A DNA stretch of 64,000 nt from Taxawa tesnikishii (nom. ined.). Its lineage: Eukaryota; Ascomycota; Dothideomycetes; Dothideales. Every line of letters begins with the position of its first letter. The first letter of the stretch is position 1. The stretch is from NCBI GenBank assembly GCA_030247885.1, contig JAPDRO010000017.1, positions 620,001-684,000 on the forward strand. Direction: 5' to 3'. Below are positions 1 to 64,000 of the stretch, in pieces. The position numbers and the translations under genes were made by a program. The notes beneath the pieces were generated by a model that saw only the letters and a program-made list of their open reading frames with translations, searched no databases and was not told the origin of the DNA.

Positions 1-1060
1 CGCGTCAAATATGGCTCCAAAGCCTATAAGCAAGACCTAAGTTACCCGCTTCATCGACCGACATATCTTACAGTGTACTGTTAGTACGGACAGCAATCGC
101 CACCAAGCTGATTCAGAAGCTTAATATAGCCTGTACTTCGACCTATTGCATTATAAGATTAGCCAATATAACATTAGGGCTCGCTACACGTACGATATAG
201 ATGAGAAGCGCTTCTTAATTACTGTTACCGGCCGATCAAAACGGGTGTTTAGTAGACGGATATGGGAGGAGAAGGAGGTCAGAGTAGCTATTAGCCAGGG
301 GCTATTACCAATCAAGAAGGGAGACTTCTTACCCCTGTTCTAAGAGCGTAGGTAAGTTCCCTCAAGGAAACGACGGTACTCGGCTCCTTTGAAGCAACGG
401 GTATATTATTACTTAACGCAAACGTTATACTTAAAAGATTCGCTAACACTATCTTAAACAAGTAGGAGTCACGGGAAAGCTTTACGTCAATACTTAGCGC
501 CTCTAGTCAAAGGAAAGCGGAGCGGATTGTTAAGGTAGTAGTAAAGGGTAACGCTACTACTAAGGCGCGGAAGCTTAGTTACTTACTTTACTATCTTAGT
601 TCGAAGCTAGCTACTTCGACATGAAAACTAGGATCTTATGGAGGCTCTAAGCGATAAGAAGAAGCGTCAGAAGCATAGTAAGCCCCTCGATCTTTAGCAG
701 CGTAAGGAGTATTACAATGGAGCTGTTTTCTGTTTACTAAGGAAGGTCAGAGAGGCACGTGCTCGTTAGACCGTAAAGGAGCGTAAAGAGAAGGAGTAGC
801 AACTCCAAAAAGCTAAGTCATCTAAGCTTAAGAAGGCTGCTTAACTTTACGAGCTCAAAACAGCTAAGGAGAAGCGTGTGGTAAGAGAGGCAGCTAAGGT
901 AGTTAGAGAGAAGGAGAAGGCTGAGAAGACTAAACAAGCAGTTAAACGCGCTCGCCAGCGAGAGGCTTAAAGCGCCGCAAAGCTCTCCAGTTATCCCAAA
1001 AGAGTAAGAGGAAAGCCTCAAGGTCCCCCAAACAGAGTATCAAGCGCAAATCATGTAGGG
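1..1060 (+). mobile_element. Degraded pogo-type DNA transposon, transposase remnant
   Basis: This is the 3' part of an old Tc1/mariner-pogo transposase gene that enters from the left edge. Around 146-343 an open stretch reads like the catalytic core of fungal DDE transposases (TYDIDEKRF, then TGRSKRVFSRRIWE), where intact relatives have TYNMDEKGF. From about 634 to 1053 one frame gives the usual basic C-terminal tail rich in Lys/Arg/Glu (KERKEKE, AAKVVREKEKAEK), interrupted by TAG and TAA codons where CAG, CAA or GAG would be expected. Those changes are C-to-T or G-to-A, as RIP produces, though this block is less A+T-rich than the islands further right. The N-terminal part and left terminus lie outside the window and I did not find the right terminus. 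It differs from the Fot1-like element at 60.8 kb. Not functional. Confidence 0.8.
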
Positions 1061-1070
1061 ATTTACCGGT

Positions 1071-1848
1071 CTAGTGCAAGTACTGCCGGAACCAGTAAAC
1101 AGCTGCGTTCTTGGCCCTCTCCAGACCCTTCTTCTGCGTAGCGTTGTTCTGGTCTCCCTTTACAGCGAACCCGTGGACGAGGCCTGGGAAGTACTGGTAG
1201 TCGTACTCGACACCTAATGTCGGAATGGTCTTGTTGGCGAATTCCTTGAGCTCTGGCGTAAAGACTGGGTCGGTCTCTGGTGCCATGATTTGGACAGGTA
1301 CGCCCACATTCTTAATCTCGTCTTCAGTCAACCCCGAAGGGTGAGCCATAGAGATGCAGTCGACTAGGTCGTTGCCCTTTGCGCCGAGCTGGAAGCAGCC
1401 CCAGCCACCGTAGCAGTAGCCGATAACGGCGACCTTCTTAAACTCGCTACGAAGGGCTTTTGCACATTCGAAAATTTCTGGGCCACGAATGTCCTTAGAG
1501 TGGCGGTCGAGGAAGGCCATCATGTCAAAGGATTTGCGCTTCTCTGGGTCCTCGAACATTTCTGGAGTAACGACCTCGCCATCGAAGCTGTTAAACGTCA
1601 GCGACGATCAGGTTTTGGGTGACGCCCTTTTACAAGTCTGGTAGGTAGGCGGTAGCATCGGCCTCTTTGGCAAAGTGGTCGGCGAGCAGGCGCAGGTTTG
1701 GTAGGGTCCAGCCATAGATGTCGGCGATAACCATAATTGCCACATCCTTGTTAGAGCCAGTAACATAGGCCTTGTTCCTGCCTAGGGTTGTTTCCTCGCC
1801 AGCTGGGTTGCCGGACCACATGAAGCCAGTCTTGCAGCACTCGGACAT
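1071..1848 (-). CDS. Dienelactone hydrolase family protein
   Basis: Predicted alpha/beta hydrolase of the dienelactone hydrolase (carboxymethylenebutenolidase) family, about 243 residues, the usual length for the single-domain fungal type. Exons are 1634-1848 and 1071-1587. The 46-nt intron 1588-1633 has a GTAAAA donor, a GCTGAC branch site and an AACAG acceptor, and joins YLPD to FFDGEVVTPEMF in frame. The nucleophile elbow is seen as GYCYGGWG (Cys nucleophile), the acid as the Asp in ETDPVF and the base as the His in GLVHGFAVKGD. No signal peptide is evident, so it is probably cytosolic. The true substrate is unknown; fungal members of this group are often only loosely tied to aromatic catabolism. 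It ends 11 bp from the transposon remnant on its left, yet its frame is intact and shows no RIP. Confidence 0.9.
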
Positions 1849-2585
1849 GGCTGCGGAAGTGATGATGATACGGCGGGATCGGCAAAGAGAGGGTGGACTG
1901 AGATGAATGACAGTATTTGGAAGCGAACGCTGGCTTTTCTATAGTAGTACGATTACTAAGTGATCCTGTGTCGATGCAATGGCATGTGGGTTGCCTAAAT
2001 CGACGGCGACACTGATTGCCGGCGACACAAACAATGCGGAGTCAATATTGGACTACGGCCGAGATCGGAGGGACAGTGGCAGCGGTTCCGTTGCTTACCA
2101 GGACCTCTCGGGCGTACGCTAAGAGGTGTCGCTGTGTTGGTTGTTCCTACGAGGATCCTCCACTACATGGTGGTGGCGCAAGCACCTGCAAGTGAAACTT
2201 GGCGCGGGAAGGATCCTAATCACAACGTATTCGACGGGGAGGAAAACCCCGGCGAATCCCTGCCGGTTTTGAATGCGAGAATAGTTCCGCCCCCGCGATG
2301 TGGCCCGAGCTCTCGAAATCTTGGCCGAAGAACTGATTTCATGTGAAGCTTCAACTTTTAGAACTTCGCCTTCACCGACGCGACATCTTCGCTCACGACC
2401 GCCACCATACCCGCTGGATCTCTGCCATAGGCTTCTTGATATACGATAAGAACTAGCCGCCAAACCAGTTTTCTGATTCACGCCCGCGCTGCACATGTCC
2501 AACACTATGAGCCTTCCAACATAGACCACTTTTCCACACGCAGAATCGACCTTCCGAACAGCACAGTCGCATCAGCCCCAAAATC
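1849..2585. promoter_or_regulatory. Intergenic region, shared upstream region of two divergent genes
   Basis: This 737-bp stretch separates the divergently transcribed dienelactone hydrolase and UTP20 genes and must hold both promoters. Short open frames on both strands show no recognisable domain and I treat them as chance. No obvious TATA box or repeat was found. Confidence 0.4.
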
Positions 2586-5500
2586 ATGGCCTTGGGAGGA
2601 GGCAAGATTACGAAGCCGTCGAAGGTGGTTAAGCCTAGAGCAAAGAGTCGGAAGGATGGAACACCATCGAGTCGTCAACACCATTTCGAAGGGTTCTCGT
2701 CGCGAGTCCAGAAACTCAAAATTGATCCTATCAGACGGACACGGCGCGCTGATGAGCTTGTCGGAGATGATGCTTCTCATTTCCATACAGCATTGCTAGA
2801 ATGGGTGGATAGTAATCTGTCAGAGGACTTTACCGTCTTTGCGAAGAGGGTCCTGCCTCTTTCAGAGTCGCTTCCTATGGTCTTGCACAATGAAGAGCGT
2901 TTGATCAACCTGCTCGTTGAGTACATTGACAAGGGAAACGTTTTGTCTCTTGAGCCTCTCCTCTCTCTCCTCTCGCACCTTGCACATGATCTGGACGTAC
3001 GGTTTGAGAAATACTTCCAACGAGCGGTGGCCGCAGTAGTACAGCAAGCTGCGACAAACCCTGAGATCGAGGCGATCGAGTGGAGCTTCAACTCGCTAGC
3101 TTATCTCTTCAAATATCTTCAAAGGCTGCTAACACCGGATCTTCGCCCCTTATACAACATCATGGCAGATATTCTGGGCAGGAAACGTCAAAAACCGTTC
3201 GTCATCCGCTTTGCAGCAGAGGCAATGAGTTTCTTAGTCCGAAAGGCTGGATCCATGTACGACAAGAACCAAGAGCCGCTCAAGATCATTGTGGAGCATA
3301 TTGTAAAAGATTACACAGAAGCGAGCAACACCCCTCAGAGGATTTGTACGGCCAGGGTATTATGACCCTGTTCACAGAATCCATCAAAGGCGTTCAGAGG
3401 ACTCTCCACTCTAGTGGCAACGCTGTTTTGTCGTGTCTTATGACACGGTGTTTCGACAGTGAAAGCTCTGAAGCAGAGAGGCAGAGTGCCGGCAAGATTC
3501 TGATAGGCTCGTTGATCTCCTGTCTTCACCATACTGACGCAGAGACCTTCAAGCCTATACTGGACGCTGTTCTGGACTTCATCAACCTGAGGGACGGGAG
3601 AGTCCCCTTGACGAAGTTCTGCTCGCAAATCGGCTTCTCTTCACCATTGCAGCGACTCGCAAAGGATCGAGGATTTCAGACTGGTCAACCTTCGTAACAA
3701 GATTCCTAAAACTCTTCGAACTGGCTGAGCTGCACGATCCGGAACCCGACTCTACCACCGAGATGGAGTTGTTGAATAGCTTAGCTGTGATTATGCAGTC
3801 CGCCTCCCTCGACGCCATCCTACCCAACGTGAGAATCTTGGAAGAAATAACAGAAGATCGATGGAGGAAGCATTTTCTGGCGTTCTGCAACGTCTTCGCC
3901 AGTCTCGGACAGGACAGATTTGAAAGCTTGGGGATTCAAAGGTTGTTGGAGACCTTTATCGTCAAGAATTGGAAAGAGAATGAAGCCGAATTATGTTGCC
4001 TGTTACCAACACTTGCACAGGAGAACTTGTTCGCCAAGTCCGCACTTAAGTGCGACGTACCATGGCAGAAGAAGATGGTAGGCAATTTCACCAAGATTGC
4101 CAGCACCCAAGAGGAGGATGAGGAGCTCTTGCATCTATGCAACGGGTATCTCAATGTCCTAGAATGCTCGAAGAATGATGCCTCGCTTTCGCAAGCCATC
4201 CGGGAGCAGCTTGTAAAAACGTTGTGGAAGGCGATCAATACGAACACCGCCGACTTGAGCGATTGGAAGGCTTTTGCGCTTGGCCGAGCATTCGGGTATC
4301 TCGAGACATCCACAAAGACGTTAATCAATGACGATTTATTTCAAGGTCTCTGTGTCCGCGCTCCCGAATTCAAGGGACTTTTGCCGTTCTGGAGGTCCTT
4401 ACTCTCAACCCTACAGAGTACGATACCTGGACTGTCTTTCACTGGCCCGCACATGGACATCCTGTTTGACACCGCAATTTCCTGCCTAAGCGCGCCCTCC
4501 CACGAACTGAGAAAGCTCGGTTTGCAAATTCTCCAAACATCTTACACAAGTGGCGACGCGCTAGTCCCAGAGCTGCTATCCGTAGCCCTGTCAATCGAGA
4601 ACGAAACACTCAGCGTGCAGTCGGCTCGAGTCATCTCGTCACATGTTCGCCGGCTAGCCATGGGCTACAACATCACTCAATCGGACCCGTACATGGCGAG
4701 AGCCATCCCAACGTACCTCTTCGGACTTTTGCATCTGCGACTTACTCAAGCCTGGGAAGATGCCGCTCAAGCGCTGCACGACATCTCTCAGTACGAGAAG
4801 GCGGAAGAAGTCATAATCAACATTGTAACAATGTGGCTGCAGGACGCCGGTGTGGACGCCTTGAATATCAGCGATGAACAGAAAGCCAATCAGCACATAC
4901 CGCACGTAGCGTCCGACTTTGAGTGTTCAAATCTTGCCATGATCTCCCGGACATGCGAATCGGCGGCTGCTCTGCTCGAAGATCCTGAAGCGGAGCTGCG
5001 GAATCGCTTCGCGAGGGACCATGAACGGGTTTCGTTTTCTAGCGCGGCAAACCGGCAACAGGCTTTGCGTGTTCTTAACAAACTGCCGCAACTTGCGGAG
5101 AAGCGCTCGAGATTGCTGACACCGGTTTTGCTTGACTGGGCAGGCGAGGTGGATGAGACTCCAGTTTCTGGAGAGGAGAGTCAACGATGGGGCCGAAAAG
5201 ATCAGAAAAGTATGCTCGAGGTCTTCGCGAAGGCCCAAAATCCGCGGGTGCTCTACAGGTCCCCTGAAGTATATCAAGCCCTCTTGAACCTGCTTGGAAA
5301 CGGTGATGGCGAGATCCAGAAATCTGCGCTGAATGCGATCTTGGCCTGGAAAACGCCCGAAGTCAACAGGTACCAGGAGCATCTCCTCAACCTCCTCGAT
5401 GATGCGCGATTTCGTGAGGAGATAAGCATCTTCCTTTCCCTTGACTCTGAAGATGCCATCCGCATTGGGGACCTTCCAGTGTTAATGCCCGTTCTGCTTC

Positions 5501-8500
5501 GACTCCTGTACGGTAGAGCCGTCACCCGTGCAGGCTCTGCAAGCGGCAAGCGTGGCCAGCAAACTCGCCGTAAAGCCATCTTCGTCGCGCTGGCGAAATT
5601 TCCGGAAAACGTACTCGGCCAGTTCATTGATATCGCTTTGGGCTTGTCGGCCTCGATCAAACCCATTGAAAACGGAGCTCTTGCACCGGAAGCTGTTAAG
5701 GCCTTCAACCTCCCTCAACGGTAAGTGACTCTGCTCCCCTGTCCATATCTTTGAGAGAAGGCAATATCTAACAGCAACCTCCAGAAAGCAGTTTGGTCTT
5801 CTGAACATGGTAAGTAATAAATATTACAGTTAAAAATAACTTAATTACTGAGACAAGTTACTAGATTGAGGATATGCTCGAGACAACAGGCGGCAATGAG
5901 TTGCAGCCCGTTGGACACAAACTAGCGGACGTTGTTCTCCTGTGTCTGCTCAAGGCATCTAGAGCATCGGCACCCACTGAAGGAGAGGAAGCAGTTGAAG
6001 ACACGAGTCCAACTGCCCTTGACCGAACGATCCGTCAGACTGGCCACCGGTGTTTGGTCCAGCTGTTCTCCTCCTGCGGCGGCGTCACCTGGGAACCATA
6101 CGCTCGCGTAATCATGCAAGAGTTCGTCGGCCCTCGACTGGACAAGCTTCCTGCGGAGACGGCTCAGTCTGTGTCGAACATTCTCCGCCTCCTATCTACG
6201 TGGAGTAGCTCGGCAAATTGTGTGAGATTTCTGGTGGATTTCTACCCTGATACGCTGAGTAAGATTGCCGAGTGCCTTACCATACCACACGCGAAGACCG
6301 ACGTCAAGCTCTTCGTGGTGGAAAAATCTTCGGCAAGCTGCTCGACCTAGGCGAGGAGAAAGATGGAGTCTCCACGGATGGCGCGACTGGTGCCGAGGTC
6401 GTGAGAGAAATCCTCGCGCCCAGTGCTTCTCCAGTTGTCCTCGCGCTTGGCTATGTCTTACGTCAAAACCCGTCCAAGGAGCTTCTGGATGCCAGCGTGC
6501 TGTGCGTGTCGAGACTGGCGCCCATCGCAGCTAAATTGGGCCCAGAGGATATTGCTAAGGTCGTTGACGTCGCCACTTTTCTCCTCAAGGCTCCACCGAA
6601 GGTTGTGCACTTCAGCACCAAGCGCGACTTGCTCCAGACGATGGTGCACCTCATACCGGCAATCGGCAGGAACTTATCCGAAGGTGAGGCAACTTTCGAC
6701 GCTATTTGCCCGCTGTTTGCCTTCTTCAAGGACAGAGAGAGCAGGGTTCTGCTGTGCCAAGTCCTGGATGCCTTGGCTACGGTTACTGGCTTCTCGAAAG
6801 AGGTCACCCGACTATGTGAGGATCTGAACTCTTGGAAGGCGAACAGACTAGACGAACCGGATTTTGATCGTCGTGCTGCTGCATTCAGCACCATCAATGA
6901 CACAAAGTACCGCGTTTTGGACCACAAGCAATGGCTTCCCTTCTATACAACTTCCTGTTCTTCATTCGCGACAATGATGAATTGGCTATACGAGCCAGCG
7001 CCTCGTTCAGCCTTAGGAGATTTATCGAGGCTGCTGGCGAGGAAGGAACGTTCAGGACGGGCTTCGAGGAAGTCACTTCATCTGCTTTACTACCTGGTCT
7101 GCGAAATGGTATGCGCGAGGAGTCTGAGCTGGTGCGGAGCGAATTTCTGGCTGTGTTGGGGCATCTAATAACGTTCTTTTCATCGTGGGCGCCCGTTAGC
7201 GACATGGTTGGATTGCTCGCCGGCGGTGATGAAGAGGCGTCTTTCTTCACCAACGTCTTGCACATCCAGCAACACCGTCGGCTGCGCGCTCTGCGGCGAC
7301 TGGCGGCAGAAGCTCAAACGGGCCGTATCGCCCCAACTAACACCAGCCAGATCTTCATACCTATGTTGGAGCACTTTGTCTTCAACCAGGCTGCGGATGA
7401 GAGCAGCCACAACCTTGCGGCGGAGACTGTTACCACACTCGGATCCCTGGCCCTGTGTCTTGATTGGCAGCAGTACCGCTCCACTCTCCGGAGGTTTATT
7501 GGCTACATCAAGAGCAAGCCGGACTTGGAGAAGACAGTACTGAGATTGATCGGAGCTGTTGTCGATGGACTTGACCGGAGTGCGCGAGCCGACGTGGACA
7601 CTTTTATGGCAGATGGCGATGCCGATGCCGATGCGGACGGCAAGTTCACAGTTGGTCGATTAAGTGCTACCCTGCCACCTAAGGAAAGGCTGGCCAGTGA
7701 AATTGGCAATTTCCTTCGGCCCCTCACGGACTACCTGCATCTGAAGGATGAATCGACCGTAAGTCTGCGTGTTCCGGTCGCTATCACCGTGGTCAAGCTC
7801 TTGCGCATCCTGCCCGGCGAAGATCTGTCTGTGCGTTTGCCTTCTGTGCTGATGGAGTAAGTACATTGCAAGCGCTACCTTTCTGTTGTGTCGTTCGCTA
7901 ATGCTTTTGTAGTGTATGTCATATCCTGCGCAGTCGAGACCAGGGATCCAGGGATATGACGAGGAAGACCTTGAGCGAGATTACGAAGCTGCTAGGGCCG
8001 GCGTACTTTGGGTATACCGTAAAAGAGTTGCGCAGCGCGTTACAGCGAGGCTATCAGCTGCACGTGCTCTCTTATACAGTGCACTCCATCCTGGTGGAAA
8101 ATGCCGGGATACTCTCGCCGGGTGATCTGGACTACTGTCTGCCGGACATAGCTTCAATCATCATGGATGATATCTTCGGCGCCACTGGCCAGGAAAAAGA
8201 CGCGGAAGAGTACATCAGTAAAATGAAAGAAGTCAAGGCCAGCAAGAGCTACGACAGCATGGAGCTTCTTGCCAAGATCACGACACTGAATCATCTGACA
8301 GAGCTTGTCAGGCCTATCCAAACGTTGTTGGCGGAGAAGATCGACCTTAAGACCGTTAAGAAGATTGATGAGCTTCTTCGTCGCCTCGGTTTGGGTACTA
8401 CGCAAAATGAGGCGATCAAGGATCGGGAGGTGCTTGTCTTCTGCTATCAAGTTCTACAGGAGGTGCACAATGCCGCCGCTTCAAGTGACAAGAAACCGAC

Positions 8501-10755
8501 TGAAGACGACTATAAGACCAGAAGATTCTTGATCGTTATGAGGGGCAAGAAGGGCCTCATAGGGAACACATCGTCCTATACCTTCAAGTTGACTCGGTTC
8601 GCTCTCGATCTCCTTCGTAGCGTCCTGCAAAGACACGATGAACTGAAAACCCCGGCAAATCTGACCGGGTTCCTTGGAATCATTGGCGATTCGCTCGTTG
8701 GTGGACAGGAAGAGGTACAGACGTCCGCTGTCAGGTTGTTGACGTCGATCATCAAGGTTCCCGTTCCCCAGCTTGAGAAAAATGCTACCGTGTACGCGAA
8801 GGAAGCAGTTAACATCATCCGCACGGTTCCATCAACCACGTCCGAAGCCGCGCAAGCAGCGCTCAAGCTCCTCAGCGCGATCTTGCGCGAACGACCGAAC
8901 ACCAAAATCAAGGAAACAGACCTCGCATATGTCTTGAAACGCGTCAAACCCGATCTCGAGGAACCGGACAGGCAAGGTGTTGTGTTCAACTGTTTGCGAG
9001 CTGTAATCTCTCGCAAAATTCTTATGACAGTACGTCTACCGCTTTGTCTCACCTTTGATGAGGTGTATTACTAACAGGAAGCAGGAGGTTTACGATGTCA
9101 TGGATACCGTCGCTGCTATCATGGTCACGAATCAGACGCGTACTGCAAGAGACCTTGCAAGGGGCCTCTATTTCCAGTTCCTGATGGATTATCCGCAAGG
9201 AAAAGACCGCTTCTCCAAGCAAATTGCCTTCATCGTGAAGAATCTTGAGTACGTGATGAGTCATTCCTTCCACCCCTCTCTCTCGACCTTGCTGACATGC
9301 TTTAGGTATCGATACGAAGAAGGCCGAAAGTCCGTGTTAGAACTGCTCCATCTGCTCCTATCTAAAGTGCAAGGCGACCTGGTCCAGGATCTGACTTCGT
9401 AAGTTGCCTCCACTCTGAAGGATGCCAAAAGTTTATTGACCCATGTCAGCATGGTGTTCGTACCACTAGTCATGGTCTTAGTCAACGACGACTCTCCGGA
9501 GTGCCGGGAAATGGCCGGCACGCTAATCGCTAAGATATTCGAGCGCGCGGACGACGAGCGCATGAAGAACTTTCTCGCCCTCATGCGATCTTGGCTCGAG
9601 CACGATGAACAGGTGCTGCTCCGCCGGATCGCGCTGCAGTGTTGGACCATGTACCTCGCTACTGGAAACATTCAGGTCAAGGACATCTCCTTCCTTCACA
9701 AGCAGCTGGCTCAGCTATTGCAAGACGAGGCTGACGCCGAGCATTGGGAACTGCGCTACTACGCCTTGCAGGCTTTTGCTAAGCTCAGCGAGACCGCGCC
9801 CGATGCGACATTGGCCACTAGATCGAAGCCATTGTGGACCAACGTTTTCAGCAACCTGGTCTTCCCGCACACATGGGTGAAATCGTCAGCTGCACGTCTC
9901 GTAGGTACACTATTCTCAGATATGGCAAGTACGAATGCGCAAGGAATAGAGGGCCTCGCGGCTTTGCCTTTGCGCGGTTCAAAGGACTTGGAGCTGTCTG
10001 ACACGGAGCTGCGTGAGCTGTGCAGTTCAAGCTTGCGGATTCTGAAGTTCACGGGTGTCACGGAACAACTGGCTACGCAAACGGCCCGTAACTTGATCTT
10101 CCTAGGCCGCTGTTTCGGCGCCAATGGAATGTTGTGGAAAACACCCACCACCGATGCGGATGCCGACCATGAAGACGATGCCATTTACAGTGCGGCAGAC
10201 GAACCAGACGAAGAAGTAGCGGCAGACAACACAATCAGCAGCGCCGATCCCAAGACAGCGCTTGCCTACCTCTTCGAGCGGCTCTCGGCGATCCTCCGCC
10301 GTGACTTCAGCTCCCTACGCGCGCCCGCCCTGATACCAAAGACCGCGGCCCTCCAGACCCTCGCAGCCCTTTCCAACCACTTGGACGTCGACTCCCTCAC
10401 GCCCTGTCTTCAGACCATGCTGTTACCCCTGCATCACCTCACAGACCCGTCCGTTCCCGCGCCCTCCTCCACCGATCCAGCATTCGTAGAGGGGTACAAG
10501 AAGCTCGTTGACATGACTCATGAGGTCGTTGGCTTGCTGCAGAAGAAGCTCGGCACGAGTGAATACGTGGCCGTGATGGGTAGGGTGCAGGAAGAGGTCC
10601 GGAGTAGGAGGGAGGGGAGAAGGCAGAAGAGGAGGATTGAAGCAGTTGCGCAGCCGGAGAAGTGGGCCAAAGAGAAGAGGAGGAAATATGAGGGGAAGAA
10701 GAACAGGAGAAAGGAGAAGGGAATTGAGGCGAGAGGCAGGAGAAGGGGTTGGTAA
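2586..10755 (+). CDS. UTP20: U3 snoRNP / SSU processome component Utp20
   Basis: Large HEAT-repeat scaffold of the small-subunit processome, needed in the nucleolus for 18S rRNA maturation. I recognise the N-terminal block (HHFEGFSSRVQKL), DRIM-type sections such as GVQRTLHSSGNA and RKQFGLLNM, the NLEYRYEEGRKSVLE block, and a very basic C-terminal tail (from about 10,590) typical of nucleolar Utp20. Six introns fit: 5721-5784, 5810-5864, 7857-7912, 9030-9084, 9249-9305 and 9399-9449. The first ATG is at 2586. Four single-base frame changes occur inside runs: CCCC 3331-3334, GGG 3596-3598, AAAAA 6322-6326 and CCC 6938-6940. Adding one base at each gives 2,611 residues, close to yeast Utp20 (about 2,490). 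A gene this essential is unlikely to be dead, so I read these as consensus errors. Confidence 0.93.
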
Positions 10756-10978
10756 ACGTCTTGGGGAGGCGTAATGAGGAGTTTGTGGGGTTCCTGAGCT
10801 TAGTTGGATTGTGGTATGTACAGGCGTTATTTTTTTTGGGGGGGGACTAGTAAGAGGATGGCGGACGGCGTTCCAAGTGCATTTTACATGTCGGAATGCG
10901 TAGCGGGGAATATTGTATGCACATAGCTCGTTTTGGTGTCACGCCAAAGCGATCGAACATGTATTGCGCCTGTCCGCA

Positions 10979-13166
10979 TCACCACTTCTCGCCCTCCATC
11001 AACCGCGCTTTGCGCGAGCGAGCGAGGTCGCGACGGCGCCAGACGCGTTTCAAGCCGCGCCAGACTCGTTGTCGCCTGGCAGCACTCTTCGTCAGCAAAG
11101 AAATCCGTTGTGAACAAAAAAAAAAAAAAGACATGCAAGCATCTGAAAGCGCAGCCACTTACATCAACACCAAAACCATGGCCGACGTGACGGGGACGGC
11201 CAACCACCAGAAGAACATGTCACTGTTCTCCAGCACCGGCATGTCCTCAAAGTTCATGCCAAAGTAGCCGGCCAGAAACGTCATGGGCAGGAACAGGATC
11301 GTCACAAACGTCAGTTGCTTCATGCTCTCGTTCTGGTACGCGCCCATGATGTTGAAGATCAGGCTGATCATGCGGTCGGCGCTGCGCCGCATCCGGTCCA
11401 GGGACTCGGTCACGACGACGCAGTGGTCCTCGACGTCGCCGAAGTAGGTGTGCGCGAGTGAGGTGATGGTGATGGAGGCCGTGGCGGGGTCTTTGGGGTG
11501 TAAGGGGTGGGGAAGAGCGGGTGGCGGAGGATGAAGGCGAGGAGACGGCGGTGCTGTTGTGTTGGCGGAGTGCGTTTACCAGCGCGCTGATGGGCGCGAT
11601 TTGCGAGCGGAGCATGGCGAGTTCGGAGGTCAGGATGTAGCTGGAGGGGGTGTTAGTTTTGTATGTCCGTCCGTGTGGTAACCCAGCCACTCGTGGGGAG
11701 GAGGAAGATTAGAAGGGGATCTAAGGAAAGTCGGAGGTAGGGAGATGATATGATAGAGGAGAGGACAGAGGATGGATACATACAGAGCTTTGGAATGCGC
11801 AATCGACGGATCAATCAGCACGTCAAGCTCCAGCTGCGCAAGACTGTCCTCGTACGCCGCAGCAATTGGGATGGCGAGATCCACGATACCGTCGATGATA
11901 GCATGCATGACCATACTCGCGTCTCCACTCCTCCTCAACACCGTCTCAGGCGACTCCAATCGCTTCAGGATCGGCTCCTCGATCACATCCGCCGAGTGCT
12001 CGAAGAACGACACAATGGTGTTGTCGCTCTGTAGGAAAATGGAGACCTGCTCGACGGAAGTTGCCAGTCCCTTGGCATTGAGCGTCGAGTGCTCTTCCAT
12101 GTAGGCTGTTCGCTCGGGATCCGAGTCGGTGCGGTAGCTTTGGAGCGTTTTGACCGCGCGTTGGTATTCACGTGGGACGGGCTTTTCGGGCACTTTGGAG
12201 CCGTTGCTGTTGAAGTGCTGCCGGTGTGGGTTCTTGGGTATTGAATTGTCCATGATGTTCAGCAAGTTGGGGCTTCTTGAGGTGTTGGGAATGAGTCGCT
12301 GAAGGGTTAGAAGGACTGCGTTAGGTGTCAGATGTCCGCTCTAGCGAGACGACGTGACCAGACTGAGAGTCTGTTACGCGAAACAGAAACGGGGTGGGCG
12401 AACGAAGCTCCTAAAAAGCAACACCAGAAGACGTCCAATACCATTCCAACCTCCTCATCCTTCCGCATCTTTTCCCGTCATTCGCTCACAGCGAGAACAG
12501 AGGGCGCCCGAAAAGAACGAAATCACCCACCAAAAACATGCTCGGGATACCAATCCGCCTTGGTCCTATTCTTCGTATGCATCAAATCCTCAATCGCAAG
12601 CCGATGCAACCCCTCTCCGTGCCCAACAACCTCACGACGTCCCAGCTGAGGCCGTTTACGTTGATCCAGCGACACGTCGCCCACTCCTGTCTCGGTTCCT
12701 TGAGAAAGGCCGGCAGCGAGTCATTGTCCAGTTGGCGGATCTCGATGCGGTCGGCGGAGAAGTCGACGGCGGTGATTTGAGAGTGCGTCAACTGCGTGAA
12801 CTGGCTCGATTCGGGCCACGCCTCGACGTCTTCGTTGGCGGGGTCGATACCGGGCTCGCTGCCCGCCAAGGGACCGTCGGGGTCGCGGAGGTGGGGGTTG
12901 TATCTCCTCACATCGGTGGCGTGGTAGGCGCTGAAAGTCCGTCTGCTCGTTTCCCATTGCAATGTCAAAGGTGCCGCCTTGGGTGCTGTTCTTGATGTTT
13001 TACTCGAGAGATATCGACACGGTGGAACTATGACGGACTGTAGCATCGATCTGGGTCTGTGACGTGTAGTCAGAGTCCTGGTTGTGGCATTTCTGACGGC
13101 GCTGTTGTGATGAACCTTCCTGGCGGTGGCCGAGCATGCCGCGCCTGAACGCGGTAAGAGGAACAT
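10979..13166 (-). CDS. CorA-family divalent metal ion transporter
   Basis: Member of the CorA Mg2+ transporter superfamily (2-TM-GxN type), about 580 residues. The hallmark GMN motif is present in [11 protein letters not shown] after the first C-terminal membrane helix; the second helix is [16 protein letters not shown], followed by a basic tail ([16 protein letters not shown]) in the last exon. The N-terminal soluble part includes [23 protein letters not shown]. Exons are 12531-13166, 11784-12315, 11163-11640 and 10979-11075; the introns carry clear branch sites (for example AACTAACACC). The N terminus is rich in Arg, Ser and Thr and poor in acids, so a mitochondrial presequence is possible but not proven. 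One base seems missing in CCCC 12610-12613 (plus strand), and there is a second frame change in the low-complexity linker near 11,470-11,530. With both allowed the length is a multiple of three. The penultimate intron product would end at 11,159 if intron 11076-11162 were retained. Confidence 0.85.
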
Positions 13167-13854
13167 GGCGGACGAGTTTCCCTACCCTCCACTAGCACGT
13201 TCTTTTTGAAGTCAATATCATGGCATCAAGACCAATCTCCTAAAATTTGGCTCCAAAAGCGATATGACACTCGGCAGAGCACGCGTCCGTCACGCGATAC
13301 TGATCGGCTGGCAAAGTACGGGGTTTAGCAAATCTGATTCCACGTCGGGCAATCGACTAATGTTTTGTTTTTCCAAACTCGGCCTTCGATACTTGGAGAA
13401 GGCAGTCTTGTTCGTTTCTCCATCGCGGTTTGTGCTTCTTCTTCGCACGGATGGGTAGGTGGTGTCATAAAACATGACTCGTTTCTCATCACGAATCTAC
13501 AAACTATACATCTAAGTAACACCATCGCTGCCGCTGCTGCCACACGATCCTGACTTTATCTTGTTCCCGTGTTCGTTCGCACGCGCAAGCCAAACCCAAC
13601 TCTCCAATGCATCCCCTTTGAGGATGCCGGTAACCAGTCCCGTGCATAAAGGATGCTCCGAGCTATCTTGGTGAGACTGTGAGAAGTGTGCATCCAGGCT
13701 CTCTTCCAGTGTGCTTCCAGTGTGCATTCAGGCTCTCCCTCTCGGCACAGCGGGCAAAAGCAAAACAATGCTCCGCGCCGCGTGTCGTCTCCAAGACCAC
13801 TCTGAGGTCATGAGCTTTCATCCAACATCCCACGCTTCACATGCCGTCTCCTCA
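13167..13854. other. Intergenic stretch without a recognisable gene
   Basis: 688 bp between the CorA promoter and the 3' end of the sirtuin gene. Short open frames on both strands lack domains. A 10-bp near-repeat (gtgcttccagtgtgc around 13,707-13,722) is the only local structure noticed. Confidence 0.4.
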
Positions 13855-15127
13855 TCAGAGCGAAGACTTCTTGTCAATATGTCCAAACACATGTCCCAGA
13901 CCATCATTTCCCTTCTCATCATACCGCAGGGTCTTCTCATCCGTCTCTTTGCGCTCATTCAGCGGCTTGATGTCTCCTTCCTTGGAACTCGCAGATTTGT
14001 CTTCCTCGATCTTGCTTTCCCTCTTCTCGCCCAGGTCTTCCTTCCTAACGCGATCTTCATGCCAGCGATTCAAATCCAACGTCTTGTCGATATCCTTTGT
14101 CAACTGCTCCACCTCATCGTGAATCTTCTCATCCTTGCTCTTCTCCGCCTCCTCTTTCTCGCGTGCCGGGTTGGACGCGTTGCTCGGTGCTGCTGTCTTC
14201 GCCCACGCCTCTTCCAAATCTTCCGCCCATCCGCACGCCTTAGCCAACTTCCGCACACCGTCATCGCAGTCGCCCAACAACAGTACGTCATCGGTTCTGC
14301 TGCCCATACCGCCGACTTGCTCTTGGTTGATCAGGAGCCTAGGCACGCCGTCACTGGCGTATCCAGGCAAGCTCGCGAACGGCTGGACCGTCAAGCTGGT
14401 TCCCATGACGATGCAGAGATCAGCGCGCGAGGGCAGGTCGATGTTATCGTGGAAGGCCGAGGGCAGGCGTTCGCCGAAGAAGACAATATCCGGCTTCACT
14501 AACCCACCGCAGGTGGATCGCAAGCAGCGCGGTATTGTCTTGGACATGATGTGCTCCTTGATCTTGTCATCTGGATAGGGGATTTGCAGTCGATGCAGCT
14601 TTGACTCGCAAAACTGCCATGTGCCTCGATGATCTTGTCCCCCGGCACGCCAGCTTCTCTTTCCAAACAATCGATGTTTTGGGTGAAGAGCTTGAGCAGC
14701 AATCCCTTGTCGTGTAGGAGCCGGATGAAAGAGTGTGTCACGGTGGGGCGATACTTTCCTGGGTACAGCTCGTGCGCGAGGGTGTAGAAGGGCGTGGGAT
14801 TCTGTCGGAAGTAAGAGATGTCGAAGACGGCTTCGGCGTAGGGGAGGTTCAGGCGGGCTAGGTTGGCGTAGAGACCTGTGTTCGGGGAGCGGAAATCGGG
14901 GATTCCTGCGCTGGTCGAGATGCCGGCGCCGGTCTGTACAGTCACGTCAGTAAGCGCGTGAAAGCGAGTGGAGGGAAAGGCAAGGCAAGGCAAGGCAAGC
15001 ATACCATGACTACGATCCTTTTCGCCCTCCCATCCTTGATATACTTTGCCAACCCCTCAAGCGTGCGACCCTGCAGCGTCTGTGGCGGCACGCTCTCATC
15101 AATCGGTGTCGACGACTCCTGACCCAT
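13855..15127 (-). CDS. HST2: Sir2-family NAD+-dependent protein deacetylase, Hst2 type
   Basis: Class I sirtuin of the cytoplasmic Hst2/SIRT2 branch, about 400 residues, removing acetyl groups from lysines with NAD+. Visible motifs: [20 protein letters not shown] (NAD-binding GAGxS), TQNIDCLER, catalytic His in [11 protein letters not shown], zinc cysteines in CIDC and CLRSTC, and [12 protein letters not shown]. Exon 1 is 15005-15127, the 71-nt intron is 14934-15004, exon 2 is 13855-14933. I chose the ATG at 15127 ([10 protein letters not shown]) because Hst2 homologues begin just before the [13 protein letters not shown] segment; an in-frame ATG at 15223 would add 32 basic residues. The C-terminal ~130 residues are a highly charged Lys/Glu/Asp tail. 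One base appears to be missing in the run GGGG 14578-14581 (plus strand), which otherwise breaks the zinc module. Confidence 0.92.
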
Positions 15128-15827
15128 ATTGGAGCGACTTCTGCCTGGTTTCCCTCTTCCGGGTTTGGATGCGCCGGGTTGGCGATGGGGCTTGCGCTTA
15201 CGACCTATGACTGCGTTGATCAAGCAGCGGATAATCTTGGGGGTGCTTGTGTTGGTCGCGGGTGAGCGGTGATTCTAGGCTTGGAAGTGTTTTGGAATAG
15301 GGTAGATGAGTTGAGCGAAGATGGGTTTGCTGTGAGGTGCCGCATAGAGGAGCTCGATATTTGCCGCCCACCTGTCGCGCACTTTTTGCGACAACTTTCC
15401 GTCATAGCTCTGCCCCTCCATTGACCATACACTGATTGGATCACGGACAGGCCAAGCCGCATGCAGAATCACACAGCGCGCTGCAAACACGGCCCCTCGT
15501 CTCTACACTCGGTCTTGGGCTGGAGTACCATGGTCGTGCCGTCTCGCCCTCTGCCGCTCCATGATGAAGCAGTTTAGATTAACTGCAGACGCTCCATCCA
15601 ACATTTCCAAGTCGCGCTCCCGCCAGGTGCAAGATGGCCACTGCTCCGCTGACGCAATCGATAAACATAAAAGGCAGCCACTGCCGGCCGGCCGCATCGT
15701 GCCTTCCCCACAAAGGCACGCGGCACAACAGTCCACTACCGAGCAGTACACAGTACACAGTACACAGTACACAGTACACAGTACACAGTACACAGTACAC
15801 TAACTGCACTGGCATCTCGCCCGCAGC
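15128..15827. promoter_or_regulatory. Shared upstream region with a microsatellite
   Basis: 700 bp between the divergent sirtuin and second dienelactone hydrolase genes. It must contain both promoters. The only clear structure is the 7-bp microsatellite at 15744-15799, which ends 28 bp before the proposed start of the downstream gene and so probably lies in its 5' UTR or core promoter. Confidence 0.5.
15744..15799. repeat. Microsatellite, 8 perfect copies of CAGTACA
   Basis: Eight uninterrupted tandem copies of the 7-mer cagtaca. Such a perfect array is expected to vary in copy number between strains. It sits just upstream of the start at 15828 and could influence expression; that is inference. 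Confidence 0.95.
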
Positions 15828-17262
15828 ATGTCTCGCGCCGCTAAACAGTCCAGCGACCTCGGGACCGGCTTCCTGAAATTCAACAGGTAAAACCCGCTCT
15901 GCTCCCCTTACCCCTCATCTCTTCCCCTTCCCCCTCCCCGTTACCACTTACCCCGCATACATACCGCAACTGGCCCGTTGCAGAGGTCGTATGTAGCAAG
16001 GCTGAGAGAGGAGCGCGCAGCATGCCCCGCGTCTGCACATCGCGGCCGACGACGACGAGTTCGACCCGTTGATCCTGCAGCACTGGAAAGAGGAAGGCTT
16101 CGATGTCACATATCTGCCCTACGACGGCAACGCGCGCGCCTTCAAGACCGAACTCTCGCACCTGGCCGATGACCTGGAACTGGGCGAATCGTACGCCTTG
16201 ATCGCATACGGCGACGCAGCTGCAGTCTGCTTGGATGTCCACATAAAGCCGATGCCGCACTTGTGCGCCTTGGTTTGCTACTATCCGACCACCATCCCGA
16301 GCCCGAAGACAAAGTACCCGCCGCATTTGCAGTTGACGGTCCACTTGGCTGCGAGTCAAGGGTTTGCGCCTGCCTTTCCGAGCTATACCTATCAAGGCGT
16401 ACAGCCCGGGTTCGCAGAGCATGATCTGGAAGAGTACAACAAAGTAGCTGCGGGACTGGCCTGGACGAGAACGCTGGGCGCGGTGAGGAAGGGATTCAAG
16501 ATTGACGTGGATCTGGAGGAGGTGTGGGAGAAGCATGTCGCGCGTACGAAACCCATCCTACCCGAAGCTATGATTGGGCCAGAGGAGAAGAGCTAACGGC
16601 GCTTCTGTCCGAACAGTCGAGTTCGCAACCAAAGACGCCGCAGCCACAATGTCCACAATGGTCCAGGAGCCGTATGTAAACCACATACCCACGCTGACCG
16701 GCGGTATCGGCCAGCGCGACCTCCACCGCTTCTACAGGGACTTCTTCATCCCGAACAACCCACCCAGCATGCACATGAAGCTGGTGAGCCGCACCATCGG
16801 CGTCGATCGCGTCGTAGACGAAATGATCATCTCTTTCCGACATACGCAGGAAGTGCCTTGGTTCGTCCCCAACCCCTACCTTACTACAAGACCGATTTCG
16901 GCTGACTGTCGTGGCCCAGGATGCTCCCCGACGTACCGCCCACAGACAAACAAGTCCACGTCGCCCTCGTCAGCGTCGTGTGCATAAGGGGTGGCAAGTT
17001 GTACCACGAACACATATACTGGGACCAAGCCTCCGTGCTCGTACAAACCGGCCTTCTGGATCCAAAACTCGTGCCCGAGAACATGAAAAAGAAGGGTCTG
17101 AGAAGGCTTCCCGTCTACGGTAGGGAAACGGCGGCCAAGGTGTTGGATGAGGAAAGCGAACCTAGTAACGAATTGCTAAGCAAGTGGAAACCTAGCAATG
17201 AGTCCGGCGGGTCGAGGAACCCCTCGTTGCCTGAGAGGACGAAGGCGAACGGATCGCAGTAA
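15828..17262 (+). CDS. Two-domain dienelactone hydrolase with SnoaL-like domain (carboxymethylenebutenolidase type)
   Basis: About 389 residues. The N-terminal half resembles dienelactone hydrolases (RLHIAADDDEFDP, then ALIAYGDAAAVCLD) and the C-terminal half is a SnoaL-like fold (LEFATKDAAATMSTMV, YVNHIPTLTGGIG, LYHEHIYWDQASVLVQ) as in many fungal carboxymethylenebutenolidase annotations. The usual nucleophile elbow (GxCxGG) is not obvious: the equivalent region reads AYGDAAAVC, so hydrolase activity is uncertain. Proposed exons are 15828-15886, 16021-16543, 16617-16860 and 16920-17262; the last two junctions are well supported (VPW|MLPDVPP). The first exon is less sure: reading from it into RLHIAAD requires one extra base in CCCC 16025-16028. 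With that base the total is 1,170 nt, a multiple of three. Confidence 0.78.
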
Positions 17263-17343
17263 CCGCTTGCGGGTGGACGCGAGAAATCCCGAGTCGGTTG
17301 ATGCTGGGATGCGGGGGATGGGGATGAGAGGTGACGGCGCAGC

Positions 17344-18762
17344 TCATCCGACGAACTTGCACGTCGGCATCCTATACTTGTCGAGCGCCCAGTACCGCCG
17401 TCTCACGCCTTCCCACTCGCCTTTTTCTTCCAGGTCCGGGATTGCAATATCTTCCCAGTCGGTGTCGAGTCCGGCTTCGAAGAGATCCATCTCCACGATC
17501 TGTACGCTTGTTAATACATTGTTCCCTCGTAACACCTGCGCATAGAAATCTCGAGATCGCTTACCTTGGTGTAAACGTCGTAACAAACCTGCCTATCCGC
17601 GCCCAGCCCGTTGAAAAACCCAAATCGCCCACTCTGGTCGAGCAGCCCAATGACATACTCGCCGAAGAAATCCTTCAGTGCCTTGTATTCCTCGGCGAAA
17701 GTGTCGAAGTAGATGGCGTCGAAGACTTGGTTCTCCGCCACCAGTTTGGGGACGATATCCTGCCACCGTCCCTCGTGCACCACGACGCCGGCCTTCTCGA
17801 ACCACCCGTCCTTGCGCATGCGCTCGAGCACCGATGGGTGCGCCTCGATGATGTGGTGCGTGGCAGGGCTTTTGGATTGGAAGATGGTGTCGATTATGCC
17901 CATACCGTGGCCTACGTTGAGAATGCGCGGTCCGGGTTTGCCTTTGGCTCCTTCAGGGATCAATGCGTCGACTGAGCGCTGCATAATATCCGTCTCCCAG
18001 GCCATCATCACGCCGTTTTTGTCCGCGTCCAGGAGTCTGTCGTCTTTGAATGTCAGCGCTGAAGCCAGGTAGTCCGCGCTGTTGACGTCGACTTTTCGTT
18101 CCGCACCCTCCGAGTCGACAATGACGAGCTGTGGGACCTCTTCTTCTTCTTCTTCCTCCTCCTGCCCGTCTGCTCTCTCTACCTCTACGATCGAGTCACC
18201 CAAGTCTTGTCCATCTCGTCCCGCACCGGTCGACTCTCCGTCCTGCGTCTGCACAATCTCAAATCCCTCCACCTCCCCATCTGCCGCCACCTCCTCCCCT
18301 CCTCCTCATCTCCGCCAGCAAGCAACTCAAACTCATCCAAGCGATTCAACAAGAGCTCCGCCCTAACCCCGGCCTCCACAACCGTATCATAAACCCTCCT
18401 CAACCCCAGTCTCAGCGCAAGACACCCGGGCGTCTCGCCCTCGGCATCCAGGTCATTCCAGATAGCGCCGTTCTCAAACAGGAACCTGACCGTCTCCACT
18501 GCCCCTCCTCCGCCAACGCCGCACCGTGTATAGCGTCCGAGGGCGGGGCGTCTCGGGGTTCGTCGTCGGCTTCGCACGCCGATATGGCGGCGTGCAGAGG
18601 CGTGTATCCCGTATCTGGGTCCTGCGCGTTGGCGCTGCCAGAGGGGGTGCGGAGAAGTTGCCGGAGGGTGGGGATGTCGTGGTTTGTGGCCGCGAGTAGG
18701 ATCTCCTGGGTCGTGGTGTCGGTGTCGATGTCCATTGTATCGTCTTGATTGTTTGAGGCCAT
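17344..18762 (-). CDS. RMT2: Protein arginine N5-methyltransferase 2 (Rmt2) with ankyrin repeats
   Basis: Fungal Rmt2, about 451 residues, which in yeast methylates the delta nitrogen of an arginine in ribosomal protein L12. The N-terminal part has ankyrin-type repeats (DIPTLRQLLRTPSG, DTGYTPLHAAISACE, ETVRFLFENGAIWNDLD, GETPGCLALRLGL). The methyltransferase part shows SAM motif I as ILNVGHGMGIID and motif II as HHIIEAHPSVLERM, then DAIYFDTFAE. Exons are 17565-18762 and 17344-17499; the 65-nt intron joins VYTK to IVEMDLFEAGLD. The start at 18762 (MASNNQDD) is favoured over an in-frame ATG 38 codons upstream. Two single-base frame changes lie in plus-strand CCCC runs 18502-18505 and 18296-18299; adding one base each gives a multiple of three. 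A long acidic stretch (poly-Glu) follows the ankyrin part. Confidence 0.92.
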
Positions 18763-20006
18763 GATGGGAGGGATGGGGCTGGTTTGTAGTAGGATAGGGT
18801 AGAGTTGAGAAGAGAGGGGAAGTGTGGGAGCTTGGAGGGATGGAACTTTTTTGGAGACGGGCTTATCGATCGGCATGGTTCGGCCCGGAGAAGCCGATCG
18901 ACTGACTCCCTTCCACTTCCACTTCTACTTCCACTTCCACTTCAATTCTCTCTGCCTCGTTCTCTCATCATCTTATTCGTTCTGCACGCCCGGAGTGTGC
19001 TTGTACGTCCACTATACGCTCAGTCGTCTTCTGCGGCTCCATGAGAACCGTTGTGTTCTGCATCTTCCGAGTAGAACATGGATCAGCGCAGTTTTGTCAA
19101 CCAGATCTCTGCATCATATGGTCAGTACAAACGGTCTCGTTTGTCTTTTTACATATGTAGACTTTGCGACAGAAAAGCTTCTGCGAGGCCTGGACTCCAA
19201 GGGCGAGAACAATGACGGAAAAGCGAAGCAATCGGTGAGCCAACACTGGACCGTGTTCGTACAGACTCGATCTCTCCCATGTCTACTATTTCCTTATCGT
19301 GTCCCTCTCTAGTCTCTGCCCGCCCCGTCTTACAACGTTTACCCCATCCTGTCCTATTGAGCTACTGTTACTCTACCTCAGGCTATTCTCGCAAGTCTCT
19401 AGCTTTGCAAAACGTTGACCCCTGTATGAGTGGTGGAGGAACCCAGTGACTTTGGTAATGATGATGCCACAAGATTCCATCTTTAACCGTAGTAGTGTAC
19501 GGGTAAAGAGACGAATATGAGTACATCTACCTAGTGGGGTTGCATCATGCACACCTACACTGTCGCACTAAGGTGTCCCGGTGACCACTCGCAGGTATGG
19601 TCAGCGCTTCGCTTAAGCAAGGCAGACATTGCTGAGCAGTGTCCCCGCCGCGAACCACGATGGATTTTAGACGGAGGAAGCGTTGGAAGAATTTCTCACA
19701 GAAAGAGTGTGCGATAGATTCTTCATTCACAAGCGAGCCGTATACACTACACGGATATGCGTGGACATCATACAAACGTATGTCTTGGCGGAGAGGGTTT
19801 GAGGGCCTTGAACAGGTCTGCACGAGGAACTTATTGCGAATTTAGCTACTCCAATGTGTGTTTGAGAAGAACAAACGCCCAGCGTTCCAGCAGAACAGCA
19901 AAGACAGTCAGCAATCGCGCATAACAAAAGAAGGGAACATCAGACACATGTTCGACAGCCTATGGCAGAGAGAAGTTTTCAATCCACCGCCACGAGTGCG
20001 AGCCGC
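18763..20006. other. Intergenic stretch without a recognisable gene
   Basis: 1.24 kb between RMT2 and the xylanase. A short imperfect array of cttcca-type hexamers occurs at about 18,905-18,945. A weak candidate for a very small spliced gene starts at 19,079 (MDQRSFVNQISASY, then DFATEKLLRGLDSKG after a possible 40-nt intron), but no family is recognised and I do not annotate it. Confidence 0.35.
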
Positions 20007-20719
<713 letters not shown>

Positions 20720-22000
20720 TGTGGGAGAAGCGAGGGTCAATTGTGCAGCGTATCAAAGACTCAAGGCAAGTGGTAACGAAAGTGCTGAGAGACTGACTTG
20801 TTGGTGTTCTGGGGGCTTGAATTGGGGTGAGACGTATTGCGGTTCATATACCCTTCTCCCGTGTCCCTCCTGTCCGCAGCCATGGTCGTGTATGTGTGTT
20901 CTCCTCAATCTATGCCAGACTTTGGACGTGTCACCATGCCATGCAGCATGTAGCATGTAGCATGCGGCAAGTAGCACCCGTCTCCCTTTCACCGTTGAGC
21001 CCTAGTTGTCGCGGGTTGTTTAGCCGCAACGGCTGAAGGTGAAATGGGGTGTGAGTTGTCACAAGTCATGTTTGAGGTTGGAACCAAGGCTGGCAGTGAA
21101 AGCTTGGTTGAATTCAAGCTACCCTGTCAAGAGTCCGAGACGGGGGCGGGGGCGGCCCGAACACGCTTGTGTGATTTAGGCTGATTGGTCAGCAGCTGTC
21201 AACTCCCGCCCCCGGAGATTTGAGGGTGGATTTGTCGGATAACACCAGGTCAGGCGTCCATCACCTGGGCAGAGTCGTAAGGGCGAAGAGCTCGGCTGTG
21301 CTTGCTTAGACTGCCTTTTGGAATGCGCTTTCGCAGCAGAAGTTTGCTGCGATTCAACGCTCCATGCTTAACCTTGAGCAGAAGCTTTCTTCGACTTCTA
21401 ACATCACCCTCTGTTACAGACGCAGATGAGACCGCCACTCTGGCACAAGACAAAAGCAAGCTTGTCCGCCCTCAGGAAAAAGAAGAAAAATAAAAATAAA
21501 AAATAAAAGCACTAATCCGTCAATGCAAATCCGCCTCGGTCTACCGATTTGGATCATGAATCAAGTCTAGGAAATTGGAGCGTGCGTATCTCGCTGCTCA
21601 AAGCTGTGACATCAGTCTCAAAGGACGAAAACTAGAAGCTTGGGGGATTGCTACAAGTACAACCAGCTACGCGCATACAAAGTTAGCCACGCGAGCTGCA
21701 TTTGAGAACTATCTTCCTCTTGTAGGCCGAGCGTGGTGCAATCGACTGTCCGCTGACGTTCTTTACCAAAGACGCTCGAAACTTTATATAAAGCCGCCGC
21801 GTCAGTGCAATCTGATCAAAACAGGTTTGGAGTCGATGTACGAGCTTAACCGAGGGATACGACAACAGGAAAGCACACATATGTAAAGATGGTTTCGCGC
21901 GTGCGACATACTGGATTTGAGCGCTTGATTGACTCGAGCCTATTGTGTTTCGCCGTAGCGTTCTGCAACTGTCTTGTATCTGAACGATACAGTCGCTACC
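20720..22000. promoter_or_regulatory. Intergenic region upstream of two divergent genes
   Basis: 1.28 kb containing the xylanase promoter on one side and the membrane-protein promoter on the other. A short direct repeat (catgtagcatgtagcatg near 20,945-20,962) and a G+C-rich patch (gggggcgggggcgg near 21,142) are visible. Open frames here have no recognisable domain. I could not identify a specific XlnR-type site with confidence. Confidence 0.4.
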
Positions 22001-22708
22001 ATGCTCGGCCGAGCCAAAAAGCACCATCTGAGAAGGCAGGAAATGCTCCGAAAAAGAGAGGCCAACATGGGACATCCCGTGAGTTGCTGCCGCTGGCGTA
22101 TATGCATCATCAGCCCCGACTGACACACCAAACAGTATCTTCTTTGGCATCATGTTCATCCTCTCGATCGCCGAACTGGGCTTCACAGTGGATTCCTTCA
22201 TCTACCTCCAACGCAAACACAAATGGTGGTCCAACACCGAACGCGCACGTCTCGCCTTCCTAGTCTTCTCCGCCGTCCGCACGATCGCGCTTAGCGCTGT
22301 ATACGTAGGGTGAGTCCTCTTCTTCTTCTTCTTCTCCTCCTCCTCCTCTCAACCTCACCCTTCCTCTACCCCACCTGCAACCGCTCACGGTTCAAATGCA
22401 GATTCCACTGGGCGCAGAAGTGGTTCCACTCAATGTTCCACACCATCTTCCTCGTCTTGTCAACAGTCTTCTGGGTCGTATCCGGCGTCTTAATCCATCA
22501 GATGTGGGGCTACAAGCAATGCGGCGGCGTCGGTGGGATTAAAGGCGGGTTGAATGAGTGTCACGAGATTAAGATCATCGAGATCTTGGCTTGGGTCATT
22601 GCGGGCGTGAGTGTTGTTGCCACAGTGCCGGTACTTATGAATGCCATGAAGAGGCGCAAGAGGCAGGCGGAGCAGAAGATGGAGGAGAAGACGGCCGCGT
22701 CGGGATAG
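22001..22708 (+). CDS. Small membrane protein, MARVEL-like, probably four helices
   Basis: Multi-span membrane protein of about 185 residues. Hydrophobic segments are IFFGIMFILSIAELGFTV, ARLAFLVFSAVRTIALSAVY, MFHTIFLVLSTVFWVVSGVL and IIEILAWVIAGVSVVATVPV, with a basic tail (MKRRKRQAEQK). This arrangement is like fungal MARVEL-domain proteins of the plasma membrane, but no diagnostic motif is present, so function is unknown. The intron 22310-22401 is well supported (VYVG|FHWAQKW). The 5' end is not settled: using the ATG at 22001 with exon 22001-22078, donor GTGAGT at 22079 and acceptor at 22135, the next exon falls one position out of frame. Either the start exon differs or a base is missing or extra nearby. 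Confidence 0.65.
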
Positions 22709-22718
22709 CAGATTGTGT

Positions 22719-23613
22719 TCATAGGCTCCCGAGCACCTTTTCCACAACCTGTCCCAGATCCTCCCTCTCAAGTCCCAACAACCCATTCGCAAAGTCTTTC
22801 TGGCCCTCCCAGTTCGCGTCAATGATCCCCACGACGGAGACCATATCCTCCGTCGCCTGCGCAGGGTCCTTTTCCCACTCCTGCTTCACGCCCTCGATAT
22901 ACTCCTCCGACCTGGCCTGTTCCACGTGCCACTTCCCCCGTGACCCTCTCACACTCCCTCAAAAGCTCGTTCTGTGTAATGCAGAAGCTCTGGATATACA
23001 GCATCCGATTCTTCGTCTCCGCTTCTTTCTGCAGAATCCTGACGGTAGCTAACGCAATAGTATCCAACGTCGTGGTCGACCATCTGACATCGCCGCCGTC
23101 AAAGATGCGCGCCTCGCGCCCGCGGACGTCGAACGCGAGCAACTCCCCGCCCAGGCCGTAGTCGAAGAAGTGCCCGCACACCAAACTCGTCCAGCTCAAC
23201 CCGCCCTCGGCCGCCCGTTCGATCAGATGATCCCGGACCCTCTTCTTGGCCACGTACAGCGGCACCAACCGCAACGCGCGCTCGCTGCTGCTATCGCACG
23301 ACCCGAAATCGGCCGGGATGAACCTCGTCACGCCGGCTTTTGCTGCCGCGTCCGCGATTCTGATCTGCAGGTCCGCGAGGCTGCCACCCGTCGCCACGAT
23401 AACCGCGTCCTGCCCCTTGAGTGCCTGCGCCAGTTCCTCTTCGGGGAACTCGTCGGAGACGTGTTTGTGCGAGACCGACGACGGGTAGGTCGAGGAGGAG
23501 GACTGGCGCGACAGCACTGTCACGCTGAAGTTGCCTGCGGAGAGGAGGTGGGAGAGGATGTGGGGCCCGAGTTTGCCGTTGGCGCCGACGAGGGTGACTT
23601 TGGTAAGGGGCAT
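22719..23613 (-). CDS. NmrA-like / isoflavone-reductase-like NAD(P)-binding protein
   Basis: Single-domain Rossmann protein of the atypical short-chain dehydrogenase (NmrA/isoflavone reductase-like) family, about 297 residues, no intron. The dinucleotide-binding motif is KVTLVGANGKLGPHIL near the start (GxxGxxG); later landmarks are DAVIVATGG, GVTRFIPADFGS and the AKKRVRDHL helix. Catalytic role and substrate are unknown; members range from redox sensors to reductases. Near the C terminus the frame changes in a five-base run, CCCCC 22936-22940 on the plus strand. Here one base looks extra, because removing it gives VTGKWHVEQARSEEYIEG, the form seen in relatives, and a multiple of three. It converges tail to tail with the membrane-protein gene, only 10 bp apart. 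Confidence 0.85.
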
Positions 23614-23956
23614 GGTGGTAGAGTCGTACAGGTGGGTGGAAGTACAATAATGGTACGAGGGTACATATCATGGGAGAGGCGCGCGGGATGTGGAAAGGTT
23701 TATAAATGCGGGGGCGGAGCGGAGATCAAAGCTCGGAACACCGCTCCGTTTATCGCTATCGCTATCGCCTTCCATTTTTGGATGAAGCTGCAGACGATGT
23801 TCATCTTGTATACTTAAACGTTGGATACGTCCTCAACTACATATGTACTCATCCGTGCACGTGAGACGGTCGGAGAGACCGCTCGAGTCGACGTTCATTC
23901 CGAGGCTTCCTGACGACCTGGCCCGCCAGCCCTGCCAGCGACCCATCTCCGTAGCT
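23614..23956. other. Intergenic stretch
   Basis: 343 bp between the NmrA-like promoter and the 3' end of the acetylxylan esterase gene. No gene or repeat recognised apart from a short cgctat repetition near 23,754-23,766. Confidence 0.4.
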
Positions 23957-24866
23957 TTAGAGTTTGGAGTTCACAAACGCAAGGGCGTTCTGACCGTACT
24001 CTGATCCGTATCCTTGGTGCGTAGCAGCGTTGCTCCCGTTTGAGCAGTACGGGTCTGAGGCATCGCAGTAGCTGCGAATACGCGCAGTGTACGGCGAGCA
24101 GGAGAAGCCTGCAGGGCGAGGGTCAAACTAATGAGATCGTGTCAGCTGATCGCTCTGCACCATGGGAGCCACCGTTGGGGAGCATTCGAAGAATGAGGGA
24201 TCGCTTACGCCATTGGCAGTCGAGGTGCCGTAGTTGAACGGCTCGTTGGGAGAGTGACGTGGGTTACCCATCCAGATAACCGCCTTGAGCTGAGCGGCAG
24301 CAGCGGAGCTAATGAGCGAGGCAGTGTTTGTAACTCCCTGGTTGGGATCTCCACCTCCGCAGAGAGCGTTATCCATGATTTGGGATCCCTGGTGGTTATC
24401 TTGTCAGCATCGATACAATCTCTTACAAATCATCCCATACGCCGGTACCTAACACTCCAGCAGCCAGCTCGAGGATTGGAAGTCGCATGCAGCATAGCAG
24501 GATAGGGCGAGATCAACATACCTGCGAATACCCAACGTACACCAACTCGGTGTTGGGGCACTGCTTGTTAAAAGCATTGATCTGGTTCGCAACAGCCGTG
24601 GTGCCCGCCTGCACACTGCTGGCGTACTGCGCGTTGGTGCCGCCCGCGGCTGGGTAGTTGATCGCTTCGGCCGTCGCGCCTGGGTGTGCGTTCAGGATGA
24701 GGTTGACAACGGTGCCGGCAGAGCCATAGCCCGCTGGCGCGGTCGTCTCACGGGCGCCGAAGACGTGGATGTTGGGGCATGCGCGCTCTTGCAACTCAGG
24801 CACTGCAGCTGGAGCGGCGAGGGCGCCGGTGAAAAGGAGGGAGGCGGCGGTGGCGCGGAAGTGCAT
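23957..24866 (-). CDS. Secreted acetylxylan esterase / cutinase-fold esterase, family CE5
   Basis: Carbohydrate esterase family 5 enzyme, about 231 residues, which removes acetyl groups from xylan outside the cell. MHFRATAASLLFTGALAAP is a signal peptide. The nucleophile Ser lies in VGYSQGSQIMDNALCGGGD, the catalytic Asp in CDASDPYC and the His in ATHQGYGSEYG; several paired cysteines fit the family disulfides. Three exons are 24522-24866, 24209-24388 and 23957-24127; introns are 133 nt and 81 nt, the first splitting the GYSQ|G elbow. The lengths sum to 696 nt, a multiple of three, with no frame problem. The motif details fit acetylxylan esterase better than cutinase, but enzyme specificity cannot be decided from sequence alone. 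Confidence 0.93.
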
Positions 24867-27123
24867 GGTGATGGTTGGTATCGGTGCAATAACAAGACGA
24901 TCTCCGGGGTCAAGAATAGAATTTTGTGGGAGAGGTTGGATGGCGAATGGGCTGGTAGAAAGGAGTTGTGCCGGAGGAACAGAGCAGTTTATGTGTCCTA
25001 CGACCTGGACTAAAACTCTCTAGGGATGTAGTGAGGTGTCGGAGCAAGGGAGATGGTAGAATAGCAGAGCGGTTCCATTGTATTATCCGCTGGGCCCGCA
25101 GTCTGGGTCGTGTACAAGCCCAGACAGCATGTTTTATCCATATTGCTGTGGAACGTAGAGTTCGTGTCTGAGCGGGGCGCCCAGAGCCGTCAGTGGTCTA
25201 TACATATACATGGAAGTATGACAATGGGAGGTTCCACTGTCACACAAGTCGACAGCAGCCCCTGATGCACTCCACATACACATCTTAGCCGGCCCGCGCT
25301 TGTGTTTCAAGCAGGCGGGATGGAGATCAAGGAATCACCCGAGAGGCTTGTTTCCCGCGATGGCGCTGTCTGGGGTGCGCTGAGAAAGCATGGTAAAACA
25401 TGGATAAATCGTGATATACCATTATCCGACGACCTTGTGACCTGAGGTGAGCTGGACGCTGTCGCTTCGATTGACCCAGTTGGTTTTCGAAGAATACCCA
25501 TGCACGATTCACTGGTTGTGTTCTTTCCGTCTGACCGGCATGGGTACGTTTTGAGCATCGGCAACGATCTCGCCTGCAGATTGGTTTCAGCCTGATCGCA
25601 GTCGATCTATAAAACGATCTGTTATTAGACCTCGGCGCAGGAGGACATGATCGGACGTCGTAGCTCGTTCCGAGGGATCGGCGGACCTTCACCGGCTGGT
25701 GCAACAGCAGCTTACCCGCCGGCTGTGGTGTCCAACTTTCTGTTTTGTTCACGATGAGGATCGGAAGGTCCTTCCCTGCACATATCAAGGAGAAGCTTCC
25801 TGATTGGTTATGTGCTTGAACATGTGGTTTGGCTAAGGCAAGACCACAACGTCGAGCGTCAGGGAATGTATATTCCTTCTCCATTTGCTACGTTTTGTTC
25901 GAATGGACGACAGTACTTTGGAAGTCCTCCCAGGCCACATCTATGTCACCGTACTTTGCGTGCTTTAGGGTGATTGTGCCCTGTACGCCGGCACACGTTA
26001 GTCTGCCATGGTAGACTTATAGATTTGTAGACCTTGTTGGGCTGCTTCGAAGCGATTGTTTCGATTGTTGCAAGAATTTTATGCAGCGACTCCAGATGCG
26101 CATAACACCAAGAGGCTTTGGAGTTCGTGATGATGCGATTTTGGGCAAAAGGTCTGCAAGACCGCCGGTCACTATGAATACCGGATACGAGACACTTGCT
26201 GACAATTGCTTGCTTCAAGCACTGGGGCAACTCAGCCTCGAGACTCGACTGCCAATGATCCAGGTACAAGTCGTCCTGCCCGCACTAGTGTCTGGCGGTT
26301 TGATGCCTTGCTAGCTTTACCGGCGATCCGAGCTCCTAATATAGATCTGATGCAAATGAGGGCCCTGAACTTGCTTGCGACAAGTCTTTTCATGGTCATT
26401 GTGGTTCGGTGCTCAATGGAAGCCGGATGTCCGTATCGAGTGGGATATCGGTCGGGTCTGATGGCAGTGACGCGGTACTGCCAAGGAACAACGTAGTGTC
26501 AAGCTTGTAACTCGCTGTGATATCATAGCATTCATACAATCATCACCAGCCATTGTGACGAACAAGCGATAGTCGTCGGAGCGATCCTGGTAGTTGAAGT
26601 CGCTTTATGAACTGCAGAATCTCTGAGGGGCCAGGGTTTGCGCCGGAAGTTTCGTTCGTCTTGAAGATCAATTACGTGCGGTCTTTGTAGTGAACATAAA
26701 AATTACTACGCTCCCAACTCCGCGCGCGATTTGGATACCGTGATAGAGCTGCAATGTCAACAGATGCCATCGTTAGCCATAACGAGGAGAGATTGTAGAA
26801 GAAGGGGAGGAAGAAGAGGAAAGGTGGAAGCGGGAAGCGGCAGGTACACCGGCATCGCAGTGCAAGGTCGGCTTACATGCCGTTCCCGGCGATAACTCTC
26901 TTCTTCCACCTTCCTTTTCCGTACGACGCGAAGAAAGAAATTACACAAAACAGTAGGTGATTTCTCACAAAAATCGCATTTCTGGAAAGACGTCGCTTGC
27001 AACCGTGTTTCGAACGTTCTGAGCTTCAGCTTGCTAGCACCTAATCTGGCATCATCCGTATCAGTACGCGGCCTGTTCAGACCGTACAGAGCGTTTCCCT
27101 TCTCTAGACTCCGGCCTCGTAAC
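24867..27123. other. Long intergenic stretch, no recognisable gene
   Basis: 2.26 kb. The longest open frame (25,327-25,884 minus, 185 codons) has biased composition and no recognisable domain; another small frame at 26,206-26,496 plus is likewise unrecognised. I found no tRNA, no clear repeat and no RIP-type A+T bias. The region holds the promoter of the esterase and of the tRNA-editing gene. Confidence 0.4.
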
Positions 27124-28114
27124 ATGGTATGCACCACAATCGCTGCACGTGACCTAATGCACAAGGTTACTCCAAGCATCGGTTTGATCTGACCAACACC
27201 AGGTCACCTCCAATGGCCCCACGAAGCCAGTCTACCAACACGATGGGCAACTCTGCATCCTGGATACCCGGGTGATATCCTGTGAGCCGATCTCCACCTT
27301 CTCAGAAATAGATCGTGCGTTGTTCAAATCGGCAAAGGATGAAGACCTCATCGTCCAAACCGCAGAAACTATCTTTTATGCTCAAGGAGGCGGTCAACCC
27401 TCTGATGTGGGTATCATGACTCTTCCAGCCTCCACAACCTTCAACGTAACATCCGTCCGTAACGCCTCCGAGGGACGCATCTTACACTGCGGCCACTTCT
27501 CTGCCGCCTCGCCTTCATCTGAGATCGGAAACAGTGTAGAGGTCAAGCAATCCATCGACGTCGAGCTCCGAAGATTGCACTCGCGCATCCACACCGCAGG
27601 CCATGTTCTTGGGCTCGCGATGCGGAGCCTGGTATCTGATGGGACCATCCCCTTGCTTAATGGACTCAGTGGCCTCGAAGAAGGGAAAGCACAGCACTAT
27701 CCCAACTCCGCATGGGTCGAATGTCGCGTTGATCCTGCCGTCAACCTTGCGCAGTACAAAGACGCCATCCAAGCGCGCACGACTGAGCTCGTGGAGCGGG
27801 ATCTCCCAGTCAAAATCTGCTTCTGGAGTTTCAAAGAGGCAGTAGGTAAGTGCGCCGTCAGTCCTGCGGAATTGGGTATGGGGGAGGGGGACACAGTCAG
27901 GTAATTCGATGATGTCAAGGACCAAGTTATCTGTACTCTCGCTAATCATACGGGCAGAGCTGTTGATATCGAAGGCGCGGGTGGGGACGATGGACTGAAT
28001 GCTTATCCGTGTGGTGGTACGCACGTGGGCAGCACGAGGGAGTGTGGTGAAATTAGAGTCAGGAACATCAAGAAGAAGAAAGGGATTACAAACGTGTCGT
28101 ATGAAGTGATTTAG
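27124..28114 (+). CDS. Alanyl-tRNA editing protein (AlaX-like deacylase)
   Basis: Free-standing editing domain related to the second additional domain of alanyl/threonyl-tRNA synthetases, about 285 residues; it hydrolyses mischarged Ser-tRNA(Ala) (or Gly). The zinc-binding motifs are visible as HTAGH (in RIHTAGHVLGLAM) and CGGTH (in YPCGGTHVGS). FYAQGGGQPSD is the conserved N-terminal block. Proposed exons are 27124-27126, 27203-27900 and 27958-28114. The first exon would be the bare ATG, followed by GTATGC and a 76-nt intron, giving a start MVTSNGPTKPVYQHDGQL; the second intron (57 nt) joins DTVR to AVDIEGAGG. Total is a multiple of three. The N terminus is the least certain part; a later in-frame ATG exists (27,272 is GTG/ATA context) but would lose the conserved YQHDG segment. 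Confidence 0.87.
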
Positions 28115-28934
28115 GGGACCAACGATTGAAGTTTCTGGCAGGGGTAGCGGCTTGGGCGGGCGAGGTTTGTTGAAAATCCGTTCTTCGAAGACTACAATAC
28201 TGTCGAGAGAAAGTGCCCACGTGAATTTACGATACAATAGCTAACATAGGCCGGCCGGCTAATGTGAGGTTGCTAAGACCATTCCAAACAGAAGACACCA
28301 CTGATGCGACACGGATGGCATCTATCTGGAGCCGCAAATCGCAAATCGCAATTGAGAGGCCTCAATGCCCCGACCATGCCCGGCTCTAGTTACAGCGCAG
28401 CATAGCCGATCCCCGAAGGAGCACTCATGGCAGCGGGCTTACGATGTCCATAGAGCTGGGTGAGATGCCCGGATCTCACTAATTCAGTCTGATAAGACTA
28501 AAGTCTTAGCACGCTGTCCCATGGACTCAAGGAAATCCATGGAGTAGAGTGGAATGGAACGGCTATTTCGGTCTTTAGCATGGAACACCCCACAGGTTGG
28601 GTGGAAGGGCATCTCTTGTTCCATCCACTCCATCCACCGACAACCCTTGAGTGAGTACATATTCGGAAAACGAAAAGGCTGCATCGACAGCGCAGGCTCA
28701 CCTGAACCTTTGCCTCCTTGGTTAGGGAGGGCACCTTGCGGCATTGGTAGCCGACCTGAAGCCATATCACCGCTGGCGCTCCACGACTCGACACTCGCGC
28801 ACAGTCCTCGACGATACGCCAATCTTCTTATAGCAAGTCTCGCCATGACAATTCTCAACATTTGCACTCGGACACAGGAATAACCTGATTTCAAGTACAC
28901 ACGTGCAAAACTCGCATGCTTGTTTGGATTGCCA
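28115..28934. other. Intergenic stretch without a recognisable gene
   Basis: 820 bp between the 3' ends of two convergent genes. Open frames at 28,484-28,900 on both strands are mutual shadows without recognisable domains. A small palindrome (gccggccggc, about 28,250-28,260) and a caaatcg repeat near 28,335 are the only structures noticed. Confidence 0.4.
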
Positions 28935-29803
28935 TCAAGCCGTTGTGCTTATCTCTTTGAAGGCTAGTTCCCTGCGATCCCTCCAAACCGTACACGGATT
29001 GAATCGCCAAGCGCCACGATATCGCATAGCGAACAAGTAGTGAATCACATAAGGCACGAAGAACGGCACAGCCGGGAAGTCATGCATGCCGCCCTCAAAG
29101 CTCCGGTCTGCGGTTCCAAACACTAGAGGTGCGATTCGATACTAGGATGGGGTTAGTGATGTTAATGAATATGCGTCAAACGTCCAAGTGAATCTAACAT
29201 TGTCTGTAGCCATCATCATTTTCTCGAAACGCTGATAAGCTTGCCATATAAGCGCGCTGTCGTATGTGTCGAGAGCACGCAGGGTGTCAATCTCTCCATA
29301 CAGATGTCGGGTTAACGGCTCCGCAAACGTTTCGATGAGACCCCTGATTTTCTGTCCGTCATAGTCTTCGAGTGGACAGGTCTGCGAATACGCCTGGAAC
29401 AGCTCAAAACCCGGCGTAAAGGCTCGGTGTTGCTCAATATTGCGCTCCATAAGCCCCCGAACACCTGATATCAACTCTATGCTTGGGAAAAACTCCTGTT
29501 CCTCGGCATCGTGGTGGTGGTGCATGGATTCACACCAGCATTGGCAATATGTGAGAAAGTCTTGGGTCGCGTCCAGGTCTTTGCGTGGTATGCGCGTCGC
29601 TTGGAGGTAGATGGAGTTCAGCCCTCGAATTATGCCGTTATGGGCAAGTGCCATTTGCGTTGCCACATAGTATGCTGCGTGAGAGGTCTGCAAGGAAACT
29701 TTGAGTGACACAGACTCTCGTAGTGAAATGACTAACGTACATCTTGTGAGAATGGATCAGTAGAGATGAGGGAGTACGGCTCATCTGCCCATTGGGGCGG
29801 CAT
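28935..29803 (-). CDS. Hemerythrin-like HHE domain protein
   Basis: About 252 residues. The core is a four-helix HHE cation-binding domain: HNGIIRGLNSIYLQ, ESMHHHHDAEEQEFFPSIE (His and Glu iron ligands), IEQHRAFTPGFELF and PLTRHLYGEIDTLRAL. Such fungal proteins are presumed to bind a di-iron centre and to sense or store oxygen or iron, but none of that is shown here. Exons are 29741-29803, 29199-29687 and 28935-29141. The first starts MPPQWADEPYSLISTDPF, and the 53-nt and 57-nt introns keep the frame; total 759 nt is a multiple of three. The C-terminal part after the domain (FVPYVIHYLFAMRYRGAWRF) is conserved in relatives that associate with membranes. No frame errors. Confidence 0.88.
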
Positions 29804-30101
29804 ACTGGCTTTGTCTGATGATATCACATACCTCGTAGGTACAATGTAAGAGGGTTTAGTGTCCTATATCATGTAAGGACACAATGCGTACCCAGTGTTG
29901 CACGCAGCCGTGTGATATGATAGAGCCGGAGGCTGACACATTCATGACTAACTCGTTACTAATCTTGGACTCATTGTGTACCCCGCATCGGAGCTTTGCT
30001 TATCATACAAATCGGCCCCCGATACGGAGCTTATACACAGTGACCCCCGAACTAAGACAGATTCCGCCTTTTGCTACAGTTCGAGTGACTGAACAGCAAC
30101 T

Positions 30102-30962
30102 ATGAAGGTCCTCCTTCTTGGAGCAACCGGCAATCTAGGTTCTCGTCTCGTCCCAGCGCTGCTTACGCATGGACATGGTGTTGTCGCGTTTGTCCGGTCC
30201 GCGAACAAACTCGAGTCTCTTCTTCCAACGTCTGTATATCAGCAGATTACAGTTGTGCAGGGCGATGCGACGGACCCAGACTCAATCAAGAGGGCCATCT
30301 TGGATGCCAGATGCGATGCTGTTGTCAATACTGCCGGGCTAGCGGCTTTGGTTCCTTGGGGAAGAAGTGATTTGCCTACGATATTTCGCGCAGTCCTGGA
30401 AGCCGTACGAGAAGCGGGAATGGAAAGGAAAAGTCCGTTGAGAACTTGGTTCTTAGGTGGCCTGGGAGTGTTATACTACCCAGGAACAGAATCGATGCTC
30501 TCGAATTAGTATGTGTAACCCTAGCGACGCTCTATTGCACCTGCTTTTAAAAGAGCAGCTAGGAGGATCCTTGACTCTCCAACACTAACGGGCTGTAGTC
30601 TTCCGATCTTTCTCGCACATCGTCAAAACATCCACCTTCTCAAGTCTCTTCCACCGGACACGGTCGACTGGTCTATGCTTTGCCCAAGCACTATGACCCC
30701 TGAGTCCTCAGACCTTAGCGTGCCTACGAAGACTCCGCAAGGGAACTTGGTCGCAAATGCTTGGATTCTACCTTTGTGGAAGGACTCCTGGATAAAGTCG
30801 ATTCCCCTAATCGGGAAGTTTTTATCAATAGCGATGAACGCCAGTCGCTATGACACCACACTTGAGCAGAATGCAGAGTTCATCGCTAGTGACCTTGACA
30901 GTTACGAGAGCCGCTGGACCGGGATGACGGTGGGGGTTATCGACGGGTCAAAGTACCTGTAA
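30102..30962 (+). CDS. NmrA-like NAD(P)-binding protein
   Basis: Atypical short-chain dehydrogenase with a Rossmann fold, about 256 residues. MKVLLLGATGNLGSRLVPAL carries the GxxGxxG nucleotide-binding motif; GDATDPDSIKRAI and DAVVNTAGLAALVPWG follow the family pattern, and HRQNIHLLKSLPPDTVDWSML is the usual substrate-side segment. No catalytic YxxxK is obvious, as in many NmrA-type members, so it may be regulatory or a reductase of unknown substrate. Exons are 30102-30508 and 30599-30962; the 90-nt intron contains a CTAAC branch site and the lengths add to a multiple of three. It is divergent from the hemerythrin-like gene with about 300 bp between starts. Confidence 0.85.
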
Positions 30963-31848
30963 TTCAGATACTGCTCCTCAGCGTAGTCGCTTTGCTACAC
31001 GCTCCTGCAGGCAGTTTTATTACGAGTTTCCGCTGTTCCAATCTAAAAGGACAATTTCCAAACAAAGAGGGACCACTTGTCAGGGTTGGCAATGCACGGA
31101 TATTTATACATTATAAAGAAGTGAATAACAACTGAATACACTGAATCTACTGAATATTCAGTTGTTATTCAGTGCTTGATAATGACGAATATTCAGTCAT
31201 TGCCAACCCTGCCACTTGTAGAGGATTCATACAGAGATTCCACCCTGCCCTCGTCCTGGTTGGAGGCACATGTAGCGTGTCTAGTATCTGGTGTTGCTTG
31301 AGTTGTTTCGTATCGAGTGGGACGTTTGGCGCAAGATATCTCCCACTGTTGCTTAAAGAATACCCAAGAGCTCGAATTGCTCTGTCGCCGGTATCCCGAT
31401 GGCTTGTCAATAGGATGTGTTAACAAAGAAGGCAGATACGGGAGTGCCGCTCGCCGCCACTAAAAAAGAGTAGCTTAAGGACTCTACGCTGCCTTTAGCC
31501 TTGCAGAGACTTGATATGTCGGCTTGATTGCGGATCCCCCTTCCTTCCCTCTTTGGCCCATATGGTTGCCAGACGTACTAGAAGTAGTCGTGACATCACA
31601 ACATCGTTTTGCACAAGAGAAACTGTTATACACCTCTTGGGGGTAATACAGGTTGATTAAGGTCGCATCCGATAACTATGCAATGGCTAGCTAGGTCACC
31701 CTTGGGGAGGTGGCGCCTGGGCTGTCCATCTCCACGCCATTATCCAGCAAGATGTTATTGATATGTCTCAAAACGTGATCAGGTGCACTCATATATTTAA
31801 ATATGTACATCGAAAGTGCGTGGACATCTAACAATTCTGTAGAACGCA
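30963..31848. other. Intergenic region containing a MITE
   Basis: 886 bp between two convergent genes. It contains the hAT-type MITE at 31081-31211. The rest has no recognisable gene; open frames around 31,165-31,426 overlap the MITE edge and have no domain. Confidence 0.5.
31081..31211. mobile_element. Non-autonomous hAT-type MITE, 131 bp
   Basis: Perfect 14-bp terminal inverted repeats CAGGGTTGGCAATG (31081-31094 and 31198-31211 as its complement) bound a 131-bp A+T-rich element. It is flanked by a perfect 8-bp direct repeat CCACTTGT at 31073-31080 and 31212-31219, the target-site duplication length of hAT transposons; the CAGGG start also fits hAT ends. Inside, a second inverted repeat (gaataacaactgaata with tattcagttgttattc) lets the whole unit fold into a long hairpin. 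It has no coding capacity and would need a hAT transposase from elsewhere. The perfect repeats and duplication suggest a fairly recent insertion. Confidence 0.92.
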
Positions 31849-34321
31849 TCACCCTTTGCAACTCCGGATATAGTTCAACGCCGAACCATGCTTAAGCCAA
31901 GGGATTTGTCCAGCATGATAAGAATGGTTCAGTCGCGTCTCCCACACCTCTCCCGACTCCGGCTCGACCTTCATCGTCAGCTGCTCTTGCGGCGCAATAC
32001 TCTCGACTCCGACAATGCTGATGCGGTCTGTAGAATTGATCCTATCGTAAGCCTTCGGGTCCGCGAAGGTAAGCGGCAGCATACCCTGTTTCTTGAGATT
32101 CGTCTCGTGAATACGGGCGAACCCCTTTGCGATCACAGCAATGCCGCCGAGGAATCGAGGCTCCAGTGCTGCGTGCTCTCTGCTCGATCCCTCGCCGTAA
32201 TTGCTGTCACCGATGATGCACCATTTGATGCCCTGGTCTCGGTACATCTTAGCTACCGCAGGAACGGATTCTACAGAGTCATCGATGGTACTGATCGCAA
32301 GGCCACGCCCGTTGGATGGCAGGAATGCGTTCTCTGCTGCCGTGAGCATATTGTTGGAGATGTTCTCGAGATGGCCACGGTACTTGTACCAAGGTCCGGC
32401 AGGAGAGATGTGATCAGTCGTGCATTTTCCTTTGACCTTGATGAGAATCCTCATGTGATCTGCGTTCCCGGTTTGCCACGCCTCGAATGGCTTCAATAGC
32501 TGTAATCGATCTGATGATGGATCAACTATAACCTCCACCGAAGATGGATCCTCTGGCGGCGCTTGATACGTGTCTTTCCCGACAGCGAAAGCCTCTGGTA
32601 GTTCTTCGGCCGAAGGTGCATCGAATCGGAACGGCGTCCCGTTGCTAGAAGTCAGATAGTCTTTTTGAGGGTTGTAATCAAGCGAGCCGGCGTATGCGAA
32701 AGCCGTCACGAGCTCTGGTGACGTGACAAAGGAGTGCGTCCTAGCATTGCCGTCGTGACGACCGACGAAATTGCGGTTGTACGAAGACATGACCGAGTTT
32801 GGTTCGTTCTGTTCGGCGCGTCAGCAGGAGTCGATAGGGAGGATCACTCGTCTACCCACCTTCCCAACATCTGTCCTGTTCCACTGGCCTACACAGGGTC
32901 CACAAGAACTGCTGAGGACAACAGCGCCAGCAGCTTCAAGCTCTTGCAGGATACCGTCCTTCTCCACGGTGGCTCGAATCTTCTCACTGCCAGCAGTGAT
33001 GAACATTGGTGTTTTTGGCTTCATACCTGCATCAGCAGCCTGTCGCACCATTTTGGCGACTTTCTTCAGGTCCTGGTATGAGGAATTGGTACAGCTTCCC
33101 ACCATAGCATAAGAGAGCTGTTGAGGCCATGTACTGTTCTCCACATCAGTGGAGAATTGAGACAGAGGGTGCGACAGATCAGGTGTAAAGGGCCCGTTGA
33201 TGTGGGGTTCTAGGGTGCTGAGATCAATCTCGATAATCTCGTCGTAGAATGCTTCGCTGCCAGCGTCAGCGACCAAGAGTCCCGCGTGGTTGCGCGCAGC
33301 ATTTGCGATATAGTCTCTCCCGGTGGCGGTCAAGTAGCGCGTCATGGCAGGGGAAAAAGGGAATATACACGACGTCGAGCCAATCTCTGCGGACATGTTG
33401 CATACGGTCGCCATGGCGGTAGCTCCCAGAGTCTCCGTTCCCGGTCCAAAGAATTCAATAACCTTGCCCTTTCCTCCAGAGACGGTTAGAATTCCTGCAA
33501 GCTTCAGAATGATGTCTTTTGAGGACGCCCATGGCTGCAGCTGTCCTGTTAATCTGACACCACATATCTTCGGGCATTGGAGTTCCCACGGCATACCCGC
33601 CATGGCATCAACAGCGTCCGAGCCTCCAACGCCAATTCCCATCATGCCCATTCCACCCGCATTGGGCGTGTGAGAGTCAGTCCCAATGATTAAACCACCA
33701 GGGAATGCGTAGTTCTCGAATATGATCGTATGGATGATGCCGGATCCTGGCTTCCAGAACCCAATTTGGTATCGTTTGGATGCTGACGAAAGGAAATTGT
33801 AAACCTCTCGATACTGCTCCATTGCGTTCTCCAGATCGGCCAGATCACCTTTCTCCGCCACTATCAAGTGATCGCTGTGCACAGAGGTAGGCAGTGCGGT
33901 TTTTGTAGACCAGCACTGATGAACTGCAAGAGAGCCATGGTAGCGGTTGCATCATGACAGGCTGCCCGATCTGGGTTGAGTTTCAGAAATGACTTTCCAC
34001 GCTCCAAAGGTTGAACGTCCGGTTCGCAAAGGTGGCTATAGAGGATCTTCTCTGACAGAGCCAACGGTCTGTCGAGCCGTCGCCGAATGATACTCAGATT
34101 ATTGCTGAGCTTCGCGTATGGAAGACGAGCATGCTGCAGAGAAGTCAACGATGTTTCTGTACCCAATGTGGGCTCAAAGCACTCACACGCTCCAGATTGC
34201 TGATGGGTAAGGGTCTGCGATCCTCCGATATTGTGGCGAATCCCTGCGTCCTCCGCACACATTCTGCGGACGAGACGAGTTGGCGCTTGCTAACAAGCAG
34301 CCGACACGATGAAGCGCGCAT
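31849..34321 (-). CDS. Mitochondrial aconitase-family hydratase (aconitase paralogue)
   Basis: Full-length aconitase-family [4Fe-4S] hydro-lyase, about 789 residues. The first exon (34187-34321) encodes a typical mitochondrial presequence, [20 protein letters not shown], followed by [11 protein letters not shown]. Exons 32860-34133 and 31849-32808 follow; introns are 53 and 51 nt. Iron-sulfur cysteines are in [10 protein letters not shown] and [11 protein letters not shown]; active-site residues include [17 protein letters not shown] and [18 protein letters not shown]. One base appears missing in TTTTT 33900-33904 (plus strand), just before HSDHLI; with it the length is a multiple of three. 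The catalytic set is complete, so a hydratase/isomerase on a tricarboxylate is expected. Because it sits among an aldolase, a lactonase-like amidohydrolase and a carrier, it may act on a pathway acid rather than citrate; that is inference. It is divergent from the RraA-type gene. Confidence 0.9.
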
Positions 34322-34636
34322 TCTAGATATGGATGCGAGACCATTTCGAGAGACAAGACAAAGGAATGTATATCTTCAAAAGAGGCCGCCACGTCCGTCT
34401 CCACCGTAGCCGATCTAGATTCTCAGGAGCCTTCCGTTTGTGTTTGCAGACAAGATGCGAGGGGACGGGTTTGTCCGGCATGGATTCGTGTGGGGATCGG
34501 ATAGCCGAGTCGGATAACTCCAAACCCGTCCGATTGCGCCGAGGAACGCTCCGCTGTCATAGCATTGACACTTCCTTGGTTTCTCACTGCTGGATGAACA
34601 CTCAAAATACAAGAACCACTGTACAGTTGTTTGAAG
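34322..34636. promoter_or_regulatory. Bidirectional promoter between aconitase and RraA-type genes
   Basis: 315 bp between divergent starts. It contains two direct copies of TCGGATA, at 34497-34503 and 34510-34516, spaced 13 bp start to start, and a nearby inverted TCCGA (about 34,528). CGG triplets of this kind are typical half-sites of Zn2Cys6 regulators, and a gene for such a regulator lies in the cluster. Binding is inference. Confidence 0.4.
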
Positions 34637-35523
34637 ATGGCAGCCAAGTCAGTGTTCGACAACTTGACGCGTTTCACGTCTTGCGATGTGGGTGCAGCAG
34701 CGTTGTTCGACCGTTCGTGTCCCAAACAGTTTTCTGGTCGGAGAGGCGTGAGTCAAGCTCAAAGCGCCATATGGTGGCTATCCACTTGGACTGAGGATGT
34801 ACTCTTCTCAGCACCAGGCCGGCGAGAGGAGCATGTTTGGACCCGCTTAAACAATCCAAATGGCCCGTATGAACGACACCACGGCAGGCAAACCATCCAA
34901 ACATTTTGCAGATGGCGTCGAAAGAGACTGTGTCGTCATCATCTCCGAGCTAAAGGAATTCTATGTCGCTTGCTGGGGCAAATTAATGAGCACGCGAGCG
35001 CAATACCTCGGGGCTCAGGGTGTTGTCATTGACGGCAATTTCACTGACATCAACGAGCATAGCGCTCGATTTCCCGGTGACTGTCTTTGGATTCCCGACT
35101 CTGGTGATGCACGCTGACCGTATAGCGATTCGCGCGTGGTTCGTCTTCGCTTGGCTCCAACACCTTCACACGTGCTGCTGCGCTCAATGTTCCGGTGGAA
35201 ACCTCGTCGCGGTTGCAGTCAGAGCCTTTGACCATCCGGCAGGAGATCTGATTCTGGCTGATGCGGATGGTGTGGTTGTCCTTGCTCCAGAAAAGGCCGG
35301 GAGTTGTCTTGAGCTTCGTGAGGAACGTTTTGCGATAGACGAACAGACATTGGCTAGCCTCAAGGCTGGTGATCAGACCGGTCCAACTATAGCTCGGCTG
35401 CGTAAATGGAGCGGGACTGCTCCATTGATGGGAAATGCGCTGCGTTATGTGTATGCATATCTAACTTGTTGTGACCCTCTACGATTTGTTCTTCCAAGAA
35501 ACGCCAGATGTGTATGTGTGTAG
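34637..35523 (+). pseudogene. RraA-like / 4-carboxy-4-hydroxy-2-oxoadipate aldolase-type gene, apparently damaged
   Basis: Recognisable pieces of an RraA-fold class II aldolase (the HMG/CHA aldolase family, giving pyruvate plus an oxo-acid): SVFDNLTRFTSCDVG at 34,646, GGYPLGLRMYS and ERSMFGPA at 34,773-34,847, KPSKHFADGVERD, ACWGKLMSTRAQYLGAQGVV, IDGNFTDINEH, then RFARGSSSLGSNTFTRAAA, and GDLILADADGVVVLAPEK near the end. The order is correct but the pieces are in different frames. At least one change is probably a single base missing near 35,228, like the homopolymer errors elsewhere. There is also an in-frame TAA at 34848-34850, which a C-to-T change of CAA would explain, and the segments around 34,700-34,770 and 35,060-35,120 do not join cleanly with any intron I tried. 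It may be a pseudogene or a badly called functional gene. The coordinates are approximate. Confidence 0.6.
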
Positions 35524-35524
35524 A

Positions 35525-36568
35525 TCAGGAGAGGGGTTGCACATTTTGTGATAATGCAATCTCTTTCACGGAGCTTGATCTCACTTGCTCCGCCAGCAGT
35601 AGAAGCCGCTCGAAGGCAGTGAAGCTGATAGCTCCCGATACCTATTTTGAAATCGGATCAGCTCAGCTCAGCTCAAACAGGTCAATGAGCATGCTCTCAT
35701 ACCGTCAGCCTGATAAGTCGTGGTGTGGTGCCACGCCAAAGACCCTTGATCCCTTCCTCCCTTACAACATTTTGCAGACACAACAGAAGAGTACGATTCT
35801 CGGGACCACTTTGTAATGACTGAAGCCTTGTCTTGAGTGTATCAAATGGCATGGTACAATACACAGTGACGACACCGGCAAAACTCCCAGCAATCATGGT
35901 TTGGGCGTTCCGCCACTTCTGGCCCAGACGGCTGCGAATGGTATCGAGAAAAAGCTATAGCTGGTGAACCGAACCATCGAGTTCGAAGCTTGTTTCATGC
36001 TGACCGGAACCACTCCTCTGTAGATGCCTCTTGGTCCCTCGTTCTCCAGAAGCTTTCGTATGGCATCCACAGAGCCACGGAATTGCGGTCCTCCAGGTCG
36101 TCGGCGATCGTCGATAACCCTGGTCTTGATGGTTTCGCCCGGCGTCACGACGAGCACACTCTCCATAAGGCCGGCCACGAAGCCTGCCACTACGTTCGAT
36201 GCTGGTGTGATCTCCCCAGTCAGGGGTTCTTTCGAAGATTTCGCCTGACATTGTCAAAGGTAAAGAATCTGACGGCAGATTTGGAGGCATTGGAAGAACA
36301 GAAAACGCCTGCTCCTCCATAGAGAAGTCTCAATGATCCTTTCTGTCTAAGAGTCTCGAGCAATATCTTAGAAGGGGAAGATGCTTGTCCAGTCCGGCCC
36401 GGAAGCTGCTGACGGGTCTTGATGTATTCAGTTGGATACTTTCGAGATTAATGAACTTGGTTACACATGTCCGTGAGATACACATACGGTGATGAGTGAT
36501 TCCAGGGCGCCAGCTCCAGCGCCAGCAAACAGCGCGTCGACTCCGCGGGGCTGAGGTCGTGAAGTCAT
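35525..36568 (-). CDS. Mitochondrial carrier protein, tricarboxylate/citrate transporter type
   Basis: Member of the mitochondrial carrier family (three repeats of about 100 residues), about 311 residues, in the inner membrane. The signature of each repeat is visible: YPTEYIKTRQQ, TPGETIKTRVIDD and MPFDTLKTRLQ, followed by RLLYGGAGV, GIYRGVVPVSMKQASNSMVRF and GLWRGTTPRLIRL. The SMKQASNSMVRF segment and overall pattern are closest to the citrate carrier (Ctp1) branch. Exons are 36488-36568, 35703-36438 and 35525-35641; introns are 49 and 61 nt, the last containing a small gctca tandem. Two single-base frame changes (GGGG 36224-36227 and near 35,903-35,912) are needed; with one base added at each the length is a multiple of three. 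The location suggests it exchanges an acid made by the neighbouring enzymes with the matrix. Confidence 0.87.
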
Positions 36569-36857
36569 CGTTAGTTATTGGCCGCAGACAAATCATGTCC
36601 GCCGCAAAGACATTTATGTCAGCCTACTTGCCTAGACGGCTATCGAAGGCGTTGGCCAAGAAGAGGTTACATCCGGATCTTCGATATTGTACGAAGACGG
36701 ACTACTCCGCGAAGTTCGCGTGGAGCCAACTAGGGGATCGATCCGGTCTCGCTGCATGATCGACACTTAGACATCTTGGAAATCTCTTGTTTCGACTGTA
36801 TACACATTTACCCCAGTCAATGGATATCGTGTCGCCCGTCCAAATAATAAGTTGAGA
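36569..36857. promoter_or_regulatory. Bidirectional promoter between carrier and amidohydrolase genes
   Basis: 289 bp between divergent starts. It contains CCGGATC at 36673-36679, a motif also present in the promoter between the lactonase and MFS genes (42138-42144) and similar to TCGGATA in the aconitase promoter. A candidate site for the cluster's Zn2Cys6 regulator (inference). A short open frame at 36,597-36,761 has no recognised domain. Confidence 0.4.
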
Positions 36858-37894
36858 ATGTCCACAGCAACAGCGACCCCAACAAACGTTACGGCGGAAC
36901 TGTTTCCGCATGGAGGATGGGACACCCACCATCACATCTTTGAACGTAAAGCATTCCATCTTGTCGATACTGTGTACACTGGCTGAAAAGGTCATCATAT
37001 AGCACAAAGGTTCAGCTATGCTTCGCATCGGCACCTTACTCCTCCGACTGCATCTATCGAGCAATGCAACTCATTCAAAAAAGCCTTGGAATCACTCGCT
37101 CAGTACTGGTACACGGACTCTCCTACGGTCATGATTGCACATCGTTGCATACGTTTATCAAAGAGCTGGGAAATGGAAACACAAGGGGAGTGGCAGTGAT
37201 TAGCAAAAAACGACAGACAAGGAGATAGACGAGCTCCACCTGTCCGGAGTCCGCGGTATCCGCTTGGACTTGTACAGCGAGGGAGCCATGCAAGACCTCG
37301 ACAAACAGAAGGAAATGCTCCGGTATTATGCACATCGCATCGAGAAGCGAGGATGGAGTATGGCATTCCTGCAAATGTCTCCGGACAACTGGGAACCACT
37401 GTCCGAGGTGGTAGCAACACTTCCAGTACCGGTGGTCACGGATCACTTCGCCCTCATGAAAGGGAGCAGTATGCTGCCTAAAGGTGTTGCCGTTCTCGAA
37501 CAGCCCGGATTGCAAGCTATCGCAGACATGATGAAAGCGGGGAACTTCTGGGTCAAATTGAGCGCTCCATATCGGTGCTCGGAACAGGCACCGCATTACG
37601 GGGACATGGAAGAGCTAGTCAGGTTTCTAGTGAAGACGAATCCACGGAGAGTACTCTGGGGTAGCGACTGGTACTCGGTTTCTCGATTGATACATGAATA
37701 TCCAGACCGGCTAATAATGCTGCAGGCCTCATACTCCTCGAATGAAAATCAGAACGCCGGAGGACGCGTTGAAGGAGACACCGTTCCTCCAAGTAGATGA
37801 TTTGGCCTGGCTCAAGAGTCTGCGGAACTGGCTGTCGGATGAGGAATGGCACTTGTTGATGGTAGTTAACCCAGAGACCCTGTATGGATGGTAG
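36858..37894 (+). CDS. Amidohydrolase related to 2-pyrone-4,6-dicarboxylate lactonase
   Basis: TIM-barrel amidohydrolase of the COG3618/amidohydrolase-2 group, about 308 residues, the family that contains LigI, which opens 2-pyrone-4,6-dicarboxylate. The N-terminal metal-type motif is GGWDTHHHIFEP (HxH), followed by RFSYASHRHLTPP; later blocks are GVRGIRLDLYSEG, VPVVTDHFALMKG (His and Asp), FWVKLSAPYRCSE and PRRVLWGSDWPHTPRMK (catalytic Asp). Exons are 36858-36945, 37003-37670 and 37726-37894; introns 57 and 55 nt. One base is missing in each of two six-A runs, 37077-37082 and 37205-37210; with both the length is a multiple of three. No targeting signal. The family also hydrolyses sugar lactones and other lactones, so the substrate is only suggested by context. 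Confidence 0.88.
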
Positions 37895-38097
37895 AGTAAT
37901 ACATGAGAGATCCTGTCAAACTCACGTGACCATGTGTTTGATACCCCGCACTTTCGCTGATTTCCGTGATCTGAGCGATTTGCGTTCCGTTCCGTCTTCC
38001 TCGTTCGCACAAAGCTGGAGCCGTCCGCACTTTTCACTCCTGCTAGACGCGCATCCATTATTGTCTGCAACAAGGAGTGGCGCGTGGGGTTGTCTTG

Positions 38098-40621
38098 ATG
38101 GACAACGATGTCAGTGTTTCGCCGGCTCCACAGCCTTCAAGCCGTAAGAAGGTGCGGCTAGCGTGTGAGCGATGTCGTGATCGTCGCATCAAGGTTGGTT
38201 TCCCTACAATTTCGGCTATACAGCTTCACGTCTGACAGAAACCAAGTGTGATGGTCAAGTACCGGCATGTGGCAATTGCGCCAAAGCTCGAGCCGATTGC
38301 ATTGACGTTGACGCGCGCTCGGCTGCTGGTCGCGTGTCTAGAGCGTATGGTTTCGAGCCCTTGGTCGTTCATGCTTTGGCTGACACAGGCAAGCTCTCAA
38401 GTCAATGCTGTTGCGCGCATCCAATGGCTAGAAGATCTGATCAAGTCCCGCCTGCCAGACGTTGATCTTGCATGCGGCCCTTCGGTATCTCTCCCCGGCC
38501 CAGTTAGTGGCAGTGCGAAGGGTGATCCTTCACACGCCGCATCCGAAGATGGCCGCAGCAACAAGCGTCAACGAGGACCCGATCAAGAGCACGATCTGGA
38601 TGCGACGGCTGCGATGAGGGCTCGCTTCATGGCCATGCAACTCGGTCTCTTTTCTCTGAACGGGAATGCATCTCGATTACACTATGTCGGCTCCTCCTCC
38701 GGATCTTTCTTTGCTTCTATGCTGCAGGCTAATCATGCTGCTGGAGACGAGTCACATCATGACGAAGCACAAGGGCTTGAGCCTGATAGTACTGCTCTCA
38801 ACAATCTGGACGGTGATTGTCCTGGAAGCTGCAGTCATGCGCTTACGCCTGATCTGGCAGCAGTCTTTGCATCGCTCCGAACGGTAAGTCTCGAAAAGAC
38901 TCAGGAAGCTCTCGCGCTGCAAGTTTGACGCTCAGCTTTCGAGAAGCACCTCGTCCTGTAACATTGCTCATATCTGGTGCAGAATCTGCCGCCCGAGAAG
39001 GAGTGTCAAGCGCTCATCACAGACTTTTTCTCCCACTGGCATCCTGATTATCCCATCCTGCACAGGCCAAGCTTCAACACGCTTGTGGAATCTCTTCATC
39101 AGTGCACCGGCCCTCCAGCTGAAAACTTCGATCACAACGGATGGCCTTCCGATCTAGCGGGCTTTCGGTACAACGGAGAAGTCTTCACAGACAACGGCAG
39201 AGAACGTATTCTAGTGTCAGTTCATGCCGCTGCCACTCAACTCCTACTCGTATTGAGCATCTCAGCGCATCTACGTGTCCGGAAGCGTCGGTATCAACAC
39301 GATCCCACAAGGTTCTATGGGGCAGCCATGGCACTATCACGGAATGCGGTTGCAGAGGCGTCGCTCGCGTCAATACAGATACTGCTGCTACTCGTTCTCT
39401 ACAGCTTCCACAGCTCTGATGGCGGGAACACTTGGATCATGCTCCACATGGCTATGAGCTATGCCATTGACCTCGGTCTGCATCGAGATATGCCTGCGAC
39501 AACGAGTTTCCCTGAGATTGCTGTGCAGATGAGGCGAAGGGTGTTCTTCTGCACTTACTCCTTGGAGAGGTTAGTTTTACAACCACCGCATGAATACGAG
39601 ATCATGGGTACAGACTTACCGACGGATTAGATGGGTGAGCACCGTGCAGGGACGCCCGCTTGGCTTTGAAGATCACACGCTCGACCTGACCCTTCCCAAG
39701 GTTGCGGCAATCATTCCGACAGATGACTTGGCTCTGAGAGATCAAGTATATATCCCATATTCAATCATCAGATTCCAATGGTCGAACATTCTCTCTCAAA
39801 TCAAACGTTATCTTTACCGCTTCCCCGATCCTGCCGCACCACCTCCTAATGACCAGGATGTCCAGGCCTTGCAACAAGAACTCAGAGTGCGGTTGGAGAA
39901 CTGGCTCGCAGAAGGCGTCAACATCGTCAAGGCTGTTCCTCAACCGGAAAGGGTCCGTCTCAACACAAAACTGGAGATGGATTATCATGCAGCTATGTGC
40001 TTGCTGTATCAACCTTCACAGGTGTGCAGGCGACCGACGAACGAAGCATTGCAGCAATGTCTCAACAGCGCTGTTAAACGCCTTCGTCTGTACGGATTGT
40101 TGTATGAGCAGAACCATCTTTACATGAGCTGGCCTACAGCTCATGGTGTCTTCCTGACCGGTGCCACCGTGCTGTACTGCATATGGTCCTCACTGGAGTT
40201 ACGCGCTTCAGCTTCTCTCTCCAGCCTTGCCAAGGACTTCCGGTTGTGTTCCAGCTTATTGGCAATGTGTGGTGAATGGTGGCCACTCATCCGGCAAGGG
40301 AGGAACAGCTTCGATCGCTTGGCAGATCTGACCCTCAGGGTGACAGCTGAAAATCCCAACATAGCGTCGGATGCACCCGCTCGATCGATGGAGCCATTCC
40401 CAGGTGCAACACAGCCACAAATGGACGCTGTGAACGGATTTGGCACGACAATCGAGAGCTTGTTGCAATCTTTCTTGCAATACGAACTGCAGTTTCCGGA
40501 AATCGTGGACTCTCTCAACTCCGCTGACTGGCTACAAGAAGATGTGGATTCGATGTCAAGTGGAATCATACTCGATAATCAATTCGCAGCCAACCCTAGC
40601 GATCTGTGCGGTTTCGAATGA
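38098..40621 (+). CDS. Zn2Cys6 transcription factor with fungal-specific regulatory domain
   Basis: Fungal binuclear-cluster regulator, about 753 residues, probably the local regulator of the surrounding genes. The six-cysteine cluster is ACERCRDRRIK joined by splicing to CDGQVPACGNCAKARADC, giving exact C-X2-C-X6-C-X6-C-X2-C-X6-C spacing. A dimerisation helix follows (VARIQWLEDLIKSRLP), and the fungal-specific (PF04082-type) middle region starts at LITDFFSHWHPDYPILHRPSF and contains ISIQILLLLVLYSF-like and LGLHRDMP elements. Exons are 38098-38193, 38247-38344, 38394-38883, 38983-39569 and 39631-40621, total 2,262 nt, a multiple of three without any correction. The first two introns appear to use AAG acceptors a few bases beyond a nearer CAG (see findings). 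Confidence 0.93.
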
Positions 40622-40720
40622 CCAACCATTCAACTCTAATGATGGAGCACTCCGTGGCTGCTGCGATTCTTCTGCCTTCCCCGATGTTACACGATGATGT
40701 GACAGCCCCTCAACTTCGGC

Positions 40721-42040
40721 TCATGGCGATGTTGATGTCACTAACGTGCCAAACGCCCCTCGACCTACAATCCAAAGCTCGTGATGTCCAAGCGCCAAGG
40801 AAACGGCCAGGTTCTCGCCGCCACCGACTCGAATCGTACCCAGAGTCAAGCCGGTTTCTGGACTGATGACATCGACACCGCCACCGGCACCGCAGAAAAT
40901 CCACCCCTCACGGCTGACGCGGATACCATCGTAGAAATATGAGATGGGGTTGTTGAGAAGACGCTTGTTCGTAAGGATAGGGAGCTGCTTGCCGAAAGCG
41001 GAAGTAGCGAAATCATAAGCCCACAGCTCGCGCGCACCAAATGGGTTCTTTGCCGACGGACGGAATTCAGAGACTCCTGTGTCTGGCAAATAGATCGTTC
41101 GACCGGAGGGATCGACAGCGACACCGTTTGCATTGCCGGTCGTCGTCTGTACAAGTTTTGGTTGCATGGTCGAGCCGTTGACGAAATAGGTTGAAGGGTT
41201 CGTCTGACGTGCGTAAGGGATAATACCCCGGCCCTGGATAACCGTCAACGAGCTGCCGAGGAACTAAATTGAAGGGGTTCCAAGACTTACCCAACCTGCT
41301 TTACTATCGGTGAGGTAAAAGTTACCACTCGGATCGACGTCCAAATCGTTGAAACCTGCAAAAGGTTGCTCATAGTAGTTGTTGAGAAGGGTCGTTCGCT
41401 CCCAGGTTTTCGGATCGATTCTCGCTAGATAGCCCGTCTCATCGGGACCGCCGTCAGTCACAACGTATAAAGCGTCCTGGTATGCAACACAGCCGTGTAC
41501 ATTGACGGTTGGAGGATCGGTGGTGATATTGTGAAGTGTGTTAGAGGTCGTATTGAGTAGGTATTGCCAGGTATGTACGCCCTCATTACCTCCAGGTGGT
41601 CCCCATTCCACGAAGAAGAGGTCTCTAGTACCCGGAAGGACACAAGGCGCTTCATGAGATTGGAAAGCTAGTGTCTGAACATGTTCGACCTTTGCGTTTG
41701 GACCAATGAGATTAAAGAACTCCTCATCGTAAGCAACAAAATCGGTGGAGTTCAGTTGCTGGTTCCTACGTCCTTGTCAGACATTCGTCTTGTGCTATTC
41801 ATCAGTAGGATCGCCCTACGCTGCAATCAAGGATGGACTCGCAGCCTGAGCGTCTGACGGCTCATCGAAGACAGAGCGATTGAAAGCACCGGAAAGGACG
41901 GCGAACGATGGCACATCGTACGACAACCAAGCCCATGATCCAATACTCTCATTGAACCTAGTTGGCAAGGATTTCAGAATCTGTGATTCTGCAGCAACGG
42001 AAAAGGATAGGACCAATGCAATAATCGAAAGTCTATCCAT
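40721..42040 (-). CDS. Secreted SMP-30/gluconolactonase-like beta-propeller protein
   Basis: Member of the SMP-30/gluconolaconase/LRE-like family, about 402 residues, with signal peptide MDRLSIIALVLSFSVAAES, so probably secreted. Propeller and metal-type motifs visible: EWGPPGG, NVHGCVAYQDALYVVTDGG, GFNDLDVDPSGNFYLTDS (Asn/Asp), GNANGVAVDPSGRTIYLPDTG and DGIRVSREGWIFCGAGGGV (Asp). Such enzymes open sugar or aromatic lactones with a divalent cation. Exons are 41820-42040, 41291-41765 and 40721-41233; introns 54 and 57 nt; total 1,209 nt, a multiple of three, with no frame error. It converges on the regulator gene with 99 bp between stops. If it takes part in the neighbouring pathway it would act outside the cell, before uptake by the divergent transporter; that is inference. 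Confidence 0.88.
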
Positions 42041-42691
42041 GATGGGATAGAACGGAAAGCAGGGCGGGCTTAGCGGGGGTGTGACGGTAATGGTGCTCCA
42101 TGTTTGCCGGGATCCTCATGATACTTATATCCATATACCGGATCATTCCAGATATGTTGTGGCGAGGGCAGCACTTCATGGGACAATCAATCGATCCCTC
42201 AGCGGACTGAATGCAGTGTTGCTGTTGCCCCGTACCACAGTCAAAGAGGGGAAGGAGGCAGCCTGGCGGTCTGTATCAATGCTTTCTGTATGCCCAGCTC
42301 GTAGTGTTATGTCCGTGCCTGCGCCTGTTGGGCATAACCAATCACGGTAATCATTAGCCACTTCATGCCTGGTCAACCACCTTCTCTGCTGACTCGTGTC
42401 CACGGAGTAGTCCATAGGCTTGAGCTAGAGATGCCGCTCCAGTCTGGGGTTGCGGGGATTTCGCGGAGAGATCGTGGGGTATATCAAGCGTTGCAAAGGC
42501 CGGAGCCATCCATCCTCTCTGGATCAGTCCGCCCCCTCACATCACGCATCAGTAGCGCTCCTCGGCACAAATGCGTACCTATATGCTGGAGACCGCGGCA
42601 AATTATATATACGTCCAGTTCGATGCGTTGTTCCTTGACTAGCAATCATCCGTGCCCTCTCTGTACCCTATTGCTCTTTCTTTTGGTAAAC
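42041..42691. promoter_or_regulatory. Bidirectional promoter between lactonase and MFS genes
   Basis: 651 bp between divergent starts. CCGGATC occurs at 42138-42144, matching the site in the carrier/amidohydrolase promoter. A TATATATA-like patch lies near 42,603-42,610, about 85 bp before the MFS start, a plausible core promoter. No repeat found. Confidence 0.4.
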
Positions 42692-44322
42692 ATGGCGACA
42701 GTATCGAAGGATATGTCTGTGGAACACCACGAGCTGGTCGACAACAAGTTCAACCTGCATTCAACTGATGACGAGCCAGTGTTCGATGAAGAGTTGTTTC
42801 GTCGGAGGGAGAGGAGCTTGGTGAGGAAACTGGATTTGACTCTCACTCCGATGATCTGGATTCTCTATGTCTTCAACTACCTTGACCGCAACAACATTGC
42901 GTGAGTGCCATAGAACGAGATATACATATATTACGAACACATAACTGACAGCTGACAGCTCAGCAAAGCTCGGCACATTTGAAAAGGATCTGGGACTCAA
43001 AGGCACCCAATTCAATACAGCTGTATCAATTCTAAATGTTGGGTAAGAATACTCGTACCTTCGTCAACAGACTTTCCCTGACCCTTGCTCAGATACATGA
43101 TCATGCAATTGCCTAGCAATATGCTCTTGACACGAGTTCGGCCCTCCCTGTACATCCCCTTCTGGGTATGCATCTGGTCTATCATCTCCGCCACCACAGC
43201 CGCTGGTCACAGCTACACACATCTTATTGTCATTCGATTCTTCCTCGGAATTGCAGAAGCCCCGTTCTTTCCCGGTGCCTTCTACCTTCTCTCATGCTGG
43301 TACACGCGCAAAGAGCTGGGCCTACGGACGGCGATTATGTACTCAGGTCTTGTCCTTGCGACGGCGTTCTCCGGTCTCATCGCTGCCGGTGTGTTCTCCG
43401 GACTCGATGGCGCTATGGGACTGACAGCGTGGCGGTGGTTGTTCATCATCGAGGGTGCTGCAAGCTTCTTGTTTGGGCTTCTTGCAACACAAATACTCCC
43501 AGACTTCCCAGACTCCAAGAGTGGAAGTACGAAGTGGCTCTTGACTGAAGAGGAACGGGCAGTCGCAATGGAGCGCATGAGGCGCGATCGCGTCTCGGCT
43601 CCGGAAGGGAACCGGTCCGTTTGGTATGGCTTAAAGCTGGCCGTCGTGGATTACCGTACCTGGATATTCGTAAGTTCCTGCGAAAACTCAGTTGTTGCTG
43701 AAGAATACACCTAACGTTATGCCAGGTTTTGATGCTCCTCGCCAACCATACCGCATATGGGTTCAACTCCTTTTATCCTTCTATCGTCAAAGGACTCCAT
43801 TTGGGATCGACTACAGTTACTCTGGTTCTCACAGCACCGCCATACCTTCTAGCGACCATCGTCTCCTTCTGTTTTGCCTACTCCAGCGACCGCTTTGGAG
43901 AGCGAGGTTACCACATCTCCATTCCAATGAGCGTAGCAGCAGTGGGCTTCATCATCTCCGCTGCGACTTTGAACGTCCACGTCCGCTACGCTGCTTCCTT
44001 CCTGTTCATCTGTGGCTGCTTTTCATCAAACGCGATGATATGGAGCTGGGCAGCATCAACGCTCAGTCAGACGCCGGAGAAGAAAGCGGCCGCTACTGCA
44101 CTGATCAACCTGCTGGCGCAGCTGGGCAATATCTGGAGTCCGTACTTTTTCCGTCCGCAAGACGCCACTCGCTACCTTTTGGCAATCTTGTTGATGATGG
44201 CGTTTACGCTTCTGGGTGTCGCGACTTGCGTCGCCATGAAATGGTCATTGCGCAGAGCGAACAAGCGGATATTGGAAGAGCATGAGGGCCTCGAGAGAAA
44301 GCCTACACTGCACACGTTGTAG
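42692..44322 (+). CDS. MFS transporter, anion:cation symporter (ACS) family
   Basis: Plasma-membrane major facilitator of the ACS branch (Dal5/Tna1-like), about 488 residues with 12 predicted helices; members take up organic anions such as allantoate, nicotinate or tartrate. After a cytosolic N terminus comes LTPMIWILYVFNYLDRNNIA (helix 1, with the family YLDR motif); then YMIMQLPSNMLLTRVRPSLY, RFFLGIAEAPFFPGAFYLLS and WYTRKELGLRTAIMYSG. The second half has AYGFNSFYPSIVKGL and the charged loop YSSDRFGERGYH. Exons are 42692-42900, 42959-43042, 43093-43669 and 43726-44322; introns 58, 50 and 56 nt, all with clear ends; total 1,467 nt, a multiple of three. It probably imports the substrate of the adjacent enzymes (inference). 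Confidence 0.93.
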
Positions 44323-45731
44323 ATTTGGCAGAAGGACAATCAAAAGATGGTGGCGATCAAGGCCAGTAACGGCGTTTCCGCTTATGACATGTGTGGAAGA
44401 TCTATCATGCTATTTAGTTGCCCAATCGCACTGATGTCTATACACTTGATTCGCCCCTCTAAACCCTAAGGGTCTTGACACCTGACCAATGCAGTCAGTA
44501 CTACTATAACAAGGTAGCCAGTGTCCTATTCCGTTGCTATTCACCACCGTAGAGGCTCCGAAATCTGTCTCTTCCTCATGTAGGATAGCGTCTAATGGAT
44601 GGGAACTGCTTGCACGTGGACGATGGCCATTTGCGTGCGAGTGTACGCCTTTTCATAGGAGTGTCGAGCTTGTTCGATTGCTTGTTGGGACCTTTGAATG
44701 TTTGTCTATCGATCTCAGCCGAACTGGGCGCGCCGATGTGGATTAGGGACATAGCTAGCCATAGAAGGTTTACGTATAGTTCCTATTATTACCGACGCGA
44801 TAAAACGTAAGGTTATAGACTTAAAGGTAAATACGTTATAATACCTCATAGAAGTCTTAAAAGCCTTTTATAGTAAGTTATCGTAACGTATTAACTAAAA
44901 TTTACCCTATGAATTAGTTATCTTATTATTAGCTATTATATTTAGAGTTTACTAAGTTATTTGCATTATTTATCTTCTTATTAACTATTATATTTAAAAT
45001 ATTTAAAGTCTATTAAATTATTTATGTTATATATACTATTATTAACTTATTTATATTAGAGTTTATAAAGTTGCTTTTAATATTTATTACTTCTTTATAT
45101 ATATACTTTCTATTTATAATAAGCCTTATATTAATTTATAATATAGATAGTATTATAAATATTATTATAACTAGATTTAGTAAGTTAGTACAATAAATAA
45201 TAGACTTTTTTTACCTCTTATTAAGAGAATACCGATCGAAGATATAAAGATAAAGATAAAGCGGAGTAAGGAGTAGCTGTTGGCAATTTCGCGAAATAGT
45301 CCTTAGCGGCCGAGCCGACCGACCGAGCGTCCGAGTTCGGTACCTCCAGGAAAGTGCCGAGTTGTGGTAGCGCCAAGGTCGGCCAGGACCGAGAGCGCCG
45401 GGGATCAGATAGCCTCGGAAGTTCGGCGCTCTCGGTCCTGAGCCACCTTCAGGGCTTCCCCTTAGCGTCGTCCCTCGATGATCTGTCCTTGGGCAACTGC
45501 TAGAGACCATACCGGATGAGACTTCGGACGCACAACCACCGCGTGTGGGTCGTAGTGTGGACAGATGCGGAGTCGGAAATGTTGCGATTGAGGGACGGTG
45601 AAGTGTAAAGTAGATAAGACGACAGACACGCCAATCAGCTGGGTGACTTAGTATCCTCGAGCTTTGTTCTGTCGCCTCTCCCCGCACGCAAAGTATAAAG
45701 CGCCTCGCAAAAACGCTCGACGCAGTCAAAG
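44323..45731. other. Intergenic region with a RIP-mutated A+T-rich block and a hairpin
   Basis: 1.41 kb. The part 44,770-45,240 is strongly A+T-rich with many TA steps and few CA/TG steps, the RIP footprint; the original element is not recognisable. The rest is of normal composition and contains the long hairpin at 45384-45440 and the promoter of the downstream hydrolase. Confidence 0.6.
45384..45440. repeat. Perfect 17-bp inverted repeat (hairpin)
   Basis: CAGGACCGAGAGCGCCG at 45384-45400 is followed 23 bp later by its exact complement at 45424-45440. The stem is G+C-rich and would form a stable cruciform or RNA hairpin. It lies about 290 bp before the hydrolase start and 150 bp after the RIP block. 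It could be a regulatory palindrome or the end of an otherwise unseen element; neither can be told apart here. Confidence 0.85.
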
Positions 45732-47575
45732 ATGCCACCACCTGTCCAAATCGCTTTCAAGCGTGTCACGGAACCCAAGGTCGGCGAGAATGGGTATTTG
45801 GGCTTCACTCCAGGCAGAACCGAAGTCCACAAAGCAGGCAGTAGACCCGGAAACGCAAAGCCCTTGAGCTCCGACATCCTGGTCCAGCATGATGTGGAGA
45901 TCATTGTTCGTGACGGCGCTCGCCTTTACGTCGACATCTACCGCCCTGCAGACTCGGACGAGAAGGTTCCGGCAGTTCTGAGTTGGTCATTCTATGGCAA
46001 GAAGTACAGCGCTCTCGACATGCTGCCCATCTGTGTCTGGAAGTGCTGTGTTACCGACGAACATCTCAGCGGACTAGAGAAGTTTGAGGGACTCGACCCT
46101 GAGCACTGGTGTCCTCGCGGCTACGCAATCGTCAGTGTCGATTCTCGCGGCGCCGGAAACAGCGATGGTCAGATTGCCGTCATGGGCACACAGGATGCCG
46201 AGGATGGATATGACGTTGTTGAGGCAATTGCCAAAATGGACTGGTAAGCGCACTTTCCTATTCGGGATTGATGTTCATTAGGGTAACTAATACTAATACT
46301 GCTCAGGTGCAACGGAAACGTCGGCATGGCCGGAAACTCTGCCCTGGCCATCTCACAGTGGAATATTGCCGCCCAACAGCCGCCATCACTCAAGGCGATC
46401 GCACCTTGGGAAGGCATGAGCGACATCTACCGCGAACAATTCTGCAGGGGTGGGTGGTTTTCCATGAGCAATTTCGACCTCATTGCCAAGGCCATCGTCC
46501 GCGGTCAGCCCAACGCTGGCCTGGAAGATCTGGACGAGATGTATCGACGCAAACCTGTTGCCAGTGCTTTCTGGGAAGATAAAAGGATCGACATGAAGAA
46601 GATCAAGTGTCCGGCCTACATCAGAGGTTCCGAAGTCAGTGCTCTCCACACCATGGGTTCCATCAGAGGCTGGATGGAAATTCCTCACGACCAGAAATGG
46701 ATTCACTGGGGTAGCACTCAGGAATGGTATGAGCTTTACGGCCAACCCGAGTCGAACCACGAGTTGCAGAAGTACTTTGATCGTTTCTTGAAGGGGAAGG
46801 AGAACGACTGGGAATCCACTCCCAAGCTCAACTGGTCTCTGCTTCAATTCGGAGACCGCCCTGCCATTGAGAACGTCATGATTAAGGACTTCCCTGTCCC
46901 CAACACGGATTACAAGGAGTTCTACCTTGGGCAAGACAAGAAGCTGGTCGATCAACCGCTTTCGTCCCTCCAAAAATCACGTACAACTCCGAAGAACATT
47001 TGAGCTTTGCAGAATTCACAAGAACCTTCGACAAGCCGACAAGCTTACTTGGTCTGCCCAAGGCAATCCTCTATGTATCCTGCGCCGACACCTCCCGCGA
47101 CGACTTCACCGTTTTCGTCATCCTTCGCAAGCTCGACAAGGACGGCAAAACACTCTACCACTTGAACTTCCCCATCGAGGCCACCCCTGTCAAGTCGATC
47201 GACGAGATCCCGGAGAAGGAACGAGCATCCTTGAACCTATTCTCAGGCGCCACGGGAATCCTCCGTGCTTCTTGTCGCGAAATCGACGAGAGCAAGAGCA
47301 TCCACTCTCAGTTCCCCTTCCACCCTCACAAGCGACAGCAGAAGTTGAGCCCGGGTGAAATCGTCAAGCTCGAGATTGGTATCTGGGCCATGGGTGTGCA
47401 CTACGATGCCGGCGAGAGCGTTTCCGTCAGGGTTGGTGGTCAATACCCCAGTATTGCTGAATTCACGAGTTTCTCGGGGCCAAGACCTGAGCATGAATTG
47501 AACAGAGGGGAACACATTATTTATTCTGGTCCTGACCACCCAAGTAGGATTATTTTGCCTTTCGTTGATGTTTAG
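45732..47575 (+). CDS. CocE/NonD-type alpha/beta hydrolase (X-Pro dipeptidyl-peptidase S15-like)
   Basis: About 593 residues. N-terminal catalytic domain with DVEIIVRDGARLYVDIYRP, SWSFYGKKY, YAIVSVDSRGAGNSDG and the nucleophile motif GNVGMAGNSALAISQW (Ser); then IAPWEGMSDIYREQF. The C-terminal jelly-roll-like domain (LPKAILYVSCADTSRDDF, PGEIVKLEIGIWAMGVHYDAGES) is as in CocE/PepX. These enzymes cleave esters or amides; the fungal group has no agreed substrate. Exons are 45732-46243 and 46307-47575; the 63-nt intron joins KMDW to CNGNVG. One base appears to be missing near 46,966-46,975 (adjacent C and A runs), after which PKITYNSEEHLSFAEF reads through; with it the length is a multiple of three. 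Confidence 0.88.
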
Positions 47576-47793
47576 GAAGGGTTCGTAGAGATATACCAAT
47601 ATTAACGACGTTTTGAAGCAATGTTGAACTCACGCGCGTTCCAAGGGTTTACGAGAATGCCTTGTGACCTTCCTTCTTCCGGAGGTCGAGTTCGGTTTCG
47701 AGTTCAAGATCGTTTCAGAACGCCGCTGTTACGTTTGATCCATAACGATGGAGCGAATTTATGGACAAAAGAATGAACAGATAAGTTTTTGAT

Positions 47794-50310
47794 CTAAGTG
47801 TCTCCAAAGCCTGTACCGTTTGCCCAATCCATACCTTCCAAGCTCCCGACAGCACTACCCGAGTCCATCCAATTCCAAAGTTCTTCGAGATTGTAGCCTT
47901 CGAATGGCATTGTGCTCAGATCTGAGCCATCGTTCATACTGCCCGTTGCAGCGGTGTGACTTGCATTGTGGAGCAAGATATTGGAGATTTGCATGGTAGA
48001 GAGCTCTCTGCCCATGACGTTTGACGCTGGCGATGAGTTTGATGCACTAGAGAGACCGGCTTGTCGGCTCTGTCCACTGCTGCTAGACGTGTAGTGGTTG
48101 TTAGGTGAGGGTTGAGAGGCATTGTTGCTGTTGTTGACAGCATGGCCGTTCATGTTTGTCGTATTGCTGGAGCTGCTGAAGACGTTGTTCGGCAGGTTGG
48201 TAGGTGGCAATTGCAAAGCTCTGTTGCTTTGTGCCAATTTCGATCGGGAGATGCATTCGACGACCCTTCCGCAGATGATCGTTGCACCTGGGAGCAACTT
48301 AGTCAGTAAGGAATCGAGAAAACCGAGGAGTCCAGTGACGTACCGTCTGAGAATTGCTCATCCATCCCAGTTTTACGAAATTGGCCTGATGTCCACTCAG
48401 CCACTGCTTTGAGTAGCTGCATCACGAACAGTCAGCATTCGGAAGGTGGCAAGCAAACATCCGAAGACAGTCTCACCTCCAAATCGGAAAGCTGCATTCT
48501 CCCTCCAGGATTCTTCACAATGTATGTGGCCAGCACCACACACGCCAGTAATGCAGGTCCACCACTCAGAAGGCGTGAATCCAGTTTCCTTTCCATCAGC
48601 TCGATTGTGATCTTGGCGACAGCTCTTGCACTGCTGACACAAATGGCTTCGCCGCCCCTAAGTCTGTACCTGCCGTCATTATCAGGTATCAGCTTGTCAA
48701 TCTCCCGCTGCAAGGCTGTTGTTGGCTGGATCAATGCAGCTCGATGGACTGCAATGATGGATTGATGGTATTGGAAAGATAAGAAGGCAGCAAGATGGAT
48801 TTGATCGTCTCCACAAAGTAGGTCATTCCCTGGTCGGAGTTCGGCTGGCACCAGCGAAGGCCAAAGCAAGAGCTTTTTGTCCAATCTGGCAGAGTCCAGA
48901 AGAATTTCTCTCGCTGTTCTTTCGCCTGGTTGATGGCCATATAAATGTGTCGAAATGTCGTTCTGGACCTCTGCGAGAGCCATGTTCCATTGTAGGAAAT
49001 CGTGACCTGGCGCACGCTGATCGGCTGCCATCATTTGATCGGTATTGACTACGCTGATTGCGGACGGTCTCCCACATTCAAGCTGTCCCATCTTTTCCAG
49101 ACAACAACAAACGGCCCAGATACGAGCATGAAACAGTTGCTCATCCCGTCGCTGGATGCCGTGTTGATCTGAAGGCCTAACTACAGAATGTCGATGAAGT
49201 CCCATGGAATGTGCTATCCTGACAGCAGTACCGGTAGCTCCCCAGCCTAGACCATCTTTGTTCCTTGAAAACTATCGTCAGCTATCCGATCGTGGAAAGC
49301 GCGTCGGATTCATTGCATGATTACCTTCCTCTGTAGCATACAGCGAGCAATAACAGACATTGTACTGTCGTCAAGTATGGGAAATTGATAGAATAGCCAG
49401 CCAGTGCCGCGCCTACCTTGAGGTATTTCGTCCCAACCTCTGAAGGAGCGTCATTCAACTCATCAGCCCCTAGACTCATCAACAGATATGCCATTGCTAG
49501 AAGTGGAACTTGGGTATATGTTAAGGACTTGAGATCTGGCAGGGCAGCGATCCGATGGACGATGGCTTTTGTGTCGTCGATGTCTGTAATGGGGTAAAAG
49601 ACGTGTATGCGAGTAAAGTATGCATCGAGGTAAGCCCGTCTTGTATCGTACTCTGGAAATGGTATGAGCTCTAATGATAGAGGTAACTCCATCTCCTCAG
49701 CGTGCTGCATGCCATGCCGAAACAGAGTCGAGACTGGTTCGACACCGTACGATTGGAGGTATATATCAAGAGACTTTGTCAGACACTGTGCGCTACTTGC
49801 GCCCAGCATCTTGAATCGATTATTGACAAAATCAAGATTGAAGGACATGTCGTGTGGTTGTTGTACAGGCGAGACATCGTTTGCTTCCGGGATTGCTGGA
49901 GTACCCAGGTTGCCATTGACGGAAGGCGTGTGGTTGTTTTGTGGTTGCGGAGATGGCTGCCGGGGTTGGTTTCCGGGCTGTGTCATGGCCGGAGGAAGCT
50001 CACGATTAATGCTCCTCTCCCGCTCTAAAGATGGAGCTATCCGAGGAGGATTCTGCAGTAGATGACCAGGCGGCGCAGGCGCATTCTGAGTCGGATTGCC
50101 TGGAATGTCCACCCACTCCCTCACGACCGGAATTTCTGGCCGTTTTGGGTCGCTTGTAAAGCATTCTGCGTTCCTGCTACAACAATTCGTGCATTTTGGG
50201 TAGTTTGCGTCGCATTTGACCTTCCGCCGCCGGCACTCATTGCATGCCGTCGTGAGGCGTGTCTTCTTCGCTGGAGGCGGACTCATGGTAGTAGTCGAGG
50301 TGGAAATCAA
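47794..50310 (-). CDS. Zn2Cys6 transcription factor
   Basis: Second binuclear-cluster regulator, about 779 residues. The cluster is ACNECRRRKVKCDANYPKCTNCCSRNAEC, near the N terminus (C-X2-C-X6-C-X5-C-X2-C-X6-C); a Pro/Gln/Asn-rich linker follows, then the fungal-specific domain (YFTRIHVFYPITDID, LLAMAYLLMSLG, VRIAHSMGLHRH). The C-terminal tail is Ser/Asn-rich and ends in acidic-aromatic activator-like sequence (EGYNLEELWNWMDSG). Exons are 49325-50310, 48477-49263, 48344-48416 and 47794-48287; introns 61, 60 and 56 nt; total 2,340 nt, a multiple of three with no correction. A second ATG at 50286 (MSPPPAKK) could be the real start. It converges on the CocE-type hydrolase gene and may regulate it; inference from position only. 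Confidence 0.92.
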
Positions 50311-51226
50311 CTAGATCTTCCTCTTGCTCTTCCCTTCCTCTTCCTCTTACCCTTCCCCTTCCTCTTTCCTTCCTTCTCAAGTCCAGTGATAATCCTTCGT
50401 TAGCGTCCTTCGGCAGAGCTCGGTGCGTCGCATGGCGGTCGTCTCTTTGTGATGACACGACGCAGAGGCGACAGGAATGAGTGATCTCAAGATCAGATGG
50501 AGAAGTCTTTTGTCGCAAGCGTTTCCCGTGTGTATACAGGTGGACAGTCGATGCGACAATGCAAGTCATGTCTTCGTAGAAAATGAAACCCGGGGAAGCG
50601 TCTCTATATACCTCGGGTGGGCCCTCTCCACAATGCCAAGCAATCTAATGTCGCTCTCTGCCTTGTCTCGTTTGCGCTTCGCTCGACCTCGTTTCATCCT
50701 CATCACGCCGTCAACTCGGGCTCCATCTCTCAGATAGCCGTCAATTGTCGATGGCGGATGATCGCACGAGCTTGTCGCCATCGCCGCCGTTCTGTTTCCT
50801 CGACGTGCGCCGACTGCCTCGTGCCAATCGCGACAACTCCGCTCCCACTCACGTTCCCGACGGAGACATTCGACCTGTTCCGCTCCTCCATACTCTACTG
50901 CGGTTCACTCGAATCCCTGGTTTTGGAGCCACCGCCGCCGCCGAACAACGAGCTCGAGATGCAACAACCTCTGATTGAAAGAAGAAAGACACAAAAAATG
51001 GCATGCAATACATGAGGAGAATATGCCACACAAAAAGAGCTATGGACATAAGCACTGTCTATGAGAAAGCTACAGTACCTCCTTGCAAAGCATTGCTGAT
51101 CACATCAACCAAGTTCTGCGGGTTTCTCTTCAAGAGATTATTGCTGAAGGACAAATGCACTCGGTTTGCTCTCGAGATCCGATGAACAATAATCTCATAT
51201 TAGGTATTTCATACTAATCATCGTAC
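50311..51226. other. Intergenic stretch
   Basis: 916 bp between the regulator's start and the monooxygenase stop. A small frame 50,751-50,978 plus (MADDRTSLSPSPP...) has no recognised domain and I do not annotate it. Pyrimidine-rich tracts around 50,320-50,375 (cttcctctt repeats) lie just upstream of the regulator start and are common in fungal promoters. Confidence 0.4.
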
Positions 51227-52569
51227 TCAAGCTCTAGCTGCTGTCTGCTTGTATGCTTTCGCTTCAGCTTCCCGACTCCTCTCCACCCAATCCAGCGCAC
51301 CCGAGTAATTGCAGTTGTACTCCAAAAACTCCTGCGGATTTAGCTTGACGGTTTTGTTGTCCTCGGAAGCTGCTGGCTTTGCTTGCAGCCTGCTGTACGC
51401 TTGGATCAACGATGCTCGATCATATCGTGCACTGAAGACGGCGTGCAGCCGCTGCCGGACATCGTCGCTGGAGGCTTCTCGGCCCATGTCGGATAGATAT
51501 GCCTGTAACGCTTCTGCGTCTTCGATACTCTGACTCGCGCCTTGGCCTTGGGTTGGGAGCATGGCGTGAGCGGCATCTCCGATCAAAATGGTGCGTCCCT
51601 TAGTCCAGGTTGTAAGAGAATCAATGTCTCTTAGTTGCCAAAGGGCGACATCGGGAGCATGAGACATGATCTCCCGCACCCAAGAGGGAAAAGCCTTGAA
51701 GGCGTCGAGTACTTCTTCAAGGGGGCAGAGTTGTTCCACGAAGTGCCTTCGTTGTTCGGATTTGGGTCGGGGACAAGGCAGACAAGACCGAACATCTCTC
51801 CGCCTCTCCCGGGACCCATGATGACACGCTTGTCGTGGCCAACAATCATCGTTGTGGCTGATCGCTTGAGGTCGAAGATGTCTTCCGAAACATCCAGCTT
51901 TGGTAGTTTGGCGGTTTCGACGAGAATGCGGTAGGCAGATAGACCGGTAGGTATGGCTTTAGATCCTTCACTCTCTGTGCTCTTGATGACCTCGTCTCTG
52001 ATGACGCTACGAATACCGTCTGCTCCAACGACGACGTCTCCCCGGATGGAGGCCTCAACACCGAGGTAAACCACTCCAGATTCGCAGTCGCAGCCAGTGA
52101 CTCCTGAAGAAGTCCGGATGACAGCCGGCGAACCAGGCATGCTTTCCGAAGTCGCGGCTTGACGAAGAGCATCGTGTAGATCTTGACGATGGTATAGCAT
52201 TCGATCGGCTCCGAACTGTGCCGAATTGAGTTTCATCTCGACTTGCAGCTTTCCATCAACATTGAGAAGACGGAAGGCTTCGTCGACCATTGGCTTCTTT
52301 GCCTCGAGAAAGGGTGCCATGTTCCAGCCATCAACAATTTTTGAAGCGTTGGGTTGGAGAGATATCAAGGCTCCGACCTCTTTGTTCATACTCGACTTTT
52401 CGAGCACGAGGATGCTGCGGTCATCTTGGCGGAGGGCAATCGCCTGTTCGAGTTGTAAGTCAAACTGTGATTGTCCTGGGAAATCGAATCTTCATACAGT
52501 AGCAAGTCCAGCAATTCCAGCTCCAACGATGACCACATCCCAGTGTTCTACTTCTGACCTGATCGCCAT
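51227..52569 (-). CDS. FAD-dependent monooxygenase, salicylate-hydroxylase-like
   Basis: Class A flavoprotein hydroxylase, about 429 residues. The N-terminal Rossmann motif VVIVGAGIAGLAT binds FAD; the DG motif is VVVGADGIRSVIRDE and the GD motif is TILIGDAAHAMLPTQGQGASQ. Length and motifs fit the salicylate 1-monooxygenase/3-hydroxybenzoate 6-hydroxylase group, which hydroxylates aromatic acids with NAD(P)H, but such enzymes are also used in secondary metabolism. Exons are 52498-52569 and 51227-52443; the 54-nt intron falls right after the FAD motif (AGLAT|AIALRQDD). One base seems to be missing near 51,738-51,745, after which VEQLCPLEEVLDAF reads through; with it the length is a multiple of three. 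Confidence 0.88.
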
Positions 52570-53099
52570 TTGTGATAGTCTTGGACAATGAGTCTGAAGG
52601 AGATTGAAGTGCAAGACATTGGGGGTAGGAAATTGTGGATGCTTGTTAAGTTAAGCACTGTGCTGGATTGGAGCTTTGTTCACCTCGGGCTTCAAGTCTT
52701 ATATCGCAGTTGGTACAATGTGACCAATGAATGGTATGTCGTTGTCGCATGACCGTGACCTGCCTGGTCGCAAGTTGTGAGGGGTTAACTGGAGGAAGGA
52801 GGAGGCTTCGGCTCGGTTCGGTTCGGTGAAGGATGTATCGACTCCGCGCCATGTCTATGTCGGCCGCTGTCCAGCCTTTTGCGCTTTGACCTTCGGAGCT
52901 CGTCTCACGGCTCTACGGTCTCGGGATTGAAAGGCCTTTCGGCGGCCGTCCGAGTAACGCGTCGATCCCACACGCCCCGCCAGCCTAGGCCCACCAGAAG
53001 GCAGCGGCCAGGTGACACTCGCTATACCCGTTCTTGCGACAGGAAACCCTGTTATCGATATACTAACCGAGGATGTAGTTACGTATACTACTAGCCCGC
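52570..53099. other. Intergenic stretch, edge of RIP island
   Basis: 530 bp of ordinary composition with the monooxygenase promoter. Base composition changes abruptly at about 53,090, where the A+T-rich island begins. Confidence 0.4.
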
Positions 53100-55440
53100 T
53101 ATCCATAGTTATACTAACGTAAACTATAGGGAAGTAAACTAGTAGATAGCTACCCTTTTAATTTCTACTAATTCTATTACTAACTATAAATATTATTATA
53201 CTTAATAAACTAGCCTATATAAAAACTAATTTCTAAAATATAATAATATATTTTATAAGTAAGTTAATTACTTAAGTAAGTTAGCTACCTTATAAAACTA
53301 AAATACTTACGTAATAATATTACGTAATACCTTAATAATATAACGTATAATATACTTATATTAAAGGAAATATATACTTTATTATCTTTAATATTATATT
53401 TAAGTAAATTTAAAGTAAAAAATACGCTATAATAGTATATATTATACTTCGATTAATATTATAAGACTAACGTATTAAATAGCGCTCTTAATATAACTAT
53501 AAGCTAAAATTAAAGCGTCTTATAAAACTAGAAGAAAAAGTAATAATATAATATATATTAAATAAGAGTTTACGTAGTATATTACTCTTAAAGAGAAAAA
53601 TATAAAATATAGTAAATAAACTATTAAGAGAGCGTAATAAGAAGCCTATTAGTAAGAACTAAGTTAATAACTTTATTAAATATATACTTAAGTTATAAAC
53701 GTAATAAAACTATTTATATAATTACTAGTAAGTTACTTATAAGAATCTAGTAGTTATTTAGTTTTAGTTTACGCTTATTTAGTTAATAAAAGTAAAGTAT
53801 AATATCTTAAATAAAAATACTTATAACTTTAATAAATCTAGCTTTTTAATAAGTAAAATATTATCTTAGCTAGTTATTATAAGCTTAAAGAAACCTAGTA
53901 AATAAAAGAAACTATAACTTAATAATCGTAAGTAAGTTACCTTAATATAAGGTATTAAGACTATAGGGCGTATTATTTTACTCTTTATTATCTTTATAAG
54001 TAAGGTTCTTATCTTAACTTAATTTAATAATTTACTTTATAATTAGATTATTAAAGTTTCCTTTACTAGTTAAATTAATAATAAGCTCGCGCTTACGTAG
54101 CTTAAGTACTTTAATATATATATAAAGGCTTATATTATTAGAGTATATAAGCTACTTATTATTAACGACTATAAGAGTTACTACTTAGTTAAATTTTAAA
54201 ATTACTATAAGGAAAATAATATTATAATTCTTTATATACCTTTATACTTTTTATACTTACTATAGTTACTTAACATTATTTATTACTTACTATTAAAGTA
54301 CTTATATAGCGATAAGATCTTAGCCTTAGTACGTAGTTACGTTTATTATATTATAAAAGAAACCTTTTTAATTACCTTTAAAGTAACTTTTAAGAAGGCG
54401 TTTATATAAGAAAATATTTACGTAAAGTTTTAAGGCGCTAAGCTAGTCTTATATAACTTAAAAGCTATATTATCGAAGCTAAATATAAGGCTATATACGC
54501 TAACGTTACTTATACTAAGTATAGTTAAATAAGAGGCGAAAATACTACGTAATACTAGCGAAATAAAGGTATAATTAATACTAATTTAAAATCGTATATA
54601 AAAACATTAAGGGTCTTTAGTAAGCTCTTTAAATAAGTAAGTTAAGTAACTAATTAAGAATACTTAGTAAATAGTATATAAGATAATATTAATACGTAAA
54701 GAAATAGCGTATTTATAAGATATAATTAAGGTAACTATAAAGCGTAAGAGTTATAAAAAGTAATACGTATAAATAGAGGAGACTTTAATAGTAAGTAAAG
54801 TAGTTAATTTAGTTACTATTAAGAAAAATAGTAATAATAATAATAGTAAGAAAGCTACGAAGAAAGTATACGTAAAGTAGCGTTATAATTATTATAGTAA
54901 GACTAAGTATAACTCTTATACTTATAAAGTAAAAATAGAAAATATAAAAGATAGTAACGTTTCTAAATAATTATATATTATTTTATAAACTACTATAAAG
55001 TATTATAATATTATATAATATTACTATATAGGCATTCTAATTTCGTAAGGTAGCCGACTTACTTAAGTAGTTAACTTACTTATAAAATACATTATTTATA
55101 ATAAAAAAGAAAAAAGTTAATTTATTAAGTTATTATTATATTTAATATTTCTTATATAACTCTTTATAATTAAGTTTTAAAATAAGTTTTATATGCTTTA
55201 TATATAAAACTAAGTAAATTCTTTTAGATATAAAAGAAAGAACTTTTATAATATATTATATCTTTTAGTTACTTAATATTAGTATATTTACATTACTTAA
55301 GGATATATTAACTTTTAAAACTAACGTTACTCTTTAACTTAATTCTATGTATCTCTTACGTATAAAATAAGTTAAGACATATATTTATACGAGGGTAAAG
55401 GTACTTACGACTAGTAATATCTTTACTAGATAGTATAGTA
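53100..55440. repeat. RIP-mutated A+T-rich island: older repeat B interrupted by a Fot1/pogo copy
   Basis: A sharply bounded A+T-rich island with very many TA steps. The flanks of the transposon copy (53,100-53,245 and 55,093-55,440) resemble the flanks of the intact copy at 60.4-60.8 kb and 63.3-63.46 kb. Shared landmarks are aactatagggaag at about 53,125 and 60,455, aatataaaagaaa near 55,220 and 60,735, and acttaatattag near 55,270 and 63,357. So an older repeat (here called B) was present at both places before the transposon inserted. B has no recognisable coding sequence after RIP, and its family cannot be named. Confidence 0.75.
53246..55092 (+). mobile_element. Fot1/pogo-type DNA transposon, RIP-inactivated copy
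   Basis: Exactly 1,847 bp, the same length as the intact element at 60804-62650 and in the same orientation. It aligns base for base wherever I compared (both ends, the first 300 bp, several internal blocks) and differs essentially only by C-to-T and G-to-A. For example the left end ACGTGTTTCACAAG has become ATATATTTTATAAG. TA dinucleotides flank both ends, as expected for Tc1/mariner/pogo. The start codon and many Gln/Trp codons are destroyed, so no transposase can be made. The lack of insertions or deletions despite such heavy change argues for rapid RIP rather than slow decay. Confidence 0.93.
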
Positions 55441-55657
55441 CTAGTTTAATACTACATTCTCTCTTCCATTATATATTAGCATCGCAGGGAATAATAATTG
55501 TAGGAAATAAGTAGTTTGATTATGCACAATAAAGCAATAACTTATCGGTACCGATGAGGCGGTTTCCATAAATACGCCATCACATACGACATGCGGCATG
55601 CGACACCCAAACTTGCGCCAACTCCTCCGCATATCTCGTCCCAACCCCTGATCTTAA

Positions 55658-57010
55658 CTAAGTCGATGCCTTGATGTAAGGGATGCCAGTGAGCTTGTAC
55701 GCTCTCTCACTAAGCTGTGGTGGCCGACGGGGCTTCCATGTGTTCAGAGGATCAGGCTTGCCGTTTCTCATCGGCGCGATATAGGCCTTGATGAAGGGTT
55801 GTAGGGCCATTGGCCAGTGGCTGTGGCCATGCATTTCCTCAAACAGCTTCTTTTTGGTCTTGAGATCCTCTTGCGTCGCGGTCGATACTGGCATCATGCA
55901 AGTATAGACGACGAGCCTATCTGTCGATTGGGTTGGAGAGGCGTTGTAATGAGGCGTACGTGAGTCCCCTGTCCGACAAGGTGTGTCAGCGAATTCCACA
56001 TTGATTGGCGTTGAGAATGTCTCTTACACAAGATGAGGTCGCCAGGCCCAGCATTGACCTTGACCCATTCACAGCCCCTGTCGGCCAACCACTTGAGGCC
56101 AGTGTTCTTGAACATGTAGATCTCGTTGGTCCATCTGAAACCGCGTTCTTCGTTGCGGAAAACATTGTGGTACTCTTCACTAAACTTGTGTCCTCCTTTC
56201 AAGACGAGCAGACCGCCATCATCAGGGCCGTTCGGCAGGAGATTGACGAGCCCTTGCACGCAGCGAAGGCCACCACGTTCCGGATCTTGAAGCAGTACAT
56301 ATTAGCTGACAGGAATTGCAGATGAAGAAGTGGAAGCGCTTACCTTGATCTTGATGGGGCCATGCAGTGTTCTCGCCGAGATCGTTACGGGCCAACGAAA
56401 TGTTGACGGCATCAAATGAACAGATCAAGTCCTTGTCCTGGTAGAGAGTCTCGAAAGCTTCAATGACACCAGGCTCGGAGCGGACACCCCATGTGAAACT
56501 CTCGTGCGTGGCACCATACGCCTGGAGCAGACCCTTTGAAGGAATGATAGGTAGACACTCTTCGCGGATGGTAGAAGGGTCGTCGCGCTTGTAACCGAGA
56601 CCGAAATCTTCGAGCCATTGTTTGATTTCATCGGCGTAAGCAAATGCCTTCTCCTGGGGAACAACTCCCTTGACGACGGCGTATCCATCGCGAACGAGAT
56701 CTTGGAACAATGAGTCAAGGACCGCTCTTCCATCGATGGAATGTTTGATACTTACCATCGCGGAAATCACCGTAAGTCTTGCCTTCTTCTAAGACATTGA
56801 GAACAGGCGTGTCGTGCACAAGGACAGGGGTACAGCATGGGCTGTCGGGGGAGTACTGAATTCTTCGTCGACGGGACCGGGAACGACGATGGTGCGAGTG
56901 GGCTCATCATGAACCAGAGTCTTGACCTCGACAGTGGAAACATCAACGTTAGGAGCCTTGTTGAACTCGGCAGCGGCAGCGGCAGCGGGGTTGATCACGG
57001 CGGTAGCCAT
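55658..57010 (-). CDS. Phytanoyl-CoA dioxygenase-family Fe(II)/2-oxoglutarate enzyme
   Basis: PhyH-like dioxygenase, about 393 residues. After an Ala-rich N terminus, the double-stranded beta-helix contains DGYAVVKGVVPQEKA, the iron-binding HxD in WPHQDQDPERGG, GGLLVLKGGHKFSEEYH, and the distal His in LILWDSRTPHYNA. Exons are 56756-57010, 56344-56700, 56028-56285 and 55658-55968; introns 55, 58 and 59 nt. One base appears missing in GGGGG 56847-56851 (plus strand); with it the length is a multiple of three. Fungal members hydroxylate varied small molecules, so the substrate is unknown. It is divergent from an MFS transporter gene, a common pairing in fungal catabolic or secondary-metabolite loci. 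It lies 200 bp from the RIP island on its 3' side but shows no RIP. Confidence 0.9.
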
Positions 57011-57847
57011 TTACTTTTCTCTTGTGGTAGTGGATATGTGTGGACCGAAACTCTTGTTAGATGGAGAGACAGTTCTGTGTTATCGTGCTTACAGAGACCT
57101 TTTATAAAATATGGATCTTGGGATGACTATACAGTCAAATTTCAGTCGCGGTGGCGCACAAAAGCGGAGCCCTCGAGCCTCGAGACCTGTGTTTGCCCTG
57201 CTTCTCCACATGCCGAAACGAGCCGCCGGCGAACGGCCGAGTTCTGTAATAAGGCGGGATTCGGTTCGGTTCGGCGGACTCAGTATGTAGTTTTCAGTTC
57301 GGATCCGAGGATTCCCGGGACCTCAAAGTGTTTCCACCGGCAGCTGTTTCTAACCGAACCATTACGTTTCTCTAGACCTCGTGGCGATGACTAGGTTCAT
57401 CTGCAAAAGAACCAATTCGCCGACGTTCGCCGATCTTGGCGCAATATCCGAGCTTGCCCAGCTAAGTCGTTGTACTACACCCTGCCCCTCATCTGACCCG
57501 AGCCCCATGATCGCCCCCAGATCTCCACGTCTCGGTCGGACCATGCCCATGGGGTAGGTTTATTAGTGTAGCGGTTCGGTGCGCTTAACCAATCGGCGTG
57601 GTTTGCAGCTAATACCCCACATTTACCGGTGGCGGAAATCTGGGTCTCGTTCGCTCCTCCAAACCTTGGGCGGCACCTCAACCGACGAGATGTGGACGCG
57701 ACTCTGTGTCGGGTGAAATGTATAAGTTGCACGTCTGTTCGACGCACTTCTGTGTTTCTTCCATCGCATCCCAACGACGCCGCAACAGCAGCAACCACAC
57801 CGTCACCATATCGGTCCGATTCAATCCATTGATTGCCAGACGCCATC
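57011..57847. promoter_or_regulatory. Bidirectional promoter between dioxygenase and MFS genes
   Basis: 837 bp between divergent starts. A short open frame 57,362-57,550 has no domain. A tcggttcggttcggcgg repetition near 57,259-57,275 repeats CGG-type triplets. No other structure noticed. Confidence 0.4.
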
Positions 57848-59732
57848 ATGGCGGACACCAAGGACAACAATGTCGAGTTCATCCACGAGCTTGACCACTC
57901 AGAGACGCTCGACCAGGTCACGACCATGGGAACCGTCAAATTGACCGACGGAGCAATTGTCTATATCCCTGCGCCGACTGCTGATCCACAAGATCCTTTG
58001 AACATGCCAGTCTGGCAAAAATGGATCGTCCTTGTCATCATCTCGTGTTGTGAGTACAATTCGAGCGTCCTTGTGGAATCCGAGTCTAACCTTTGCAAAC
58101 AGTCTCTGCCCTTGGTCTGTCGCTTGTATCGGGCTTCGGAGGACTCCTGTAAGTGCTTTTTGCACAATTTACATCAGGTTGGCAGTTCGCTAACCTACAC
58201 AGCGGCTTCTATATTCCCGGATATGTCGCGGTTGGCAAGGATTACGCGGATATCACCCATCTGATGACCTTCCCTACTCTGTTCATGTATGTTGTTATCA
58301 TGTCTCCTCGATCTAGCAACAACACTGACATGCCCTCAGGGGGATCGGTAACATCATAGGCATGCCTTTCGCTATCGGTGTAGGCCGTCGTGTGATCATC
58401 TTGATCTCAACTTTGATCCTGGTCGTTAGCGCTGTTCTCTGTGCCGTCGCAAAGAGTTACGAGTGGCATCTTGCTGCTCGCTGCGTGGTCGGTCTTGCAG
58501 CAGGTCAGAGTGAAGCCTTGGTTCCTATGATCACTCAGGTATGACGATGAAGCACCACTCCTTGAGGCTATCCGCTAATCTTCCCATCAGGAACTCTACT
58601 TCCTCCACGAGCGCAGCAAGTATCTGATGACTCAGCAAGCAATCCAGGTCATCCTTACCACCATCTACGTTGTATTCGCCAGTCCCATTGCTGGTGCGAT
58701 CACCCCGAAATGGTGGTACGGGCTTGGTGCTGCTCTGTCGGCTGTACTTTTGTCCTTGCTGCCCTATTCTTGCCTGAGACCAAGTACGATCGCCCTCCTT
58801 CGGCCTTCCAGGAGGCTACCGAGAACTCCTTCGACATCGAGGCCACTGTCTCTAAAGCTTCTCCCGCGGTCACTTTCTGCACAACCAGACCTGAGCTGGA
58901 TCATTCCCGCTACGCTCCTCGTACTTTCCGTTCCGACCTGAGAATTTGGGTTGGCAAGCCCAACATGAATGCTGTCCTTGACGTATACAAGGTAAGTATA
59001 GCACACCCATCTCTATTTGTCATTGAGATCTTCGTCGCTAACATAGTCCTCAAGCAAATGTTTGGCTTGATCTTGTTCCCCAATGTCTTCTGGGCTCTCT
59101 GTCTCAACGGCCTCACTCTTGGAGCCAACATCGCCATCGGCACGACTTACGGAAGCATCGTCACTGCTGCTCCTTACAACTGGTCTCAGGATAGCGCCAG
59201 CTACGTCAACATCGGTCAGATCGTTGTCGCCATCGTCGCTCTTCCCCTGCTTGGACATGGTTCGGACAAACTGGTCAAGTGGCGTGCTCAGCGTAACAAC
59301 GGCATCCACGAGCCCGAGAACCGCATCCTGCCTCTCATTCTTCCTCTCGTGGTCGGAGTCTTCAGCAGTGTGTTGTACGGTCTCGCTGCTCAGAACCCTA
59401 CCAACTACCACTGGTTCACCTATGTCTGGGTGGTAGCAGCCTACTATTTCGCCTTCGTTGGAGCCAACATCGTCGCTATCACGTACCTTCTAGATAGTTA
59501 TCCAGCTCGCGCAGGTCCCCTACTCGTTATTGTGTGCGCCATGAGAGGAGTGATGAGCTTCGGAGTGAGCTATGGTATCCAGCCCATGATCGATAGCGAG
59601 GGATACGCGGGTGCGTTCGGCATTTTTGCAGGGTTAACCGCAGCTTTCGGTCTCTTGGGCATTCCAATCTTCATCTGGGGCAAAAACATCAGAGCCTTCA
59701 CTGGCAGATGGGCAAAGGGCAAGACCGAGTAG
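57848..59732 (+). CDS. MFS transporter, DHA1-like
   Basis: Major facilitator, about 536 residues with 12 predicted helices. Helix 1 is WIVLVIISCFSALGLSLVSGF; then LMTFPTLFMGIGNIIGMPFA, GRRVIILISTLILVVSAVLC, ARCVVGLAAGQSEALVPM (family motif region) and ELYFLHERSKYLM. The second half contains FGLILFPNVFWALCLNG, GANIAIGTTYGSIV and YPARAGPLLVIVCAMRG. Exons are 57848-58049, 58103-58148, 58203-58286, 58340-58538, 58591-58991 and 59055-59732. One base appears missing in TTTT 58748-58751; with it the length is a multiple of three. The last intron works only with an AAG acceptor at 59,054, eight bases beyond a TAG. Divergent with the PhyH-like gene, suggesting shared regulation and a related substrate or product. 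Confidence 0.9.
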
Positions 59733-60439
59733 TGGTGCTAGGTTTGGAGGCGGTGATACAGAAGGATATGATTTTCTGTATGTACTCATGATCGACTTGT
59801 AACTTTCCCATCCTTTTCGACTACGGACGTGTTCTTGCTCCAACTTCGGCTTTAACCTTTCTGCTTCAATTTCCATATCGTGGTGTGACTGGTGGTCGGG
59901 AGTTTCCGTGTGGCCGGTAATTAAACACTCATTGGACTTTCAAGCCGGCCCCCGCATTCTAGAGGACGGTCGGCCATGCGTGCTAGTCCGTCAGCGTGCG
60001 GATTTTTGGATTTCAGATCTCGGAGTTTGCCGTTCCCGATATTGCGACTTCAACCTGACCCTAACCCTCGTAATCTCGCGAGTTCGCGACTTTGCAACTT
60101 CGAGGCTTCGAGTCTTCGAAGTCTTCGGAGTCTTCGTAAAGGAATTCGAGATTTCGAGTGTTCGAAAGTAAAGTTCCGCCAAGACTTTACCCCGGATTCT
60201 AGCAAAACTTGAAATCCTCGAGCGAAGCTACAAGAAGCTTCTCAGAGCTCTTAGTACTAAGAAGCGTCTCAGAATAGATACTCCTAAGACGACCTCTTAG
60301 CCTAAGGATTACTAAGACTATATCGTGTACAACTTACTAGCGACGTATCTCGACACATTCCCTTGTAAGAGGTTTGAACGATATGTTACGCTCTTAAGTC
60401 TCGGCTAGGGCGACGTATTTAAAGTTTACGCTTTTCGTA
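59733..60439. other. Intergenic stretch leading into the second RIP island
   Basis: About 700 bp. Around 60,080-60,165 there is a degenerate tandem of ttcga/cttcg units. From about 60,200 the sequence becomes repetitive-looking (many cttag and ctaag steps) and grades into the A+T-rich island; it may be the edge of another old repeat. No gene recognised. Confidence 0.4.
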
Positions 60440-60803
60440 ATTATTAGTAATATAAACTATAGGGAAGCGAGATAGGTAGGGAAGCGAGATACTAAAACTC
60501 GTCTTCTTAACTTCTAAACCTACTACTACTAATAATAAGTACTTTTATACTAGATAAGTAAGTTTATATTAAAGCTAATATTTAAAAGTATATTTTTACT
60601 TATAAAAATAAAGATTATAAATTAGTTTAAGACGTTACTTACGTATTTAATATTCCTCTTACTACTATATATTATCGTATAACTAAATAACCTTTACGCG
60701 CTATAGCGTATAAATCGGATTAAATCCTTTTAAATATAAAAGAAAAGACGTTAATTAAATAAATTATACGTCTTATATATACTAGCTTTTTACTTTACTT
60801 ATA

Positions 60804-62650
60804 ACGTGTTTCACAAGTAAGTCGGCCACCCAAGTGAGTCGGCCACCTCGCGAAACTAGAACACCTGCGCAGCAACATTGCGCAATGCCTCAACAACGCA
60901 ACGTGCAATACACCTACACTGAAGGAGATATATACCTTGCTATCTCTGATATTACATCCAAGCAAATTCAAAGCGAGAGACGCGCTGCAGCAGTATATAC
61001 TGTGCCCCGATCAACGCTGCAAGACCGACGCGCTGGACGGCGCTCTCGACGCGACTACGAGCCGAAATCAAAGCGCCTTACAAAACTAGAAGAGGAGGTG
61101 ATAGTACAGCGTGTGCTAGACGAGAGTCTACGTGGCGTACCGCCCTCGAAGGGAAACATACGAGATATGGCGGATAAACTGCTAGGAGAGCGTGATGGGA
61201 AGCCTGTTGGCAAGAACTGGGTTGACAACTTCATTAAGCGTACGCCTGAGCTACGAACGCGATGGAGCCGTCCGTACGATCGCCAGCGAGCTGCCTGCGA
61301 GGATCCGGCGGTTATCCAGCCCTGGTTCGCGCTTGTTCAGTCAATGAAGGCGAAGTATGGTATCTCAGATGAGGACACCTACAACTTTGATGAATCTGGC
61401 TTTCTAATGGGCAAGATATCGTCTCAGCTAGTTGTTACAGGCTCAGAGAAACCTGGTAAACAGAAGAAACTACAGCCTGGCGATCGCGAGTGGGTTACCT
61501 TGGTACAAGGCGTCGGGGCTACGGGGCGCGTTATCCCACCCTTCATCATCTTCGCAGGCAAGGTCCTTATCTCAACCTGGTTCAACGATCTACCTCGTGA
61601 CTGGATTGTTGAGGTCTCCTCTACTGGCTGGACTAACAACAAGCTCGCGCTCGCGTGGCTTAAGCACTTCGATGCGCATACGAAGGCTTATACTGTTGGG
61701 GCATATAGGCTGCTTATTATTGACGGCCACGAGAGCCACTGCTCGGTCGAATTCCAGGATTACTGTAAGGAGAACAACATTATAGCTCTCTGTATGCCTC
61801 CACACTCCTCGCACCTACTGCAGCCACTTGACGTCGTCTGCTACTCGCTGCTAAAGCGCCTGTATGGCGACGAGATCTCAGCCTTGGCACGCAGTCGCGT
61901 TTACTATATCACGAAAGAAACCTTCCTAACTGCCTTTAAAGCAGCTTTTAAGAAGGCGTTCACACAGGAGAATGTCTGCGCAGGGTTTCGAGGCGCTGGG
62001 CTAGTCCCATACAACCCAGAGGCTGTGTTATCGAAGCTGGATGTAAGGCTGCGTACGCCAACGCCGCCTGCACCAGGTACAGTCGAATGGGAGGCGAAAA
62101 CACCGCGCAACGCCAGCGAAATAGAGGCGCAGTCAACGCTAATTCGAAATCGCATGCAAAAACATCAGGGGTCTCCAGCAAGCTCTTTGGATGAGCAGGT
62201 TAGGCAGCTGACCAAGGGCGCTCAGCAGATAGCGCATGAGATGGTGTTAATGCGCGAAGAAACAGCGCGTCTGCGAGACGCAATTGAGGCGGCCACAAAG
62301 CGCAAGAGCCGCAAAAGGCAATACGTACGGGCAGAGGAGACTCTAACAGTAGGTGAGGTAGCTGATCTGGTCGCTGCCAAGGAGGGTAGCAGTGGTAATG
62401 ACGGCGAGAAGGCTGCGAAGAGGGTGCGCGTAGAGCGGCGTTGCGGCCGTTGCGGCGAGACTGGGCATAACTCCCGCACCTGTAAAGTAGAAATAGAGGA
62501 TGCAGAAGATAGCGACGTTTCTGAATAATTATATACTGTTCTATAGACTGCTGTAAAGTGTTGTAGTGTTGCGCAATGTTGCTGCGCAAGCGTTCTAGTT
62601 TCGTGAGGTGGCCGACTCACTTGGGTGGCCGACTCACTTGTGAAACACGT
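60804..62650 (+). mobile_element. Fot1/pogo-type DNA transposon, apparently intact
   Basis: 1,847-bp element bounded by TA target duplications, with terminal inverted repeats of about 80 bp that differ at only a few positions. The outermost bases are ACGTGTTTCACAAGT, and each repeat contains two copies of GAGTCGGCCACC or a one-base variant. One uninterrupted transposase gene fills the interior and its start codon lies right at the inner edge of the left repeat. There is no RIP in the element although its flanks are heavily mutated, so it inserted after RIP had acted on the flanks. It may still be mobile. Confidence 0.95.
60885..62528 (+). CDS. Fot1/pogo transposase (CENP-B-type HTH, DD35D)
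   Basis: 547-residue transposase in one open frame. The N-terminal part has the psq/CENP-B-like helix-turn-helix region (YTEGDIYLAISDI, VPRSTLQDRRAGRRSRRD, then KNWVDNFIKRTPELRTRWS). The catalytic triad is Asp in TYNFDESGFLMG, Asp in LLIIDGHESHCS and Asp in SSHLLQPLDVVCYS, with 35 residues between the last two (DD35D), the Fot1/pogo signature. The C-terminal end has a coiled, charged stretch and a CCHC zinc knuckle (CGRCGETGHNSRTC). I chose the ATG at 60885 (MPQQRNVQYTYTEGD); the open frame extends 17 codons upstream into the inverted repeat without another ATG. It catalyses excision and insertion at TA. Confidence 0.95.
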   Translation: MPQQRNVQYTYTEGDIYLAISDITSKQIQSERRAAAVYTVPRSTLQDRRAGRRSRRDYEPKSKRLTKLEEEVIVQRVLDESLRGVPPSKGNIRDMADKLLGERDGKPVGKNWVDNFIKRTPELRTRWSRPYDRQRAACEDPAVIQPWFALVQSMKAKYGISDEDTYNFDESGFLMGKISSQLVVTGSEKPGKQKKLQPGDREWVTLVQGVGATGRVIPPFIIFAGKVLISTWFNDLPRDWIVEVSSTGWTNNKLALAWLKHFDAHTKAYTVGAYRLLIIDGHESHCSVEFQDYCKENNIIALCMPPHSSHLLQPLDVVCYSLLKRLYGDEISALARSRVYYITKETFLTAFKAAFKKAFTQENVCAGFRGAGLVPYNPEAVLSKLDVRLRTPTPPAPGTVEWEAKTPRNASEIEAQSTLIRNRMQKHQGSPASSLDEQVRQLTKGAQQIAHEMVLMREETARLRDAIEAATKRKSRKRQYVRAEETLTVGEVADLVAAKEGSSGNDGEKAAKRVRVERRCGRCGETGHNSRTCKVEIEDAEDSDVSE

Positions 62651-63465
62651 TATTAGTTATATAAATAGTTAAGGAAATTCGACGCGTACGCGTATAGTTA
62701 TTAAAGAAACTACTACTATTTCCTTAGTTAATTAGTAAGAAGTAACTTAATTACTTTAAGACTTATTATCTTAAGATCGTAAGTATTTAAACTTATTAAA
62801 TTAAGAGCGCGCGCTTTAATATAATAAGCTATAATATTATAAAGAGGTAGTTTAACATAGTAATAAAGCTTTTTATAAAATATAATTATCTTTTAAAGTA
62901 AGTATATAATATAAACGAGTTTAACTTTATTATTAAAGTAAGTTAAATATTAAGAACTCTAGTTAATATACGTAAGATATTTAACTAAAAAGTAGTTATA
63001 AGCTATTAAGAGTAAATAACTATAATTAAATAGATAAGTATTACTAAGGCTACTATACTTCCCTTAATTATCTTTAAAGCTAAATATACTAATACTACTT
63101 AAGTACTCTTATATACGCCTTTAAACCAAAAGTTCTTAACTAATAGTAATAGTTAAATGTTTAATAGTTATAGTTTTTAATAGTTAACTATAGTTTTTAA
63201 GTCCTTAATATAGCCTAATAATCCTATAATATAAAGAATACTAATTATAAATAATTATAGTAGCTATATAATAGCAAAAGTAATTACCTTTTATATAAAG
63301 AATATAATCGACTTACTTATCTTATTACCTTACTATTTATATATACTCTAACTACTTAATATTAGCGTATTTATATTACTTAAGCGCGTACTAACTTTAA
63401 AAACTAATATTACTTTATAAGTCGACTTTAATTATATATTATATATAAAGTAAATAAAGATATAT

Positions 63466-63692
63466 TGTGGTGGGGAGAACCCTATGTTGGGTTAGGTCAA
63501 GACTACAGAAGGCAGCTACGCAAGTAGTAATAGAGATAGCAGTTAGTAAGACATAAGACAAGAACAAGACGTAGAAAGAACAGTTGTTGATTGAATAAGT
63601 GACTATCTTGTGTGCGGACTAAATAAGTAGGAATCAAAGGTAGCTTCCACGTGACTAACAACCCATGACTATCTAGCGGCTACCCCACCACA
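63466..63692 (-). mobile_element. LTR of an LTR retrotransposon (3' LTR, minus strand)
   Basis: 227-bp unit beginning TGTGGTGGGG and ending CCCCACCACA, that is, TG...CA with 10-bp inverted ends. Immediately beyond its right end, read on the minus strand, lies a polypurine tract (AAGGGGAAGGGAGG), so this is the 3' LTR of an element oriented leftward whose body runs to the right and out of the window. Base composition is normal, so it looks younger than the RIP event that hit the adjacent sequence. Copia or gypsy affiliation cannot be decided from this end alone. Confidence 0.8.
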
Positions 63693-64000
63693 TACCTCCC
63701 TTCCCCTTGAGTGCTCGTCCCCTAAGCACTATACAGACCGTACTCATTACATGTCTCTAGGAGTCATGTAATCCACCTGTCCATCAAGGAAAGACGAGGG
63801 CAGAAACTGGCGAGGGTAGCATGGACAACCACTCTAGTCAAGATAAGCGGCTAAGATGAGACTCCTAGTCGGTGTCTATGTCAGAAGCTCCACCGCGAGG
63901 GCTTTCACTAGAATCATTCTCGTCAGAAATGTTCATCGCCGATCCTTCTCCTTTACCTTTACCGCCAGGATCCTTTCCGGAACTCTCTTCCGAACTGACA
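63693..64000 (-). mobile_element. Internal 3' end of the same LTR retrotransposon, cut by window edge
   Basis: The 308 bp between the LTR and the window edge contain the polypurine tract and, further in, a Ser/Asp/Glu-rich open stretch on the minus strand that may be the end of the coding region. The element looks unaffected by RIP here. Whether it is whole cannot be judged, because most of it lies outside the window. Confidence 0.6.

Follow-up and report, generated by a model that had tools for sequence, protein, structure and literature searches.

Within the window, a stretch of 64,000 nucleotides from the genome of Taxawa tesnikishii, seven adjacent loci (Table 1) are read by us, at a probability of roughly 0.45, as a decaying gene cluster for breaking down the lactone form of a citrate-like acid. 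The first-pass annotation had described seven adjacent genes. All seven loci were located and are backed by Pfam matches (Aconitase, Aconitase_C, RraA-like, Mito_carr, Amidohydro_2, Fungal_trans, MFS_1 and SGL), but four are broken, the RraA locus to the point of a pseudogene, so that the set does not amount to seven working genes. The three divergent pairs it had described are present (aconitase/RraA, carrier/amidohydrolase and lactonase/MFS), and so is the Zn2Cys6 regulator, whose cysteine cluster is visible by eye in the spliced reading.

Table 1. Predicted features of the cluster, in window coordinates
Feature	Position	Strand	Remarks
Aconitase paralogue, mitochondrial type	31849..34290	-	intron 32809-32859; frame break near 33905; N-terminal start uncertain
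RraA/HMG-CHA aldolase family pseudogene	34637..35406	+	start codon by eye
Mitochondrial carrier family protein	35602..36523 (aligned extent)	-	Mito_carr; frame breaks near 36231 and 35941
Amidohydrolase (Amidohydro_2)	36858..37894	+	frame breaks near 37085 and 37204; intron 37671-37725
Zn2Cys6 regulator, 752 aa	38098..40621	+	Fungal_trans; intact spliced reading with introns
SMP-30/gluconolactonase-like lactonase, 402 aa	40721..42040	-	PF08450; introns of 54 and 57 nt
MFS transporter, 488 aa	42692..44322	+	MFS_1; intact reading

In the module that we infer, as regards its reactions, compartment, substrate class and regulation alike, the MFS protein would take up the acid or its lactone, lactone rings would be opened by the SMP-30-type lactonase, which is probably secreted, and by the amidohydrolase, and the tricarboxylate would enter the mitochondrion via the carrier. 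The aconitase paralogue would act as aconitase does on citrate, by dehydration, hydration or isomerisation of the citrate-like acid, an RraA-type class II aldolase would cleave the resulting 4-hydroxy-2-oxo acid to pyruvate and a second oxoacid, and the Zn2Cys6 protein would turn the set on. Two substrates fit this scheme: 4-oxalomesaconate/4-carboxy-4-hydroxy-2-oxoadipate, which is citrate plus an extra keto carbon, and an analogue of citrate, for example hydroxycitrate lactone, in which case a decarboxylating dehydrogenase would stand between aconitase and aldolase.

The aconitase paralogue aligns with pig aconitase at E 2.6e-134 and, within the aligned part of the pig enzyme, retains all 12 of the positions that we take to be active-site or Fe-S residues, Fe-S cysteines included. 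C-terminal motifs are also retained by eye, and the top score of the window piece is with mitochondrial aconitase. The tricarboxylate specificity of the carrier is a proposal of the first-pass annotation; our own placement is only in the Mito_carr family, the best references being unnamed carriers of the same genome (32%, 69/218, and 35%, 83/238, identical). The lactonase matches PF08450 in an intact frame (46.1 bits, cut-off 26.3) and carries an N-terminal hydrophobic stretch that by eye resembles a signal peptide. Both family and stretch are shared with the fungal secreted lactonohydrolases, which belong to the SMP-30 family, but the window lactonase differs from them by clustering with an aconitase and an amidohydrolase. 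Part of the C-terminal half of the regulator aligns unbroken. The MFS protein, presumably of the kind called ACS, is identical at 188 of 453 aligned residues to the MFS protein of a sister cluster on contig C33.

The RraA aldolase of the window is, as read from its sequence, a pseudogene. It contains an in-frame TAA near 34848 and frame breaks near 35063 and between 35215 and 35240, neither of which is explained by an intron, and it has DGNFTD at the site of DGRFRD, DGRFRD and DGRLRD in the other three genomic copies, the conserved active-site arginine being gone. Arg-123 is given as important in a Pseudomonas aldolase (PMC5065237). As a pseudogene, the window copy cannot count as a working RraA-fold CHA aldolase; the copies on contigs C12, C29 and C33 are free of breaks.

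Genes for aconitase, amidohydrolase, RraA, PrpF and carriers come up again on these three contigs, differently combined from locus to locus, and because the same families are found together elsewhere in the genome, the grouping in the window appears to be more than chance. One C29 locus (627-640k) holds a regulator, carrier, aconitase, sugar MFS, amidohydrolase and PrpF, and another (744-749k) holds Iso_dh, RraA, a regulator and ALDH. On C33 (53-73k) there are amidohydrolase, regulator, Ldh_2, class II aldolase, RraA and MFS genes, and the contig also has DAK genes, while on C12 RraA and PrpF lie together with a homogentisate-dioxygenase-family gene. In total the genome has at least four RraA and at least two PrpF genes. 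Genome searches gave no aconitase match on C33 and no amidohydrolase match on C12, and a search with PF04303, for a 4-oxalomesaconate tautomerase/isomerase, gave no match in the window and two genes elsewhere. One of the C33 amidohydrolases (AH1) is itself decayed, and the second (AH2), the C12 RraA and the C12 PrpF are intact relatives.

A comparable grouping occurs in bacteria, where we sampled the best 80 of 373 amidohydrolase loci, 3.3 to 12.4 kb long; L093 was examined gene by gene, and L070, L105, L109, L124, L143 and L114 for single genes only. Among these best 80 of 373, SMP-30 was found in 10, the aconitase family in 8 and RraA in 7; lactonase and aconitase occurred together in 6, with RraA as well in 4 of those, and 54 of the 80 had none of SMP-30, RraA, aconitase, class II aldolase, PrpF or 2-hydroxyacid dehydrogenase. 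The L093 operon comprises a TRAP transporter, SMP-30, Amidohydro_2, GntR, an aconitase, an AbrB-type membrane protein and RraA; L105, L109 and L143 match it in the genes sought, and L070 and L124 are without RraA in the stretch compared. Since the six lactonase-aconitase loci are alike, they represent few independent events. Each of their genomes adds a frame of 472-518 aa that is of LeuC size (by size only) and a further long aconitase frame beyond that of the operon, strong in five and weak in the sixth. The window amidohydrolase scores best against L144, L095, L081 and others, where no SMP-30, RraA or aconitase adjoins, and L092, which ranks 11th by score yet has the top identity (41%) of the 14 matches listed, has SMP-30 and RraA without aconitase. 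These loci, like the 54 above and the lack of PrpF in all 80, weigh against our reading.

The first-pass reading of a catabolic cluster is therefore borne out as far as grouping goes, both by recurrence in the genome and by bacterial operons with SMP-30, amidohydrolase, aconitase and RraA. Operons of the L093 type share four enzyme families, a transporter and a regulator with the window, but differ in the branch of their aconitase, in their TRAP transporter and in attached tetronate genes. The L093 aconitase is AcnA-type, above the cut-off of that model, and that of the window mitochondrial-type, so that the role seems to have been filled from two aconitase branches. Our literature search found no description of L093-type operons. 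It is conceivable, at clearly less than even odds, that these sets represent an undescribed route in which lactonases supply a citrate-like acid to an RraA aldolase and an aconitase paralogue dedicated to it, assembled separately in fungi (with the mitochondrial-type enzyme) and bacteria (with AcnA-type), and being lost here.

The first-pass annotation had instead proposed a route of the same logic as bacterial 4,5-cleavage of protocatechuate and gallate, whose lower pathway consists of LigI, LigU/GalD, LigJ/GalB and LigK/GalC. In its strict form, which we consider unlikely, the amidohydrolase would open 2-pyrone-4,6-dicarboxylate, a PrpF protein (C29/C12) and the aconitase would convert 4-oxalomesaconate to 4-carboxy-4-hydroxy-2-oxoadipate, and RraA (C12/C29/C33) would yield pyruvate and oxaloacetate. 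What holds of this proposal is that LigI is the nearest solved structure to the amidohydrolase (E 1.3e-9), and that 4-oxalomesaconate tautomerase is the best NCBIfam model, below cut-off, for the PrpF of C12 (304 of 440 bits; 304 versus 249) and for the C-terminal piece of that of C29 (140 versus 91 bits). The C29 and C33 RraA proteins also match the ligK model, both below cut-off, and at C12 the dioxygenase-family gene adjoins RraA and PrpF. What fails is the aldolase, since with a predicted pseudogene the route as drawn could not run from the window cluster alone, and the LigI residue pattern: at positions whose substrate roles we presume, a pairwise comparison at low identity finds R124, H180, R217 and D248 kept but R130 and Y156 lost (4/6), a pattern that does not fit a LigI-type 2-pyrone-4,6-dicarboxylate lactonase. 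The Amidohydro_2 metal ligands are present, as DTHHHIFE in the first exon (by eye) and as equivalents of H180 and D248. No curated cut-off is reached by the amidohydrolase, its sole NCBIfam match being 4-sulfomuconolactone hydrolase, far below cut-off (66 of 500 bits, 198-aa piece). Furthermore, the solved structures nearest to PrpF include 3-methylitaconate and 2-methylaconitate isomerases, with the 4-oxalomesaconate isomerase LigU more distant, PrpF occurs in 0 of the best 80 of 373 bacterial loci, and we know of no aconitase among the bacterial hydratases of the 4-oxalomesaconate step. A LigB-family search of the genome gave one match only, on contig C5, and no extradiol link to the set. 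The 4,5-cleavage pathway has a lactone-opening amidohydrolase and an RraA-fold aldolase in common with the window, and a PrpF-type isomerase with the sister clusters, but in the window an aconitase paralogue replaces LigJ/GalB, an SMP-30 lactonase and a mitochondrial carrier are added, and RraA is dead. PMC10512348 cites an early record of 4-oxalomesaconate together with pyruvate in A. flavus on gallate, which favors the pyrone route, but according to PMC12388069 gallate use in Aspergillus runs via PhyA and a DUF3500 protein instead.

A doubtful alternative, next in rank, is that the cluster breaks down a sugar lactone or sugar acid (a lactone of the ascorbate or aldonate type, for example) and that the aconitase has a side role. 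A described bacterial ascorbate route pairs an SMP-30 lactonase with an amidohydrolase, and the 3-oxo-tetronate kinase of L070 and the 3-oxo-tetronate-4-phosphate decarboxylase of L093, both over cut-offs, are pointers to sugar acids and as such also count against a citrate-like substrate. Moreover, the top NCBIfam match of the window MFS protein, below cut-off, is the D-galactonate transporter subfamily 2A0114, and C33 holds genes for Ldh_2, DAK and a class II aldolase, although the DAK and aldolase genes may form a separate unit. This explanation leaves an aconitase with its full tested active site, and a mitochondrial carrier, unaccounted for.

The cluster seems to be decaying in this strain; it is improbable that it is functional and that every frame break is an assembly error. 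The breaks in the aconitase (1), carrier (2) and amidohydrolase (2) are single-base events within homopolymer runs 4 to 6 bases long, those of the amidohydrolase in A runs and that of the aconitase in a short A run. A gene that should be indispensable, that of the core mitochondrial aconitase on another contig (C11), also shows one break of this kind, in a C run, so that part of the breaks may indeed be assembly error. However, RraA contains a stop codon, is broken outside homopolymer runs and has lost the arginine, and the regulator, lactonase and MFS genes in the same stretch show ordinary introns and no breaks. Expressed over summed aligned residues or matched spans, and with the decayed C33 AH1 and 19 other carriers of the genome omitted from the counts, the four broken genes have 8 events in 4.2 kb, compared with 1 event in 14.3 kb of control sequence (p 5e-5), or with 4 in 17.1 kb when the C29 aconitase and amidohydrolase enlarge the controls (p 6e-4). 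With RraA excluded (three genes, 5 events) p is 0.002, and the excess weakens to p 0.011 once the controls include the C29 genes. Two extra apparent breaks in the amidohydrolase vanished once its last intron was set as in Table 1.

That the genes are unrelated neighbors by chance, as their four breaks in seven and our failure to find a Zn2Cys6 site of one spacing common to the three divergent promoters might suggest, is very improbable, since the same families recur at C29, C33 and C12 as well as in bacterial operons. The missing common site also tells against our own reading.

If a catabolic cluster for a citrate-like acid is the correct reading, some fungal aconitase paralogues, usually read as spare TCA enzymes, would be catabolic hydratases for non-TCA acids, and definite partners could be named for RraA-fold proteins of organisms that lack RNase E. 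Intact genes for substrate identification are available in the sister clusters and bacterial operons; the decay warns that the window cluster in this strain is unsuited for testing the route. In Ustilago maydis and Aspergillus terreus, itaconate clusters combine mitochondrial tricarboxylate transport, aconitate chemistry and an MFS protein, as the proposed module would, and Adi1 is a PrpF-family isomerase, a family present in the C29 sister cluster. However, an aconitate decarboxylase is not among the genes recognised in the window, and its lactonases and aldolase point toward breakdown rather than synthesis.

The gene cluster in the window is real but decaying, and our verdict is that it is a novel combination of already known catabolic parts. 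All seven loci are present, three divergent pairs among them, as the gene-family list of the first-pass annotation had it. The assembly comprises 29.4 Mb in 34 contigs; contig C9, which carries the cluster, spans 721,834 nt, which puts the cluster some 58 to 70 kb short of the contig end. No Zn2Cys6 site was found with a pattern and spacing common to all three divergent promoters (chance expectation 0.26). Two inverted repeats are present in the aconitase/RraA intergenic stretch, and none in the carrier/amidohydrolase and lactonase/MFS stretches. Among the open-licence literature matches listed, we found no published description of this gene set; one paper, touching on four of the five subjects amidohydrolase, aconitase or aconitate, RraA, lactonase and gene cluster, was discarded because it does not fit.

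Features of the cluster, its flank and related gene groups of the same genome
Feature	Location	Strand
Aconitase	cluster locus 1	-
RraA	cluster locus 2	+
Mitochondrial carrier	cluster locus 3	-
Amidohydrolase	cluster locus 4	+
Zn2Cys6 regulator	cluster locus 5	+
SMP-30 lactonase	cluster locus 6	-
MFS transporter	cluster locus 7	+
Peptidase_S15 / X-Pro dipeptidyl-peptidase-type hydrolase	window 45699-47572	
Second regulator (Fungal_trans)	window 48435-49271	
FAD_binding_3 match	window 51230-51958	
Low-GC blocks	window 53-56, 60-61, 62-64 kb	
Transposon: 580-aa open frame, DDE_1 and Tc5-type DNA-binding domains	window 60786-62525	
Regulator, carrier, aconitase, sugar MFS, amidohydrolase, PrpF	C29:627-640k	
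Iso_dh, RraA, regulator, SSADH-like ALDH	C29:744-749k (L029, C29:741001-750000)	
Amidohydrolase, regulator, Ldh_2, class II aldolase, RraA, decayed amidohydrolase, DAK, MFS	C33:53-73k	
Decayed C33 amidohydrolase (AH1)	L016, about 7.1-7.9 kb	
Homogentisate-dioxygenase-family gene, RraA, PrpF, weak FAD-type redox match	C12:1288-1293k (L030, C12:1286001-1294000)	

The claim of decay rests mainly on RraA. Breaks, that is, disruptions of the reading frame without an intron, were scored with a purpose-written aligner that tolerates introns and frame breaks. Aligned with each of the three other copies of the genome, the window RraA has one in-frame TAA, two breaks, and the motif DGNFTD in place of DGRFRD/DGRLRD; the copies on C12, C29 and C33 align without breaks. 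We take the arginine of the DGRFRD-type motif to be Arg-123 of the Pseudomonas aldolase. Arg-123 is described as important in that enzyme, and R123K as lowering kcat 181-fold (PMC5065237). The window RraA is taken as dead. Further breaks were found in the carrier (two), the amidohydrolase (two, each in an A run) and the aconitase (one, in an A run), and these three genes are probably, though not surely, broken; the regulator, lactonase and MFS genes have none. Two further apparent amidohydrolase breaks were discarded, as they vanish once an intron is placed, and a 27-nt lactonase intron was rejected in favour of a 57-nt intron in the same frame. The first two introns in the MFS alignment were artefacts 5' of the start, superseded by a later full reading.

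The break rate in the four affected cluster genes (RraA, carrier, amidohydrolase and aconitase) was 8 events in 4.2 kb, versus 1 in 14.3 kb in controls (p 5e-5). Break-free controls were CPS, ALDH, the homogentisate dioxygenase family and both PrpF genes (aligned parts only), the three other RraA copies, the MFS gene of C33 (aligned with its own model), and, for the aconitase-family frames of C16, C7 and C23, the spans that matched; the core mitochondrial aconitase on C11 (L031) has one break, in a C run, which is probably an assembly error. The C29 aconitase has two breaks and the C29 amidohydrolase one weak break, and their inclusion among the controls gave 4 events in 17.1 kb (p 6e-4). When RraA was left out of the cluster, p was 0.002, or 0.011 with the C29 genes among the controls. 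Left out of every count were AH1, which has several breaks, one stop and, judged by eye, a lost metal-binding Asp, and 19 carriers, discarded as a control because they are too divergent.

The genome holds at least four RraA genes, at least two PrpF genes and about 12 Amidohydro_2 genes, and close relatives of the window aconitase were found on C29 and C11 (the aconitase-family frames on C16 and C7 lay outside the comparison). With RraA and PrpF so few in 29 Mb, their co-location with partner families is, by our own informal estimate, unlikely to be due to chance. The homogentisate-dioxygenase-family gene adjoining RraA and PrpF on C12 may connect this chemistry with ring cleavage.

Conservation in the alignment of fungal amidohydrolases was too low for use as a bacterial query. 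A scan with a piece of the window amidohydrolase pattern-matched 49 stretches, none of which was confirmed, and one with a piece of the C29 amidohydrolase confirmed 373 loci, of which the best 80 were analysed by tblastn; these span 3.3 to 12.4 kb each, so neighbour counts are lower bounds. Among these 80, neighbours included TctC (at least 28), 2-hydroxyacid dehydrogenase (at least 13), SMP-30 (at least 10), the aconitase family (at least 8), RraA (at least 7) and class II aldolase (at least 6); PrpF was found in none, and in 54 none of these families was found, TctC not being counted here. SMP-30 and aconitase occurred together in six (L070, L093, L105, L109, L124 and L143), four of them also with RraA. 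L093 carries TRAP DctP and DctM, SMP-30, Amidohydro_2, GntR, an 863-aa aconitase, an AbrB-type membrane protein, RraA and class II aldolase. Its aconitase is AcnA-type, above the model cut-off, and the window aconitase piece scored highest as mitochondrial aconitase. Besides the operon aconitase, all six genomes have an extra frame of LeuC size (472-518 aa); each also has a further long aconitase frame, whose match is strong except in G002, where it is weak. L070 additionally carries Iso_dh and 3-oxo-tetronate kinase. In L092 and L114 the amidohydrolase is paired with SMP-30, RraA and 2-hydroxyacid dehydrogenase. SMP-30, RraA and aconitase are absent beside those relatives that score highest with the window amidohydrolase, which counts against the bacterial parallel. 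Two betaproteobacterial loci, L099 and L123, combine amidohydrolases, TctC proteins and aconitase-family genes; L099 has two large subunits (one LeuC-type by NCBIfam) and one small subunit.

All 12 tested active-site positions are kept in the window aconitase. This paralogue may act on 4-carboxy-4-hydroxy-2-oxoadipate, a chemically reasonable step since the compound amounts to citrate extended by one keto carbon. Two findings speak for this substrate: LigI is the solved structure nearest the amidohydrolase, and both PrpF genes are nearest the 4-oxalomesaconate tautomerase model, with scores below cut-off. Among solved structures, LigU is more distant from PrpF than are the isomerases of 3-methylitaconate and 2-methylaconitate. 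Alternatively, an aconitase-type step on hydroxycitrate would be likewise reasonable, and pyruvate and glyoxylate would then arise through a decarboxylating dehydrogenase together with an aldolase of the RraA type. For hydroxycitrate speaks Iso_dh, which adjoins RraA in L029 and, in L070, adjoins lactonase, amidohydrolase and aconitase.

PMC10512348 describes the gallate-breakdown genes of filamentous fungi as unreported until then, and cites old work naming aconitate and 4-oxalomesaconate as gallate intermediates. Apart from that paper, nothing fitting on oxalomesaconate in fungi was found among the open-licence matches listed, nor on hydroxycitrate, on ascorbate with amidohydrolase and gluconolactonase, or on LigI; no open-licence literature was found joining LigU, PrpF and oxalomesaconate. 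The Aspergillus gallate route is given as PhyA and a DUF3500 protein (PMC12388069), and DUF3500 matches in this genome fall in one place, on C6.

The transposon and low-GC blocks in the window are fitting for a decaying flank. The Peptidase_S15-type gene lies directly right of the cluster, and the FAD_binding_3 match near the second regulator is possibly, together with it, an aromatic hydroxylase unit.
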